Shown here: positions 1 to 64,000 of the stretch, one piece after another
Layout: the number at the start of each line of letters is the position of its first letter
Numbering within the stretch: the stretch's first letter is position 1
Origin: Owenia fusiformis
Taxonomy: Eukaryota > Annelida > Polychaeta > Sabellida > Oweniidae
DNA: 64,000 bases
Reading direction: 5' to 3'
Assembly: GCA_903813345.2 (NCBI GenBank)
Contig: CAIIXF020000004.1
Location: 8,205,525-8,269,524, forward strand
Notes under the pieces: generated by a model
What the model was told of the DNA's origin: nothing
Databases searched by the model: none
Seen by the model: only the letters and a program-made list of their open reading frames with translations
Program-made: the position numbers and the translations under genes

Positions 1-570
1 AGATAATTATATTTTAGCATTCTCTTGCTTTGCTTTGTATAGCTTCAGGTGATGTAGATGGTCGAAGTCCATGAGTGAATGAGAGAATCATAGGATATGA
101 TAGTTATCCCTCTCATATGATTTTTATCGTACATCTGTATTAGATAATTTCCCGGATGATTTAGCCTTTCCTTAGGTAATTAAAACATTTAATGACACTT
201 TTGATTTTTCGAAAACTAAATAATGATTTTAGAAATACATTGCAATAACAATTTTAAAATTATTGCTTTCCTCAATATATATTATCGCTACATTAAAATC
301 GCAATTTACTTATTCAACAAATTGATGTGATGAAATGGTTGATAACACAACTTTGGAACTAGTTAAACTTTGTAACCAGGCCATATTCTTAAAGCCTACA
401 AACATTCTCGGCATTTCAGTCGCAAGATAAATCAATTCCATGCCAGTTCAGACCTCCCAACTCCAATCTTTTTTCCATCAATGCTAAATAAAAATGTCTT
501 CTTATAGAACCATTTTCATTCTTAGCCGTGTATTTTAGATATGATTCATGATTGAAAAGGGGTTTCTCAA
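1..570. other. 3' flank of the SMB gene, nothing coding
   Basis: AT-rich sequence downstream of the minus-strand somatomedin-B gene. I see no domain, splice-bounded exon or repeat that I can support. The short open frames here have no protein-like composition. If the SMB gene continued into a seven-transmembrane module, it would have to lie here or beyond the window edge, and none is visible. Confidence 0.5.
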
Positions 571-1365
571 TCACGTTTGATTTATCGTTGAACGGGTTAA
601 GGCAAAAACGAGCAAGGTAGACACGAAACCATACAAGCTTGAACACAACCTGACTCCATTACTCGTAATACGACCGTTGGCACTAGGTATGTGCGATGTC
701 TCAAATGTAACCGATTGGCCTTCCGTTGTAAGCTTACCCACAACCAGATTCGCGCGAGGCAATTCAGTCCCATCCTTCTCAAATGTGCAAAAACGTCCAG
801 ATGAAGGTGAATCAACAGGAGGAAAAGATTCCTGAAGGATTTTCTCATAATGATCAATTTTCCGACCAAATGTTTCATTTTGGAATTGGACAAAGAATTG
901 ACAATGCATGAAACCATCAGACCGAGCCTTTACATAAAGAATACCAATAATATTGAAAACTTCTTCAATAACTTTTGTCACGAGCAATTTGATATTTTGA
1001 GCATTGTTGTTTCCTATTGGGATTTTACAGTAAACTTTTAATTGTGTCTCATTTAACACGCATTCATTTTTGACAAGTTTAAACCGGTTTGGACATTTCA
1101 TCATACTTATCTCTGCACCTTTCACCTTGACAACAGAGTCAACGCCGGCGATACCCGCATCTGCCTTGATCTGATATACGGCACCTGAATCATTGATTGC
1201 ATCAATTAATACGGAGTAAGCAAAGAAGTTGGACATCTTAATGCCATTGTTTGGCATCTGATAACGGTCGCAGTCTCCACTTGCGGCCCAACTGAGACAT
1301 TGTAGGCAATAAACATTTCTTAAGATCAGACCACCTCCAATTTTGAAAAGTGTGGATCTCGAACT
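571..1365 (-). CDS. C-terminal ectodomain of the SMB-repeat protein, out of frame with the upstream part
   Basis: This frame is open from about 1365 to the TGA at 571 and continues the protein of 1326..3422 in a different frame. Near its start it reads RNVYCLQCLSWAASGDC. It looks like the second half of a repeated motif in which an aromatic-Cys-x-x-Cys block follows a Val-rich strand; the upstream ORF has the matching block VNYFCAMCN. Further on are FFAYSVLIDAINDSG, two Cys-rich stretches (MKCPNRF..KNECV) and a hydrophobic tail LYGFVSTLLVFAL followed by eight residues. Such ectodomains resemble those preceding seven-helix domains in some invertebrate SMB-containing receptors, but no seven-helix region follows. 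The tail could be a single membrane segment or lipid-anchor signal. The frame break makes this either a pseudogene, an assembly error or an unrecognised junction. Confidence 0.6.
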   Translation of the reverse strand, partial: SSRSTLFKIGGGLILRNVYCLQCLSWAASGDCDRYQMPNNGIKMSNFFAYSVLIDAINDSGAVYQIKADAGIAGVDSVVKVKGAEISMMKCPNRFKLVKNECVLNETQLKVYCKIPIGNNNAQNIKLLVTKVIEEVFNIIGILYVKARSDGFMHCQFFVQFQNETFGRKIDHYEKILQESFPPVDSPSSGRFCTFEKDGTELPRANLVVGKLTTEGQSVTFETSHIPSANGRITSNGVRLCSSLYGFVSTLLVFALTRSTINQT

Positions 1366-3422
1366 CCATTTCTACAGGCTTCCAAAATACGCTCGTCTTT
1401 GCATCTCTTGCTACATTGAGTTGGTGAAATAGAAATACAGGGCCGTCGCATATTTAAACCTTCTACCTTTGGAACTTTGGAAATCGAACACATTCTTCCT
1501 GATTTCTCAGCCCTATTTACCAAGTCGATTAAAAAAGCGCTGACTGATACGGGAAATTGTGGGGGATACTTGATTTGACAATGGATTGATATTTCCCAAG
1601 GAACAATGGTTTCATTGACCAAATTACACATAGCGCAAAAATAGTTGACATAGACAGTGTTTGTCAATTCGTCAGTCACTGGTACGACACCCTCTACACC
1701 ACTCTCCCCGTAACATTTCCGAATGACATCCACACCCTTGTAGTCGGGACTACAGGATTGCTTCATGTATATGTATCGACCGGCTCCTATATTTCTGCAA
1801 ACGAATGATTCCTTGATCTCAGTGTTATGTGTACGGTTGTCGCAAACATCGTTAAAGTCCTTGCAGCAATCCCCATAGATGTGACACGCCGCATCACAAG
1901 AGCAGAGCCACAAGGCATTCGTGTAATTGTTCATCTGCCCACATCTTCCACGGCACGTATTCTCCATACACGTGTATGTAGAAATGTCATCGCCACAGCT
2001 GTTTAGGTCTTCTTGAGTTTCAGTACTAGTTATAAGGTTTCGCTGTGTCTTGATAGTACCAGTATTAGAATGAAGTGTTGGCTCAAGTTCAGGACCAACT
2101 GGACTGATTGTCGTCTCACGTTCAGGATCAACTTGATCAATTGCTGCGTCACGTCCAGAATCAACAGAATCAATTGTTGTCTCATGTTTGGGATCAACTG
2201 GATTGATTGTCGCCTCACGTCCAGGATCAACAGAATCAATTTTTGTTTCACGTTCAGGCTCGATTGCTTTGATTGTCATGTCACGTTCAGGATCGACTTG
2301 ATCAATCGTTGTCTCATGTTCGGGATCAACTGCATTTGTTGTCGTCTTATGATCAGGGTCGACTTGATCAATTGCAACGTCAGGTTCAGGATCAACAGAA
2401 TCAATTGTTGTTTCACGTTCAGACTTGATTGGATTGGTTGTCGTGTCACGTTCAGGATCGACTTGATCAACTGCAACGTCAGGTTCAGGATCAACAGAAT
2501 CAATTGTTGTTTCACGTTCAGGATCGACTTGAACAATTGCTACGTCACGTTCAGGATCAACAGAATCAATTGTTGTTTCACGTTCAGGATCGACTTGAAC
2601 AATTGCTACGTCAGGTTCAGGATCAACAGAATCAATTGTTGTTTCTCGTTCAGACTTGATTGGATTGGTTGTCGTGTCACGTTCAGGATCGACTTGATCA
2701 ATTGCAACGTCAGGTTCAGGATCAACAGAATCAATTGTTGTTTCACATTCAGGATCGACTTGAACAATTGCTACCTCACGTTCAGGATCAACAGGATCAA
2801 TTGTTGTCTCACGTTCAGGATCATCTGATTTGACTGTGGTTTTATGTTCAGGATCGACCTGATCAATTGCTACGTCACGTTCAGGATCAACAGGATCAAT
2901 TGTTGTTTCTCGTTCAGGATCATATGGATTGATTGCTACGTCATGTTCAGGATCAATAGCATCAAATGTTGTGACACCTTCAGGATCGACTTGATCAATT
3001 GCCGTTCCACATTCGGGATCAACAGCATCAATTGTTGTTTCACGTTCAGGATCACCTGCATCAATTATTTTGTCATTTTCAGGATCAACTTGAAATATTG
3101 TTGCTTCACGTCCAGGATCGAATTGATGAATATATCCGACGTGTTCGGGGTCAACTACTCGTTCAGTTGGTATGGTACGCTCACTTTCCACTGGATCAGC
3201 TATTGTGTCACATTCTTGATCGACTTCATCTATTTTTTCCTCACGTTCAGCATTCACAATATCGATTTTGTCATGCACTTCGTCGGTTGATCTCCTGTAT
3301 ATTCTGCTTTCCACTGCTGATCTTTGGGCATACTTCACATGCGTGTAATGAGTGCAGTACAGAAGCATAGCTACCAACACAGTCAATGATACAATACTTT
3401 TCTTTTTTCTTTTGTTTCTCAT
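1326..3422 (-). CDS. Secreted or membrane-anchored protein with 11-residue acidic repeats and a somatomedin-B domain
   Basis: A 698-residue frame. Residues 1-8 are strongly basic and residues 9-24 hydrophobic (IVSLTVLVAMLLYC), fitting a signal peptide or type II anchor. Residues 57-453 are about 36 tandem copies of an 11-residue unit with consensus DPERETTIDSV, alternating with DPEPDVAIDQV. Residues 490-527 form a somatomedin-B domain: TCRGRC, then CSCDAAC, then DCCKDF and a final Cys give the eight-cysteine pattern. Somatomedin-B domains are disulfide knots found in extracellular proteins. A Cys-rich region with VNYFCAMCN follows. The frame ends in TGA at 1326, while a related block resumes in another frame at about 1340, so the true protein probably extended to 571. 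No intron is needed inside this ORF. The start is the first ATG, directly before the basic-hydrophobic leader. Ligand and function are unknown. Confidence 0.75.
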   Translation of the reverse strand: MRNKRKKKSIVSLTVLVAMLLYCTHYTHVKYAQRSAVESRIYRRSTDEVHDKIDIVNAEREEKIDEVDQECDTIADPVESERTIPTERVVDPEHVGYIHQFDPGREATIFQVDPENDKIIDAGDPERETTIDAVDPECGTAIDQVDPEGVTTFDAIDPEHDVAINPYDPERETTIDPVDPERDVAIDQVDPEHKTTVKSDDPERETTIDPVDPEREVAIVQVDPECETTIDSVDPEPDVAIDQVDPERDTTTNPIKSERETTIDSVDPEPDVAIVQVDPERETTIDSVDPERDVAIVQVDPERETTIDSVDPEPDVAVDQVDPERDTTTNPIKSERETTIDSVDPEPDVAIDQVDPDHKTTTNAVDPEHETTIDQVDPERDMTIKAIEPERETKIDSVDPGREATINPVDPKHETTIDSVDSGRDAAIDQVDPERETTISPVGPELEPTLHSNTGTIKTQRNLITSTETQEDLNSCGDDISTYTCMENTCRGRCGQMNNYTNALWLCSCDAACHIYGDCCKDFNDVCDNRTHNTEIKESFVCRNIGAGRYIYMKQSCSPDYKGVDVIRKCYGESGVEGVVPVTDELTNTVYVNYFCAMCNLVNETIVPWEISIHCQIKYPPQFPVSVSAFLIDLVNRAEKSGRMCSISKVPKVEGLNMRRPCISISPTQCSKRCKDERILEACRNGVRDPHFSKLEVV
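2064..3254 (-). repeat. 33-bp coding minisatellite (about 36 units of 11 residues)
   Basis: The array encodes the acidic repeats of the SMB protein. Units start with DPE and end with V or I; the periodicity holds with one single-residue slip after the third unit. Units alternate in two flavours (ETTIDSV and DVAIDQV), giving a 22-residue super-period. The pair DPERDTTTNPI plus KSERETTIDSV occurs twice, showing recent internal duplication. The reverse strand is also open over long stretches, a by-product of the repeat. Confidence 0.9.
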
Positions 3423-3486
3423 ATCGCGAGCGCTGGTATTATTTAAATCTGATTTCTAATACAATTCTCAAAGTCAATAACAACAT

Positions 3487-4022
3487 CACTGGTGATCCAT
3501 TCGATTACGCTGGTTACCGAAACGGTTCGTTAAGGTAACAAAATGTCGGAACATCGAGGCTACGATTTTTCTTTTTTCCTTATTTCACACCTTGTAGACA
3601 GAATTCTCACGACATTTCTAACACACACGTGTATCAGTAACATATGTTTAAGAAAATGTACACATTTGCGAACAAATAGTTCAGAAGACAACAGAATCGT
3701 CGATTTAATTCCTCACTTAAGTTACAGAAACGGTATTTCGAAAAACAGTATCTGCACTTTTAACCCAACCTTTTTCTGTAACTTAAGTGAGGAATTAAAT
3801 CGACGATTCTGTTGTCCTCTGAGCTATTTTTTCGCAAACATGTACATTTTCTAAAACATAATATGATACTGATATTCGTTTTTGAGAAAAAACTTCGTGG
3901 GGATTCTGCCTACAACGCGTGAAATAGGGGGAAAAAAGTAAAATCGTACCTTCGACGTTCCGACATTTTGTTACCGAAACGAACCGTTTCGGTAACCAGC
4001 GTAACCGAGCGGATCGCCAGTG
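3487..4022. mobile_element. Foldback MITE, copy 1
   Basis: The two halves of this 536-bp segment are inverted copies of each other almost end to end, with the centre near 3750. The ends read CACTGGTGATCC and its complement GGATCGCCAGTG. The 5-bp sequence AACAT lies directly on both sides (3482-3486 and 4023-4027) and is the probable target duplication. It encodes nothing convincing; the ORFs seen in it are arms read through. It lies 64 bp upstream of the start codon of the SMB gene. A second, left-truncated copy is at 9337..9839. Confidence 0.85.
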
Positions 4023-4027
4023 AACAT

Positions 4028-6652
4028 GTGGAATTGAGCCACTTTTCATTCATTACTAGTATCTAATATCATATATAGACATACACAGTTGCTCATAAAT
4101 ATGGATTATTTCGGTAACAGTTTTTTAAACAATATTTAAACATCAGCATTTACAAGTGGATAAAGATGATAACAGTCACTGGCGGACCCGGGAGGTGGGG
4201 GGTCGCCAGCTCCTCAGGATGGGCCCAGAATTATTTTTATAGGGCCTCGATTATTTGGCCTTTTGGGGCATTAATCATCTTTTCGGGCCTTATGATTAAT
4301 TTCAGAAGTGTTGGAAGGTTATGAAAGTATAGGATAGGGAGTGTTCTACCTATTTCAGTCCAGCCTTTGATATGGGCAAGGCTTATTAGTAATAGTGTAT
4401 CTATTTTCTAATTGGATCATTAAAAGCTTGCGATGTTTTTACCACGTAACCGCGAAAGCAAAGTCCATGAATCAATACAGTAATGTGGGTTGTGCGGTAT
4501 TTGTGATACGGGTGAATATGCCATACTCACCTGCGGTATATGGCATATTCCGCAGTTGAGTATGCGATATTCCGTAGTGAATATACGATACATTGATTTA
4601 AGTGAATAACCGATACTCATGATCACCTGCGGAATATGTCATACTCACTTGCGGAATATGCCATATACCGCAGGTGAATATGCCATATACCGCAGGTGAA
4701 AACGTGATACAGAAAGATTTGATTTGATTGGTTGCGAGAATCGACTCTAAATGTAAAACTACGCTGGATTACCAATATAGTTAGTGTGTCGAGTGCTAAT
4801 ATATGAATCCTGGATTGATTGAGTAAGTTTATTACGCGAGATTGGTGACTGATACTTCTGCTCAGTTAATATATTCGATACTCAGTACTGTTGATTCAGT
4901 AATCATTATAATAATTTATAACGTTTTACTTGTTCGTTCAATCGATTCAATTGACAATCGCGTATGTACTTCCGTATCACGTTCTCATTGGTTAGTGTGT
5001 ATGCCATATACCGCAGGTGAATCTGTCATACACCGCAAGTGAATATGCCATATTCGTTGCGGAATATGACATATTTTTGTATCGTGTTTACCGCGTAACA
5101 GTTAAGACACCATCATTTTTCGAAACGAATAGTAGCAATATCTCAAAAGTATGCGTCCTCTGCTTGTGAATTTAGGATCGTTTGAAAGACTCAGATAGAA
5201 TGCATTATTGGACGAGATTTAACGCTGTTAACAAAGTATTTTTTCTGGCTTGATCGAAAAAAACTTACACCCTGTTCAGACATCATCAAAAGCGAAGGTC
5301 ACGCAATGACAATGCCACCCGTTCTTGAATATTCGTTTATAGTGGTTAAAATTAAAAAACGGATACCTGCACCTAAGACAAGCCGTATTTCAAACAATAT
5401 CGCAAAAGTGTATATGGGTTGAGGCGTTATAAAAGGAATTCTAAATAGGTAGGATTCTACCTATTTCAAAGCAATCCAACCTTTGAAATAGGTAAGGGTT
5501 ATTAGTAATAGATATTGCACACTTTGAGTGGTGTTATTGACGACACATGTGCTAGTCTTGCTTAAAAGACCCTGTACTCCCCCCATTTATCCTTCTCTCT
5601 ATTTTATATGCCAGGTAAAGAGAGTGAAGGTGACGGGGGTGGGGGTGGATACAGTCTTTGAGCAAGACTACACACATGTGCATTCATTGGTAGATATGGC
5701 TCTCATCCTGAAAAATAAAATGTATCTCTTACCATCCCAGAACCATTTCAGAGCTTAAACTTGTCTAGAGGTCACATGGAAGATAGGAATGTTTTCAACA
5801 AGTGTGCCCCGTGAGAGGTGGTAGCCATTTGGAGCACATCTTTTATATGAGCAACAAATGACTCATACACATGCCGCAGTGATAACTTGATTGAAGAACA
5901 CTGAACCAATTTTACTTATGCCAAAAAGTATATTTAAGCTCAATTGGTTAAGAAGATATATGCATTGTTATGTGGGTTGCATCTTTTTGAAACACCCTGT
6001 AGAATGATGTGCATTATGTAACATGGTCATTTTCCAATATTTATATTTCTACTATTCATATTGACCAATCCCCATCCATGTCATTTTAACAGGTCCCTTC
6101 ATTACTTTACACCAGTTTCAAATATTTAATTCTAATGTTTTCAATTCTTTTGTATACTTTCTACTTTAGCTTCTTTTGTTTAAACCAGTTTTACATGTAT
6201 GCATGCTGAGTTTGTTTTATGTAATGTTTTGTGTTCCTTATATGGTTTACACATTCACTCACATGTAACTGAGTGTTGGGTGTTGGCCCAGCCTCAGTAG
6301 TTGCTTAGAGTTAGATGATAATGTAGATTGTACAGAGAACGTTTGAAGTTTATTTGAAATAGACTATTTTATATATTTTAACTTTAGTTATCTGTTACTT
6401 TTATTTGCCACCCACGGCCTTCCATCGCCCCGTTACAATTGATGATTTGCGATCACCGAATGGATTCTGTCTTTTAGTGACGTCACAATTAGGTCACCCA
6501 GCTTTAGATGCTTGATTTTGAGAGATTATCTTCTACATTTCGTGCTTTATTGATTTATTTTTCACGAAAGCGTTCTATTTGACTAGATCAACATTCATGC
6601 TAAGCACATACCAAGTCTAAGGTCTTACTGACATGATTTAGATAGCGGTTTA
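4028..6652. other. Intergenic, no gene seen
   Basis: Between the SMB gene promoter side and the 3' end of the mosaic gene. It holds a G-rich stretch near 4172-4300 that starts like other CACTGGCGGACCC-type repeats, a palindromic satellite (4487-5074), and similar flanking words ending TTATTAGTAATAG near 4381 and 5495. No splice-bounded coding exon was found. Confidence 0.5.
4487..5074. repeat. Palindromic 22-bp satellite, two clusters
   Basis: A unit close to GGTGAATATGCCATATACCG recurs in both orientations at 4500-4704 and again at 4997-5074, separated by about 290 bp of unrelated AT-rich DNA. Each unit carries its own small inverted repeat around GCCATATACCGC/GCGGTATATGGC. Confidence 0.65.
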
Positions 6653-6685
6653 GCGCCCCCCGATTTTGACAAAAACGGGGGGCGC
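6653..6685. other. Strong GC hairpin
   Basis: A perfect 10-bp inverted repeat, GCGCCCCCCG and CGGGGGGCGC, surrounds a 13-base AT-rich loop (one further A-T pair extends the stem). It stands out sharply from the AT-rich surroundings. Transcribed in either direction it would form a very stable stem-loop. Its role is unknown; it may be the core of a small repeat. Confidence 0.6.
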
Positions 6686-7119
6686 TTATAGGCATCGATG
6701 TTTAGTATGAATTTCACCCAAACTTCGCATATATATAGACATACTCATGATCTAGTCAAATAGGCATACCTGGTAAATATCCGACCCATGGTTTTTATAT
6801 AAGAAACGACAATATTTTTAGCTCAAAACTGCCACGTGTCCGCCATTTCGTGATTCCATCATGTCTAATATCATTTCTATATGACGTCATACCAATAAGA
6901 CGAAATACGTGACAACAGTATCCATAAACAAAATTCCTGAATTCTGATCGCAAAAGGTCAATTATAACCTCTCTGTATCGCATAATAGTATACAGTGAAG
7001 TAGAAGTCATGTATTCACCAGAAAGTTACATGCATTGTAACTTGCACTTTTGCATTGTGAAACGTCGTCGATTTGGGTCAAAGTAACACAAATATATAAA
7101 TGCAACGATGCAATGCCCT

Positions 7120-7125
7120 TTTATT
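7120..7125 (-). terminator. Possible poly(A) signal of the mosaic gene
   Basis: On the minus strand this reads AATAAA, 533 bases past the stop codon at 7658. It is a plausible polyadenylation signal, but the hexamer is common in AT-rich DNA and no downstream GT-rich element was identified with confidence. Confidence 0.3.
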
Positions 7126-7657
7126 ACGTCAAAAATCTAAAAACCAGAAGGATCATCCATGTTGTCACTTTGACGGCGCGTCAAAATAACTAGATAGGGA
7201 GCAGTGGTAGAAGAAGCAGAATCAATCTATGGAAAGCACAGGGTAAAGCAGACCCGATGATGCAATGAGCTTGCTCAAGGCGGTATCATGACTTTGTAAC
7301 GGGACTTGATGTATAAGTGAGCTCGGCGGTAGGTTCAAACAACGCGGATCCTCAAAGCAAGTGCTCATGGTTGCGCATGGTATCATCGTGGCTTAACACC
7401 CGTGGAAAGGGTAGAAATGGTATATTATATATATGACCAACGGTGTATGATCGTGATTCGTAATTAATTACTTTCATACCAAAGGGAGTCGTTTACTGTT
7501 TACACGAATATAGGATCAGCGATTCTGAACATCTTAATTGTCCCCTGTGTCACAATTTTCAGTGTCACTGGTCCACGTGTAACTGCTCCTCGTGTCATTG
7601 ATCACTATATAACCAGTACTTGAAGTCTGGTACATATTCAGAACAACACACATCGAG

Positions 7658-9000
7658 TCATTTACGGAATATCCACTTTACATTTCTATACAAAATGTGT
7701 CTTAATTGGTACGCAACAATGGGGATATCCACCAGTATCACAACAGAGGGGATTACGATTAGAATAACCAACGCTGTGCTACCAGCAGCCTTTGCACTAG
7801 GTCTTCTATCAGACACAGTGTATCCAATCAGCGCTTCGTCTTTCGTAACGTCTGTGTGTTTATCAATTGTTGTATTTAATGGAGTAAACATTTCCTTCTT
7901 GAATGGTATTTCTACGATTCGTTTTTTTATTGGTAACATCCCTGGTGGTATTCGGGTCGTTTTAGTAGTCTTGGTGATAAAGATGTTAGGCATGGTGGGC
8001 TCTACTGAAGATGACTTCAAGATTGAATATGACGCCAAGATAGGCCCATTTGCAGATGAATACAAGATAGGCCCAATTGAAGATGACTCAAAGATAGGTC
8101 CAGTTGAAGATGACTCAAAGATAGGTCCAGTTGAAGATGACTCCAAGATAGGTCCAGTTGAAGATGAGTTCAAGAAAGGACCGATTGAAGATGACTCCAG
8201 GATAGTCCAAGTTGAAGATGACTCCAAGATAGGCACGATTGAAGATGGTTCCAAAATAGGCCCGATTGAATATGGCACCAAGGTAAGCCCGATTGAATAT
8301 GGCACCAAGGTAGGCCCGATTGAAGATGACGCCAAGATAGGCCCAACTGAAGATGATTCCAAGATAGGCCCAATTGAAGATGACTCCAAGAAATGCTCGA
8401 TTGAAGATGACTCTAAGATAGACCCGAACGAAGATGACCCCAAGATAGGCCTGATTGAAGATGCCCCCAAGATAGGCCCGATTGAAGATGACTTAAAGAT
8501 ATGCCTTGTTGAAGATGACTCAAAGATGGGCCCAATTGAATATGACTCCAAGAAATGCTCGATTGAAGATGACTCTAAGATAGACCCGAACGAAGATGAC
8601 CCCAAGATAGGCCTGATTGAAGATTCCCCCAAGATAGGTCCGATTGAAGATGACTCCAAGATAGGCCCAATTGAAGATGACTCCAAAATTGTCCCAATTG
8701 GAGAGGACACCAAGACAGCCCCAGTTGACGATGACTCCAAGATAGGCGAAATGGAAGATGACTCCAAAATAGGCAAGATTGAATATGGCACGAAGGTAGG
8801 CTCAGTTGAAGATGACTCCAACGTGCCATCTAGCGAATTGGTTGAATCTACTGGTGTAGGCCAAATGTATGAGCTTGGTTGGGTTGACATTGTGTTTATA
8901 GCACTGGGAATGCTGGGTGTAGATGGCATTATGTGTCTTGGTGTAGTAGTTATGACGTCATTATTGTTGCTCTTACTAAACGCAATTAGGGTTGAATTGG
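7658..9000 (-). CDS. Mosaic gene exon 5: Ser-rich repeats, transmembrane helix, tail, stop
   Basis: The acceptor is ATATTTTCAG just before 9000; it has a pyrimidine tract, and an in-frame stop upstream of 9043 rules out simple read-through. Codons run to the TGA at 7658-7660. After a Ser/Thr/Pro-rich lead come about 29 units of ESSSIGPIL type (8036-8818), a linker, then a hydrophobic helix at about 7715-7786 (ALVILIVIPSVVILVDIPIVA) and the basic tail YQLRHILYRNVKWIFRK. The stalk has the composition of a mucin-like spacer. The opposite strand is open for 477 codons across the same region (7620-9053), but it lacks splice continuity and domain sense, so I treat it as a shadow. Confidence 0.75.
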
Positions 9001-12000
9001 CTGAAAATATAACGTTCTCATTTATTTCATTTCTCGGCTCCATTTACATTTAAAGGAGTAGTATTGATATGGAGAACTGAATTCAACAATGTTTTTCTCT
9101 TAAACCAATCATTGAAAACATTCTGTAAAAAACACGGTATTTTATGTAATGTTGACTGATTGACAACAATTTAATGTGAAAATTATTTAGAAATATTTTA
9201 TATAACTGTTTTTGTTAACATTCTTTGTTTTTTTAGTGCAATTGTTTTTGCTCCTTTCTACCAATTCTTGATAAATAAATAAAATGTCTTTCCGAACCTT
9301 GTTGGAACAAAATAGCATATACAACATGTTTACATGAAACAGTTCGTTTTGGTAACAAAATGTCGGAACGTCGAAGGTACGATTTTTCTTTTTTCCTTAT
9401 TTCACGCGTTGTAGGCAGAATCCCCACGACGTTTTTTCTCACAAACGTGTATCAGTATCATATGTTTTAGAAAATGTACATGTTTGCGAAAAAATTGCTC
9501 AAAAGACAACAGAATCGTCGATTTAATTCTTCATTTAAGTTACATAAACGGTTTGGGTTAAAAGTGCAGATCTTAACTGTTTTTCGAAAAACCGTTTATG
9601 TAACTTAAGTGAGGAATTAAATCGACAATTCTGTTGTCTTCTGAACTATTTGTTCGCAAATATGTACATTTTCTAAAAACATATGATACTGATACACGTT
9701 TGTGTTAAAAATGTCTTGGGAATTCTGCCTACAACGTGTGAAATGAGGAAAAGAGAAAAATCGTACCTTCGATGTTCCGACATTTTGTTGCCAAAACGAA
9801 CCGTTTTGGTAACCAGCGTAATCGAGTGGATCACCAGTGAATAATCAATTTGAACTTCACACCAGCCATACCTGTTGGTGTGTATAGCAATCTGTAATCG
9901 ATGCCACTGCAATGCGCCTCGGTGTGGCCACACCATCCACTGTTACTGCAGCATGGGTAGATACCAGAGCCCCAGTCAGGTATAGGCGAATCAATGGGGC
10001 ATTCAAGGTTGTCGAACAGTGGTCCGCATGAACCATTAGTCGTCAACATTGATGGATGTTGAACTTAAAATTAAAGTGAATTGTAAAAGTAGATCACCAA
10101 TTTAAAGTGTTCTTTATAACCATGATAATTAACTAAAATGTGTCAAATGTACCCCGAGGTCTCAGCATAAACAGATTGACCATATAGTGACCTGTGTAAA
10201 GTAGAAGCCCTTGCACATTCGTATATATAACGGAGGCAGTCAGACCCGTAGCCAGGCGGGGGGGGGGTCAGGGGGTGCGGGCAACCCCCCCCCCCAGCCA
10301 AAACATCTTTCAAAATCATGCACTTTTCACCAGTGATTTTTGTCACATGTGAAGTCTCCCTTGAAATTTTAAAAAATTTACCCCCACTCCTTGGCAATCG
10401 TTGGCTACGGGCCTGACAGTTCATCTCCAAAGGGATCATAAAATACGTATTGTAATCTTACCACAGAATGGGATGTCACAGTACTGCCAACGTATCTTAG
10501 AGTCAATAGTATAGCACCACGGTCCGTCTGATGTCCCATCAGGGTTACGACAATAGTTGTTGGCATCAGCCAGAGTGAGGTCCGGGAAGTTATTAGGGTC
10601 AGTGTTACCATGGTAGTGTGGTGTCTGTGCGTCCCAACGTTGACAGATGAAACCATATTTTGTCTGGGCAACCATCCCCGTGTAGTTCCTACCCTGTTTA
10701 CCGATTTTGCATTCTAGAATTACAGTTGCATTTATAGTTTAAATCCAAGAGTGCATTTAAAGATATGTCATTTTGGACGGTGCTGATGTTTACACGCGGT
10801 ACTAACTTCGACCGTTAATTTGAATTTTTGATCTACCGAATGTTTGAAAATCAAGGATTACGAGTCTCATACTGCACCGTTTTTCTTCAAACTTGTTCCA
10901 TTCAAAGCATAACAAAAATCCCTTTCTGTTGGTACATTATTCTCTGAAACAGAGTCCCTACTTCAAACGGCAGTTTGGTCCCCGGCTGAAAGAAGGCCTT
11001 CTAACAGTTGGGGACCAAAACGCTGCTAGAACGAGGGACTCTTTACAATAAAGTAATGCACCGACAGAAAGGCAATTTTGTTTTGTTTTTAGAAGAAAAA
11101 CGATGCAGTATGAGACTCGCAATCCTTGATTTTCAAGCATCTGGTAGGTCAAAAATTCAAATTAACGGTCGAACTTAGTACCGCGCGGTGTAATACACTT
11201 CTTCTTATTATACAAATTGTGTTTTTCGACTTATATTGTAAATGATGGTTCAAAATGAATAGCATTTCCATTGTACATTATGTGTATAGATTCCAAAGTG
11301 CCTACCATACACGCACCTGTATAATCTGCCCATGTAGGCATATGAACACATGCTGTACTAAAAGGATCAATCTGGTACCCGGCATTACAATCACAATGAT
11401 ACGATCCTATCGTGTTGACGCAAAACGATGAGGTCGTGTTACACATAGGTGTCGCACCAAATGAATTCTTGCATTCGTCAATATCAACACACACCGTGCT
11501 TGAATTGTCTTTCTGGTATCCAAGTCTACATATGCAATCAAACGAACCCAAAACATCCACGCACGTTGATACAGTCAAGTTGCAGTTATGAATATCACTT
11601 GCACATTCATTTATGTCTTCACAACGATATGGCACGCTGCCATTTGTGCCTGTAGTGAGGTTTGTAAAACCGTCTCTACATGAACATTCGTACGATCCTT
11701 GGTTGTTCTCACATTCTGTGATGATGGGTAAGTCGCAGGTGACACCTGTTATGTTGCATTTATTCACATCGTAACATCCATAAATAGCAGGAAAATCGCA
11801 TTCGTCTATATCTAAAGAAACAGGTGACTGTGTACTACATGTATTTATTCTTCAAGGGTTCTTATTTATGTTGTTCATTTCGATGAACTTGGGTTGTGCT
11901 TGGTCAGATATTTTTATTTCTCGATTTTACACCATTTATAAGTCAAGTTGTGGACAATAATTTGGCTCAAAGTTAAAGAAGATGGTTTAGTTTGAGAATA

Positions 12001-15000
12001 TGCAGGCGGTTCTATGTTTGATACATTAACGAAGACGCAATTCACATATTTAGTCCCTCGCTTTTGTTACGTTGACGTAAGATCAATGTTACGTTGACGA
12101 ACGTGTGACTTGGGGCTGTTGTTAAGTTGACGAACCATATTAACATTGGCGTATATTGGGCAACAATCATGAACACATAGTTCAACTATTTCAGACAGTC
12201 ATGGAAGTCCTAAAATCACGAGGGTGAGGCACTGAGCGTTCAGAGACAGGTACTCGACGAGAAATGAAAATCCTATACAGTGCGTATCAAAAAAACGCAA
12301 CAGATTGTAATCTTGGAAAAGCACAAAACCAGTGATAACAGCATTGATTTCATTCAATGCACCATAAAGCCATGTGTCTCCTCTTTACAATGACATATCA
12401 TTCATTGATATTTGGTCATGGTTGGGCGAGTAATCATTCCATTTGCAAAGTGGGCCAGAATTAGCTTCGGGCCAAGTTATAAATATTGCAAAAGTCAGTG
12501 ACGGAGCCCGATGCAATATTGGACGAAAACATAAAACCAATGCTGACTGCATCTTTTTAATTCAATGTACCAAAAAGGCAAATTACTCTGCTTTGCAATG
12601 GAATATCATTCATTCACAGGGAGTCATCTATGGCCGAATAATCATTAATTAATCGGACCCAAGTTTAAAACATTGCAAAAGTCAGTATAAGGGGCATAGG
12701 GGCTATTGGAAGAAGATGTGACAGGTATGGCATAGACAGTAAAGTGTTCATACTCATAATCTTGCAAGAATACATCCTATACCCTTCCAAATTGCCACCA
12801 CTTCCTTGCACATAAAGATGCGCTCATCTGTCCACGTCATGCATGGTTCAGCCCTGAATCATGTGTGGGTTAAAGCAAAGAAAAGCAGCCCATGGGCAAA
12901 TCTTTCTCGAGGTTTTGCAATATCTGATGGAGGAATTGTGAGCACAGATGCTCCTGAGATAGCTCCAAAAGAAAAAGTCACAACAATTCAAGTCAGGGGA
13001 ACTTCCATTGGCACTTAGCCCTTGCACTGATTTTTTCAATATCTAAAACTTGGCGCATAGCCGATTTTGACCCACTGTGCAAATGGAAGGATTTCTCACC
13101 CAAGCATTACCACATGTGAATGAATGACATATCATTGCAAAGAGGAGAGACATGGCTTTATGGTACATTAAATGAAATTGATGTAGTCATCACTAGTTTT
13201 GTGATTTTACGAGATAACTACTTGTTGCGTTTTTTTGATACGCCCTGTATTTACATGAAATGAGGGGCATCGGATACAAATTGATTCGAACTTAAAGTTG
13301 TACTCAAACCATTTTACTCGATTTAGTTATGCCATCTTACCGTATGAAGGCCGCGCTTTATGATAGTGAAAAATCAACAATTCCAAAAGTTCATTTTATC
13401 ATGATATTGGTGATATAAAGTCAGCACATGTCTGTTTTCGCAGTAAAACTGATTTCATTTTAAGAGCAGAAATTTTACGTCACGTGACAATGACGTGCGA
13501 GGTTGAAACATTTTAATCAATTCCTTGTATAGTACTATTAGATTATCGAAGTTGCTAAGAAACAACTAATGTCTATGAAAAGCGCTAGTCCGCCATCTTT
13601 GGATTGCGACCCAAAAGTCGTCAACAGACCCCCATCTTCTGATTCCCCGTCGTACTCATCTGTCACCGCAAATAATAACGACAAGTGGATTACTGCTGGT
13701 CCTAAAGGACGTCATTCTCCTGTTCCCGAACGCCCTAATTCGTCTCCACGACGAACACTTACAACCAATAAAGGACAAAACCGTATTAAACTGACTGGGG
13801 TCAAAGAGGTAAAATTCACGCTTGTTTATGTTAGCAATATTCGAAAAGATTCCAATGTTTCAGACGATGATATCCGTTCTGCGATCGTTGACCATGCCAA
13901 GGATAAGGGAATAAGAGTCATGAAGGCCGATATTGTACACAATCGTGTATGCGACGATAAAGTCGGATGCAAACTTAACATCCCCGAATCCCAAGCAGAG
14001 ATAATTCTTGCAACCAATTTTTGGCCAGACCCGGAAATTGGATGCCGTGTATGGCAGCGCAGATCTACCCAGCGCTCAAACTACAATAGTCAACGGGGTA
14101 GTAATTTCAAACATATACCTGTAATCACGGGTCATTATTCCCATTCACATGGGCGATCATATGATACCTATGAGCTCGGCCGCGACTCAAACGGCTACTA
14201 CAATAACAATAGATATGGTGAAACTATTGACGAGGATGAGCGACATCTTGCAGTTTAGGGGTATACAGTGTATGGATTCCATGAAACCAATACATCTGTG
14301 TTTCCTGCTATTTTATTTTCTTGCCCATATAAATATTTTTACTTCCCATATGAATGCAATCAACACTTCCCAAAATGTTCTATCAAATAATGATTTGAGA
14401 CTCATACAATGGAACTGCAGAGGTTTAAACGTATCGTCTCTATATATTAATTCTCTGCTATCACAATGCGATATAATGGCTCTCTCCGAGCATAAACTTT
14501 ACAATTGTAATAGATTTAAGTTGGACTCCGTCCATCCTGACTTTAATTGTTGTAGCTCCAGTAGCAAATCTTTAAATGATTTTAATTGCGGGAAAGTATG
14601 GGGCAATGGTGGTGTAGCTATATTTTGGCGCAAATCATTGGATAATTATATTATACCTGTTAAGAAAATGTGTACCGATAGAATTGTTTGCTTAAAGGTA
14701 TCGGTCGTGGTAGACTCGCCCTTGTACATATTTTCAGTATATTTGCCACAACAAAACTGTGTGATAGATAATTTTGACGATGTCTTATTTTCACTTGAAC
14801 AATTTGTTCAAGAAGCAAATATTGATGGCAATGTAGTTATTCTTGGTGATGTCAATAGCAATCTAGGTCAATTAACTGGAAGTAGGGGACACGGAGATCC
14901 ATCGAGCAATGGCTACAATCTGTTTGAATTTATGAAGCGGAACATCTTAACTGCAATTGACATGACGGAGATAACTACTGGTCCAACCCACACTTTTGAA

Positions 15001-18000
15001 ATGATGAGGAATGAAGTACTACATGTGAGCTACATTGATCACGTGATTATTTCTTCCCAACTTGCTAATAATATACTTACCTGTAAGGTGTTTGAAGATG
15101 AACCTGACAACACATCAGATCATCTACCGATTTTAACGATTTTAAATTTTGATGTTAAGATAAACAGACGGTCGAGCATACAAGCGCCAATAGGATATGC
15201 GTGGGATAAGCTCAACAATGACGATATCTTGGAATCATACACTCGTTCAATTAACTTACAATGTAATGATATTGTATCCGAGCTACATTCTATCATGTCT
15301 AAAAGGTCTCTGAATGGCAATGAGATTGAGTATTTTATAGATAAATTACTAGATATTTTGACACTCACCTCTAACGCCCATATACCAAAAAAGAGATTTT
15401 TAAAATATGAAAAGCCATTCTGGAATCCAACTTTAACTGTTTTAGCAAAAGATAAAAAGACAAAATGGCGTGTATGGGTGTCTCGGGGTAGGTCACGTGA
15501 TATATCCGATCCAGCGCGTAGTCAATATAAAGATTCAAAAAAGTTATTTTCCAAAACCTATCACGCAGCCCAAATTGAGTACGAGAAACAGGAACTAGAA
15601 AAACTCTATACATCGGAACAAACTGACCAACGGTTCTATTGGTACCTCGTTAATAAACATCGAAGAACATCAAAGAGATCTGTAAGTCCTATTTTGTCAG
15701 ACGATGGCATACTTATAACAGACGCCGACGAGATAAGAAATCAATGGAAATGTCATTTTGAGAAACTTGCCACCCCACTAAATAAGCCAAATTTCGATTC
15801 TGAGTTTAAAACCACCATTGAGAACAAAATCAGAACAATTATTAAATGTAACGAGGATGACAAAATTAATGGTATGGCAGTAAGCATTAGCAATGAAGAT
15901 GTCACCAGTGCAGTTAAAGCACTTCATTGTAAGCGTGCTTGTGGCTATGACCAAATCAGTGCTGAACATTTAAAATATGCCGGAAGCAAAATGTATGAAT
16001 CCATTGCTCTCTTATTTAATTCAATTATTCAATCAGAGCACATCCCAAATAATTTCTGTGTAGGCGTAATGATCCCTCTCACAAAAAGTGGCAAAGATCC
16101 TCTCATAAAAGATAATTCTAGAGGAATAACCCTCATGACAATGTTTCGTAAACTCTTTGACAATATATTATTAACTTACTTGAAAGTTCCGATCTACAAA
16201 ATGATACCAAAGTTACAAGGGGCATCGGTTGAAAAATGTTCATCTGTTCACACTTCCTTATTGGTGCAGGAGACTATTTCAGATAATGTCGAACAGGGTA
16301 AAATGGTAGTCATTACAATAACAGACATTCGTAAAGCCTTCGACTCTGTTTGGATAGATGGTCTATTTTTTAAGCTCCACAAAAGTGGCGTTGTTGGAAA
16401 ACTTTGGAACATATTGTACAATTTATATAAACACTATAGGTGCGCGGTTCTAGTAGGTGGTGCGCGCTCAAATTCATTTCCTATTCTCCAAGGTGTACAT
16501 CAAGGTGGCGTGCTGTCAATGCTCTTCTATCAATTATACATGTCTGACATTATTGAAACCATGATTAAACTAAGTATTGGTTCCACCATAGGAGACACCA
16601 GCTGTGTCAGTCCATGCTACGCTGATGACATGTGTATCCTATCAAACTCATTTCAAAATATGCAAGTCCTATTGGACGCACTTACTAAACATAGCAATCA
16701 ATGGAGATATGAAGTACATCCACAAAAGTGCACATATCTTGTTTTTAACAGTAAAATCGAATTGGGAGCCACTCAAAAGCTAAACATTGGAGGTGTACCG
16801 ATCGAAAAATCTAATTATGCTAAACACGTTGGTATACCACTGTCTGTAGATAATGACATCAGTAATTATGTAAATGATAAATGCAAAAAAGGAAAATCTC
16901 AGTTTAATGCCCTTCTGGGAATTGGAAGTAAATGCGGAGGCCTTGTTCCCACTTCAGCATGTCAGATATACAAAACTTATTCCATACCCTGTATGACATA
17001 CGGTGCTCCGGTAATCAATTATCATCAAAAAGATATTGAACAATTAAACATAGTACAGAGAGGCATTGGACGGAGGATTCAATCCCTTTCCCAATCTGCT
17101 AGCAATCCAGTCTCAACATTTCCTCTTGGGTTACTTGATATAGACTTTTACATAGATTTCCTCCGAATGATGTTTTTCTTTAGTATTTTACAACTCCGTT
17201 GCTCAAATATTTACAAACACATATTCACGATACGGTTGATAAAATTGACGTATATGAAAACAAATTTTGATGTGTTTTCTCCTATCCGTAACATGCTCAT
17301 ATGTGCTATAAAATACAACTTGGATAAATACATTCTCGATATGCTATACTGTAAAACTCGAATCACCAAACAAAGGTGGAAGAAAATTGTTTTTACAGAA
17401 CTTTCGACAGCACAAATACAGAGAACGTTTGTTAGATCAATTATGTATACTGGTCTTGAACTATTTAGGTTGAATGATTTTAGGTCTTTGAGTCCAAATA
17501 TATGGTGGTGTGTTGCCAGAAAGTTCCCTGTTGCCCTCGGTGGTTGCAAAATTATGGTTAAACTTCTGACAAACGAACATACTCTAGGAACAAAATATCG
17601 AGGCGGAGAAAACAAGTCAAAATTATGTTATATGTGTAATACGTTTCAACAGGAAAATGTCATCCATTTTATGTTAACGTGCACAGCAAATAGCTATACC
17701 CCGTTTAGACGTAAACTAAATGAGCACTGCCAAAATTTTGGTATAGAGATGAATATTAACAACATTTTAGGGATTAACTTTAGAAATGATCCCCGGTCTT
17801 TAGATTTTTTGAGAGGCGTTTCACTTATCGTGCAAGAGCAATACCACCTCCGTGCTTCGTGCTTGCAATGCAACTCATAACTGACTTATATGATTTCGGA
17901 TGCGTTTTAATGCAAACCATGGGTTAAAATCTGTTGATTAATGCGTCAAGTATTTTATATCTATCTATATATTTTATATACATAAGGTATAAACCATATG

Positions 18001-20851
18001 TACATACTTAATCTATATCTACTGTCAATTGTGATCTCTGAACAAATGATCTCTCAAATGGTTGTAATTGGACGATGAGGTAGCGGTAGCATCTTATATC
18101 GTCTGTGGTTCATTGGATGAGATGCTTACATCGACCTTGGGGAAGATGAATTACACTCAACTAATGAGATAAGTGTATTATATAATGTATAAAACGTATG
18201 TACATACTTAACCTTTTTTACTTTTTCAATTATGATCTCTGCACAAAATGATCTCATTAAGGGTTGTAATTGGACGATGAGGTAGCGGTAGCATCTTATA
18301 TCGTCTGTGGTTCATTGGATGAGATGCTTACATCGACCTTGGGGAAGATGGTTTGCACTCAACTAATGAGATAAGTGTATTATATAATGTATAAAACGTA
18401 TGTAAATACTTAACCTTTTTTACTTTTTCTATTATGATCTCTGCACAAAATGATCTCATTAAGGGTTGTAATTGGACGATGAGGTAGCGGTAGCATCTTA
18501 TATCGTCTGTGGTTCATTGGATGAGATGCTTACATCTACCTTGGGGAAGATGGTTTGCACTCAACTAATGAGATAAGTGTATTATATAATGTATAAAATT
18601 GTATGTACATACTTAACCTTTCTTAACCTAACCTTTTTTTTTTTTTTTTTTTTTTTTACTTTTTCAATTATGATCTCTGCATAAATGATCTCATTGAGGG
18701 TTGTAATTGGACGATGAGGTAGCGGTAGCATCTTATATCGTCTGTGGTTCATTAGATGAGATGCTTACATCGACCTTGGGGAAGATGGTTAGCACTCATC
18801 TAACGTATAAAGTGTGTTTTATATATTGTATATATTTTTTATTCTATGTTCATTTAACATTAATGTTATATCAGCATTATTTTCATTGTACACTGTATAC
18901 ATGTATCTCCTTTTCATAAAGGGCAATAAAGATATACATACATACACTATGTTATGAATGATATTGCAGTGCTGTATCCACAAGAAATTCTTTTTGTGAA
19001 GTTCAATCAATTAACAATCTTTATTTTGCACTTGAAATGGGTGCGAATGTTGAACTAATATATTTTTACTTTGGTTCAGCCTTCGTAATAGTTTGCAACA
19101 GCAACTTTTCGATTCAGCGCCAGAATAATTTGGCACACGGTATTTCAAAACTGTCATGGTCAGGTGACCTCAAAAAGTGAACAAAATAACAACATTTCAG
19201 AGGCATTTCAGAGGTTGACTGTCTTGTCTTAATAAATCTTTTTGTGGGTAAATATCACAAGCTTTGTAGTCAAAATAACAAAATGGATGTTTTTGTGCTA
19301 AAAACAAGATAACAAGAGATTCTTAAATTGGTTTAAGTACAACTTCAAACTTAAAAATAAAGAGAATATGCAGCGATGACACAGTTTCGTTTTTTGTCTC
19401 CACCAAAATTGATATAGGCTCCACATTTTTGTTGACGATGTTTGAAATATTTTGGTCATGGCATAGCATTATATTGCATTATATTGCACTGCATTTTATT
19501 GTATTATATTGCACTGTATTGTATTGCAGTTTTATTACATAAAATGTTATTTATAAGATTATAATTTTCAAACGTTGAAAAATGTTTTTTAGAATATCAC
19601 TTAAAAGATATGAAATGGCCCAAAATGATATATTTTCAATGGAACCCTTTGCAGGGGTCACTTCTGTTTGTGTCAGTCGGTAATATGGATTGTCACCCCT
19701 TCAACAAAAAAACACTTAAAAATTGATATGTGTTCAATAGCACATAGCTAGTTAATATTCCCTGAATGATACTGGAAGTTTACTCAAATATGAACTTATC
19801 CGTTTATCACTTCGAAAAAGGCAACATTCATTAGGTTATCTAGTATGAGTGAGTGTTCTGATTTGACTAGCTATGCGTGAATTCTTTTTTAGTCAATAAG
19901 ATAATTTCATAAGCGGGGAAGAGGGGGGGGGGGGTGAATCTTTCTATTTATTGTAAACAATAAATAACACAGAGCAAATCGACACTTGCTAACTTTTGTT
20001 ATGTGAGAGAGGGAAGAAATTAGACCATAAAGAAAATATCTTCGCATTTCCACAACTGTTGATTATTGGATCTCATGAAAAATTAAAATGCTTCCCCACG
20101 TTTCGAACCCGTGCATAACAGGAGGTCCTCAGGCCAAGGCAATTCTCTACCAATAACGCTATCAGATTATCCACAGTTATTTGAGCCTCTAATAAATTAA
20201 ATTGTGAATATGATGTCAGTTTTGTATCAATATTGGAATGGAATGCACATATTATAAGAATATATATGAGAATAATTACAAAATCTTGATTCTTTATCTC
20301 AGCTCCAGCTATATACAAATGCCCCGGACACATGCCACAAATCTATGAGCCTGGATCTGGAGCTTTCGATACCCCATGACATTCCAAGATCAAGATTTTT
20401 CATTCGTCAACGTAACAAAGTGTCTTCGTCAAAGTCACATTGGCAATATTCATGCAGATCGTCAACTTAACAAAAGCGAGGGACTAAATATGTGAATCGA
20501 GTCTTCGTTAATATACCAAACATAAAACCGCATGTATATTCGCAAACTAGACTATCTTCCTTCTTCCAAATTATTGTCCACAACTTGAGTTATAAGTGGT
20601 GTAAAATCGAGAAATGAAAATATCTTAACGAAAACGAAGGCTGGAAGTTCTCCCACCTTGTTACGCTGACTAGGTGAGTACCAGTGCCAATAACAGCTCC
20701 TATTAGGTAAGAAATTTAGTGTGGCACGACTTTAAATACCATAGTTTCTACACGTACCTTCGTCTGCTCTCTGTATCTCAAAATCTGAAAACAAAAAAAC
20801 GGAACACTGAGAAATTCCGCTGAAAAACAGTATCGTCCAAATAGTTGCCAT
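7658..20851 (-). CDS. Five-exon mosaic receptor-like gene: EGF3 - kringle - hevein-like - Ser-rich repeats - membrane segment
   Basis: Gene model on the minus strand: 20851-20758, 11811-11317, 10713-10462, 10063-9872 and 9000-7658. The exon lengths (94, 495, 252, 192, 1343) sum to 792 codons including the stop, so a single frame of 791 residues runs through. Every intron is phase 1 with GT and AG ends, so each internal exon is a symmetrical 1-1 module, the classic form for shuffled extracellular domains. The predicted protein is a type I membrane protein with a modular ectodomain, a long Ser/Thr-rich stalk that could be heavily O-glycosylated, one transmembrane helix and a short basic cytoplasmic tail without obvious signalling motifs. 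A hevein-like fold suggests binding of chitin or other GlcNAc polymers; kringles bind proteins. The combination is unfamiliar to me. Function is inferred only as cell-surface recognition or adhesion. Confidence 0.75.
8036..8818 (-). repeat. 27-bp coding minisatellite (about 29 units of 9 residues)
   Basis: The array encodes the Ser-rich stalk of the mosaic protein. Units 7-11 and 13-17 are near copies of each other, a 162-bp internal duplication visible as the same plus-strand word GATAGACCCGAACG at about 8417 and 8579. Both strands are free of stops throughout the array. Confidence 0.9.
9050..9335. mobile_element. Transposon end fragment in intron 4
   Basis: About 275 bp here match 24983-25230 closely in the same orientation, from GTATTGATATGGAGAACT to ACAACATGTTT. 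The first part also matches, inverted, 26798-26827, which marks it as the terminal region of a transposon family. It sits 50 bp upstream of the exon 5 acceptor. Confidence 0.75.
9337..9839. mobile_element. Foldback MITE, copy 2 (left end truncated)
   Basis: Same family as 3487..4022: inverted halves around a centre near 9570, with the right end GGATCACCAGTG intact. The left arm starts about 38 bp inside the expected end, and no target duplication is visible. It fills intron 4 of the mosaic gene and ends 31 bp from the exon 4 donor site. Confidence 0.8.
9872..10063 (-). CDS. Mosaic gene exon 4: hevein-like (chitin-binding type 1) domain
   Basis: A 192-bp phase 1-1 exon with acceptor TTTTAAG before 10063 and donor GTATGG after 9872. 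It encodes SCGP, an 18-residue spacer with one Cys, then CCSNSGWCGHTEAHC. That block matches the hevein core CCS-x-x-GWCG-x-T-x-x-[YH]C, which forms the sugar-binding face. Six of the eight hevein cysteines are present; the last pair is missing and replaced by GIDYR. The spacer between the first and second halves is longer than in plant hevein. Hevein-type domains bind chitin or GlcNAc oligomers. They are typical of plants and fungi and uncommon in animals, so the call should be checked against profile searches. Confidence 0.75.
10241..10415. mobile_element. CCCGTAGCC-type MITE in intron 3
   Basis: Ends CAGACCCGTAGCC and GGCTACGGGCCTG are inverted copies. Inside are a G10 run, a C10 run and a short AT-rich core. 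The core word near 10300-10330 recurs inverted in the copy at 32590..32789. CAGT occurs at both flanks, suggesting a 4-5 bp target duplication. Confidence 0.75.
10462..10713 (-). CDS. Mosaic gene exon 3: kringle domain
   Basis: A 252-bp phase 1-1 exon with acceptor AATTCTAG before 10713 and donor GTAAGA after 10462. Its 84 residues make one full kringle: EC at the start, GRNYTG, FICQRW, NNYCRNPDG, GPWCY, WQYCDIPFC, with all six conserved cysteines. Kringles are protein-binding modules best known from plasminogen and related proteases. In plasminogen kringle 1 the lysine-binding pocket uses an Asp-x-Asp pair just after NP; here the corresponding run is DGT, so one Asp appears absent and lysine binding is doubtful. 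No protease domain follows. Confidence 0.92.
10792..11191. mobile_element. Foldback element in intron 2
   Basis: A 400-bp palindromic segment. The ends ACACGCGGTAC and GTACCGCGCGGTGT are inverted copies, and the arms match over at least 100 bp each side, including ATTTGAATTTTTGATCTACC and its complement. A second palindrome around GAGTCCCT/AGGGACTC lies in the centre. It occupies two thirds of intron 2 of the mosaic gene. Confidence 0.8.
11317..11811 (-). CDS. Mosaic gene exon 2: three calcium-binding-type EGF domains
   Basis: A 495-bp phase 1-1 exon, acceptor TTTCTTTAG before 11811 and donor GTGCGT after 11317. It encodes three EGF repeats, each opening with the calcium-binding signature DIDEC, DINEC and DIDEC. 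Repeats 2 and 3 have the canonical six cysteines and end with FDCICRLGYQ and YHCDCNAGYQ. Repeat 1 is longer, with eight cysteines and an insertion rich in N-glycosylation sites. Calcium-binding EGF tandems form rigid rods in extracellular matrix proteins and receptors. The three domains in one exon suggest intron loss or retrotranscribed shuffling. The frame joins the kringle exon at DYT-EC. Confidence 0.92.
12278..13247. mobile_element. Tc1/mariner-type element with decayed transposase
   Basis: Starts CAGTGCGTATCAAAAAAACG and ends with the near complement closing in GCCCTG, flanked on both sides by TA, the Tc1/mariner target. The inverted ends extend well over 100 bp. The minus strand at 12848-13039 encodes a relic with SSPDLNCCDFFFWSYLR. 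It resembles the catalytic-core motif SPDLNPxDFFLWxxLK of DDE/D transposases of this superfamily, but the rest of the frame is broken. The uninterrupted sequence is present in the inverted copy near 24080-24110. Non-autonomous. Confidence 0.8.
12848..13039 (-). pseudogene. Transposase relic (Tc1/mariner-like DDE core)
   Basis: A fragment of about 63 residues whose SSPDLN and DFFFW words match the block around the second catalytic Asp of Tc1/mariner-related transposases. No helix-turn-helix or remaining catalytic residues can be followed in the same frame. The conserved Trp-Pro start of the block is degraded. Part of the element at 12278..13247. Confidence 0.55.
13569..14258 (+). CDS. LINE ORF1 (RNA-binding-like protein)
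   Basis: 229 residues. The first 75 residues are Ser/Pro/Asn-rich and basic, probably disordered. Residues 80-165 form a compact region (VKFTLVYVSNIRKDSNVSDDDI..., then KVGCKLNIPES and FWPDPEIGCRVW) with the alternating strand pattern of an RRM-like or related ORF1p fold. The C-terminal third is rich in Ser, Tyr, Asn, Arg and His. LINE ORF1 proteins coat element RNA. No zinc knuckle is visible. The ORF overlaps the start of ORF2 by 23 bases if ORF2 begins at 14236. Confidence 0.75.
   Translation: MSMKSASPPSLDCDPKVVNRPPSSDSPSYSSVTANNNDKWITAGPKGRHSPVPERPNSSPRRTLTTNKGQNRIKLTGVKEVKFTLVYVSNIRKDSNVSDDDIRSAIVDHAKDKGIRVMKADIVHNRVCDDKVGCKLNIPESQAEIILATNFWPDPEIGCRVWQRRSTQRSNYNSQRGSNFKHIPVITGHYSHSHGRSYDTYELGRDSNGYYNNNRYGETIDEDERHLAV
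14236..17880 (+). CDS. LINE ORF2: AP endonuclease - reverse transcriptase - zinc finger
   Basis: The frame is open from 14149 to the TAA at 17878. I prefer ATG 14236, which overlaps the ORF1 stop, or 14272 just after it; both fit stop-restart translation. Domains in order: endonuclease/exonuclease/phosphatase fold from about 14387 (IQWNCRGLN, the E of LSEHKL, ILGDVNSNLG, and SDHLPI at about 15120), reverse transcriptase from about 16060 (RGITLMTMFRKLFDNILL, TDIRKAFDSVW, QGVHQGGVLS, then YADD at 16618-16629), and a C-terminal C-x2-C-x11-H-x4-C zinc finger at 17626-17682. Endonuclease nicking and target-primed reverse transcription are the expected activities. No stop or frameshift interrupts it, so the copy may be young. 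Confidence 0.92.
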   Translation: MSDILQFRGIQCMDSMKPIHLCFLLFYFLAHINIFTSHMNAINTSQNVLSNNDLRLIQWNCRGLNVSSLYINSLLSQCDIMALSEHKLYNCNRFKLDSVHPDFNCCSSSSKSLNDFNCGKVWGNGGVAIFWRKSLDNYIIPVKKMCTDRIVCLKVSVVVDSPLYIFSVYLPQQNCVIDNFDDVLFSLEQFVQEANIDGNVVILGDVNSNLGQLTGSRGHGDPSSNGYNLFEFMKRNILTAIDMTEITTGPTHTFEMMRNEVLHVSYIDHVIISSQLANNILTCKVFEDEPDNTSDHLPILTILNFDVKINRRSSIQAPIGYAWDKLNNDDILESYTRSINLQCNDIVSELHSIMSKRSLNGNEIEYFIDKLLDILTLTSNAHIPKKRFLKYEKPFWNPTLTVLAKDKKTKWRVWVSRGRSRDISDPARSQYKDSKKLFSKTYHAAQIEYEKQELEKLYTSEQTDQRFYWYLVNKHRRTSKRSVSPILSDDGILITDADEIRNQWKCHFEKLATPLNKPNFDSEFKTTIENKIRTIIKCNEDDKINGMAVSISNEDVTSAVKALHCKRACGYDQISAEHLKYAGSKMYESIALLFNSIIQSEHIPNNFCVGVMIPLTKSGKDPLIKDNSRGITLMTMFRKLFDNILLTYLKVPIYKMIPKLQGASVEKCSSVHTSLLVQETISDNVEQGKMVVITITDIRKAFDSVWIDGLFFKLHKSGVVGKLWNILYNLYKHYRCAVLVGGARSNSFPILQGVHQGGVLSMLFYQLYMSDIIETMIKLSIGSTIGDTSCVSPCYADDMCILSNSFQNMQVLLDALTKHSNQWRYEVHPQKCTYLVFNSKIELGATQKLNIGGVPIEKSNYAKHVGIPLSVDNDISNYVNDKCKKGKSQFNALLGIGSKCGGLVPTSACQIYKTYSIPCMTYGAPVINYHQKDIEQLNIVQRGIGRRIQSLSQSASNPVSTFPLGLLDIDFYIDFLRMMFFFSILQLRCSNIYKHIFTIRLIKLTYMKTNFDVFSPIRNMLICAIKYNLDKYILDMLYCKTRITKQRWKKIVFTELSTAQIQRTFVRSIMYTGLELFRLNDFRSLSPNIWWCVARKFPVALGGCKIMVKLLTNEHTLGTKYRGGENKSKLCYMCNTFQQENVIHFMLTCTANSYTPFRRKLNEHCQNFGIEMNINNILGINFRNDPRSLDFLRGVSLIVQEQYHLRASCLQCNS
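17985..18800 (+). repeat. Four 202-bp tandem repeats in the LINE 3' UTR
   Basis: The word GGACGATGAGGTAGCGGTAG starts at 18070, 18272, 18474 and 18709. The spacing is 202, 202 and 235, the last enlarged by a poly-T run at about 18636-18657. Each unit contains a potential hairpin pairing GACGAT with ATCGTC across about 21 bases, followed by a conserved stretch ending TTGGGGAAGATG. Confidence 0.9.
20084..20170 (-). repeat. tRNA-like sequence, probable SINE head
   Basis: On the minus strand a box-A-like run TAGCGTTATTGGTAGAG is followed 33 bases later by GGGTTCGAAACG, a good box B. The spacing matches a tRNA gene. The acceptor stems do not pair and the T-stem is shortened, so this is a tRNA-derived element rather than a working tRNA gene. 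It may be the promoter head of a SINE in intron 1. Confidence 0.5.
20758..20851 (-). CDS. Mosaic gene exon 1: signal peptide
   Basis: ATG at 20851-20849 opens MATIWTILFFSGISQCSVF, a typical short signal peptide, followed by DFEIQRADE. The donor GTACGT follows in phase 1 and joins exactly to DIDEC of exon 2. A strong acceptor-like tract (seven Ts, then GTTTTCAG) lies inside this exon after the signal sequence. A 27-bp phase 1-1 microexon (20758-20784) fed by a more distant first exon is therefore an alternative. An overlapping out-of-frame ATG lies six bases upstream. Confidence 0.6.
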
Positions 20852-22689
20852 TTCAACATGATCCGATAAATCCTATGTCTCGCTCGTCCAGTTTCAAACC
20901 GTTGATTTGAAATTGTGGATTTCTTTGCTGCCGTGTAGATGTTTTAGTTTGTTTAACAAAAAGGTCGTATCTAAGAAAACAATATGTCATTGACATATCA
21001 TCTGAATAGAAGATGAGTGGAAAGCAATTTAAAAATCGATCACACAATTTCAAGGTAAACATGAGGTACGTAATATATAATAGCATAATTAGTGAGCACT
21101 ATTAGGCCCTTTTATATTTCTCCTTTGCAATATAGTTTGAATTTGTTCTTTGAAAAGAGATCTAGCGCTTCATCTACTTATAAATAGTTTACTGGGCGCT
21201 GTGCCCCAGCCTGGGGCGTAGCCAGGATTTAACACGAGGGGGTTCAGACGTTTTCGGCAAATTTTTTTGGAGCCACATAACGATGAATTTGGTAAACTTC
21301 TTCAAATTTTCTTAATATCTGCCTAATTGATAAAATTACTTGATTTTGTTCCATTTTATCAATTTTTGACAGTTTGCTGGATTTTGAAGTTTTACCTTTG
21401 CCAAACAAATGCAAGAGCAAAATCATAAGACCATGAAGACACTGGTGAAATATTCCAATTTTTGACCAACTTTGTTCATTTGGAACATTTAAGGGTAAAA
21501 ACTAGAACCTTTTTTCAACAAAAGCCTGTTAAAATCCCTTTGAATTTTATGTTTTTACCACTTTCTGGATAGGTCAGAAAATAAATCCAAAATAAATAGC
21601 TTAAGGACATTATCAGACATAGACTCCCCAAATTTAATTCAAGCACAGGTTGTGTAATTCATTTGTCTTGTATTTTCCATTACTTGCACAATGTGCTCTT
21701 CAAATAAATAGGAGGCAAAAATAAGCAAAAACGTGAGTAAGAAAACAATTTTGAAATTGGCTCCTGACCAAAAATAGAGATTCTAGTGTTCAGAACTTTG
21801 GTACATCACGTGCATTGCATCACTGAACTTTCACATGTTCAAACTTTGATTAGGGACCATTTTGTCGTTATATCCAAATCAGACAGTTCATACTCGGTAA
21901 AGATGCTTTATTTGTACAATTGAATTCATTTTGAAGGTGTATTGGAATCACGAACAGTATTTCAGGCCTAAAATGCGAAGTGCAAACCTATTCACTATCA
22001 CCCATCTCACATATCGTTTTTCTGTATTCTCAGCGGGATTCTCAGTCATTTTAGTCAAGATAAAGTTATACATTTCAAATATTTTCATCTTTGCATGTGT
22101 ACCTCGAATATCTAAAGTAATCAAAAAGGACGTATTCCTGAATAATGCCAAAAATTAACTCAAAATTTGGGGGGGGTTGCATAATTGCCGGAAAGGTGGG
22201 TTCGAATTTTTTAGTCAAGATTTTTTTTTTTTGGGGGGGGGGGGTTCGCACGAACCCTCCGAACCCCCTCTCCCTACGGTCCTGCCAGGTATATTATACA
22301 GAATTTCTGTTTTATTTTGACTTTTTCCGAAAAAATAACTAATGCTACATTTCCATCTATACAAGATTTTACCAAGAGATTAAACAAATGAGTTTCATTT
22401 ATTTTTATGAGAATATTTATTGAAATGCCCTTGAATTTGTTTTCGATTTTTATGTTGATCAGTGATTCACTAGATTATTTGATGGCACTAAAATGTATAT
22501 TTAAGTTATATAGAAATTAGATCATCATTTTGCAAGTATATAGCTGTCGACTTGTATTTTCTAAATATAACAAAACACGCACAGGGCGTTTTATGCGGAT
22601 AAATTCATTATGGTGATCGTTTTAATTAATTAATTAATTTTAATATCGAACAGGTTGATTTATCCAATAAAATATTCATAATAGCAAAA
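20852..22689. other. 5' flank of the mosaic gene, repeat-rich
   Basis: No exon seen. 21208-22288 begins with GGGGCGTAGCCAGGATTT and ends in a G13 run followed by CGAACCC...CCCTACGG, so it is probably a diverged, larger member of the GTAGCCAGG repeat group. A clean TTAA-rich run lies at 22622-22640. No promoter can be assigned. Confidence 0.4.
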
Positions 22690-22719
22690 CTAGGTGATAT
22701 AAAGGACCACCTCTGAACT

Positions 22720-23410
22720 AAGGCTCCAATACACCATTGGAAAGCTGAACGGATCAGCTTTAAGAATCTGATCTCCATTCGAATTTTAACTGAATGCAAA
22801 ATTAGATGTTAACCCTTTCATCCCCAAGGGGTCATTTCATTTTATGAAACTCAATATCAAAATAACAAATACCCCTATGGCAAGAATGGAATTAATTTTA
22901 AGTTTAAAATAACTAATTCAATGTCAAATTATACTGTTTGAACCAAGAAAGGCTGAGATACTGTAGGGGTCATTAAGTGCAGTGGCCCCATTATGCTACA
23001 AAATGCTTTAGAATTTTTGTTTTGTGATTTGATGAGATTTGATATTTGAAAATAGTGTGTAGTTAGTTCCATTACACAACTGGGAAGCTTGAAGGGTCAG
23101 CTTTAATAATGTGACCTCCATTTAATCTTTTAGTGAATGCAAAATTAGATATCAACCCTTTCATCCCAAAGGGGTCATTTATTAATTTTATGAAAATCAA
23201 TTTCAAAATGACAAGTACCCCTATGGCCAGAATGAATTATTTTTCAATTAACAATAACTAATTCAATGCCAAATTATACTTTGGAGAATATTTATGAGTA
23301 TGAACCAAGATAGGCTGAGATAGGGGTCATTAAGTGCAGTGATTACGCTACGAAATGCGTCAGAAATTTTATTTTCAGTAGAAATAAGATTAGATATTTG
23401 AAAATAATAT
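22720..23410. repeat. Two tandem copies of a ~344-bp unit
   Basis: The word CAACCCTTTCATCC with its flanks recurs about 344 bp apart (near 22810 and 23153), together with AAGGGGTCATTT, CCCCTATGGC and GATAGGCTGAGATA-type words. Copies differ by many substitutions and small gaps. An inverted third piece lies at 24590-24700. Confidence 0.75.
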
Positions 23411-23689
23411 GTACGTGTAACTTGGGTATTTAGGAATGCTCAAAACAAATTACTAATTTTTTCCTGAAAATATTAAGATTGGAACAAGTATGTATTGACT
23501 TAACATGAGAATAGGTACATATGACTTATCATTGTGTATTATTGTATCCTTGTATATCCCTTTGACCTTATGTTATATTTTTTAGATATACCCTTATACG
23601 CTAATTTACTTATCAATGATATAATAATTCCAAAGGAGCACTACACGCAATCTAAACAAGTGGCATGGGTGATTCACTACATATCAAGG

Positions 23690-24261
23690 ATAGTTTGAAG
23701 ATTGTTAATTGATTGAACTTCACAAAAGGAATTTCTTGTGGATAGAGCACTGCAATATCATTCATAACATATACAACAAGGAATTGATTAAAATGTTTCA
23801 ACCTCGCACGTCATTGTCACGTGACGTAAAATTTCTGCTCTGAAAATGAATCAGTTTTACTGCGAAAACAGACATGTGCTGACTTTATATCACCAATATC
23901 ATGATAAAATGAACTTTTGGAATTATTGATTTTTCACTATCATAAAGCGCGGCCTTCATACGGTAAGATGGCATAACTAAATCGAGTAAAATGGTTTGAG
24001 TACAACTTTAAGTTCGAATCAATTTATATCCAATGTCCCTCATTTTGCCAAGTTTAACCTTATTTCACACCAAATGATGGGATCTGTAAATATAGGATCT
24101 TCATTTCTCGTCGAGTACCTGTCTCTGATCGCTCAGTGCCTCACCCTCGTGATTTTAGGACGTCCATGACTCTCTGAAATAGTTGAACTATGTGTTCATG
24201 ATTGTTGCCCAATATACGCCAATGTTAATCTGGTTCGTCAACTTAACAACAGCCCCAAGTG
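23690..24261. repeat. Inverted copy of intron-1 sequence without insertions
   Basis: Reverse complement of 12108-12275 + 13258-13530 + 18948-19030 joined without gaps. It is the empty-site version for both the Tc1-like element and the LINE and shows that the two insertions came after the duplication, or that this copy never received them. Confidence 0.85.
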
Positions 24262-25222
24262 GCGGTTGGCGTCTGTAACAAATCCTTAAAACTTCCAATA
24301 ACTTAACAAATACTATTAAGACTGATTTTAGTTTTTTTGAAAATCATCTACAAGTTTTCAGAAGTTCAAATCTGACTCTATATATAAGATTTGACCTTCA
24401 GTGACCTTTTCAAGGTCAAAAAGGTCTTTTTCAACTTGCTTCAAATTGACATCCGTATTTATAACTGATACATCCGAGTTCTTTGCTAATAATATCGCGA
24501 CCCCCGTTCATTATACGTTTAGGGCCATGAGCAAAATGTGAAAAATTATGATATAAAAATAAACTTGCTATTGTTTTCATGATTGTCAAAAAATACTTTT
24601 GATTAAAAAGCATGATTGATTTCTTGATTTTACCCCTTGGTGATGAAAGTGTTAATATCTGATTTTGCATTCAATGAAAATTCGAATGGAGGTTAGAGTC
24701 TAAACAAGCCGACACTCTCAGATTGTCAACGGTGTACTGTAACCTAAGTGCAGAAGTAGAGGTAATTTAACCCTTTCACGACGATGGGGTCCATATGGAG
24801 CCCTATTACGCAATACCTTTCAGAACGATAGGCTCCTTTTGGCACCACTATTTTTATATACATACATCCATGAAATGGCATTATCTCTAGTTCTTTTCAG
24901 TATTTTTACATCAAATTTTGACAAGTTGTTGACAAGTGATAATTCTTACTAAAATTTGTATTTTAGTGATAAAAGGATTCTTAGTATCGATATGGAGAAC
25001 TGAATTCAACAATGTTTTTCTCTTAAACCAATCATTGAAAACATTCTGTAAAAAACACGGTATTTTATGTAATGTTGACTGATTGACAACAATTGAATGC
25101 GAAAATTATTTAGAAATATTTTATCTAACTGTTTTTGTTAACAATTGTATTTGCTCCTTTCTACCAATTCTTGAGAATGAAATAAGATGTCTTTCCAACT
25201 TTGTTGGAACAAAATAGCATAT

Positions 25223-25430
25223 ACAACATGTTTTTAGACCTCTCAATATTATAGTTATACAAAGGAATTTTTGGTTGATTTTAAAAAAGTATTCAAAAAG
25301 TTAACGCAAAATCCCCCCAAAATAGATAAAAATTAAAATAAAGCTTTTATTTCATTAACAAGATACGTTTTTAAAATCAACCAAAATTTCTTTTGTACAA
25401 TTACAATATTGAGAGACCTAAACATGTTGT
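25223..25430. mobile_element. 208-bp foldback
   Basis: ACAACATGTTTTTAGACC at the left and GGTCTCTCAATATTG-type words at the right are inverted copies, and the arms pair over about 65 bp around an AT-rich centre. It lies within the 24968..26830 element. Confidence 0.75.
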
Positions 25431-25840
25431 TTTTGGCTCACACAGTGAGCCTATGGGATCGACCAGGCGTCCGTCCGTTGGTCCGTCCGTCGGTCCGTCC
25501 GTCCGTTGGTCCGTCCGTCCGTAAAACTGCTATTCGGATTGAGTCATTTCCGCATTCATTTTATGCATATCCATAATGCCTATTTGACCTATCATCGCCA
25601 TTTCCCAAGTTCGCCCGGTTTCTGAGAAATTGTTGATTTTGACGTCAAAAAGTCAAATTTTCTGTAAATACTAGACACTTTGTTGAAGTAGAACTTTCAA
25701 ATAACTCTAAATAGTTGCTCTATATGCAACTTATGTCCTCTGAAGATTTCAAAGCTCTTGGAATTACGATTTTTGGTGTTTACTCTAAAAAATTTGACAA
25801 AAAGTAGGACTTAGTCATTTTCAGGAAACTTTCTCATGTA

Positions 25841-26295
25841 TAAAGTCAATGGCAGGTTTTGTGATACCCTTTGCATTCGTTTGACTTCACTTCTTTAAAG
25901 AGAGCTTCGTCTGAAGCTGTAGTTTAATGTAGTTTAACTAGACTCTGCGCGCAGGGTAGTTTTGTGATTGACAAGTTTCTCAAAGTTTGCCTTATACTTG
26001 ATCATTTCTTGCAATGAATTTCATCATTACTAGATTTAAGCATTCCCTACATATTGCTCAATATATGTCAGCATCAAATTTTTACCGTTTTTGAGATATT
26101 TGACGTCAAAAAACAGTTAAAGTAAATGGCAGGTTTTGTGATTGACAAGTTTCTCAAAGTTTGCCTTATACTTGATCATTTCTTGCAATGAATTTCATCA
26201 TTACTAGCTAGATTTAAGCATTCCCTACATATTGCTCAATATATGTCAGCATCAAATTTTACCATTTTTGAGATATTTGACGTCAAAAAACAGTA
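25841..26295. repeat. ~175-bp tandem duplication, one copy carrying a MITE
   Basis: Sequence from AATGGCAGGTTTTGTGA to TTGACGTCAAAAAACAGT occurs twice. The left copy is interrupted by the 94-bp insertion at 25865-25958. The right copy (from about 26119) is uninterrupted. Confidence 0.9.
25865..25958. mobile_element. TACCCT MITE, copy A
   Basis: 94 bp, ends TACCCT and AGGGTA, flanked by the perfect 9-bp duplication GTTTTGTGA (25856-25864 and 25959-25967). The uninterrupted tandem copy at about 26133 shows the empty site with one GTTTTGTGA. Other members are at 45763 and 59472. Confidence 0.92.
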
Positions 26296-27159
26296 AAATA
26301 AGTTATTTTTCAACTTGCTTCAATTTGACCAATTTTTTTTTTGAAAAGCATCTACAAGTTGCCAGGAGTTCAAATCTGACATTAGTTTTAGGATTTGACC
26401 TTTTAATTTTCAAGGTCAAAGGTCATCAGACTAGGTCACACAACTGTGCTATCTAAGTTTCTCAAAGTTCGAGACTACAAATCAAAATTAATATTTTTGT
26501 TTGAAAGTCAGGATATACATTCCTCTGAAGTTTCCAAACTGTGTGAGCACAGGACCGTGGGTCCTTCATTATATCGTTTTGTTCCAATGAGGTTCGGAAA
26601 GATGTTTCATTTCACTCCGGAAACATAATACCTAGAACAAAACAAGTGTTTGATGTGTTTTCTAAAACTATAGATGAAAGTATATATATCTTTTTCAAAT
26701 TATATTGTTACCATTCAAAAGATGACCATTGAATTGACGATGTGTTACATTTTTAGATTTTTTTATGACTGGTTCAAGAGAAACGTGTGTTCAAAAAGTT
26801 CTCCATATCGATACCACTCCTTTAAAGTATAGGTCCAGGGGTATACGCAATTTGCAGTTTTTACCTAAAAACCGCTCTTACTTATCCGTCACCAGGTCAA
26901 CAATTTTGTCTTATATTCACGTCAGGAAAGGGTTAAAAACACTAAGGAGCGCACTTAGAGGCTCTATTTTGCTCAAGTATACGCATATCATATTGAAAAC
27001 ATATTTGAATAAAGGGCTGAATCGGGGTAATAATAGGCCCTACTAGGATAGCGACTACCAAATGACGCACTGGAAAACAAAACACAAAATTTGAATGTAA
27101 CGTCACTAAAGCAACGCATTTCTGACGTCACGTATATCTTGCCTCCCAGGTAACTTTTT

Positions 27160-27258
27160 CCTTACTTTCTCCTTTATGACGTCACGTTCATAATTCTATT
27201 CTATATTGTGACCTAGACGCGTATTGATCAATGGTGGACAACTTCAAATATTGATTTC
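27160..27258 (+). promoter_or_regulatory. Possible first exon and promoter region of the plus-strand gene
   Basis: Sequence ending in a good donor (TTTC followed by GTAAGT at 27259). A 117-bp intron would join it to 27376. The region is more GC-rich than its neighbours and contains several TGACGTCA-like words upstream, near 27125 and 27178, which resemble CRE sites. No long ORF. The start of transcription is not located. Confidence 0.3.
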
Positions 27259-27375
27259 GTAAGTTTATAATTTTGTTGCTATATTTGAACTTAAACAAAT
27301 CAACAAACTGCGAAATAGCTATCACACCTTATGTAGGGACATGTCATTAACTTTGGACGTTTTCTCCATTTGCAG

Positions 27376-27479
27376 GACTGTCAACATGTAGTTTCTGAGA
27401 TAATTTGTCGTTTCCGCTTCTGCCGTCCGTTCCAGCTCGACACAACAGTCTTTGGATTACTGGACCAGTCAACAAGCGG
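27376..27479 (+). other. Possible non-coding 5' exon
   Basis: 104 bp between acceptor CTCCATTTGCAG and donor GTGAGT. It is GC-richer than its surroundings. One frame is open throughout but has no ATG upstream, and the only ATG inside is followed at once by TAG, so a 5' UTR exon is the simplest reading. Linking it to the coding exon at 50585 is inference; a separate transcript is possible. Another exposed donor (TTTTCAG then GTAAGTG at 29754) could belong to an alternative first exon. Confidence 0.35.
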
Positions 27480-28080
27480 GTGAGTACCAATAGCCGCAAT
27501 TATGATTGAGTTCGCAGCCTTGTTGCCTGTTGCCGTGCAATGACAATTAATGCCACGCCCAATCTAGGCCTTCACTTTAGGCCGAGATGAGCTTAGTCAT
27601 CGAAAATATCCACTTTGACGGAGATCTCTAGGTTAGCCTACTCTCCTTAATCAAGCCACCAACCTATTCTTGAAAAAATGACTACCATAACATTGCATCC
27701 CATTTACTTTATTCACACAATCTGCCATCTTTAGAGAGGTGTCTCTCTGGATACGGCTCTGTGCAAATATAGCGACATCCCATTAGGCTAAGTATAGGCC
27801 TAACTGTTGCCCGTGGCCCGTGAATATCTTACCATGTAGGCCGACCATGGAACCATGGTCCAGTATTACTTAGTTTACACAAAGCTATCTCCATCTAAAG
27901 ATGGCTATGTGCAAATATAGTAAGTCCAGTACACAGTCGCGGTAGTGAATTCAATTGTATGCTTTCGTGTCATCTTCGACTTATCAGACACACACTGCCA
28001 TGGCTGTGACACCATTCCAATACCTAAAACATTTTCTGTTTCACTAAAAACATTTTCTGTTTCATGAAAACCATGGCTTA

Positions 28081-28784
28081 CAGTGGCGTAGCGTTTTACT
28101 AGGGGACGCAAAATTCCAAAATTGGGATGGGGGAGGGGGGGGGTTTACCCGATACGCATTCATTTCCACTTGAAATTTACTCATAAGTACTCATTATAAG
28201 TCTTGTAGAAATTCAAGCAAAAATATTTAAAAAAATAATTTTGAACATTTAAAAAATCTATTATCGTTGTAAAAATCTTACCTGAATAATTTACACTGAA
28301 CAAAAAGATGTCTGCAGCAGACAGCACTGTTGATTACTCTTATTCAATGTCTTCCGATAAGATTTATGGATGAAAGGTACAGCCAAATCTTGCTTGAATA
28401 TTATTATAGTATATAGATATTAGCGTAATTGATTAACTATCCCTAATCATTAAATTCAAAAGATACTTACGCCAAAACTGGAGCTGGATTCGGCACATGA
28501 GCAGCCATTGTGTACTTAATACGGGGAGGTCATATGGATTATATAAGAGTATTCACGAAATTATGAGAGTATAATTTGAAAGAATCATTAATGACATGTC
28601 GGGACTAAAATAAACACCTAATTTCTATGGTTGAACCCTGTTCAAAGATACGAAATGATAAGGTTGAACAATGGCTTTGCTTATTAAAACTTGAGAAATT
28701 TAGAATTTCCAAATATTCAGATAAACATTGGATTGTTCCAGTGGACGCATTTGCGTACTTTGCGTAAACGACGCTACGCCACTG
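28081..28784. mobile_element. CAGTGGCGTAGC MITE
   Basis: 704 bp, ends CAGTGGCGTAGC and GCTACGCCACTG, flanked by direct GCTTA (28076-28080 and 28785-28789). A 5-bp duplication fits the other GTAGC-type elements here. It contains a G9 run near 28133-28141. No ORF. Confidence 0.85.
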
Positions 28785-31497
28785 GCTTAGAATAAATGAA
28801 ATGTAAAAGTAGGGCTATATTTACTTATCGATCCGTTCAAAAGATGGTGTCATGGTTCTCAGGTCAGTTGAGTTAACAGATTTCTAATTGGCATCATAAG
28901 GCATTAAAGATGGCATGAGTAATCATTCTCTGCGACCATAAAGTTTTATTTCTGATCTTTCGATGCTGGGTGAACTTGAATTATTTGTATTTCTTTCTAG
29001 GCAAGCATGGATGTATGGCAAAGGAAATGATGCAAAGATCGATTTTCTGGAGGTTTAAGTTTATATTACCCTAGCAGCCTCAGTAATGCATCTCATAATA
29101 AGTTTACTTTGTAGCAACAATACTCTTGTATTTAGCCCCTCTAGTGTGTTACAGAAGATAAGGCAGGGGGGGGGGGGGGGGTTAATGCTACTTTATGTAA
29201 GTGTATCATGGTCTAAAATATTTGAAAATATTGCTTTAGTTTGACTCAAGGACAGATTGTTGTTATGTGCCTTTAAACCATGATAATCACAGTCATGCAA
29301 TTAATAAAAGCTTATATCCTACGTAAAATTCCTCAATTTTGATAGAGTGATTATCATTGGGCTGTATCACTAAATGTAATCATACATGCAAACAGAACAT
29401 CGATATTTGCATTAATATTGCCAGAAACCCAAGAAGCAAATGTTCTATTGGCTGCCAATGACGTCAGTTACCATAGCGCAGTTAAACATCTCACTTTCAG
29501 TCTTCGAATGAACGGATAAAAACGTTGAATTAGCCTAACGCAGATAAAGGATATTCGAATAAATACGTTATAACATTTTAGCATTTGACAATGACAAAAT
29601 CAAGATGTAGTTTTCTATGACAGGAATGTAACATTTCTAAAAAATGCTTGTGGATTTTATGAACAAATAAAACGTGTATAAACGTGGAATAATAGCATTG
29701 TACAAACACTTGAGACGATTTGATCTAGTCTGAGCTTGGGGAAGAATTTTCAGGTAAGTGGACGCATCGAATCAGCAAAACGAGACCATGTTGCTGCTTT
29801 TTCTTTTCATTTAGTATATCTAGTTAGTGTATCCATCCCGCAATATTGCCGCAAAGTGATATTTGCATTCATTTGAAGATTATATTAAAATGACGAATTG
29901 ACGAATTGAAGTTGACCCGATCAAGCAAGACGAGATATTACCAATCAAAAGGAATCATTACTCAACCTTTGAAAGTTTTGGAAGTATCAGTTTATTGTTT
30001 TTTTTGTGTCCGACTTATTTTTATAATGTTGCTCATTGATGCCCTAACCTACGCTACAGTCGAAACTGAAAGGGAACGGATTGTTGAAGCTGCCGTGGAT
30101 TTTCAATCTGACCAAATTCGTGCAATATCACTTTGCAAATGATATGTGGTTAAACCATGCCAAGTTTCGTAGGCCATGCGATGGTTGCTTATTATAACCG
30201 TTTAATTTTTTTAATGTTAAGCGGCCTAATATCATTTTTTCTAATTGGACGGTGTCTGGTGGCGAGTGTCCAAATGCTAGCAGCTCTCTTTCAAGACTTT
30301 TAAGAAGCTTTAAATAAAAGTTCTACCGAGAAGGGCATTGTCCTTCTCGGCACGATGATCAATAATTTTGATTGAATAGTTTTAAATTGTAGATTACATT
30401 GGCACCTGGTGGTTATTTTAAGCATACGGCCTGAGTACAGTTTTCCATTTCCAATTGCATTTGCATAAGCCTTTCAAGTGATATCATTGAAGATTTCCAT
30501 ATTTCCAACACTTTCTAGGACCGACCCCCGGGGCAAACCTTGTACCGAAACAAATGCCATCTGCCAAAAATAATACTGGCTTCGTAGCCCACATCAAACA
30601 AACGGTAATGTTGGTAAAGAAATCACCTTAGTGATAACAAAGGTGAACAATTTTAACGTTACTATAGCAACCATAAGATGTTCCATTTTGGTTTCGTGAA
30701 TGATCTTCATTTGCGTACATATCGAAATGTAATAAACTAAAACTACAAAGAAAGTTTCGAGTAGTTGAGAAACTTTGGAAACTGGACCAGACCATGTGAC
30801 TTAGGTCTTAGATAAGCCAGATAAGCGTGAAGTTTTCCGGAGATCGCCAACCATGTTTTTGCCCAAAGTGGTGTTATCACATTCCGTATTCTCTCTGTCT
30901 AAATAGATTTTCAACAGACTCCCGTAATGTCGACACCCTGCGCAGCGAAACGGTTTGTTTATTTTTGATTTCGATGCCCGTACATACACTTTTTCATGAG
31001 AAAGCTATGCCAGTTTTGTACTTACACTTTTTACCAGTGTCGGTAAATCGAGATAAGGCCGCATAAGACTCAAGAGCCTACGAAACGAGAGATAAGAGGT
31101 TCCAAAACTAATGGAGTAATTTGTTTGATGTTTTGTATGAATTATAACTTATCGATCAGGTAAAATACTCTAGAAATAACATAGAAATCCAGGTGATTTA
31201 TTGGGCCCCTACTTTAACTTATTGCCATCGACATAAATAACTGATAATCACTCATTTGTCACGCGAAATTTACTACCTCAAGTCACTATCGTCATTCTCG
31301 CCCTCCCACGAGGAAAACATAATCAATTAAGCTACTCGCGCGGTATTGATAAAATAATAGTTGTGTAGTAGTCTTTCGAGGTAAAGGACATTGCAAATAA
31401 TGAAGAAGCATTTCACCTTCCCAAAGAGAATGGTTCTCTGGGGCCTTAATTAAAGTTATACTACAGTGCTGGTAGAATGCTTTTGAGCCTGCTTTCT

Positions 31498-32024
31498 TAA
31501 GGTGGGATCGGACTAGCGGGATAATTGTGAACTTGTTTGCTAAGGTGGGCCTTGCGGAACAATATTGAACTTGCTTGTTAAGGTGGGCCTAGTAAGATAA
31601 TTTTGAACTTGTATGTTAGGTTGGCCTAGTAAATAATTTTGAACTTGTTTGTTATGATCGGCTTAGTAGGATAATTTTGAACTTGCTTGATAAGGTGGGC
31701 CTAGCTGGATAATTTTTGTTAAAGTGGGCCTGGGCAATTTTCAGACTTGTTTGGTAAGGTAGGTCTTACAGTATAATTTTGAAATTGTTCGTTAAGGTGG
31801 GCCTAAGAAGGTAATTTTGATTTTTTTGTTAAGGTGGGCCTAGTTAGGTAATTTTGAACTTATTTGTTAAGGTGGGCCTAGTAAGGTAATTTTGAACTTG
31901 TCTGTTAAGGTGGGCCTAGACAAGTAATTTTGAACTTGTTTGTTAAGGTGGGCCTAGACAAGTAATTTTGAACTTGTTTGTTAAGGTGGGCCTAGACAAG
32001 TAATTTTGAACTTGTTTGTTAAGG
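31498..32024 (+). repeat. 38-bp satellite, about 14 copies
   Basis: Consensus words AAGGTGGGCCTAG and AATTTTGAACTTGTTTG alternate. Left units are diverged and variable in length (29-42 bp). The last three units are identical, suggesting expansion at the right end. Confidence 0.9.
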
Positions 32025-32589
32025 ATTATTTTTTAAACTATTTTGCTAAAATTGTGACCTTAAAGTGAATAACTCTATCATTGTAAGGAAGACCTACAGT
32101 AGTGTATCAAGCTCAGTGTGATGACTTTTTGATCTGTCTTTTAAGGTGGGTCTAATGTGACAGCATCACATCAGGCAAAACCAATAAAATATTTGGTCAT
32201 TAAGCCAGACTACTTATTCTCCGCAGCCTATCCATGGGATAGAGGTCCATGGCCTTTCTGAGATGCATGAACTCATTTATTGAATGAATGTCTAAAAGTT
32301 ATTGTTGAAAATTACCGTTATGATAGATTGCCTCTCAGTGGTAGATATCAGTTCAATATATTATATTTGTAGCGGTTGGTGAACTTAGAAAATGAAGAGT
32401 AGCAATTAGCTCTGTTTCTCCCTTAGAGATCGATTAATATAAATAAGATATCAAGTAAACATACTTGTCTGTTATAAAGATGCCTCTAAAAATGTAGGTT
32501 TTCACCAATTTGCAACTCATATCAATTCTCTCTGGGTGTGCATATCAGTGAATAGGAGGGGGAGGGGAGGTTAAACACCCCTGACTACC

Positions 32590-32789
32590 CAGGCCCGTAG
32601 CCAGGATTTGCCAAGGGGGGGGGGGGTCACTTTTTAAAAATTCCAGGGGGGTTCACTTTTGACAATTTTGGTACAAAAATGGCCAAAATCACTTAAAAAC
32701 TTAAAAAGTGCTCAGAATGATGAAAAACTGCATGATTTTGAAAGAATTTTTGGCCCAGGGGGGGGGGGCTACCCCTGGCTATGGGCCTG
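32590..32789. mobile_element. CCCGTAGCC-type MITE, second copy
   Basis: Ends CAGGCCCGTAGCCAGG and CCTGGCTATGGGCCTG, flanks CTACC and CTACT. It has long G runs at both inner edges. The core shares CATGATTTTGAAAGA with the inverse strand of 10241..10415. Confidence 0.8.
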
Positions 32790-35700
32790 CTACTGCTACG
32801 TTGTGCAAGACTAGTTTAAAATGTGAACAATTCTGTAATAGAACGACTGCTTTAATGACAGTTAGTTTTATGCTTCAATTGCATAAACCCAAAACTGCCT
32901 TCAAGGTAGATTTCACACTGAAATAATTTTCAATAGTTTGAAATGAATCAAGCTGAATTTGCTTGACATTTATATATTAACCCTAAAATAAGCAAGTTTA
33001 CAATAATACCCCGATATCAATACAATTATGTTATAAACGATTTAGAACTTATGATCCTGTCCAAGAGCTAGGTCAGAATATAAGGATTTCAATAAGGTCA
33101 TGGTCATCTTTTAAACAGAAACAGATTTCTTTTTTGATTCTTCGTAATTCTCTCTTTTTTATATAAAGGTTGATACTAGTGACCTCACCAGGATTTTTTT
33201 CCAACAGGTTGCAAATTCTAATTTTACATATTTTGGTAAACATTTTCACCATTTTGATAGGGTGCAAACACATTTTCAACTGGAACTGCACTAAAGTGTT
33301 AAATTTTCAACAGTGGCCAAGAAAGTGCCAAATTTTTCAACAGTGTCCAAGAATGTGTCAAATTTTAAACACAGTGCCCAAGAAAGTGTCCAATTTTAAA
33401 TGACTGTAGTATTTTTCTTCAGTGCTGCACAATTTATACTCATATTGGTAGTAGGCTAGGTCAGGGTCAACCAAACTGAACTCCATTATACAGTGCACAT
33501 TGTGTTAATTGTTGGCTGTATCCCATCCAGTTAAATTGTTGATTGTGGGGTATATCTGAAAGCAAAGGAAAATCAAAAGAAAGTGTTTTGAATCAAGTAC
33601 CAAATATTAAAAACAGGAAAAATGAAATTGTTTTTCACTTGACAAAGGTGTAATTTTAAAGTTAGAAAAAGTCAAAATTATGCAAATACAGGTGATTCTA
33701 CTTCTAAAAGAATTTTACAGTTAATAAAACCTTTATTAACACAATGATTCCAACAACATAAAGGAAATTTGATATTAAATAATCAAAAATACACCAAGGA
33801 CCTCAAAGTAATATGAATTGAGATTCGCAGCTTATTTGATCAGTTATCAAAAGACGTCACAAGAAAGGTTTCATCGCAAATAAAGGAATAAAGGGTTCAG
33901 AAACTGTTTGGTACAACACAATGAAAAGTTGCTGAAATATTTGATTTTGTCTCAATTTGAAGCACAGTCAAGGTTATGGTGGCCAAATCTTGCACATTGA
34001 TCCTGATTTACCAATACAAAGGAATATAGCAACGCAAGAGTTGATATTGTATTCCGACCAGTGAAAAGGTGTAAATATTTTCACAATTTATTGAATTTGT
34101 ATTATTGTGTGTATTTGAAGAATTAAAGGAATCGAGCTAAAGGGGTACACAATAGCAGGTTCATTGACTTAAGTCAGACTTCATACCAACTGGGAAAATA
34201 TCTAAAGACAGACTGAAAGCATATTCTGAGTGATTACTTGGGGGAGAAAACATATACTTCTGTAATTACTTAGAAAGAAAATGGATTCAACTGACATCTA
34301 AAAACAAAATCTGCCACATACTTTAAGGATTTAAGAAACTAAGGCAACATTTGGAAACATTCTACTTATCATTTTTCAGGTAGGAATGCCAAAGATTTTT
34401 TGAAAAATTAAAAAATTCAGTTTTCTTACATATTGGAAAAATAGGAATTATCAATTTTACTACATCAAACCACAGATCCGTTTTTTTGATACCAATTATT
34501 AAAATAATATACTTCATTGGTGTTGTTTAAGTCTAATTGTTTTGTATTTGGAGTTGATTTGTTATTGTTTTGTTATTGGTGCTGTTATCAATTTAATTTG
34601 TTTTGTTACTGGACTTGTTATTTTGATGGAGTTATTTTGTTATTTGTTTATTTTGTCACTGAGAGTTCCAATGTATTAATAATTTGAGGAAATCAAAAAG
34701 AAAACCCCCGAAAACTACTTCATGCAAAGTAACCTACATGAAACCACTGTATCTATCTTGTTATAAATAATTAATATAGTGCATGTACAATTTGACCATG
34801 TCATTAATCTTATTAGGCCACAGAAATCAAACTTTATGTTTAAGCTCCGTTTTTACTTCGGTAATAGGTTGAGAAGATGATATGTTATTTTCCTAAAGGT
34901 AACTTAAAAGAACATGTTTCTGAATATAACAGAATATAAAATTCATGAGAATCAGATTTTATTTTCCATTAAAATTGTAATGCCAGATCCTTATGGTGTA
35001 TAGTGTAAAATAAATATAGGAAGATATGACGCTAAACATTACACCTGCATTTATTTGCCTTAGCCTTGCTGATTAGAACTACAGTAATTACTCAGAATCC
35101 CCAGGTGATCATCATTAGGCGCATTAGGTTCATATTAAAGTCAAACTACAAACAAATTTCACTGGTGTTCACCTCCAAATTCTGTAATCCACAGATTCAT
35201 AAAAGTCTAGTGTTCTTTCTCAGAATTCACTGCATTTCTCAAAATTTTTAGTTTGGGGATTTGAGAATATATGTAAGATATCTCAGACCTTTTAAGAGTT
35301 TTTAAGAACAATTTCAGTAGATATCAGAATATGGTAGAAGTTTTTTTGTTGATTTTTATTGTTCAGCATAAAGTGGTTTTGCAGATGACCATAAATTAAA
35401 AGATACTGTTTTTTAATTGGTTTCTTGAATTTCATTAACCCTTTTGAAGAATGGTATTCTGCATCTTTATCCTCGGTGTACTTAGTAATTGGTTCTAGTT
35501 CCGGTGTGCCTCAGGGTATAATATCATATTTTACTTCTATGACTGCAGATTAACTAAATCTCACTTTCTTTCATAATTTCAGAGCTATAAATAAAACTGC
35601 AGATTAAACTCATTAGTGCCACATAGGTCCAAATTGACACTAGATCAAGTTTTTTCTCCTAGAGTTCTTAATTCTCAATGCCATGTGCATAAAATAGATA

Positions 35701-37659
35701 AATAGAAATTTACAAATAAACCAATATATCAAAGCATTTGCTCATCGAGTTTGAACCATTTAATCTTTTGGCAGGGTAGCTTTATGTTACTTGTCAAACA
35801 TAATTAACTAATAATTAATAAAATAGGTAAAATTTTTCACATTTATGTGGATATTTATACATAATGTGTAGGCCAAGAATACGCAAGCAAATGTGAAAAA
35901 TATTTACCACTCTTACCATAATCATAAAAATGACTGTAAAAAAATTCTAGACATTCTGATCTACCTAAAGTCACTGTGTACCCTAATAAGTAAATAAAAT
36001 GTACTACCAAAACTTGTAAATCTAGTAAAATTGGGAACTAGATTGTTACATGCAATCAAGGTCAACAGTAAGGGCAGTCAACCTGCTGTGAATCAGAATA
36101 ACCCTGACCTTGATTCTCATTGAGGATTACATGATTGACTATGATCGATTGAATGTTTGAGTTTACTAATTAGTTATCAAGTTATAAAATACAAGCCAAA
36201 AACAGTTGTAAACTACAAGAACTAAAAATATGTAGCACTAAGTGACAATTTATCGTAGCATGAACAAACAATGAAAAATGGTATCATTATAAACATTGAA
36301 ATGGACGAGGGCTTTCCAAAAGCTCATGCATGAGCAAAGAACTTACATGCACTGTTACAATAATCCTTTAGAAATCACATCAAAATGCTTTCATCTTATA
36401 TTAGGATAACTTTAAGTATGGAGAAATTACGATTTATCACAGATATTGTGCTTGGATAATAAAGTAAAGAAAATTTCCGCTGCAAAATTACATCTCTATT
36501 ATTCCACAGTAAGTGTACACAGAAAATTTCTATTTTTAGACCCAATCTATCAACCTTAGTAGCTATTATATAGAGCCAATGCAACAACTAAAATTAGAAA
36601 CAAAAACTTTTTTAACCTCTGATGTCTAACCTAGATTTTGAGAGCAATGAACCCTGGATGCTCTAAATATTTTAAAACATGTGGTTAAATTTCATCATGT
36701 TCCTTCAAGAGAATAACTAGTTCACGCAACTGTTCATCATTCAAGAACATTTTAATATTTATGTAGCTATGCATCAAGATTTTTGACCAATCAGAATAGA
36801 GAACATCCATTCATGGTCTCATGAATGGGTCCAATGAACGATTTTGACTTGATTTTTTGTTACCAAGTTTGATGACATTGATCTTCAATATCTCAAATTC
36901 TAGGCAAAATTTGTCTAAAGATAGCAAAAGGCTTCAGGCAAAAATATTAAAGTGAAGTGTCGCTTTGAGAAACTTTAAGAAAACTTCGATTTTACCTAAA
37001 TTTTTACTTTTGACCTAGATGACAAACATTTTTGGCCAATGTCCCTGATAGGAGCCTGTTAAAACCTGTCTAAGTGGAACACCTTTGGTGCCTCTAATAA
37101 GTGTTCCACTTGGAGGTGTTCCACTTACAGAGGTTCATTGACATTAAGTTAGTTGGTCTTGGGCCGAAAAATGTTCCACTTAGACAGAGGTGTTCCACTT
37201 CTAGAGATGCTCCACTAGGTGATCCACTTTAAAGGCCTCATTGTTTGTACTAAAATCCTATTGTCATCTGCTTTAGTTACATGGAGACATAATAAGACTG
37301 TGAAAGAGCTAAAAAAAATTTGACCGGTTGAAAATGCTATAGAGCAAATTACTTTATGTTTAGGTACAAAGTGATAAACATTCAACTTGGTAATGACAAA
37401 TTGCTGCTTGCTTCGCTAAAATCGAACACTCTGCCCTGAGTATTATCCCTACTATAAATATAGTTTAGGTTAAATTAGTTGACCTGTTTGAGGAAACATG
37501 AAATCTGAAGGGATGAGCGTGTTGACATAAAAATGTACTTGTTATAGAAAGTAAGTAGATAGTATTATCATATTAACTAAAAGTCATTCTGACCTCCAAG
37601 AAGCATGATTCAATTAAGTCTTCCCATCCCCAGTTAAGGTCTCATGGAAGGGGGTCAAC

Positions 37660-37780
37660 CCAGTTGTCCGAAACCCAGTTGTCCGAAACCCAGTTGTCCG
37701 AAACCCAGTTGTCCGAAACCCAGTTGTCCGAAACCCAGTTGTCCGAAACCCAGTTCTCCGAAACCCAGTTCTCCGAAAAT
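37660..37780. repeat. 15-bp array, left end (8 units)
   Basis: Unit GTTGTCCGAAACCCA, six copies, then two copies with GTTCTCC. It gives a spurious SCPKP reading frame. Confidence 0.95.
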
Positions 37781-40754
37781 TAAAAAATTAAATTTCTTAG
37801 TAACGAATCTTGTCGCAACCTCGCGAATCAGGACAGCATAACATTGGTATCACGTTGACATCGGTAAGCCCGGTCAATAATGGGTCCGAAAGTTCACGAT
37901 CATATATATATTCTTACTAGATTCTCGGCACATAGACTTATATGGACATTCTACAAATTTTGAACCGCATTGTCCAGCACGAATCGCACTCCTTCTTGGT
38001 GAAAATTCAAGACTGCCGCCAACATTTTAGACAATTATCACAGTCGAAGAGAATATTCTGGCGAAAGGAATATCTATCTCATTAGAATAACGTATGGACG
38101 TCCGTGACAATTATATAATATTCATTTGATAATTTTTTTCATTCCCTTTTCTCAATAATATATATTAGATTAATTATGTTTTCCAATATCAATTGATAAT
38201 ATTTCTACCCTGAAAAATATCTAAAAAGAAGATTTTGGTTGTTCAGTACCACCCATTGTTAAGATTTCGTCCAAATTTTCGATAAATCAATAAAATATGC
38301 TCATTTCGTATAACTTATTATATGTGGCATATATACATATCAGATGTCTATCCTTTTTTCATCATAATATAAGAGGCTTGTATGTTTTAGTAGAAACGTA
38401 AATCCTTTCCAAACATTTAGATTTAAGAATTTCTCCCATTGGTGATATTGTTCAAAATCAAAACTGTGTTTTGCGATATATTGAACTGTTGAAGTAAGTG
38501 TGTAATAGTTTGGAATTTTCATGCGAATTGCGTATATGTCACGCAATCGTTCGTATTGTCTTTAGTCTTCACTTTTTTTGTGGATGGTGTTCGGCAGTTG
38601 GCATTCTGCATTCAGAGACAGCATTCCTTTTTTCTTTTTAAATCATGTATATATTTCTTATTTTATAAATTTGTATACGTCAGGTCATTTTACAATATTG
38701 CAATATTTTTTAAAATAGATACAATTGCAATTATTTAAAACATCATTACAATAGTTTACAAATATAATGTAACATAAGTTGTTTAACCATTCATCAAAAT
38801 AAGTATACTTAGTGTCTTGTACCTTATAGCCAAAGACAAGAGTTTTATACTTTTTCAAGCTTAATTCAATTTTAAAATCATCTAAAATATAATTTTCAAG
38901 TGGGTCTATTACATTAGTAGGCCTACTCTATGATACTGAAAGAACAAATGTTTAAAGTATTCTACTTGTCTGCAAATATCACACTTGTCATTAACAATTA
39001 TTTTCCATCATGATCTTAGGAGTCACTGGCGAACCCAGAAAAAAGCTTAAAAAGACCCTTTTGGTCAATACTGGGCCTTTTAAGGCCTTATTTTTCAATT
39101 TCAAGCCAAATTTTGAAGAAACGGTCCTCAAAATTTTGGCCAACTTTTGGGTTTTAGGGAAGTTTTTTCTCTGATCTGAATTTGCCCCCCTTGTTGGTTC
39201 CCAGATCCGCCCCTGGAAGTAATTGTTTGCATGGTAGAATGTAATGTAAAAGTTTGTATTTGAAATTGGCCACTTTTTTATTTTTGGATTGCTTTAAAAG
39301 TATCCAAGTATGTTGAAACAGCATTTGACTATTTTGAATTTCACATTTCAGATTAATTCAAAATGATTCCAAATATGTTTAGTTGCTATAAGTTCCAGCA
39401 AGATTGAATATATGTCTCTAGGACTTCCATGTTTATCCAAAAATCTATAATGCTTCAATTTACAGTCATAAAACCGTATTAACATACTAGTATACGTACA
39501 TCTGCTTGCCTCACTAAATATTTTAACTCTATATTGAAATGGCAAAGATTGCTTAACAGTTATATATTCTGCCATCCATTTGACCCTAGATTTGAGCTTC
39601 AGACCCTATATTTAAGGGGTCAGCACCCTGTATTTGTAACAAATGTTAGGTTGTAACAATGTGCATGTTAATGCCTTAATCGTTAATGGATGAAGTGGGA
39701 TGGGAGGTATCCCACTTATAGAGGTCCATTTAACATTAATGAGTTGGTCTTGGCACTCTGAAATGTTCCACTTGACATATTTCACTCCAATCCGTCCAGC
39801 TCTGTGAACGAGCACTCTTTCATTGGTAAAGGGTGTATTTGAGAGTAAATATCAACTGAACGATTCCTCCATGGGCCAGTATTTAGCCTAATAAAAACTG
39901 TCGAAAGACGAAAATACAGGTGATACAGATCTTCAAATAAACCATATGCAAAGTTAAATTATGCTATTCTTATTGCAAAGTGGCGTTAACATATTAACAT
40001 ACACAGGGGTCTACAATTTTTAAACCAATTTTCTTTATGCCCCATGGGGCTTTTTGAGAGGGAACAACATTTTTCCAATGTGTGATGGGCGTTCATAAAA
40101 GGGAAATAGTTTTACCAAGCCAGTGGGCATTTATTTAGTAAAGTTGACGTGTACATCTTTTGAAACCAAAAATTATTCTTCATTTTAGGTACTCTGTTCG
40201 AGAAATAGAGATTAAATTCAAAAAGATGAAGTGAGTACATGGCGAAAATGAAACTTCTTGCGAATGGGAGAACATATCCAATTTGATACGAGGACAGCCT
40301 GTCTTCGTTTCCAGTTAATCCCAAGTGATTAAGTTTAGAATGTTTTGTTCTTTTACATTTTACGATTTGATAAGAGACAGAGACTAAGAAATTAAATGCG
40401 ACGAAACATTTTGACAACGTAATATGTGTACTGTTTATTCTTAAAGTTTTATGCGTTAACTTATTTTATCGGTTTCAAAATGTTTCATTTTATTTTGCCT
40501 ATATAAAATATATTGAATAAGATAAGATCAACTGTTCCGTAATATATATTGTGTTTTGATGAGCTTTTTTAGAATCACAATGTAAAATAAATCCCCCGTT
40601 CCCGTCATTCTGGTAACGCCGTGTAATGGATGCAATTCAAAGTGAGAGCGAGATCTATACATCAGAATGCGTCCATGCCATTAATTTTGCCAAATACATG
40701 ACATGAAACTGGCCTGAGGTGCGTCCTTTATCTGGTAAGTTATGACTAAATTTT

Positions 40755-40920
40755 TCGGAGAACTGGGTTTCGGAGAACTGGGTTTCGGAAAACTGGGTTT
40801 CGGAGAACTGGGTTTCGGAGAACTGGGTTTCGGAAAACTGGGTTTCGGAGAACTGGGTTTCGGACAACTGGGTTTCGGACAACTGGGTTTCGGACAACTG
40901 GGTTTCGGACAACTGGGGTG
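40755..40920. repeat. 15-bp array, right end (11 units)
   Basis: The complement of the left array: outermost four units carry GTTGTCC, inner units GTTCTCC or GTTTTCC. The order outer-to-inner mirrors the left array. Confidence 0.95.
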
Positions 40921-43324
40921 CACCCTCATGGAAGTTAACAGGAAATGACAAAACAAAAAATGACAAAGCCATGCTGGATTTTGAAATTTTTTTGAACCAA
41001 GATAACAGAGTTCTGTTTGGACCTCCAGTCAGTTTAACTAGTTCCAAAATTTCATTTACATGACCAGGAACACAATTGAAAGGGTCAGAATGACCATAAA
41101 CATGATAAAATAACCTTTTTAGCCCTCTGAAAATGTGACTGAAAAATAGCTAAAAGTAGGTGCTCAGGAAAGGTCAATGAACAGAATCTTTTGATTTTTT
41201 CAGAATATGTGTCCAATATATTGCTCTAAATGACACAATCTTTGAAATTTTAAAAAATCGTCTGAAACAATAATGGCTGTAGTAAAAAGGAAAATAGATC
41301 GATTTTTAATTCAGTTTTTTTCAATTTTTTCTTTTTCTAAGAATGATATCAAATTTTTTTGAATTGTATCATTTAGAGCAATATATTGGGCACATTTTCT
41401 GAAAAAGTCAAAAGATTCTGTTCAGTGACCTTTCCTGAGCACCTACTCTTAGCTATTTTTTAGTCACATTTTCAGAGGGCTGAAAAGGTTATTCTATCAT
41501 GTTTATGGTCATTCTGACCATTTCAACTGTGTTCCTGGTCATGTAAATGATATGTGGAACTAGTTAAACTGACTGGAGGTCCAAACAGAACTCTGTTATC
41601 TTGGTTCAAAAAATTTTCAAAATCCAGCATGGCTTTGTCATTTTTTGTTTTGTCACTTCCTGTTAACTTCCATGAGACCTTAAACGACAGGAAGTTATAA
41701 ATAGGTAGGAGCTCAACTAAACTTAAATTTGCAGAAATGAAACTTGTAACAGATTTGAACCAAATTAGCTATACATGAATAGCAAAATCCATTGATTCAG
41801 AAGAAAAATGATGATATAGTAAAAAGTCATTGTAATCCTTGCCTAATGAATCAATTAGAGTCCATTTCACTGCTTCATTTCGTCAGTAGAACGGCAAAAA
41901 TAAGAAATTGGGAGACCATTGTGCAATAATATATGGAAAAGTATATTCATGTTAATATTTTCAAAATAGGCTATGCAAACAATACCGAAAAATAGGGCAT
42001 GCATTGAAAACCAAAGAGCACTTATTTAACATGATTATAACGTTCCCATTTGTCAAATACAAAGAACTTGCATGCAAGGTAACCTAAGGACAAGACCTGC
42101 TGTGAAAAAAGCATTGTTTCTCATTCATTCATTGTTTGCAATAACAGGATAAAACCCACAGCATTGTGAAAATAATCTCCAGATCTCATTTCTTAATCAC
42201 ACTTCAAAGTAAATCTATGGAATGATATGGCAGAAACCAATACCAAAACAAACTTATATTTTTGTCCTGATGAATCTTTGACAGAAAAATTCTAAATAAG
42301 ATTTAAAAAAATACAAATACCATAGGGGAGGATCCGATTTAGATGTTGATAATTTAATTTTTAAATATCCTTTCTCAAAATTACGCAACAAAAAATGTTG
42401 GCGTCTTTGAAAATTTGAACCCACTTATAGGAAAAAAACCACCAGTTATTTTCCAAAAATGCCATTTTCCCATCTCCGCATCATACCAGAATGATGATTA
42501 ATGACATCTCAATACTTCTCGGAGAAGATGTAATGAGTATCAAAATACCATGTTTTTCATTACACCCTACCCATTTTATGGATTAATTAAGGAAGGAGTT
42601 TGACTCAGTGAGAGTGGGGTACACATACTATCATTACTCAAAACAAACATCATGATGAAATTAGTCTTTGGGTACCTGGAAATCCAGACTGTTTTACCAC
42701 ATATGATGTTAAAGTTCATCTTTTGTGTCCTTGTTGTTGAAAAGCAGATGTTAAAGTAGATTCGGGAGTACATTCAGGTTTATCTCATTATGATGACGGT
42801 TTGCAAACTTTGTTCTGTACATCACATTTATATTTGTTTGAGTCATTAACTTAAACAGAATGCCACTGATTAATTAGATCATTAGATCATTGTATCAGAC
42901 AAAAATGTACATAACTATTAGGAAGATGGATAAAAAGCATATCTAATATTTGCTGGTAAGATAACATGGAATAACAATGCTTGCATGGTGTAAACAAGAG
43001 GTTCAAGGGAGTACTAAGCACACTCATGATCTAACATTTAAATCTATCTACAAAGTACCAGTGAAGATAAAAGTCAGACCCATCTAAAGTATTTCTTACA
43101 TCAGATAAATTGATATTCTCATATGATTCCTTAACTCCTGAATTTCATCAAATCATAAATTAGATTTTTTTCAAATTCTACTCAGAAACTTGGATTAACC
43201 TGTTGCTCCTAATTGAATCAAATTTTATTTTTAAAAATCTGTATTATCTTTGTTTACATGGTGTTGTTACAGAATATACCAAAAGGACTGACCCTTGAAA
43301 AAATAGTCACAACTGTTCTATGGT

Positions 43325-43470
43325 TTTCTCTCTAAAAAATGAATGACCAGATTTTCTTGCGTTTCTAAACAATTTAGAGTGATGACTATATGTCTGTTTA
43401 CTTTATTTCTTGCTGATTGTGCTCCTTTTCATTCTATTTTGCATGTCAAAATTTGACCTCTGTATTTTAT
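43325..43470 (+). repeat. ACAATTTAGAGTG dispersed repeat, copy 1
   Basis: Member of an unclassified ~150-bp family. It contains, in order, TTTCTCTCTAAAAAATGAATG, a CTTGCGTTTCTA word, CAATTTAGAGTGATG, TTTACTTTATTTCTTGCTGA and CATTCTATTTTGCATGTC. Further copies are at 43590, 48158, 48375 (inverted), 58722 and 60818. Confidence 0.8.
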
Positions 43471-43589
43471 CTCCTGGGCAATTATTGATAAGGGATTAAT
43501 AATGTTGGATCATAACTCTTTAGGACTGATAAAAGTTGAGATATGTTGACCATACTCAAAATGTCTATCTGTTCATGCTTATTCCACCC

Positions 43590-43740
43590 GATTTCTCCCT
43601 AAAATTTGAATGAAGTATCTGAATATCTTGCATTTCTTTACAATTTAGAGTGTTGTCAACATTCCTATTTGCTTTATTCCTTGCTAATTCCATGTTTTCC
43701 TACTTTATTTCCAATTTCAAAACATGACTACAGTGACATT
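43590..43740 (+). repeat. ACAATTTAGAGTG dispersed repeat, copy 2
   Basis: Same family and orientation: TTTCTCCCTAAAATTTGAATG, ACAATTTAGAGTGTTG, TTTATTCCTTGCTAATTCC, then TTTCAAAACATGACTA. About 120 bp separate it from copy 1. Confidence 0.8.
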
Positions 43741-45762
43741 ATGTAGAATAGTTAATAGGATTTGAGAATATTCCTTGAGATTAAGTCATTTATTTTGTGC
43801 TAATACAAATGGATATGAAATGGAAATCATCGAAAAACTGACACGAAAAGAAACATGAAAGAGTAGTTCTGCCAAAAGTAACGCTCGCTTCAAATTGATT
43901 ATGTAATCTGCTAATCATTCTGTGGGCGTTTTGCATGATTCTGATTCACAAAAACATATCTCTTTGTTAGACGAAAAGAAAGGGACATATAAATGATGGG
44001 CTTTTTGGTTTCAAAATGTTTCTGGCTGAAAGGTAAGAGTAACAGGAATCAAAAAGACATGTAGTTAAAATTGGGACCCTTATGTATTTTAATGTTCCGA
44101 TTTTTTCAAGATTCATCTTTGAAAATTAACAAAATTCTTAAAATTTTCAAACACCAGTGTCAAGCATATCTCAAAAAGGTGTCGGCCTAACTTTTATTTT
44201 TTTATGTTTTTTTTTCAGAATAGATTTTTCACTGTGGCAATATCGAAATTCTTTATAATGAACAATCTGGGAAATCTAAAAGTGATAGATTGGAATATGA
44301 TTGTTTTATTAATTGATTGCTTGTTTCAGTTGATTGATTGCTTGTCCCTCTAAGGAGTTTCATAATGAAGCATGACTATTTTACATAGAGTTCAATGGAA
44401 TGTTTCTTTGATTTTCAAACCAATAAAATAATCTCATTATGAAACAATATTCCATTTAGACCCTTTAAACAGATGTAAATGAATGTAATCAAAAACTTTT
44501 AAATTTCATGTTAACTCAAACAAACTCACTTTGTATCTCTTAAGCATGAATCAATGGCTTTTGGGTTTTTATGACCCCAACAAAAAGTTGTGACATATTG
44601 TTACAGCCACCTCAGACAGACATGCCATCCATGTCTGCAAAAATGCACTTTTGTAACTTTTAGTGGTGACATTTTGTCATGTTAATGCCCTGTCAGTTTT
44701 AAATGTTGAAAAATCTTTAGTCAATCGTCATGATTTAAAAGTACAAACTTGTATTCTTTCATGTGATTTTCTGGAAATGTTTTGAACTTCAACGCGGATG
44801 CTTTTTAAAGGATTAGTAAATATCAATATATACTTGATTTCTATAGATTTCAATAGGTCCACTTAGGTTTCAATAAACTTACAAAAAATAGAGTTCTACC
44901 TATTTGTAAAAAAACAATCTCACTGAACAAATATTTTCAAGGACGCGTTTAAAATTGCATACATCACCCAAGAGTCAATTTTCTTGAGTCAATACCCATT
45001 GTTTTTTTAAGAATTTTGCTACACTTCAAAAGATATATAATCGATAATTTGGGAGTTTCTGATGTATGATGTTTTTACAAGATACAGGCCCGGGTTCATT
45101 TTTTATTGTAGTTAACATACATGATTAATGCTGATTTTAGTGGACTTTTACAGAGATACACCAACAAAATAAGGAAATAATCAGTAAGGGGTCTTCACCT
45201 TGGTAATAATTGAAATCCCTCGCAAAATTATTCCAAAGTCAAAAAGTTATTTTTTCAAATAAATCTACCAAACAACATCAAAGTTTATGAACAAACACTT
45301 AAAACATTGTGTTTTCTCTACTCAATCGATAAGAAGTAAACATGTTTTTTAAAAATCTGTACTAGGTATAAAAGTTCTGTACTCCATCAACTTTGCAAAC
45401 TCCTGTAAGATTGAACATCATTTTTATCACTTCCAAACAAGAGGTAAAATATAGAGGAACATTCTAACCCAGAAAAACACATTTTTATGATACTTCAAAC
45501 CTCTTAAGTCAATCTTACATCCTTTTAAATGATCAATTACCATTTCCAAAGCTCTTATTTGCCTAATTTTGACCTTATAATTCATGAACTAGTCTCAGTA
45601 TATCTACCACAACATGGTGCATCCTCACTAATTGGAATGCCATCTTTATCCGATATGTTTTTTAATAATTCGCTGCGTTCAAGTGGAGGTTCATGTTCAC
45701 CTTTGTATACTCAAATTACTTCTAGTTTTTACACAAAATGTCTATTACTAAACTATTACCAA

Positions 45763-45849
45763 TACCCTTTGCATTCGTTTGACTTCGTTCCTCAAATTAC
45801 TCAAAAGAGAGCTTCATCTTTAGTTAATAACTAGACTGTGCACAGGGTA
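45763..45849. mobile_element. TACCCT MITE, copy B
   Basis: 87 bp, ends TACCCT and AGGGTA, flanked by ATTACCAA (8 bp) on both sides. Internal words TTGCATTCGTTTGACTTC and AAGAGAGCTTCATCT match copy A. Confidence 0.9.
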
Positions 45850-48157
45850 ATTACCAACACTCTGTTATGCCTATTTCACGATTGCAAGTTGAAGATTTTG
45901 TAGGTTCACTTAGAATTATCTAGAAATGGTTATCTATGTTGACTTTGTCTCGTCAATTTTTTGCCTCACCTGTGGTGAGAGGCAAGCTATTTTTAGCATT
46001 GATGTTGCAATTCTTGTATTCTGAAACATACTGATGAGTACTAAAAACAAGTTCTATGGTAAAAGAGATAAAATACAATATAATATTCTGAGTCAAGAAG
46101 TTTATGGAGATTAAAAAAGTAGATAAAATGATTCTACCTCCCTCCAAAAAAATCTCAAGTTCCGTCCCTTATCTACATCTACTTTCACTTGACTTATTAC
46201 TCCAGAAAGCCATGAAACATCAGAATTGAAGAATGAGACAGAAGTCGGAATCTGCATATAGTGGATGTACGTCATAGTTCTAATACAACCCTTAGTAATT
46301 AGTTCTACAATGTGACTTGAATACCTAATAACATGATTACAAATTGTGCACTACAGCCAAGTGCAAAACCTTTTTTTGCTAAATCCATAGGGATCGACAA
46401 TTAAAAAATTGTGCTGAGTAAATAAAGTAGGGGGGGGAGGTACTATGGGTACATGAGGGTATGATAATGGATTAGGAACCTGAGGAGTGGTATTTGTTCA
46501 AAAAAGAGTATTTGCATACTAGGGTCACTTTATATTTACAAAAGATCTACAAGATCTTTGATGAGTTAATTCTGACCACATCTCATGACTATGAGAGATC
46601 TATTCTAGTAGCAGGATGTCTATGAAATAAACATCTTTGACTTTTGTTTTATTCCATAAACATATCCAGATGGTTTGTTGAATTCATGTTTTTCTTTTAT
46701 ACTATAGTATTCATTTGAGATTTGTTGATTTGTTTCCTCACGTTTAAAAGTAAACAACTCCATTTGTCAATAACCTCAAGTTGTTTTCTGCCAGTATTCA
46801 TTTGAGAATATGCTCTCTCTATCAATATTCATTTGAGATTGCAGACTCTGGCTCCCAGTGTCACATAAATGAAATAAAATGATCACATCATTGGATGCTT
46901 GAATTGAACTTATTTTTTTATTATTCATTTGAGATTTTAGATTTTTCAATATAAAGAGCGGAATGATATCTTGGAACAGATCTCTTAATTATGAGGTCAT
47001 TGTTAATAATAAAAAATACAAAAATGATTTTTTGTTGCGAGATCACTAAATTGTACTCCAAATAGAATCAATCAATACACTTGCGTGTATTTACAACCTG
47101 CAATTCTCACTCTATTACCTCAAGCAAAATACATGAATATCAGGCAAAATAGAAATATGGGGTCTTTTTTCCAGTTAATGGTAATTTGTATTCATTATTA
47201 GGATTACTTACTACACGATGGCTATCATCTTGTTATGTCAAAAGTATTAATTAAAGGGCTCACATTCTTAGACTCATAACATCTTTTTGTTTCGCCTGAA
47301 ACAGGGCTGAGAAGAAATGAGATGTCATGGTTTATCATGATTAGGGCCAGAATGTGAATCTTTCAATATCTTTGAGTTTAAGGGGAAATTAAAGTAGGGA
47401 GAGGGGGGGGGGGCTATGAGGATTAGGACAATTGACAGAAGAAGGGCCTCAAAAACAACCTCTGGAGAAGATTGCATATATGCATGCAGATTATGTGGCT
47501 TCTAAAATGCAAATCAACATTCTGAATTTTTGTTACATATTTCAATATATTTTCATCAAATTGGGAGATGGCATGGGAGGGGAGACCAAAAGGGGGGGGG
47601 GTGTTAAACCATGATAAAATTATCTGAAATTTCCACAACCATCAATATATGGGCTGCTTTCATGTTTTGGGATATAACATTGATGAAATGCCTAAAATTA
47701 GATGTTGCTCCAGACTAAGGCCCACATTGCCTCCTTTTGTTTGGGAAGGTCATGGCGCTCATCGAAATGTACGTGACATACCTTCGACAAGTCAATATGC
47801 CTTACATGGATTGTTTTTTAAACTCATTGGGCTTTATCATTGTCACATTAATGAACTCCACGATTATCTTGAGATAACAGATGATTACTGACCATTTGGG
47901 AGCATTGAAAGTAAATCATCATTATTCATCAAATCATCAATAAATTCACCAAGGGATCCAATAACAAACCAAACATCATTGAAGGTCGCTGTGACCTAAG
48001 AATGATTACATCCATCAAACTCAACAATAGACAACAAAGTAGGCTTAGCAGAATCTTAGAGCATTACTTCTACCAAACAACTGATCAATTTAGCTGTGTC
48101 TATTGATTAGCCCTTGAAAAAAATTAAGATTGGTATATGCCTTTTTACGCATTTTCT

Positions 48158-48500
48158 CTCTTAAGTTTGAAGGAACTTGCCTTAATTGTTTTCATTTTGT
48201 ACAATTTAGAGTGTTGACTACACACCTCTCTATTTAATTCCTCGCTGATTTCACTCTTTTTCACCCTACTTTGCATTTCAAAACCCAACCGTCATGTATT
48301 ATTTCTCACAGTGAGACTTTGATATATAATGATATCACCAGTTCATGTAATTATATGGTAGTCATGTTTTAAAACGCAAAATACGACAAAAAAGAGAGAA
48401 ATTACTCAAAAATAAAATAAACACACATGTAGTTGACACTCTAAATTGTATAAAAATGCTAAAAAATCTGACACTTCATTCAAATTCTAGAGAGAAAATC
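48158..48500. repeat. ACAATTTAGAGTG dispersed repeat, copies 3 and 4 as an inverted pair
   Basis: A plus-oriented copy at 48158-48305 and a minus-oriented copy at 48375-48500 face each other, forming a potential hairpin of about 130 bp per arm. Confidence 0.75.
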
Positions 48501-50584
48501 CAAGAAATAAGCATGATTAAATTGCTGTTTTTCCTCCGGCAATTAGCAGAAGACTGCTTGGTATTCCAAGGGGAGAGCAGCAATGATTATCCACCATCAA
48601 CAAACAGTGAGATAACACACTTGGATTTATAGCATGCACAGGATAGATAGCAAAACAAGAAGTGGGGCTTTGATAAAGTAAAAGTAAACTAAGATATTTC
48701 ATTCTGTTCAGATAATACAGGTAGAAGGTCAGTTTCATCATATGAACTATGCATCCATTTTATTAACTAGGTACGACTTGGGAAACAATTTTCTTTAAGA
48801 ATATGACATTTTCTGAAGGATAAGAAGTTTGATTGAGGAATTGTCAGGTAAGTGTATAATTTTTAATGTACCTGATACAGGTAAATATGATAATCTGATC
48901 AGATACCATTGGAAAGATAATAAATCAGTAATACACTGTTGGACATTTAATAATTGTTATATAAACAATATGAGTAAAATATCCACCATGGAAATTATAT
49001 CTGAATATTTATAATGTCATAATCATGAGCTAACCATTTTATGTAACCAATAATTTACATACTCCTAAATTATTGGTTAAATTTTCCATGTTTCTCTAAT
49101 TGTATACAATAATCACATCATTGTGTACAGAACACCTCTATACGTGCACACCTTTCTACAATGAACACCTTGAAGTCGGAACATTTTAAGGTCCCATTCT
49201 ATTTATTTTATTTATTTTCTAGTGATTCCCATGTTAACACCTCTTTATTCTAATATTACACAAATATTGAATTCTGTATGCCTGTATATATTTCTTCGCA
49301 TAATGTGTACACTATAACTTATTGTAAGAACCTTTAACAAAGTCTATAAGCTGTTTATAGGTTTTACTGTAAATGTAACTGGTAATTTACACATACGTCA
49401 TCAGCTTGACTATAAATAAATCAGAATCACAAGCCCAACTAGACATATAATGGGATTAATATAGGACTATTCTACCATTTAGAAATCATAATCTTGCTTT
49501 AGACATACATTTTATATACTACAATGGTTTGAGTTGATTTAAATCCCCATTGAGGTCACAAAGGTTGGACATTGAAAAGGCCAGGCTAAGTGATAATAAG
49601 ATATTGATAAAGTTCAATGGACAGAGTTAGACTTAGAGAATTTATGTTTAAATACATCATCAAAGGCATATATTGGTTTCATTGCTGTTTTGAAATCACT
49701 CTGGTTGTCGCCCGATACAATTATAAACAACTAAGAACTCGTACTTGAAATCTAAGTTATAGCAAGTTTTAAATAATATATGGATTAAATACAATTTTAG
49801 GAATATTGTTACATTTTCAAGATTTAATAAAAAGTTACTGAAGTTCTACTGTGGCTGTATAAATATTACTACAAAGGATTTAAGGAGGATATGGTGCTAT
49901 TTTTCATTATCAGGAAAAGAAAATATTCATTCTAAACAAGCAAGAATATAAAGGAGCTCTAGAAGCAGTTAAATATAAGGTATATAGATAGAAAAACATG
50001 TAAATTAAGATTTAAGATTTCTGGTATAAAGTAGCTAATTTTTGTTAAAGAAATGCTTTACATTCAATTTATTTTTAAGTTAAATTATTTGATCAGAAAT
50101 AGATGATGTTGAAAATGTGTTTTTTTTGTTTTTTTAATTGCCAAACATAGTTGTATTTTATGAAAGTTCATGTTTTCAAACCTTTGGAGGGGAGCGTGTG
50201 ACTTCTATCAGTAGTTCTTGTGTCAGTCAGCTATTTTGTTGGTATTCCCAATATTTCAACAACATTACTCACATGCTGTTTGTATGTACCAAACTGCAGG
50301 AACATGAGGCTTCTGCCTGAATGCTGGAATGTATGCTTTTACCTGAGTCGTACACATAGCTTTTCCCTGAATGCGTGCATGAGGCTTTTGAGTTTCATAA
50401 TTGTCAAATATTATTTCCTTAAAAGATCCTCAAAATTGGAAATGTCAATTTAGGCGTTTCAATTTTAAATAATTTCTCAAATTTTTCAGAATGCACAAAG
50501 GGCAACATCTAAACTTAACATTTTTCAAAGGCATACCAAGTACAATTACTATAATTAAAAAATGATTTTATTCTGTATTTTCAG

Positions 50585-50769
50585 AATGCTGTTCAGAGTA
50601 AAAAAGAGGTTGAAATGGCTGGAGATACTGGGTGTACAACACAGAAAAGAACAGATAGCCAATTCACCGTGGAGATGGGCATTTAGGACTTGTTTAATTA
50701 TAACATTTATAATAGGCACAATTTTATATCATCAAGCAGCACCAGATAACATTAATATACATAATTCAG
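50585..50769 (+). CDS. First coding exon of a multi-pass membrane protein, unidentified
   Basis: Acceptor CTGTATTTTCAG ends at 50584, ATG follows one base later (50586), and donor GTGAGT begins at 50770 in phase 1. It encodes 61 residues: a basic amphipathic start (MLFRVKKRLKWLEILG), SPWRWAFRT, then a hydrophobic segment CLIITFIIGTILY, followed by a polar loop. Because the acceptor lies directly before the ATG, the 5' UTR must come from an upstream exon. The phase matches the exon at 55660. With the next exon it gives two membrane segments separated by a Ser-rich, N-glycosylatable loop. A sodium/potassium/calcium-exchanger-like N-terminus is possible but not proven. Confidence 0.7.
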
Positions 50770-52144
50770 GTGAGTTTGTTTGTTTGCTTGCTAAATGTAT
50801 TCTGTTGTTTGGTAAAATATAAGCCATGATCTGGTTTTATGAAGAGAGATGGGGGGAGGTGAAATTTGCAAGGGAAAGGGTCACTTTTGCCAATGATGTG
50901 TTAAAAAAGAAGTGATAGAAAAATAAAATATCTTATACCTCCCATCAAATAGCATCTTGATTCACAAGGTTTCAATTGTTCCGACCAAGTGGAAAGCGAC
51001 GATTAAATTGAGTGATAATTTCTTTAAGTGCCAACGACATCATTAAATGCAGGATACTTGTAAAAGATGTTGCGACTTAATGATCTGTCAATCAATTATG
51101 AAGTAACGGTAGCAACAATTCTTACATACTTCACAACCTGACTTTCCAACTGCGACAAAATCTAAGAATTGAATTATCCAATCATCAATACAACAAAACC
51201 TGCCAACGATTCCTTTGGTTACCATGGTGATGTTATTTTAAAACCTGTGGCTGAATTAAAAGGACTACAGTGTTATTTAGCAATTTCCGATTTAACATCA
51301 TGTAATTTATCATGCTGCAATTACCATGGCAACCAGTAATGAATTTGAATAAAACGAAGAAATCTGACTCGCCAAATAAGCAAAAATCACCCCCTGCATT
51401 AAACTGCTTAATTAATCACACCTTTGGCTTTTGCTAAAGCCAGTTAGTTTATATCTTTAAATTGATAAACAATGATTTGACAAAATTGATTGTCTTGTAG
51501 AGATAGTAAAAATCTTCTAATGAAGGCTCGGTAGACAAAAATGTTTGTTTCTAAATGCATGTGTCTGATCGGTTTTCTTTTTTCCTGACCTGTTTTTCTT
51601 TAACATTTGTGTTTTCTTTCATTTTAGCTCAATTGTTCTCATTCTTTATGTTCTAGCCACTATTTAGGTAAAATATGAGATTTTCTTGTTGAATGTAATT
51701 CAAGTAAAAAGTATGAATCTCCCAAGCAGGCAGCCCTTCACAAATCATAAGAACAAAGAGCTCCCTTGAAAAAAACATCAGCTCGAGATAATTTATTACA
51801 AACGAGAGATTCAGATGAATGAACAATAAAATCATAACAAAGTAGATGCAATATATCACATTTTCATTACCATGGAAACTCTAAATAAAAAGTTCAGCTT
51901 GAAAAACCATGGATTTTTGAAAAATAGAGAAATGTGAATGAGTTTTTGAAATTTCTTGCACAGGATAAAACAACATACCAGTAATATCTACATCTGGTTT
52001 ATTTTCTGTAGATTCAACATCTGAGCTGCTCAATGCTGGAATCATTCTCATGCAGCTGTTATCATGCAGCTTCTACTTTTCGCTGTAAAATATCGAACAA
52101 TGAAATTTTTGTTTAAATATTGGAGTAATTATATCTGATAATTC

Positions 52145-52432
52145 CTTTTATTCCATAGTTAGCATGATATTCATAGGATAACATGTGAAAATAAAAACGG
52201 TATTTTTGAAATCAGTGGTAAAATATGATATTTTTGACAAATTTTCACTTAACCATAGCATACGGTTTTTTAGCCATGACATACGACGTCGTATGCGATG
52301 GTTTATGGATTTTTGCTACTTCAGACTCAAAACGAGGCTAAGTGTCAACATCGCCGGATAGTTTGGAAAATTCGAATTAAATGACTTAATTTCCGACGAT
52401 TCTGATGATGACTTTAACTATGGAATAAAAAG
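52145..52432. mobile_element. Small inverted-repeat element
   Basis: CTTTTATTCCATAGTTA and its complement TAACTATGGAATAAAAAG bound 288 bp of AT-rich DNA. No target duplication could be assigned. No ORF. Confidence 0.6.
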
Positions 52433-52434
52433 AA

Positions 52435-52572
52435 CATCCTATGATTTACTCGTGATATGATTTTAATCCACTCATGGTTATTGATATCTGCACTCTCTCG
52501 CTACGCTCGCTCGTGAAGATATCATATCCATTCGTGGATAAAAATCATATCACTCATAAATCATAGGATATC
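52435..52572. repeat. Palindrome with CGCTACGCTCGCTCG centre
   Basis: ATCCTATGATTTACTCGTGA and its near complement flank a GC-rich centre CTCTCGCTACGCTCGCTCG. Arms of about 55 bp. It adjoins the previous element and may be part of it. Confidence 0.65.
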
Positions 52573-53907
52573 CTCTATTTATCTTTAGCCGTTTTTGTCT
52601 TACGTTTATGACATATTGTGTTGTGACATAAATGGGTTCATAAAACGTGCCATGAATTATTATAAAAAAGTTAATAGTTCGTAAACTGTGAAATGAATTA
52701 ACATACTCTATACCATATCATTTATGATAGTATATAATTGTGACATAATTAGGGTAGAGTTTCAAACATTTTAAAAGTATTCTTTCATCACTTGGTGCCC
52801 AAAATATCATTTATGATATGGCCTTGATTAGAAAATGAAATAAAGTAGGAAAAAGAGGAATCAAGCGCAAAGGAAGCATAAGTGAAGCAATAAGTCCAGC
52901 TGCACCTGAATCTTGTGCAATGTACCTATTCGAATATGTGCAGCAACCACCTAAAAACCAATTATCATCCAAAATGAAGAAAACATTTGAAACTGTTTAC
53001 ATTGGCATACATATTCTCACCAATTTTTGTCAAAATTGTGACCACCAAAATTTTGCCCTAACTTCAGGAAAAAACTCTAGGATGACCACTGTAGACATTA
53101 AACTGCAAGAAAACTTCTTCATTGATATACATTTTTTAAAGAAAGACTTAAGATATAGAAATTGACACCATGAAGTTTTTTGATAGGTATATATCTGATT
53201 TAGCTCTTTAACAACAGTAATGGGTAACAGCATCTTTGCAAAGAAAACGTGACTGAACCTGGAACATTTATTTTCAAAGACCTAAAAAACATAGATAAAA
53301 GACATTAATAATAGCATCCAAATCTTTTATTGCCTATTTGGTTTAACCCTGACCAAAGAAATCTAATCTTTGCAATTTATTCGATGTAACTTGCAGGAAG
53401 TTTCCAATTGATGCGAGAGATGTGTTTATGGCGGATGTAAAGTGATGAAAATAATTGCATCCTTTAAAGTCTGACGTTTTTTGCTTTCGCTTAATTAATT
53501 ACCAAGTTGATCCTTTCTCCTTTCTGGTTTATATTTTCTATAAATGTACAACTTTTGAATGAAGTTTACAATCGAAATCTCCCATAATCACTGGAGATTA
53601 ACTGACAATTAATTGTTAATTAATTGTTCATGTATATTGTAAAATTAATTATGGGCAGTTAGGGTACACCCCCTGGGGTGTCAAAGTCCGAATAATGTTG
53701 TAAATTTGTTGAAAAATGAAATTATTTTGAAACTGAAAATTGAAAAAAATAATTGCACTTATCCAAAGGGTAGTGGGGGGGGGGGGTGCTTATTGAGATG
53801 TCTCAGAAGATAAGGTTCAAGAGGCTCAGCAAAAACACTGAACAATTGATTTTACATATTCTGCTAAAAGATTATGCCACATATTCTCAAGCGTAAAAAA
53901 ACTTATG

Positions 53908-54235
53908 CTAAAAGTGATCCTGAAATATTCACATGGACTTCACCTTAAAAAGTGATCCTGAAATATTCACATTGACTTTACCTTAAAAGGTGATCCTAAA
54001 ATATTCCAATGGACTATACCTTAAAAAGTGATCCTGAAATATCCACACAGATGGTACCTTAAATGATCCCGAAATATTCAAATGGATATACCAAAGTGAT
54101 CCTCAAATATTCACATGTACTACACCTTAAAAGTGATCCTGAAATATCCACATGGACTATACCTTAAATGATCCTGAAATATTCACACTATATGGCCTAT
54201 ACCTAAAAAGTGATCCTGAAATATCTACATGGAGA
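53908..54235 (+). repeat. ~39-bp satellite, about 8 copies
   Basis: Repeated words AGTGATCCTGAAATATTCAC and TGGACTATACCTTAAA. Unit length varies from about 30 to 45 bp. Confidence 0.88.
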
Positions 54236-55455
54236 CTGTCCAACAAAAACAAGCATTTTTTAAAAAAAATTACCATTTTTAAAAATCTACCTAAATGTAG
54301 TAGTCCCTTTAAGAGTCAGAATGTTCATGATTTCATAATCATTGAGGTATTGATCATTTATGTAACTGCACTTTTAGCATCACCAATTGACGTCACACTG
54401 ATGGCGCTGTTACTTAAAATATATTAAATAGACCTAATTGATTTGCAACAACATTATCTATAAATTGCCCATATATATTACAACTTCATTTACCGAAGGG
54501 CAGGCTAGTAACTTTCAACAAAAGGCTCCATTGTTCTTAATATTTAAGTAAAAAATGACAATTTTGAATAAAGAAAAGACAATTTTATTAAAACGCGAAA
54601 GATAATTCAAACATTTACATGATGAAATTGGGGTTGATGGACAAGCCCGCAGAGCTTAAAGAGTAATTAGGCATGGATAGCTTAGTTTGAGAACTTCAAA
54701 ATCTGACATTTAAATTTCCAATATTCTATTTGCTTGAGGACGTCATCAAACTTGCCGGTCAGATGTAAAGTTATTGTTTACCTTATTTCATTACAACTCC
54801 ATCAAAGTAATCTCGCAGGTAGCATGCTACATAAATATTAAATATACTCTCATTCAATGTGAGCCATAAAAATCTCAGAATTAATCTCACGAAGATCGTC
54901 AATATAGGTAGTGAATACAATAATAAAAATTTAATGATTATAACCGTCTCAGTAACCAACGCTTTTCCCTTTCTGCACTATTCATGAATGACCTTTAAAA
55001 GCACCAGAAATAGAACATTATTTTGGTCATGGGCTGATTTTTTCCAAGAGATATCTCATTTACTTAGATTGTATCTCCTGATTGAAATCAATGAACCATA
55101 ACACTCTGCACATAGAATGTAAACTAAAAATACTAATGATCTATATCACCCGTGAGGAACAGTTGATGACTGACATGATTTAAAATGTAAATTCATGTGA
55201 AAACTGCAGAAACAGCAAGATAAATAGACATATCCCAAACAGTTGGTTCCCACAAATGAAGCAAATACATTTTAATACCCCATTTAAAATTATCATGGTA
55301 AATAAAAAAATAAATTAAATTACCATACAGTATCAAGCTATATTTTTCACTCTACAGAAATAAAAATACATTTCCTGATTAAAAGATTGAGAAAAAGGCT
55401 ACTGTCTACTGACCCAGCAATGCAGCATATTATGAATACAATATACTATACCATA

Positions 55456-55520
55456 CAGGGTGGGCCAAAATGTTGAATTGTACACTGTTATAATAAGGGT
55501 AATATTTTTGGCCCACCTTG
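55456..55520. mobile_element. 65-bp hairpin with CAGGGTGGGCCAAAA ends
   Basis: CAGGGTGGGCCAAAA at the left and TTTTTGGCCCACCTTG at the right are inverted. TA precedes the left end. The ends look like a Tc1/mariner-type MITE reduced to its termini. Confidence 0.5.
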
Positions 55521-55659
55521 CACCTTGTATTATAAGAAACTTCTATTTACTTCTATTTCTATATCTTATAACCGAATTGTAAGCCTCAGACCACTATAAA
55601 AAAACAACAACTAAACTATAATGTATCATTTCATAAATAATTATATTTTATATTTTCAG

Positions 55660-55809
55660 ATTTTAGTGCTGCTTCCCGTCATTTATTATCCAGTGAAAGT
55701 GGAAGTAATCATACCCTCCCGGAGTGGGAGAAGTGTGATTTTGAGGAGGCTAGCATCAAGTATCTATGGCTGGTTCTCTACATATTACTTGTATTGATTG
55801 GCTTCATAG
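55660..55809 (+). CDS. Second coding exon of the membrane protein
   Basis: A 150-bp exon, phase 1 at both ends, acceptor TATATTTTCAG and donor GTGAGT. It encodes 50 residues: SRHLLSSESGSNHTLPEWE with one N-glycosylation site, then KCDFEEASIK and a hydrophobic helix YLWLVLYILLVLIGFIG reaching the exon end. The frame continues that of 50585..50769. A Cys-acidic motif followed by a helix ending in a Gly split by a phase-1 intron would fit the first membrane segment of NCKX-type cation exchangers. The diagnostic alpha-repeat is not in the window, so identity stays open. The next exon was not found before 64000. Confidence 0.7.
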
Positions 55810-58239
55810 GTGAGTAACATTCTACGTAAAAAGGTGTACTGGTATAATATTGTTGTCAGCTGAGTGGTTGAATGAGAGGTCTGCAAATAGAGTCACACCA
55901 ATAATGTAATTTTGTACTTCAGCACACTAAAATAATTTGGTGCTAATTTAACACTAAGTTCTTGGTAATATTGTTTCTCAAGTTGTCAATAATAATGTTT
56001 TTTGTTCATTTGACATCAGGCCTCTGCAAGAAATAAGTACTGCCTGTAATAAAGTAATAAAGGAATGTAGAATACAGCAGAGAAACCTTTAAGTTACCAG
56101 TTAACATGAATAAGGGAAACGGAAAATATGATTTCGATAGTTTCAATTGTATAATTAACCCTACAATCAGGATGGAAAGGTTGAGAAGTCAATTTACATT
56201 TAACAGAAACCATCGTTTCAATTTTCAATACAATGTGCCAATCTCATATGCATTAAATCATTAATCAATACAATGATAATGAAAGTAACCATGACAACAC
56301 AACTGTAAACAGATTCGCCATTATTAATGCTCTATCAGATTTGATTTGATTAATTTGCAGGTAGCAAATTGTGTAATATTTCACTTAATAGAAATCAGTT
56401 TCCTGTTGAAGAATAACAATTGTGTAATATTGTTAAATAATCTCTCAGGTAATTATTCTTGTTTCATCAAGACATTGTGTTATGTAATTTTATTAACGAC
56501 CAATGCAATACCTCCTGGGGATATGGATAGGGGTCTAACCAAGATCTACAAAATAGATGAGACCTTGGGATGAAGCCATCTTAATCTTAGGCGAGGCAAA
56601 CTTTTAAAGGAGAGGCAAGTTTATAACAAGACCTTGTTTTCTTTTTTAAGGAGAGGCAAAATTAAGTTAAAGGCATCATAATAAGTTTATAACAAGACCT
56701 CGTTTTCATACTTTCAACTTTCAATTACACAATCTGAATTGTGATAAGTTAAAACAACAAACTGTTAATAAATTAATATGAATCGTTTCTTTTTTCTAAA
56801 GTTTCTGCAAACTTGAAAAGCTAGAAAGCTGCGAATATCAATCATTGGGAATATGTGTAACAGCAATGAATGGGGCAGGATTTATGGTTTCTTAGTACAA
56901 AACACTCCACCTTGATCTTTAAGAGGTTTTAAATAACAAAAATATAAACAAAGTAACATGAATGTATATATAGCCTGTTTAGGTCACTGTAGCTGTTTCT
57001 ATTGTTTTGTACTTTAAAGGTAAATCAAGCCCCATGTATTGCCTTGGTATGCCACACCAATTTATTTTCAAATTACACTGAAAAGTCTAGCTCCACATTA
57101 TCACAAATTAAATTGATTTAAAATTATCTCATCTTTCATTTTTTGCACTTTGTTGTTTATTTGGTAGAAACATGGAGACAGTATTACATATAACTTAGAA
57201 ACTACAAACATATCCGAATGTCTCCCTAAAGAGAAACCATATTCCTTCTTTGTCTTAGCTTCATACCATCGATCATTATGTAAATTTAAAAGGTAAATCT
57301 GACAAACACATGTACCTTATTTCAAGCATAGAAACATCTGCCCTTTCTACAAATACTTGGATTATGTTTCTATAAACAGTGCATGCATACAGGAAATTTC
57401 AAATTCTTTTAAGGACATGAACCTTATACATGTTCTGGGATATCATGTGAATACAAGACTACACTACCCTAAATACATTTGGCAACCCTAGCTGATTCTC
57501 CATAATTCTTTTGAAATTAATTTTTTCCTTATGAAAAATGTGATATTTTTTTAAACTGCCACATAAAAAGGTATGACTAATTATAGTCTTTTCACAAATT
57601 GCAAAACATGGTATAAAAGGCGAGTTTATGTTTCCAAACTTTTGTAGGGAAGTGTACCAGCTCATGCGTAAACCATGAATCAGTTCTGTGATTCTGAGAT
57701 CTATAAAAACAAAAAAATCATATCTAGCTACAAGAAGTCAAGGATGTACACACTGTGTGTTTTCACTTTACAGGTACTGAATGAATCCGCAGAAATTGAG
57801 CTTAAATTGGGATTAATTTAACAGAGAGGGGGTTTCTTATCATGTTGAGGTGAATAATGAGATATTTCTCATTGGCTGACAGGTAGTTAGGTAGTAGATT
57901 CACAGGCACATATTGAATACCAATATCTCTCTTCTATGTCCTCAATTCCCATATAGCAACCCATCCCTTGCTTATACTATAGTTCTCTCATTTGTATGTT
58001 TGTTTTTGTTGTTGTTTTGACAGTTATGATGCAATATTATTCAAATGGATTAGGAGGTGAAGGGTTTCATATCACTCCTTGGAATATGTTTTTGCCTGAC
58101 AAAATGAGTTAAAAGTGGTCAATCTGTGATAAATAGACAACTTTAATGCTTGGTATATGCATATAATCTAACATGTAGTTAGCTTCATAATCACAGTACA
58201 TTGTCTAATAAGGGAGACCATACAGCCATATGGGATCAC

Positions 58240-58530
58240 CTGTTTGTGGGTTCAAGACACGTTTACTTGTTGAGGGTTTAAAGAATGTTTTCCTGTTGAG
58301 GGTTTCTATAGATTTTTGTACTTGTTGAGGGTTTGTAGAAAATTTTTACATGTTAAGGATTTCATGAAAATGTTCACTTGTTGTGGGTTTCAAGAAAATG
58401 TTTATTTGTTGAGGATTTAAATTTTTTTTTACTTGTTGAAGGTTTTAAGAAAAGAAAATGTTTACTTGTTGAGCATTTTAAGAAAATGTTAAATATACAC
58501 TGTACTGATGGTTTCAAGAGAATATTTACC
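58240..58530 (+). repeat. ~29-bp satellite, about 10 copies
   Basis: Repeated TTTACTTGTTGAGGGTTT and AAGAAAATG words, unit 26-31 bp, with point differences between units. Confidence 0.88.
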
Positions 58531-58721
58531 GATTTGAGGCTTTCTCTTAATGAGAATATTGGATGAGTTGGTTACATAATATCATCTTTATCAAACAACA
58601 AACAAACATCTGTTACAAGAAACCATAAAACGTCCATGAACATAATACAGAAACAAATAATCAGATCATTTATCTTTCCCTATGAAATATCTTTCAAGGT
58701 GGTCATGCATATTTCCCACTT

Positions 58722-58870
58722 TTCTCCGTAAAATTTGAATGAACTTTGTGATTTTCTTGCATTTCTATAGAATTTAGAGTGTTGGCTACATGCCTGTTTA
58801 CTTTATTCCTTGCTGATTCCACTTTCTCCCGCATTATTTTTCATTTCAAACCGATTACTATGTAATTTGT
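58722..58870 (+). repeat. ACAATTTAGAGTG dispersed repeat, copy 5
   Basis: TTTCTCCGTAAAATTTGAATG, GAATTTAGAGTGTTGGCTAC, TTTACTTTATTCCTTGCTGA, then TTCATTTCAAACCGATTACT; the most consensus-like member. Confidence 0.82.
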
Positions 58871-59471
58871 CTCACAAGTGATAATGCCTCCTCACTGTCT
58901 GCTGAATAGCTTGCAAAAATTGATTTCTTACTAAGTTGCATCACTAGGTGAGAGCTGCAACAAATACAAACAACAAGGAATAATATCAAACAAGCTCAAA
59001 TATTTGAAGAACAAACAAATCAATATGTTTACAGATGTGTGTATTAAAATTAACCACAATAACTTTGATACAAGGCATTAACATGCAAAATGTCACCACC
59101 TGCCATTTGTTACAGATGCAAAATGTCGAATGCCAGATGCAACCTCCATCACCAAAAATGATACGTAGTGAAAAAAAAACGGCGAAAAAAACTATATGTA
59201 GGCACTAGATACATTTTTATAGAAACTAATTTTGTGATATTAATATGATCTTTGTTAATCAAATTCAAGATTTCCATATTATGATTTATTGATTCCATAA
59301 CTGAAGGGTTAATAGCACACTTAATGTCAGATGAAAAATAAATCATTGTTTTACAAAATAAATAATTCTCCTTATAATGTTGAGACTAATGACTTGGAAA
59401 AATCATCTCTAAATCATCAAGATATGTTTGAAAACTCTGGCTCTGATGAAATGTTTGAAAACTCTCTTTGA

Positions 59472-59812
59472 TAACCGTTTGCATTCATTGACTTCACTTC
59501 TTAAAAGAGAGCTTCATCTTCACTCCTTCAGTTTACAATAAATCTCTGATCTCACCAAGCTCATCAGAGTCCGTTGTCGATATACGGACGACTTTGCATA
59601 TGGTCATTTCCTCTGACATCATCGCATAGTTAAAGAGCACGTATTTAGCATGTGTTCCTTCCACTTCACTAAATTGTTGAGAAAGAATCAGCATGGTAGA
59701 TTTGAAATGATTTATACTCCGGGGTGTCACAGGCACCAATCTTTGGGGCGGGGTTGCTAAACTGTATACTAAGCAGAGGGTAGTTTTATAACTAGACTCT
59801 TTGCGCAGGGTA
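59472..59812. mobile_element. TACCCT MITE, copy C, enlarged by a coding-like insert
   Basis: Left end TAACCGTTTGCATTC, right end GCGCAGGGTA, flanks CTCTTTGA and CTCTTAGA (7 of 8 match). It is 341 bp against 87-94 bp for copies A and B. A second inner end GCAGAGGGTA lies at 59773-59782. The additional DNA carries the minus-strand ORF at 59533-59739. Confidence 0.75.
59533..59739 (-). CDS. Short coding-like frame inside a MITE, unrecognised
   Basis: The frame is open from about 59790 to a TAA at 59533. It reads SINHFKSTMLILSQQFSEVE and later YVLFNYAMMSEEMTICKVV and DSDELGEIRDLL. The mixed, non-repetitive composition looks more protein-like than other short frames in this AT-rich tract. I do not recognise a family. 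It could be a captured exon, a relic of the element's own gene, or chance. Confidence 0.3.
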   Translation of the reverse strand: MVPVTPRSINHFKSTMLILSQQFSEVEGTHAKYVLFNYAMMSEEMTICKVVRISTTDSDELGEIRDLL

Positions 59813-60817
59813 CTCTTAGATGAAATGTTGGCTCTGATGAAATGTTTGAAAACACCTATGCAATGTTATGAAAACACTGAAAGTAGAAACATTAATAAGT
59901 GAAAGCACTGGGATAACAAATTAATTTTGTAGCCATTTCAATTTGTTTTGACTTGATTGAAGTTTGTATCTATAAACATTTCTAATTCTTGGCCTATATT
60001 TTTCTATAACAAGTCAAAGCTATTCAAGACATCAAATCAAATAGTTTTGCTACATTTTACATCTATCTTATAATTTATTTATTTATTTTTTATTTATTTG
60101 ACAATCACTTTTATATCAGTGGCACTCAAAGGTGCGTAAATATAAAATATGAACAAACAAGCAAATTACACATCATCCAAGATTTTTGAAAATATGAAGG
60201 CATTACAACTTTTTGCAACTACAAGGATAAAAGTTGATTTGATGTCAAGGAAAAATCCACCCCAAATAACAGATCAGTCAACATCTTTGTACAATCAATT
60301 CTAGGAAGAAAATGTGCTGATTTATTACTTAAAGATGGAACACTTAAGAACACCAGGAAGGGATACATTCATCCAATCATTTTGAAGAAAACTGCTGAAC
60401 TTGCTTCAAAGCATATTCTATCTTATTAAATGCGGAGCCAAAAAATCTTCACAGAATATAAGAATTAAGAAACGTAGATTATTTTTAATCTTGCAGAATT
60501 GTTATAATATCTTTTCTGTAAAGTTGTATCCTGAACCTAGAGCCTGCAGTAAAAATACATCAAAGCAATCATAGTTCAATTTTTGCACAATAATATTCAA
60601 ATAAGTCAATTTACAGAAACTTTATAAAGTTTAGAATTTCCGAATCAGTTTTTGTAACCATGGTAATAATGATATCAAAGTAAGATAAGAGAACAATGCA
60701 TGTGAGAGGTTACATCCCCTGATGGTCCACCCCCTTTTCCCCCTGGTCCATTCAGGACAGAAACAACTAAGATAACCCATGTTTAAATATTTATTCTTTC
60801 CATGTCTTAATTCCATA

Positions 60818-60965
60818 GATTTCTCCCTAAAGTTAGAATGAACTGCTTGATTTTATTGCATTTCTACACAATTTAAAGTGTTGGCTACATGCCTTTGTAA
60901 TTTATTCCTCGCCTTTTCACTCTTTTCCACTTTATTCTGAATTTCAAAGCAAGACTATCATGGCA
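60818..60965 (+). repeat. ACAATTTAGAGTG dispersed repeat, copy 6
   Basis: TTTCTCCCTAAAGTTAGAATG, ACAATTTAAAGTGTTGGCTA, TTATTCCTCGCCTTTTCAC, then TTTCAAAGCAAGACTATCA; same orientation as copies 1, 2, 3 and 5. Confidence 0.8.
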
Positions 60966-63900
60966 TTTTTCTTGTGGCAAAATAGCTTTCCTCATCTATT
61001 AAACCTCCTAGAAATCGGATTCTCAGGTATAGAAAAATACCACACAAATAAATGCCAAATTGATCACATATTTTTTGCCATATATAGAATGAAAAGATAT
61101 AAAACAAAATAAAAAATCAAATATATGTACAAAAAGAATATTTTAACGAGACTTAACCAAAAATTAGCAGTAATTTGCTTTATCAATTTGTAAAATACAA
61201 GCTAACAAGTGAGATTTCATCATTGGGATACATTTAAATATAGATATCCATTAATTTCAACAAATGCTCCTATGAGATTTTTAACCTTTTCACGACAAGA
61301 GGTGTCATTAGTCGAAAAATAGATCAAGCTTGTTCCTATCAGCCCCTTGCAAAGATTGCCTATTCCCATCGAACTTTTGCAAATAACTCTTCCCGAGATC
61401 TTCAAATTCTTCCTAGAATTTTTTATGGAGCGCTAAGAAATAATGATAACTCTTACATCTGGTGCTATTAACATTTCTTGCAAGATACATCGTGAAAAAT
61501 TTGAATGATATTTACCAAATCTATGGAGATGTAAATTAATAATGAAAGGTACGATTAAAATATTGAGATATTAAATGTTGGGGAATTTTTTGAAATATGT
61601 AAAAACTGCAAAAATTCACATTTTACAGTAGGTCATGCAATGGTTTAACAGTTATGGCTGATTTCATCTCTGCAATAAAAATAGACACTCCAAACATTTC
61701 TAAGATCTGTTTGAATATCAAGATACATCCATGGGGATAATATGAGATAAGGGAAAGGTGAATTGTTTACAGAAGTCTGGTACAAATCCATGTAACATCT
61801 TCTCCAGCTAACAGCTGATGGACCATACAACACTTCAGTTTGTACAAATTCTGGAGAATAACCAGAATCAGGGACCAAGATGTTACCCTTTTTCTAATTA
61901 CAATCTGCTTAATTTTACTCTTCCATCAGCTACTTCCTTATTTGAATGTGCTTTTTGGGTGAGGCATATTTTTTTTCACTATACAGTAAAACCTAATATT
62001 GAACATTTTTGTTCAGAAAAAATTCAGTGTTGGTAGGTGTTCACTACAGAGAGGGTACAGAAGTCAGTAGAATATTTGCGGAAAAATAGAAAGGGATTCA
62101 TTAAGACAGGTTTTACTGTATGTTAATTTTCACCAGATTCAGTTTTTAGGTTCATTTAAGATTATTAGGAAACCGATTCACTTTAGGATAAATAAGAGGG
62201 AAATAAGGAATACTCATTTGGGCAAAGAACTTATAGCAATTACCCCTGATATGGGTTTCGCATCCTCATCAATGGCAGAAAAGAAACATGACCCAGTTGG
62301 TTCTAATTGGAAAACATTATGTTCCAGGTGGTTATACCTACTGTAGAAAGCTAAAACTGTATGGGTGAATTTTGATTCAACATGTTTCAGTAACCTGTTA
62401 CTTTCTGTTCCCCTGTCAATATCTATACCCCTGCCTGTCATTCACAATTTCCTCTGCCTGCCAATCTACATTGCCCTCTCATTCAACATTTCCCTGTCAT
62501 TTTTACAGATTCTTCTATCATTCAGCATTCCTCTGCCAGTGTTCATTTGAATCTGATAAATGTACAGCATTCTGCTTTCATCATACCATCTACTGTGTAT
62601 GTATGTATGAATTTATTGCCCTTTATATAAAGGAGATACATGTATACAAATTCATACTGGATTCATCATATTTCCATAATCATCAGTTTTGTCTCACTTA
62701 TTTTGCATATGGTTTTAAGGTCTTTTCTCAATTGCTCCTTATTTGCATTATTATCTTAGAATTTGAAAATGGCCATCACACACACTTTGGTTAATCACAA
62801 AATGCCATTTCAACATTATAAAGAAAGCGCAGATCACCATAAAATATTTTATAGTCCTTTTATTGGTTTTCTGGCAAGTGAAAAGCAATGTATTGGTTTA
62901 TCCTATGCCTAATTTGCCTTTTCTCATATAAAAGGTAATAAATATGTTATATACATTCTGTACATGAAGCACTACTTGACTTTAAGAGATATCTGAAGTA
63001 TGCAGAGATGTTCTGCAATGAGATCTTGTGGAAGATTTGATCTTGACTGTTTAACTAGAATCTGTTGGTGTGAGGTTGGTTGGTTGATTTGTTGGTAAGT
63101 TGGTTGGTTAGTTGGACGAGTTGAGGCATTGTGATACCAAAGTTAACTTATAATATATCCCATTGTCTCCAGAAGGAGAAGGAAGATGCGACTCCCCTGC
63201 CATTTTTCTTCCTTTTTTTGTGTTTGAAATGTGTACAATCCAGCAATGCATTCAAAATAGAAGTACATGTATACTTCCAGAAAAGTTCTTCATATTAGGT
63301 GAAAGTAGAATTACAGTACATGGTTGAGTCATCACACTGTGGATCTTTGACATTGATTCAACTATACACCAGCTAATCAACCTAAAAATTCAGTCTAGTA
63401 AACTGAATCTGTGAATGCAAAGAGAATTACAAATGGTGATGCTTTCTGGTTTCTTCTGCAACCTTGTAGAGTTGGAACCCCATCGAATCAAATGAAATTT
63501 TCCCTTGTAATTTTTTCTTTAACTTGGGGAAATTTCCATTTAATTTCTGAACACAACTAACAAGTACCAAAAGGGGAAAGATCAAAATGTAAAAAAATTC
63601 AGTTAGAAAAAGGACAATTTCAGTGTAGAGTAAGTTTAGAACAAATCCCCAACATCTCTAATTGCATGTTCTAGCATATTAGCCAAACATTTCTGGCTCA
63701 GATCACAAATATCCTAGATTGTGTGAAAATATCCCAGGCCCAATGCTTTCCAAAATCTCAACTGGATGAATTAGAACATGGCCTGGTGAAAGTGAAATAT
63801 CTTGTCTGTGTGTTGTTGTACTACTAGGGATCTAACTGTTTCATCAAACCAAAATCTTGGTTATTTATGTTTCTTTGATTTCTTTCTCAATCTTTGGAGA

Positions 63901-64000
63901 ATGCAATATTCTGCAAACTGAGATCTCTTGAACTAATCAAAATATGTTATGACTGATGTAAAATTCCCCGGAGGAATCCAGATGAACAGTATTCATCAAA

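Follow-up and report, generated by a model that had tools for sequence, protein, structure and literature searches.

A predicted stalked surface protein of Owenia fusiformis with EGF, kringle, and hevein-like domains and a membrane anchor shared with differently headed siblings

Within a 64,000-nucleotide stretch of a 498 Mb animal genome, that of Owenia fusiformis (C4:8205525-8269524, referred to here as the window), we identified a predicted minus-strand gene of five exons. Its single reading frame combines three calcium-binding EGF domains, a kringle, a hevein-like domain, a Ser-rich stalk, and a membrane anchor. The individual domains are all known; what is new is their combination, together with an anchor that is found with differing heads elsewhere in the genome. 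We lean modestly toward reading the whole product as a type I stalked surface protein with a lectin-like role in adhesion or recognition, built on this shared anchor.

Five exons and one reading frame

A first-pass annotation of the window had proposed minus-strand splicing of five exons into a mosaic membrane protein. All four introns indeed carry a GT donor and an AG acceptor, and all four junctions are phase 1. Exons 1 to 5, when cut and joined, give a reading frame of 2376 nt that encodes 791 residues followed by a stop. The domain order claimed for the product was borne out as well, with three EGF_CA domains, a kringle, a hevein-like domain, the Ser-rich stalk, a transmembrane segment, and a basic tail in succession. 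The features, in window coordinates, are the following.

20758..20851, minus strand: exon 1, 31 codons with the start codon and a segment resembling a signal peptide, phase-1 end; donor score 5.5; without homology support
11317..11811, minus strand: exon 2, encoding all three calcium-binding EGF domains; EGF_CA 75.8 bits
10462..10713, minus strand: exon 3, kringle domain, six cysteines; PF00051 87.3 bits
9872..10063, minus strand: exon 4, hevein-like domain, six cysteines; PF00187 26.3 bits (cut-off 27.8)
7658..9000, minus strand: exon 5, Ser-rich stalk, juxtamembrane DRRPSA motif, transmembrane segment, and 17-residue basic tail
7658..7822, minus strand: shared anchor inside exon 5, made up of the juxtamembrane motif plus the transmembrane segment and tail; present at 35 genome places

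Judged from its sequence, this predicted gene looks real. Because dN is below dS in the kringle and hevein exons and the anchor finds matches elsewhere, the exon pattern is more than chance, and the anchor match, together with the excess of synonymous change in exons 3 and 4, fixes the coding strand. The five exons are presumably joined in transcripts as drawn here.

Profile searches of residues 1–344 against Pfam, which the annotation had proposed as a check, recovered both expected families, EGF_CA in three stretches (75.8 bits versus a cut-off of 27; E = 3e-21) and Kringle (87.3 bits versus 34.3; E = 9e-25). As read from the translation, the EGF domains start with D-I-D/N-E-C, and the first of them in exon 2 contains eight cysteines. 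With 150 of 367 candidates scored, the EGF exon had no other genome match at 1e-15. The kringle is surrounded by far more kin: a genome search with a kringle-hevein query gave 152 matches, mostly kringle (150 of 210 candidates scored), and among those listed are more than 100 kringle matches, many of them clustered on C2, C6, and C8. The closest kringle paralogue is an exon in the C6 cluster, with 79% identity across 84 residues, a dN of 0.113, and a dS of 0.475 (ratio about 0.24). Its intron flanks align with scores of 20 and 21 versus 10–16 for shuffled sequences, only slightly better, and the 7.3 kb examined at this C6 locus contain no match to the EGF or hevein exon of the window at 1e-3. 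The match of exon 3 spans almost the whole PF00051 profile, and this score and the six cysteines liken it to the kringles of plasminogen-type and receptor proteins, from which the window protein differs in having no protease or kinase domain after the kringle. In the lysine-binding DxD motif of kringles, the second Asp is replaced by Thr in the window gene.

Composition makes exon 1 the best candidate for the predicted start, a leading candidate rather than proof. With both strands of the 64 kb considered, two places passed a filter requiring an ATG, a hydrophobic core, and a phase-1 donor, with thresholds fixed ahead of the first run: exon 1, by a narrow margin (2.01 versus 1.9), and 16243-16180. 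The second of these was dropped as an alternative first exon for lying antisense to a LINE. Exon 1 sits 8.9 kb upstream of exon 2, past that LINE. For exon 5, the acceptor at 9000 (phase 1) scores 6.1, whereas the automatic picker favors 8975 (phase 2; 6.6); of these two, only 9000 stays in frame with exon 4.

These details bear on whether the model is an artifact of exon choice, with exons 2–4 and exon 5 belonging to different genes or exon 1 coming from elsewhere. The length of intron 1, its load of a LINE and inverted repeats, and the higher automatic score of 8975 lend this view some support. Against it, exons 2–5 lie within 4.2 kb on the same strand with compatible phase-1 junctions, and in six siblings found through the anchor (see below) a single open frame encodes both head and anchor. 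A preference for phase-1 acceptors is seen at anchor exons elsewhere too: the best acceptor was phase 1 in 20 of 22 that scored at least 6.5, versus 139 of 303 control ORFs (p = 1.4e-5), with a picker that itself leans to phase 1 and whose phase-2 choice in the window is unlike that in most anchor exons. We regard such an artifact as quite improbable.

Several other elements occupy the window. The LINE-type element of intron 1 (13542-17880, plus strand) has a long frame with endonuclease and reverse transcriptase (RVT_1) domains, and the start of this frame is overlapped by a 238-residue frame without a Pfam match. Inverted repeats at 11906-12077 and 20460-20625 flank the ends of intron 1 and match at 88–95% over 60–103 nt, 8.4–8.6 kb apart. 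Introns 4 and 2 hold palindromic MITE-like hairpins (9337-9806 and 10795-11185, respectively) with outer arms that are 91–92% complementary. On the minus strand, neighboring gene pieces at 571-3455 include a lengthy array of DPERETTIDSVDP-type repeats with a Somatomedin_B domain (33.4 bits) behind it, and an open frame at 40655-41149 contains a run of LSETQ/FSETQ five-residue repeats.

The hevein-like domain

The annotation had called exon 4 hevein-like and described hevein-type domains as mostly plant and fungal. The assignment stands. Chitin_bind_1 (PF00187) is the sole Pfam family to match exon 4 (residues 293–333; E = 8.7e-6), and the exon taken alone scores 26.3 bits, below the curated cut-off of 27.8. 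A non-hevein Cys-rich family, which the annotation had named as the outcome that would count against it, was not seen and can be set aside, in that PF00187 is the only family matched at E ≤ 0.01 by any of the 13 aligned exons, and all 13 match it. Animal hevein-type domains are, however, not new: one survey counts 136 hevein-type sequences in Metazoa and mentions 13 bacterial hevein homologues (PMC6362431). In the present genome, PF00187 has at least 15 matches. Seven of the 15 exceed the cut-off, two of them only together with in-frame neighbors, and six of these seven are relatives of exon 4 in our alignment (A1). A prokaryotic source of the hevein exon gained no support from one pattern scan of genome contigs, which returned 157 pattern matches, none of them confirmed by tblastn.

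Alignment A1 comprises 13 of at least 20 hevein-type places; those outside it include four on C5 at 32.0 Mb, a place at C4:12.8 Mb, and a pair on C9. All 13 rows keep the six cysteines in a C-C-CC-C-C pattern. Between exon 4 and eight relatives, dN ranges from 0.20 to 0.30 and dS from 0.36 to 1.18, the weakest ratio being 0.257/0.362. With hevein, exon 4 shares the six-cysteine core including CCS-x-x-G-W-C-G, with the next Cys in register. It differs in a longer C2-C3 loop with a Trp that is conserved in most rows, in the lack of a seventh and eighth cysteine, in position 21 being none of Phe, Trp, and Tyr, and in its setting between a kringle and a Ser-rich stalk. In a search of PDB sequences with exon 4, the hits were six weak ones to hevein and pokeweed lectin entries, with E values between 0.03 and 0.54, and a fusion protein at 0.8. 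The predicted fold is poor (pLDDT 51.6), and its sole two Foldseek hits, hevein-32 (E = 2.2) and Ac-AMP2 (E = 5.8), are not significant.

In hevein, the sugar contacts are Ser19 and the aromatic residues at 21, 23, and 30. At these positions the window exon reads Ser, Ser, Trp, and His, thus keeping two of the four contacts. Across A1, position 19 is Ser in 11 of the 13 exons and position 23 is Trp in 12 of 13 (Trp or Tyr in all 13), whereas no exon has Phe, Trp, or Tyr at 21 (two have His) and position 30 is His in 10 and Tyr in three. The residues at 21 and 30, along with the subthreshold Pfam score of exon 4, would suit a domain that has lost sugar binding, with the EGF domains and kringle binding a protein ligand as in an ordinary adhesion molecule. 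The retained Trp at 23 and Ser at 19 and the excess of dS over dN speak against such a loss, as do the two pokeweed lectin domains (1ulk) in the PDB alignment, which also have His at 30, although with Tyr at 21. We judge loss of sugar binding unlikely; the domain is hevein-like, and it may plausibly bind sugar.

An animal comparison by description is tachycitin, a horseshoe crab chitin-binding peptide that is said to resemble the hevein domain (PMC2866484). Like exon 4 it is animal, Cys-rich, and of chitin type; it differs in being soluble, with 73 residues and five disulfides. Elsewhere in the genome, at C5:31.90-31.96 Mb, three neighboring genes (L004, L005, and L006) have pairs of hevein-like exons, one exon of each pair containing two extra cysteines. 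In L004, the hevein-like exons adjoin C-type lectin and Sushi exons detected by Pfam; L005 and L006 are alike by eye.

Stalk and shared anchor

The stalk encoded by exon 5 consists of ≈30 nine-residue units, and its frame has no Pfam match at E ≤ 1. Its Ser plus Thr content is 0.31 in the 170 residues ahead of the anchor and 0.33 across residues 345–715; the window stalk is rich in Ser, Ile, and Leu, unlike most of the sibling stalks inspected, which are Thr-rich. The 27-base period of the exon leaves a 483-residue frame open on the opposite strand, so the openness of exon 5 by itself proves little. After the stalk comes a transmembrane stretch of 21 residues (754–774; mean Kyte-Doolittle value 2.84) and then the basic tail of 17 residues.

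The last 113 residues of exon 5, used as a genome query, found one paralogous place, an exon in which an SRCR domain is combined with a TTIETT-type stalk and a membrane segment resembling that of exon 5. The tail of this SRCR paralogue found 17 places in turn, and a typed consensus from 14 aligned segments found 35 at E ≤ 1, including 27 with E < 0.1. The reversed consensus gave no matches and no candidates. We then trained an anchor profile on 22 of the 34 members outside the window, selected with a typed D-x-R motif list, and used the remaining 12 and the window for scoring alone. This profile, trained without the window, scores its exon 5 at 42 bits (E = 1.5e-11) and re-finds all 35 places at E < 1e-5, in a set where L025-L043 were taken for resembling the consensus, such that their scores are not independent, where the link between window and anchor was first seen with the window's own sequence, and where L041 contributes two of the 35 places, neighbors of nearly identical sequence. 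As controls, the best non-member among 4714 ORFs reached 11.9 bits (E = 0.04) and the best reversed ORF 10.7 bits (E = 0.096). Against PDB sequences, the profile had no hits at E ≤ 1.

All 35 rows aligned to the profile have a Gly ahead of the membrane segment and an Asp near its end. The juxtamembrane D-x-R-x-S-A motif falls in a gap in nine rows, with its D present in 26, its R in 24, and its S in 23 of the 35. A Ser/Thr-rich stalk (S+T of at least 30%) precedes the anchor in 23 of the 26 members that have 40 or more residues of upstream frame, versus 6 of 95 other long ORFs. Convergent hydrophobic composition, with no family behind it, would explain why much of the match falls in the transmembrane segment, why identities to the window row are 17–33%, and why the motif outside the membrane is gapped in some rows. 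It sits poorly with residues that are conserved outside the membrane where the motif is present, with the Ser/Thr-rich frames ahead of the anchor, and with the empty result and low scores of the reversed consensus and reversed ORFs, and we consider it very improbable.

One subgroup of anchor places (L016, L017, L020, L027, and L028) has a longer conserved cytoplasmic part with a C-x-x-C-W-C motif; this part had no Pfam match in L017, the sole subgroup member scanned.

To see what the anchor carries, we scanned 11 of the 34 siblings, chosen by eye for Cys-rich frames, against Pfam and found a head in 10 of them, L017 giving none. Six have the head in the anchor's own open frame: SRCR in three (one barely over its cut-off), CBM_14 in two (one below its cut-off), and Sushi in one. 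In the others, the head lies in an upstream frame on the same strand and is EGF in two, a C-type lectin (Lectin_C) in one, and PAN_4 in one. Two unrelated chitin-type modules, hevein-like in the window and CBM_14 in siblings, thus occur on the same anchor. No Pfam match was obtained for two frames of L017, for L021:5454-5912, for L006:1173-1460, or for L042. The stalk of L013 matches LbR_Ice_bind and Alanine_zipper over their cut-offs, which we take as low complexity. Among the matches listed, no other anchor place has a kringle or hevein domain within 100 kb.

Predicted function and lineage setting

The annotation had suggested a new cell-surface recognition or adhesion receptor. The architecture and the idea of a surface protein are supported; the protein is no one-off, given an anchor at 35 places, and a 17-residue tail leaves scant room for signaling. 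In the reading that we favor, the protein would span the membrane once in type I orientation, and a long Ser-rich, probably glycosylated stalk would hold a head of three calcium-binding EGF domains, kringle, and hevein-like domain away from the membrane. Its C-terminal exon would be one copy of an anchor of which most members retain the membrane part and the Ser/Thr-rich stalk while the heads vary. At its probable location on the cell surface, the hevein-like domain may meet GlcNAc-containing polymers outside the cell, whether microbial, dietary, or the animal's own chitin, and the EGF domains and kringle would provide spacing and protein contacts. The short tail would not signal by itself but act in trafficking or in pairing with a shared partner, and the invariant Asp may, with that tail, serve such a partner or sorting. 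The frame, the domains, the constraint, the stalk composition, and the anchor family were established computationally, whereas we infer the joining of the exons in transcripts, the surface location, the glycan ligand, and the partner.

The principal rival is a tether to the animal's own chitin, in which these proteins would hold cells of the epidermis or gut to chitinous or mucous structures of the animal itself (cuticle, chaetae, tube, or gut lining) with no recognition of anything foreign. Such a tether might use the hevein-like and CBM_14 heads that one anchor bears, the stalks are long, and many members are short-tailed, the window protein ending five residues past the end of the profile. 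SRCR, C-type lectin, Sushi, and PAN heads, however, fit recognition of varied ligands better than attachment to a single matrix polymer, and we hold the tether to be possible but doubtful. Equally tentative is a bolder extension of the recognition reading, an exon-shuffled innate repertoire of ≈35 genes in which one phase-1 anchor exon with stalk, D-x-R-x-S-A motif, transmembrane segment, and short tail receives swapped lectin-like heads, all of the proteins pair through the invariant Asp with a common signaling or trafficking partner, and the window gene is the sole EGF-kringle-hevein member.

Membrane mucins and stalked lectin receptors combine an SRCR or C-type lectin head with a Ser/Thr stalk and one transmembrane segment. 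The window gene and its anchor siblings share this general build; they differ in placing one anchor sequence under unrelated heads and, for the window, in the head order EGF-EGF-EGF-kringle-hevein. Expansions of SRCR genes have reportedly occurred in invertebrates, and the SRCR heads of three anchor siblings recall them, but the family here is defined by its anchor rather than by SRCR.

The annotation had proposed an architecture search among echinoderms, hemichordates, and cephalochordates. That deuterostome setting does not fit, as a Hox-cluster gene in this genome has the Lox5 KLTGP peptide, which rules it out and indicates a genome of lophotrochozoan type. According to one study, the KLTGP Lox5 parapeptide is a signature of lophotrochozoans and Platyhelminthes that is absent from Ecdysozoa, Ambulacraria, and Chordata (PMC5431905). 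Our homeodomain query contained KLTGP, but the Lox5 match ends at query residue 66 and the peptide was read from the DNA. The Hox cluster lies in one stretch at C1:17.97-18.47 Mb that holds 11 of 16 homeodomain matches, including the Lox5 gene with KLTGP after its homeodomain.

Our literature search found no paper naming both hevein and kringle, none for Chitin_bind_1 with metazoan, and none for kringle domain with annelid and gene family expansion. Judged by title, hevein with annelid returned antimicrobial peptides or lipopeptides only, and Owenia with kringle returned astacins only. The EGF-kringle-hevein architecture may be present but unnamed in animal protein databases.

The shared anchor turns what looked like one odd gene into a family with varying heads and a constant membrane part. 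It offers a concrete and testable picture of how surface recognition or adhesion might become diverse in a spiralian, an animal that lacks antibodies.
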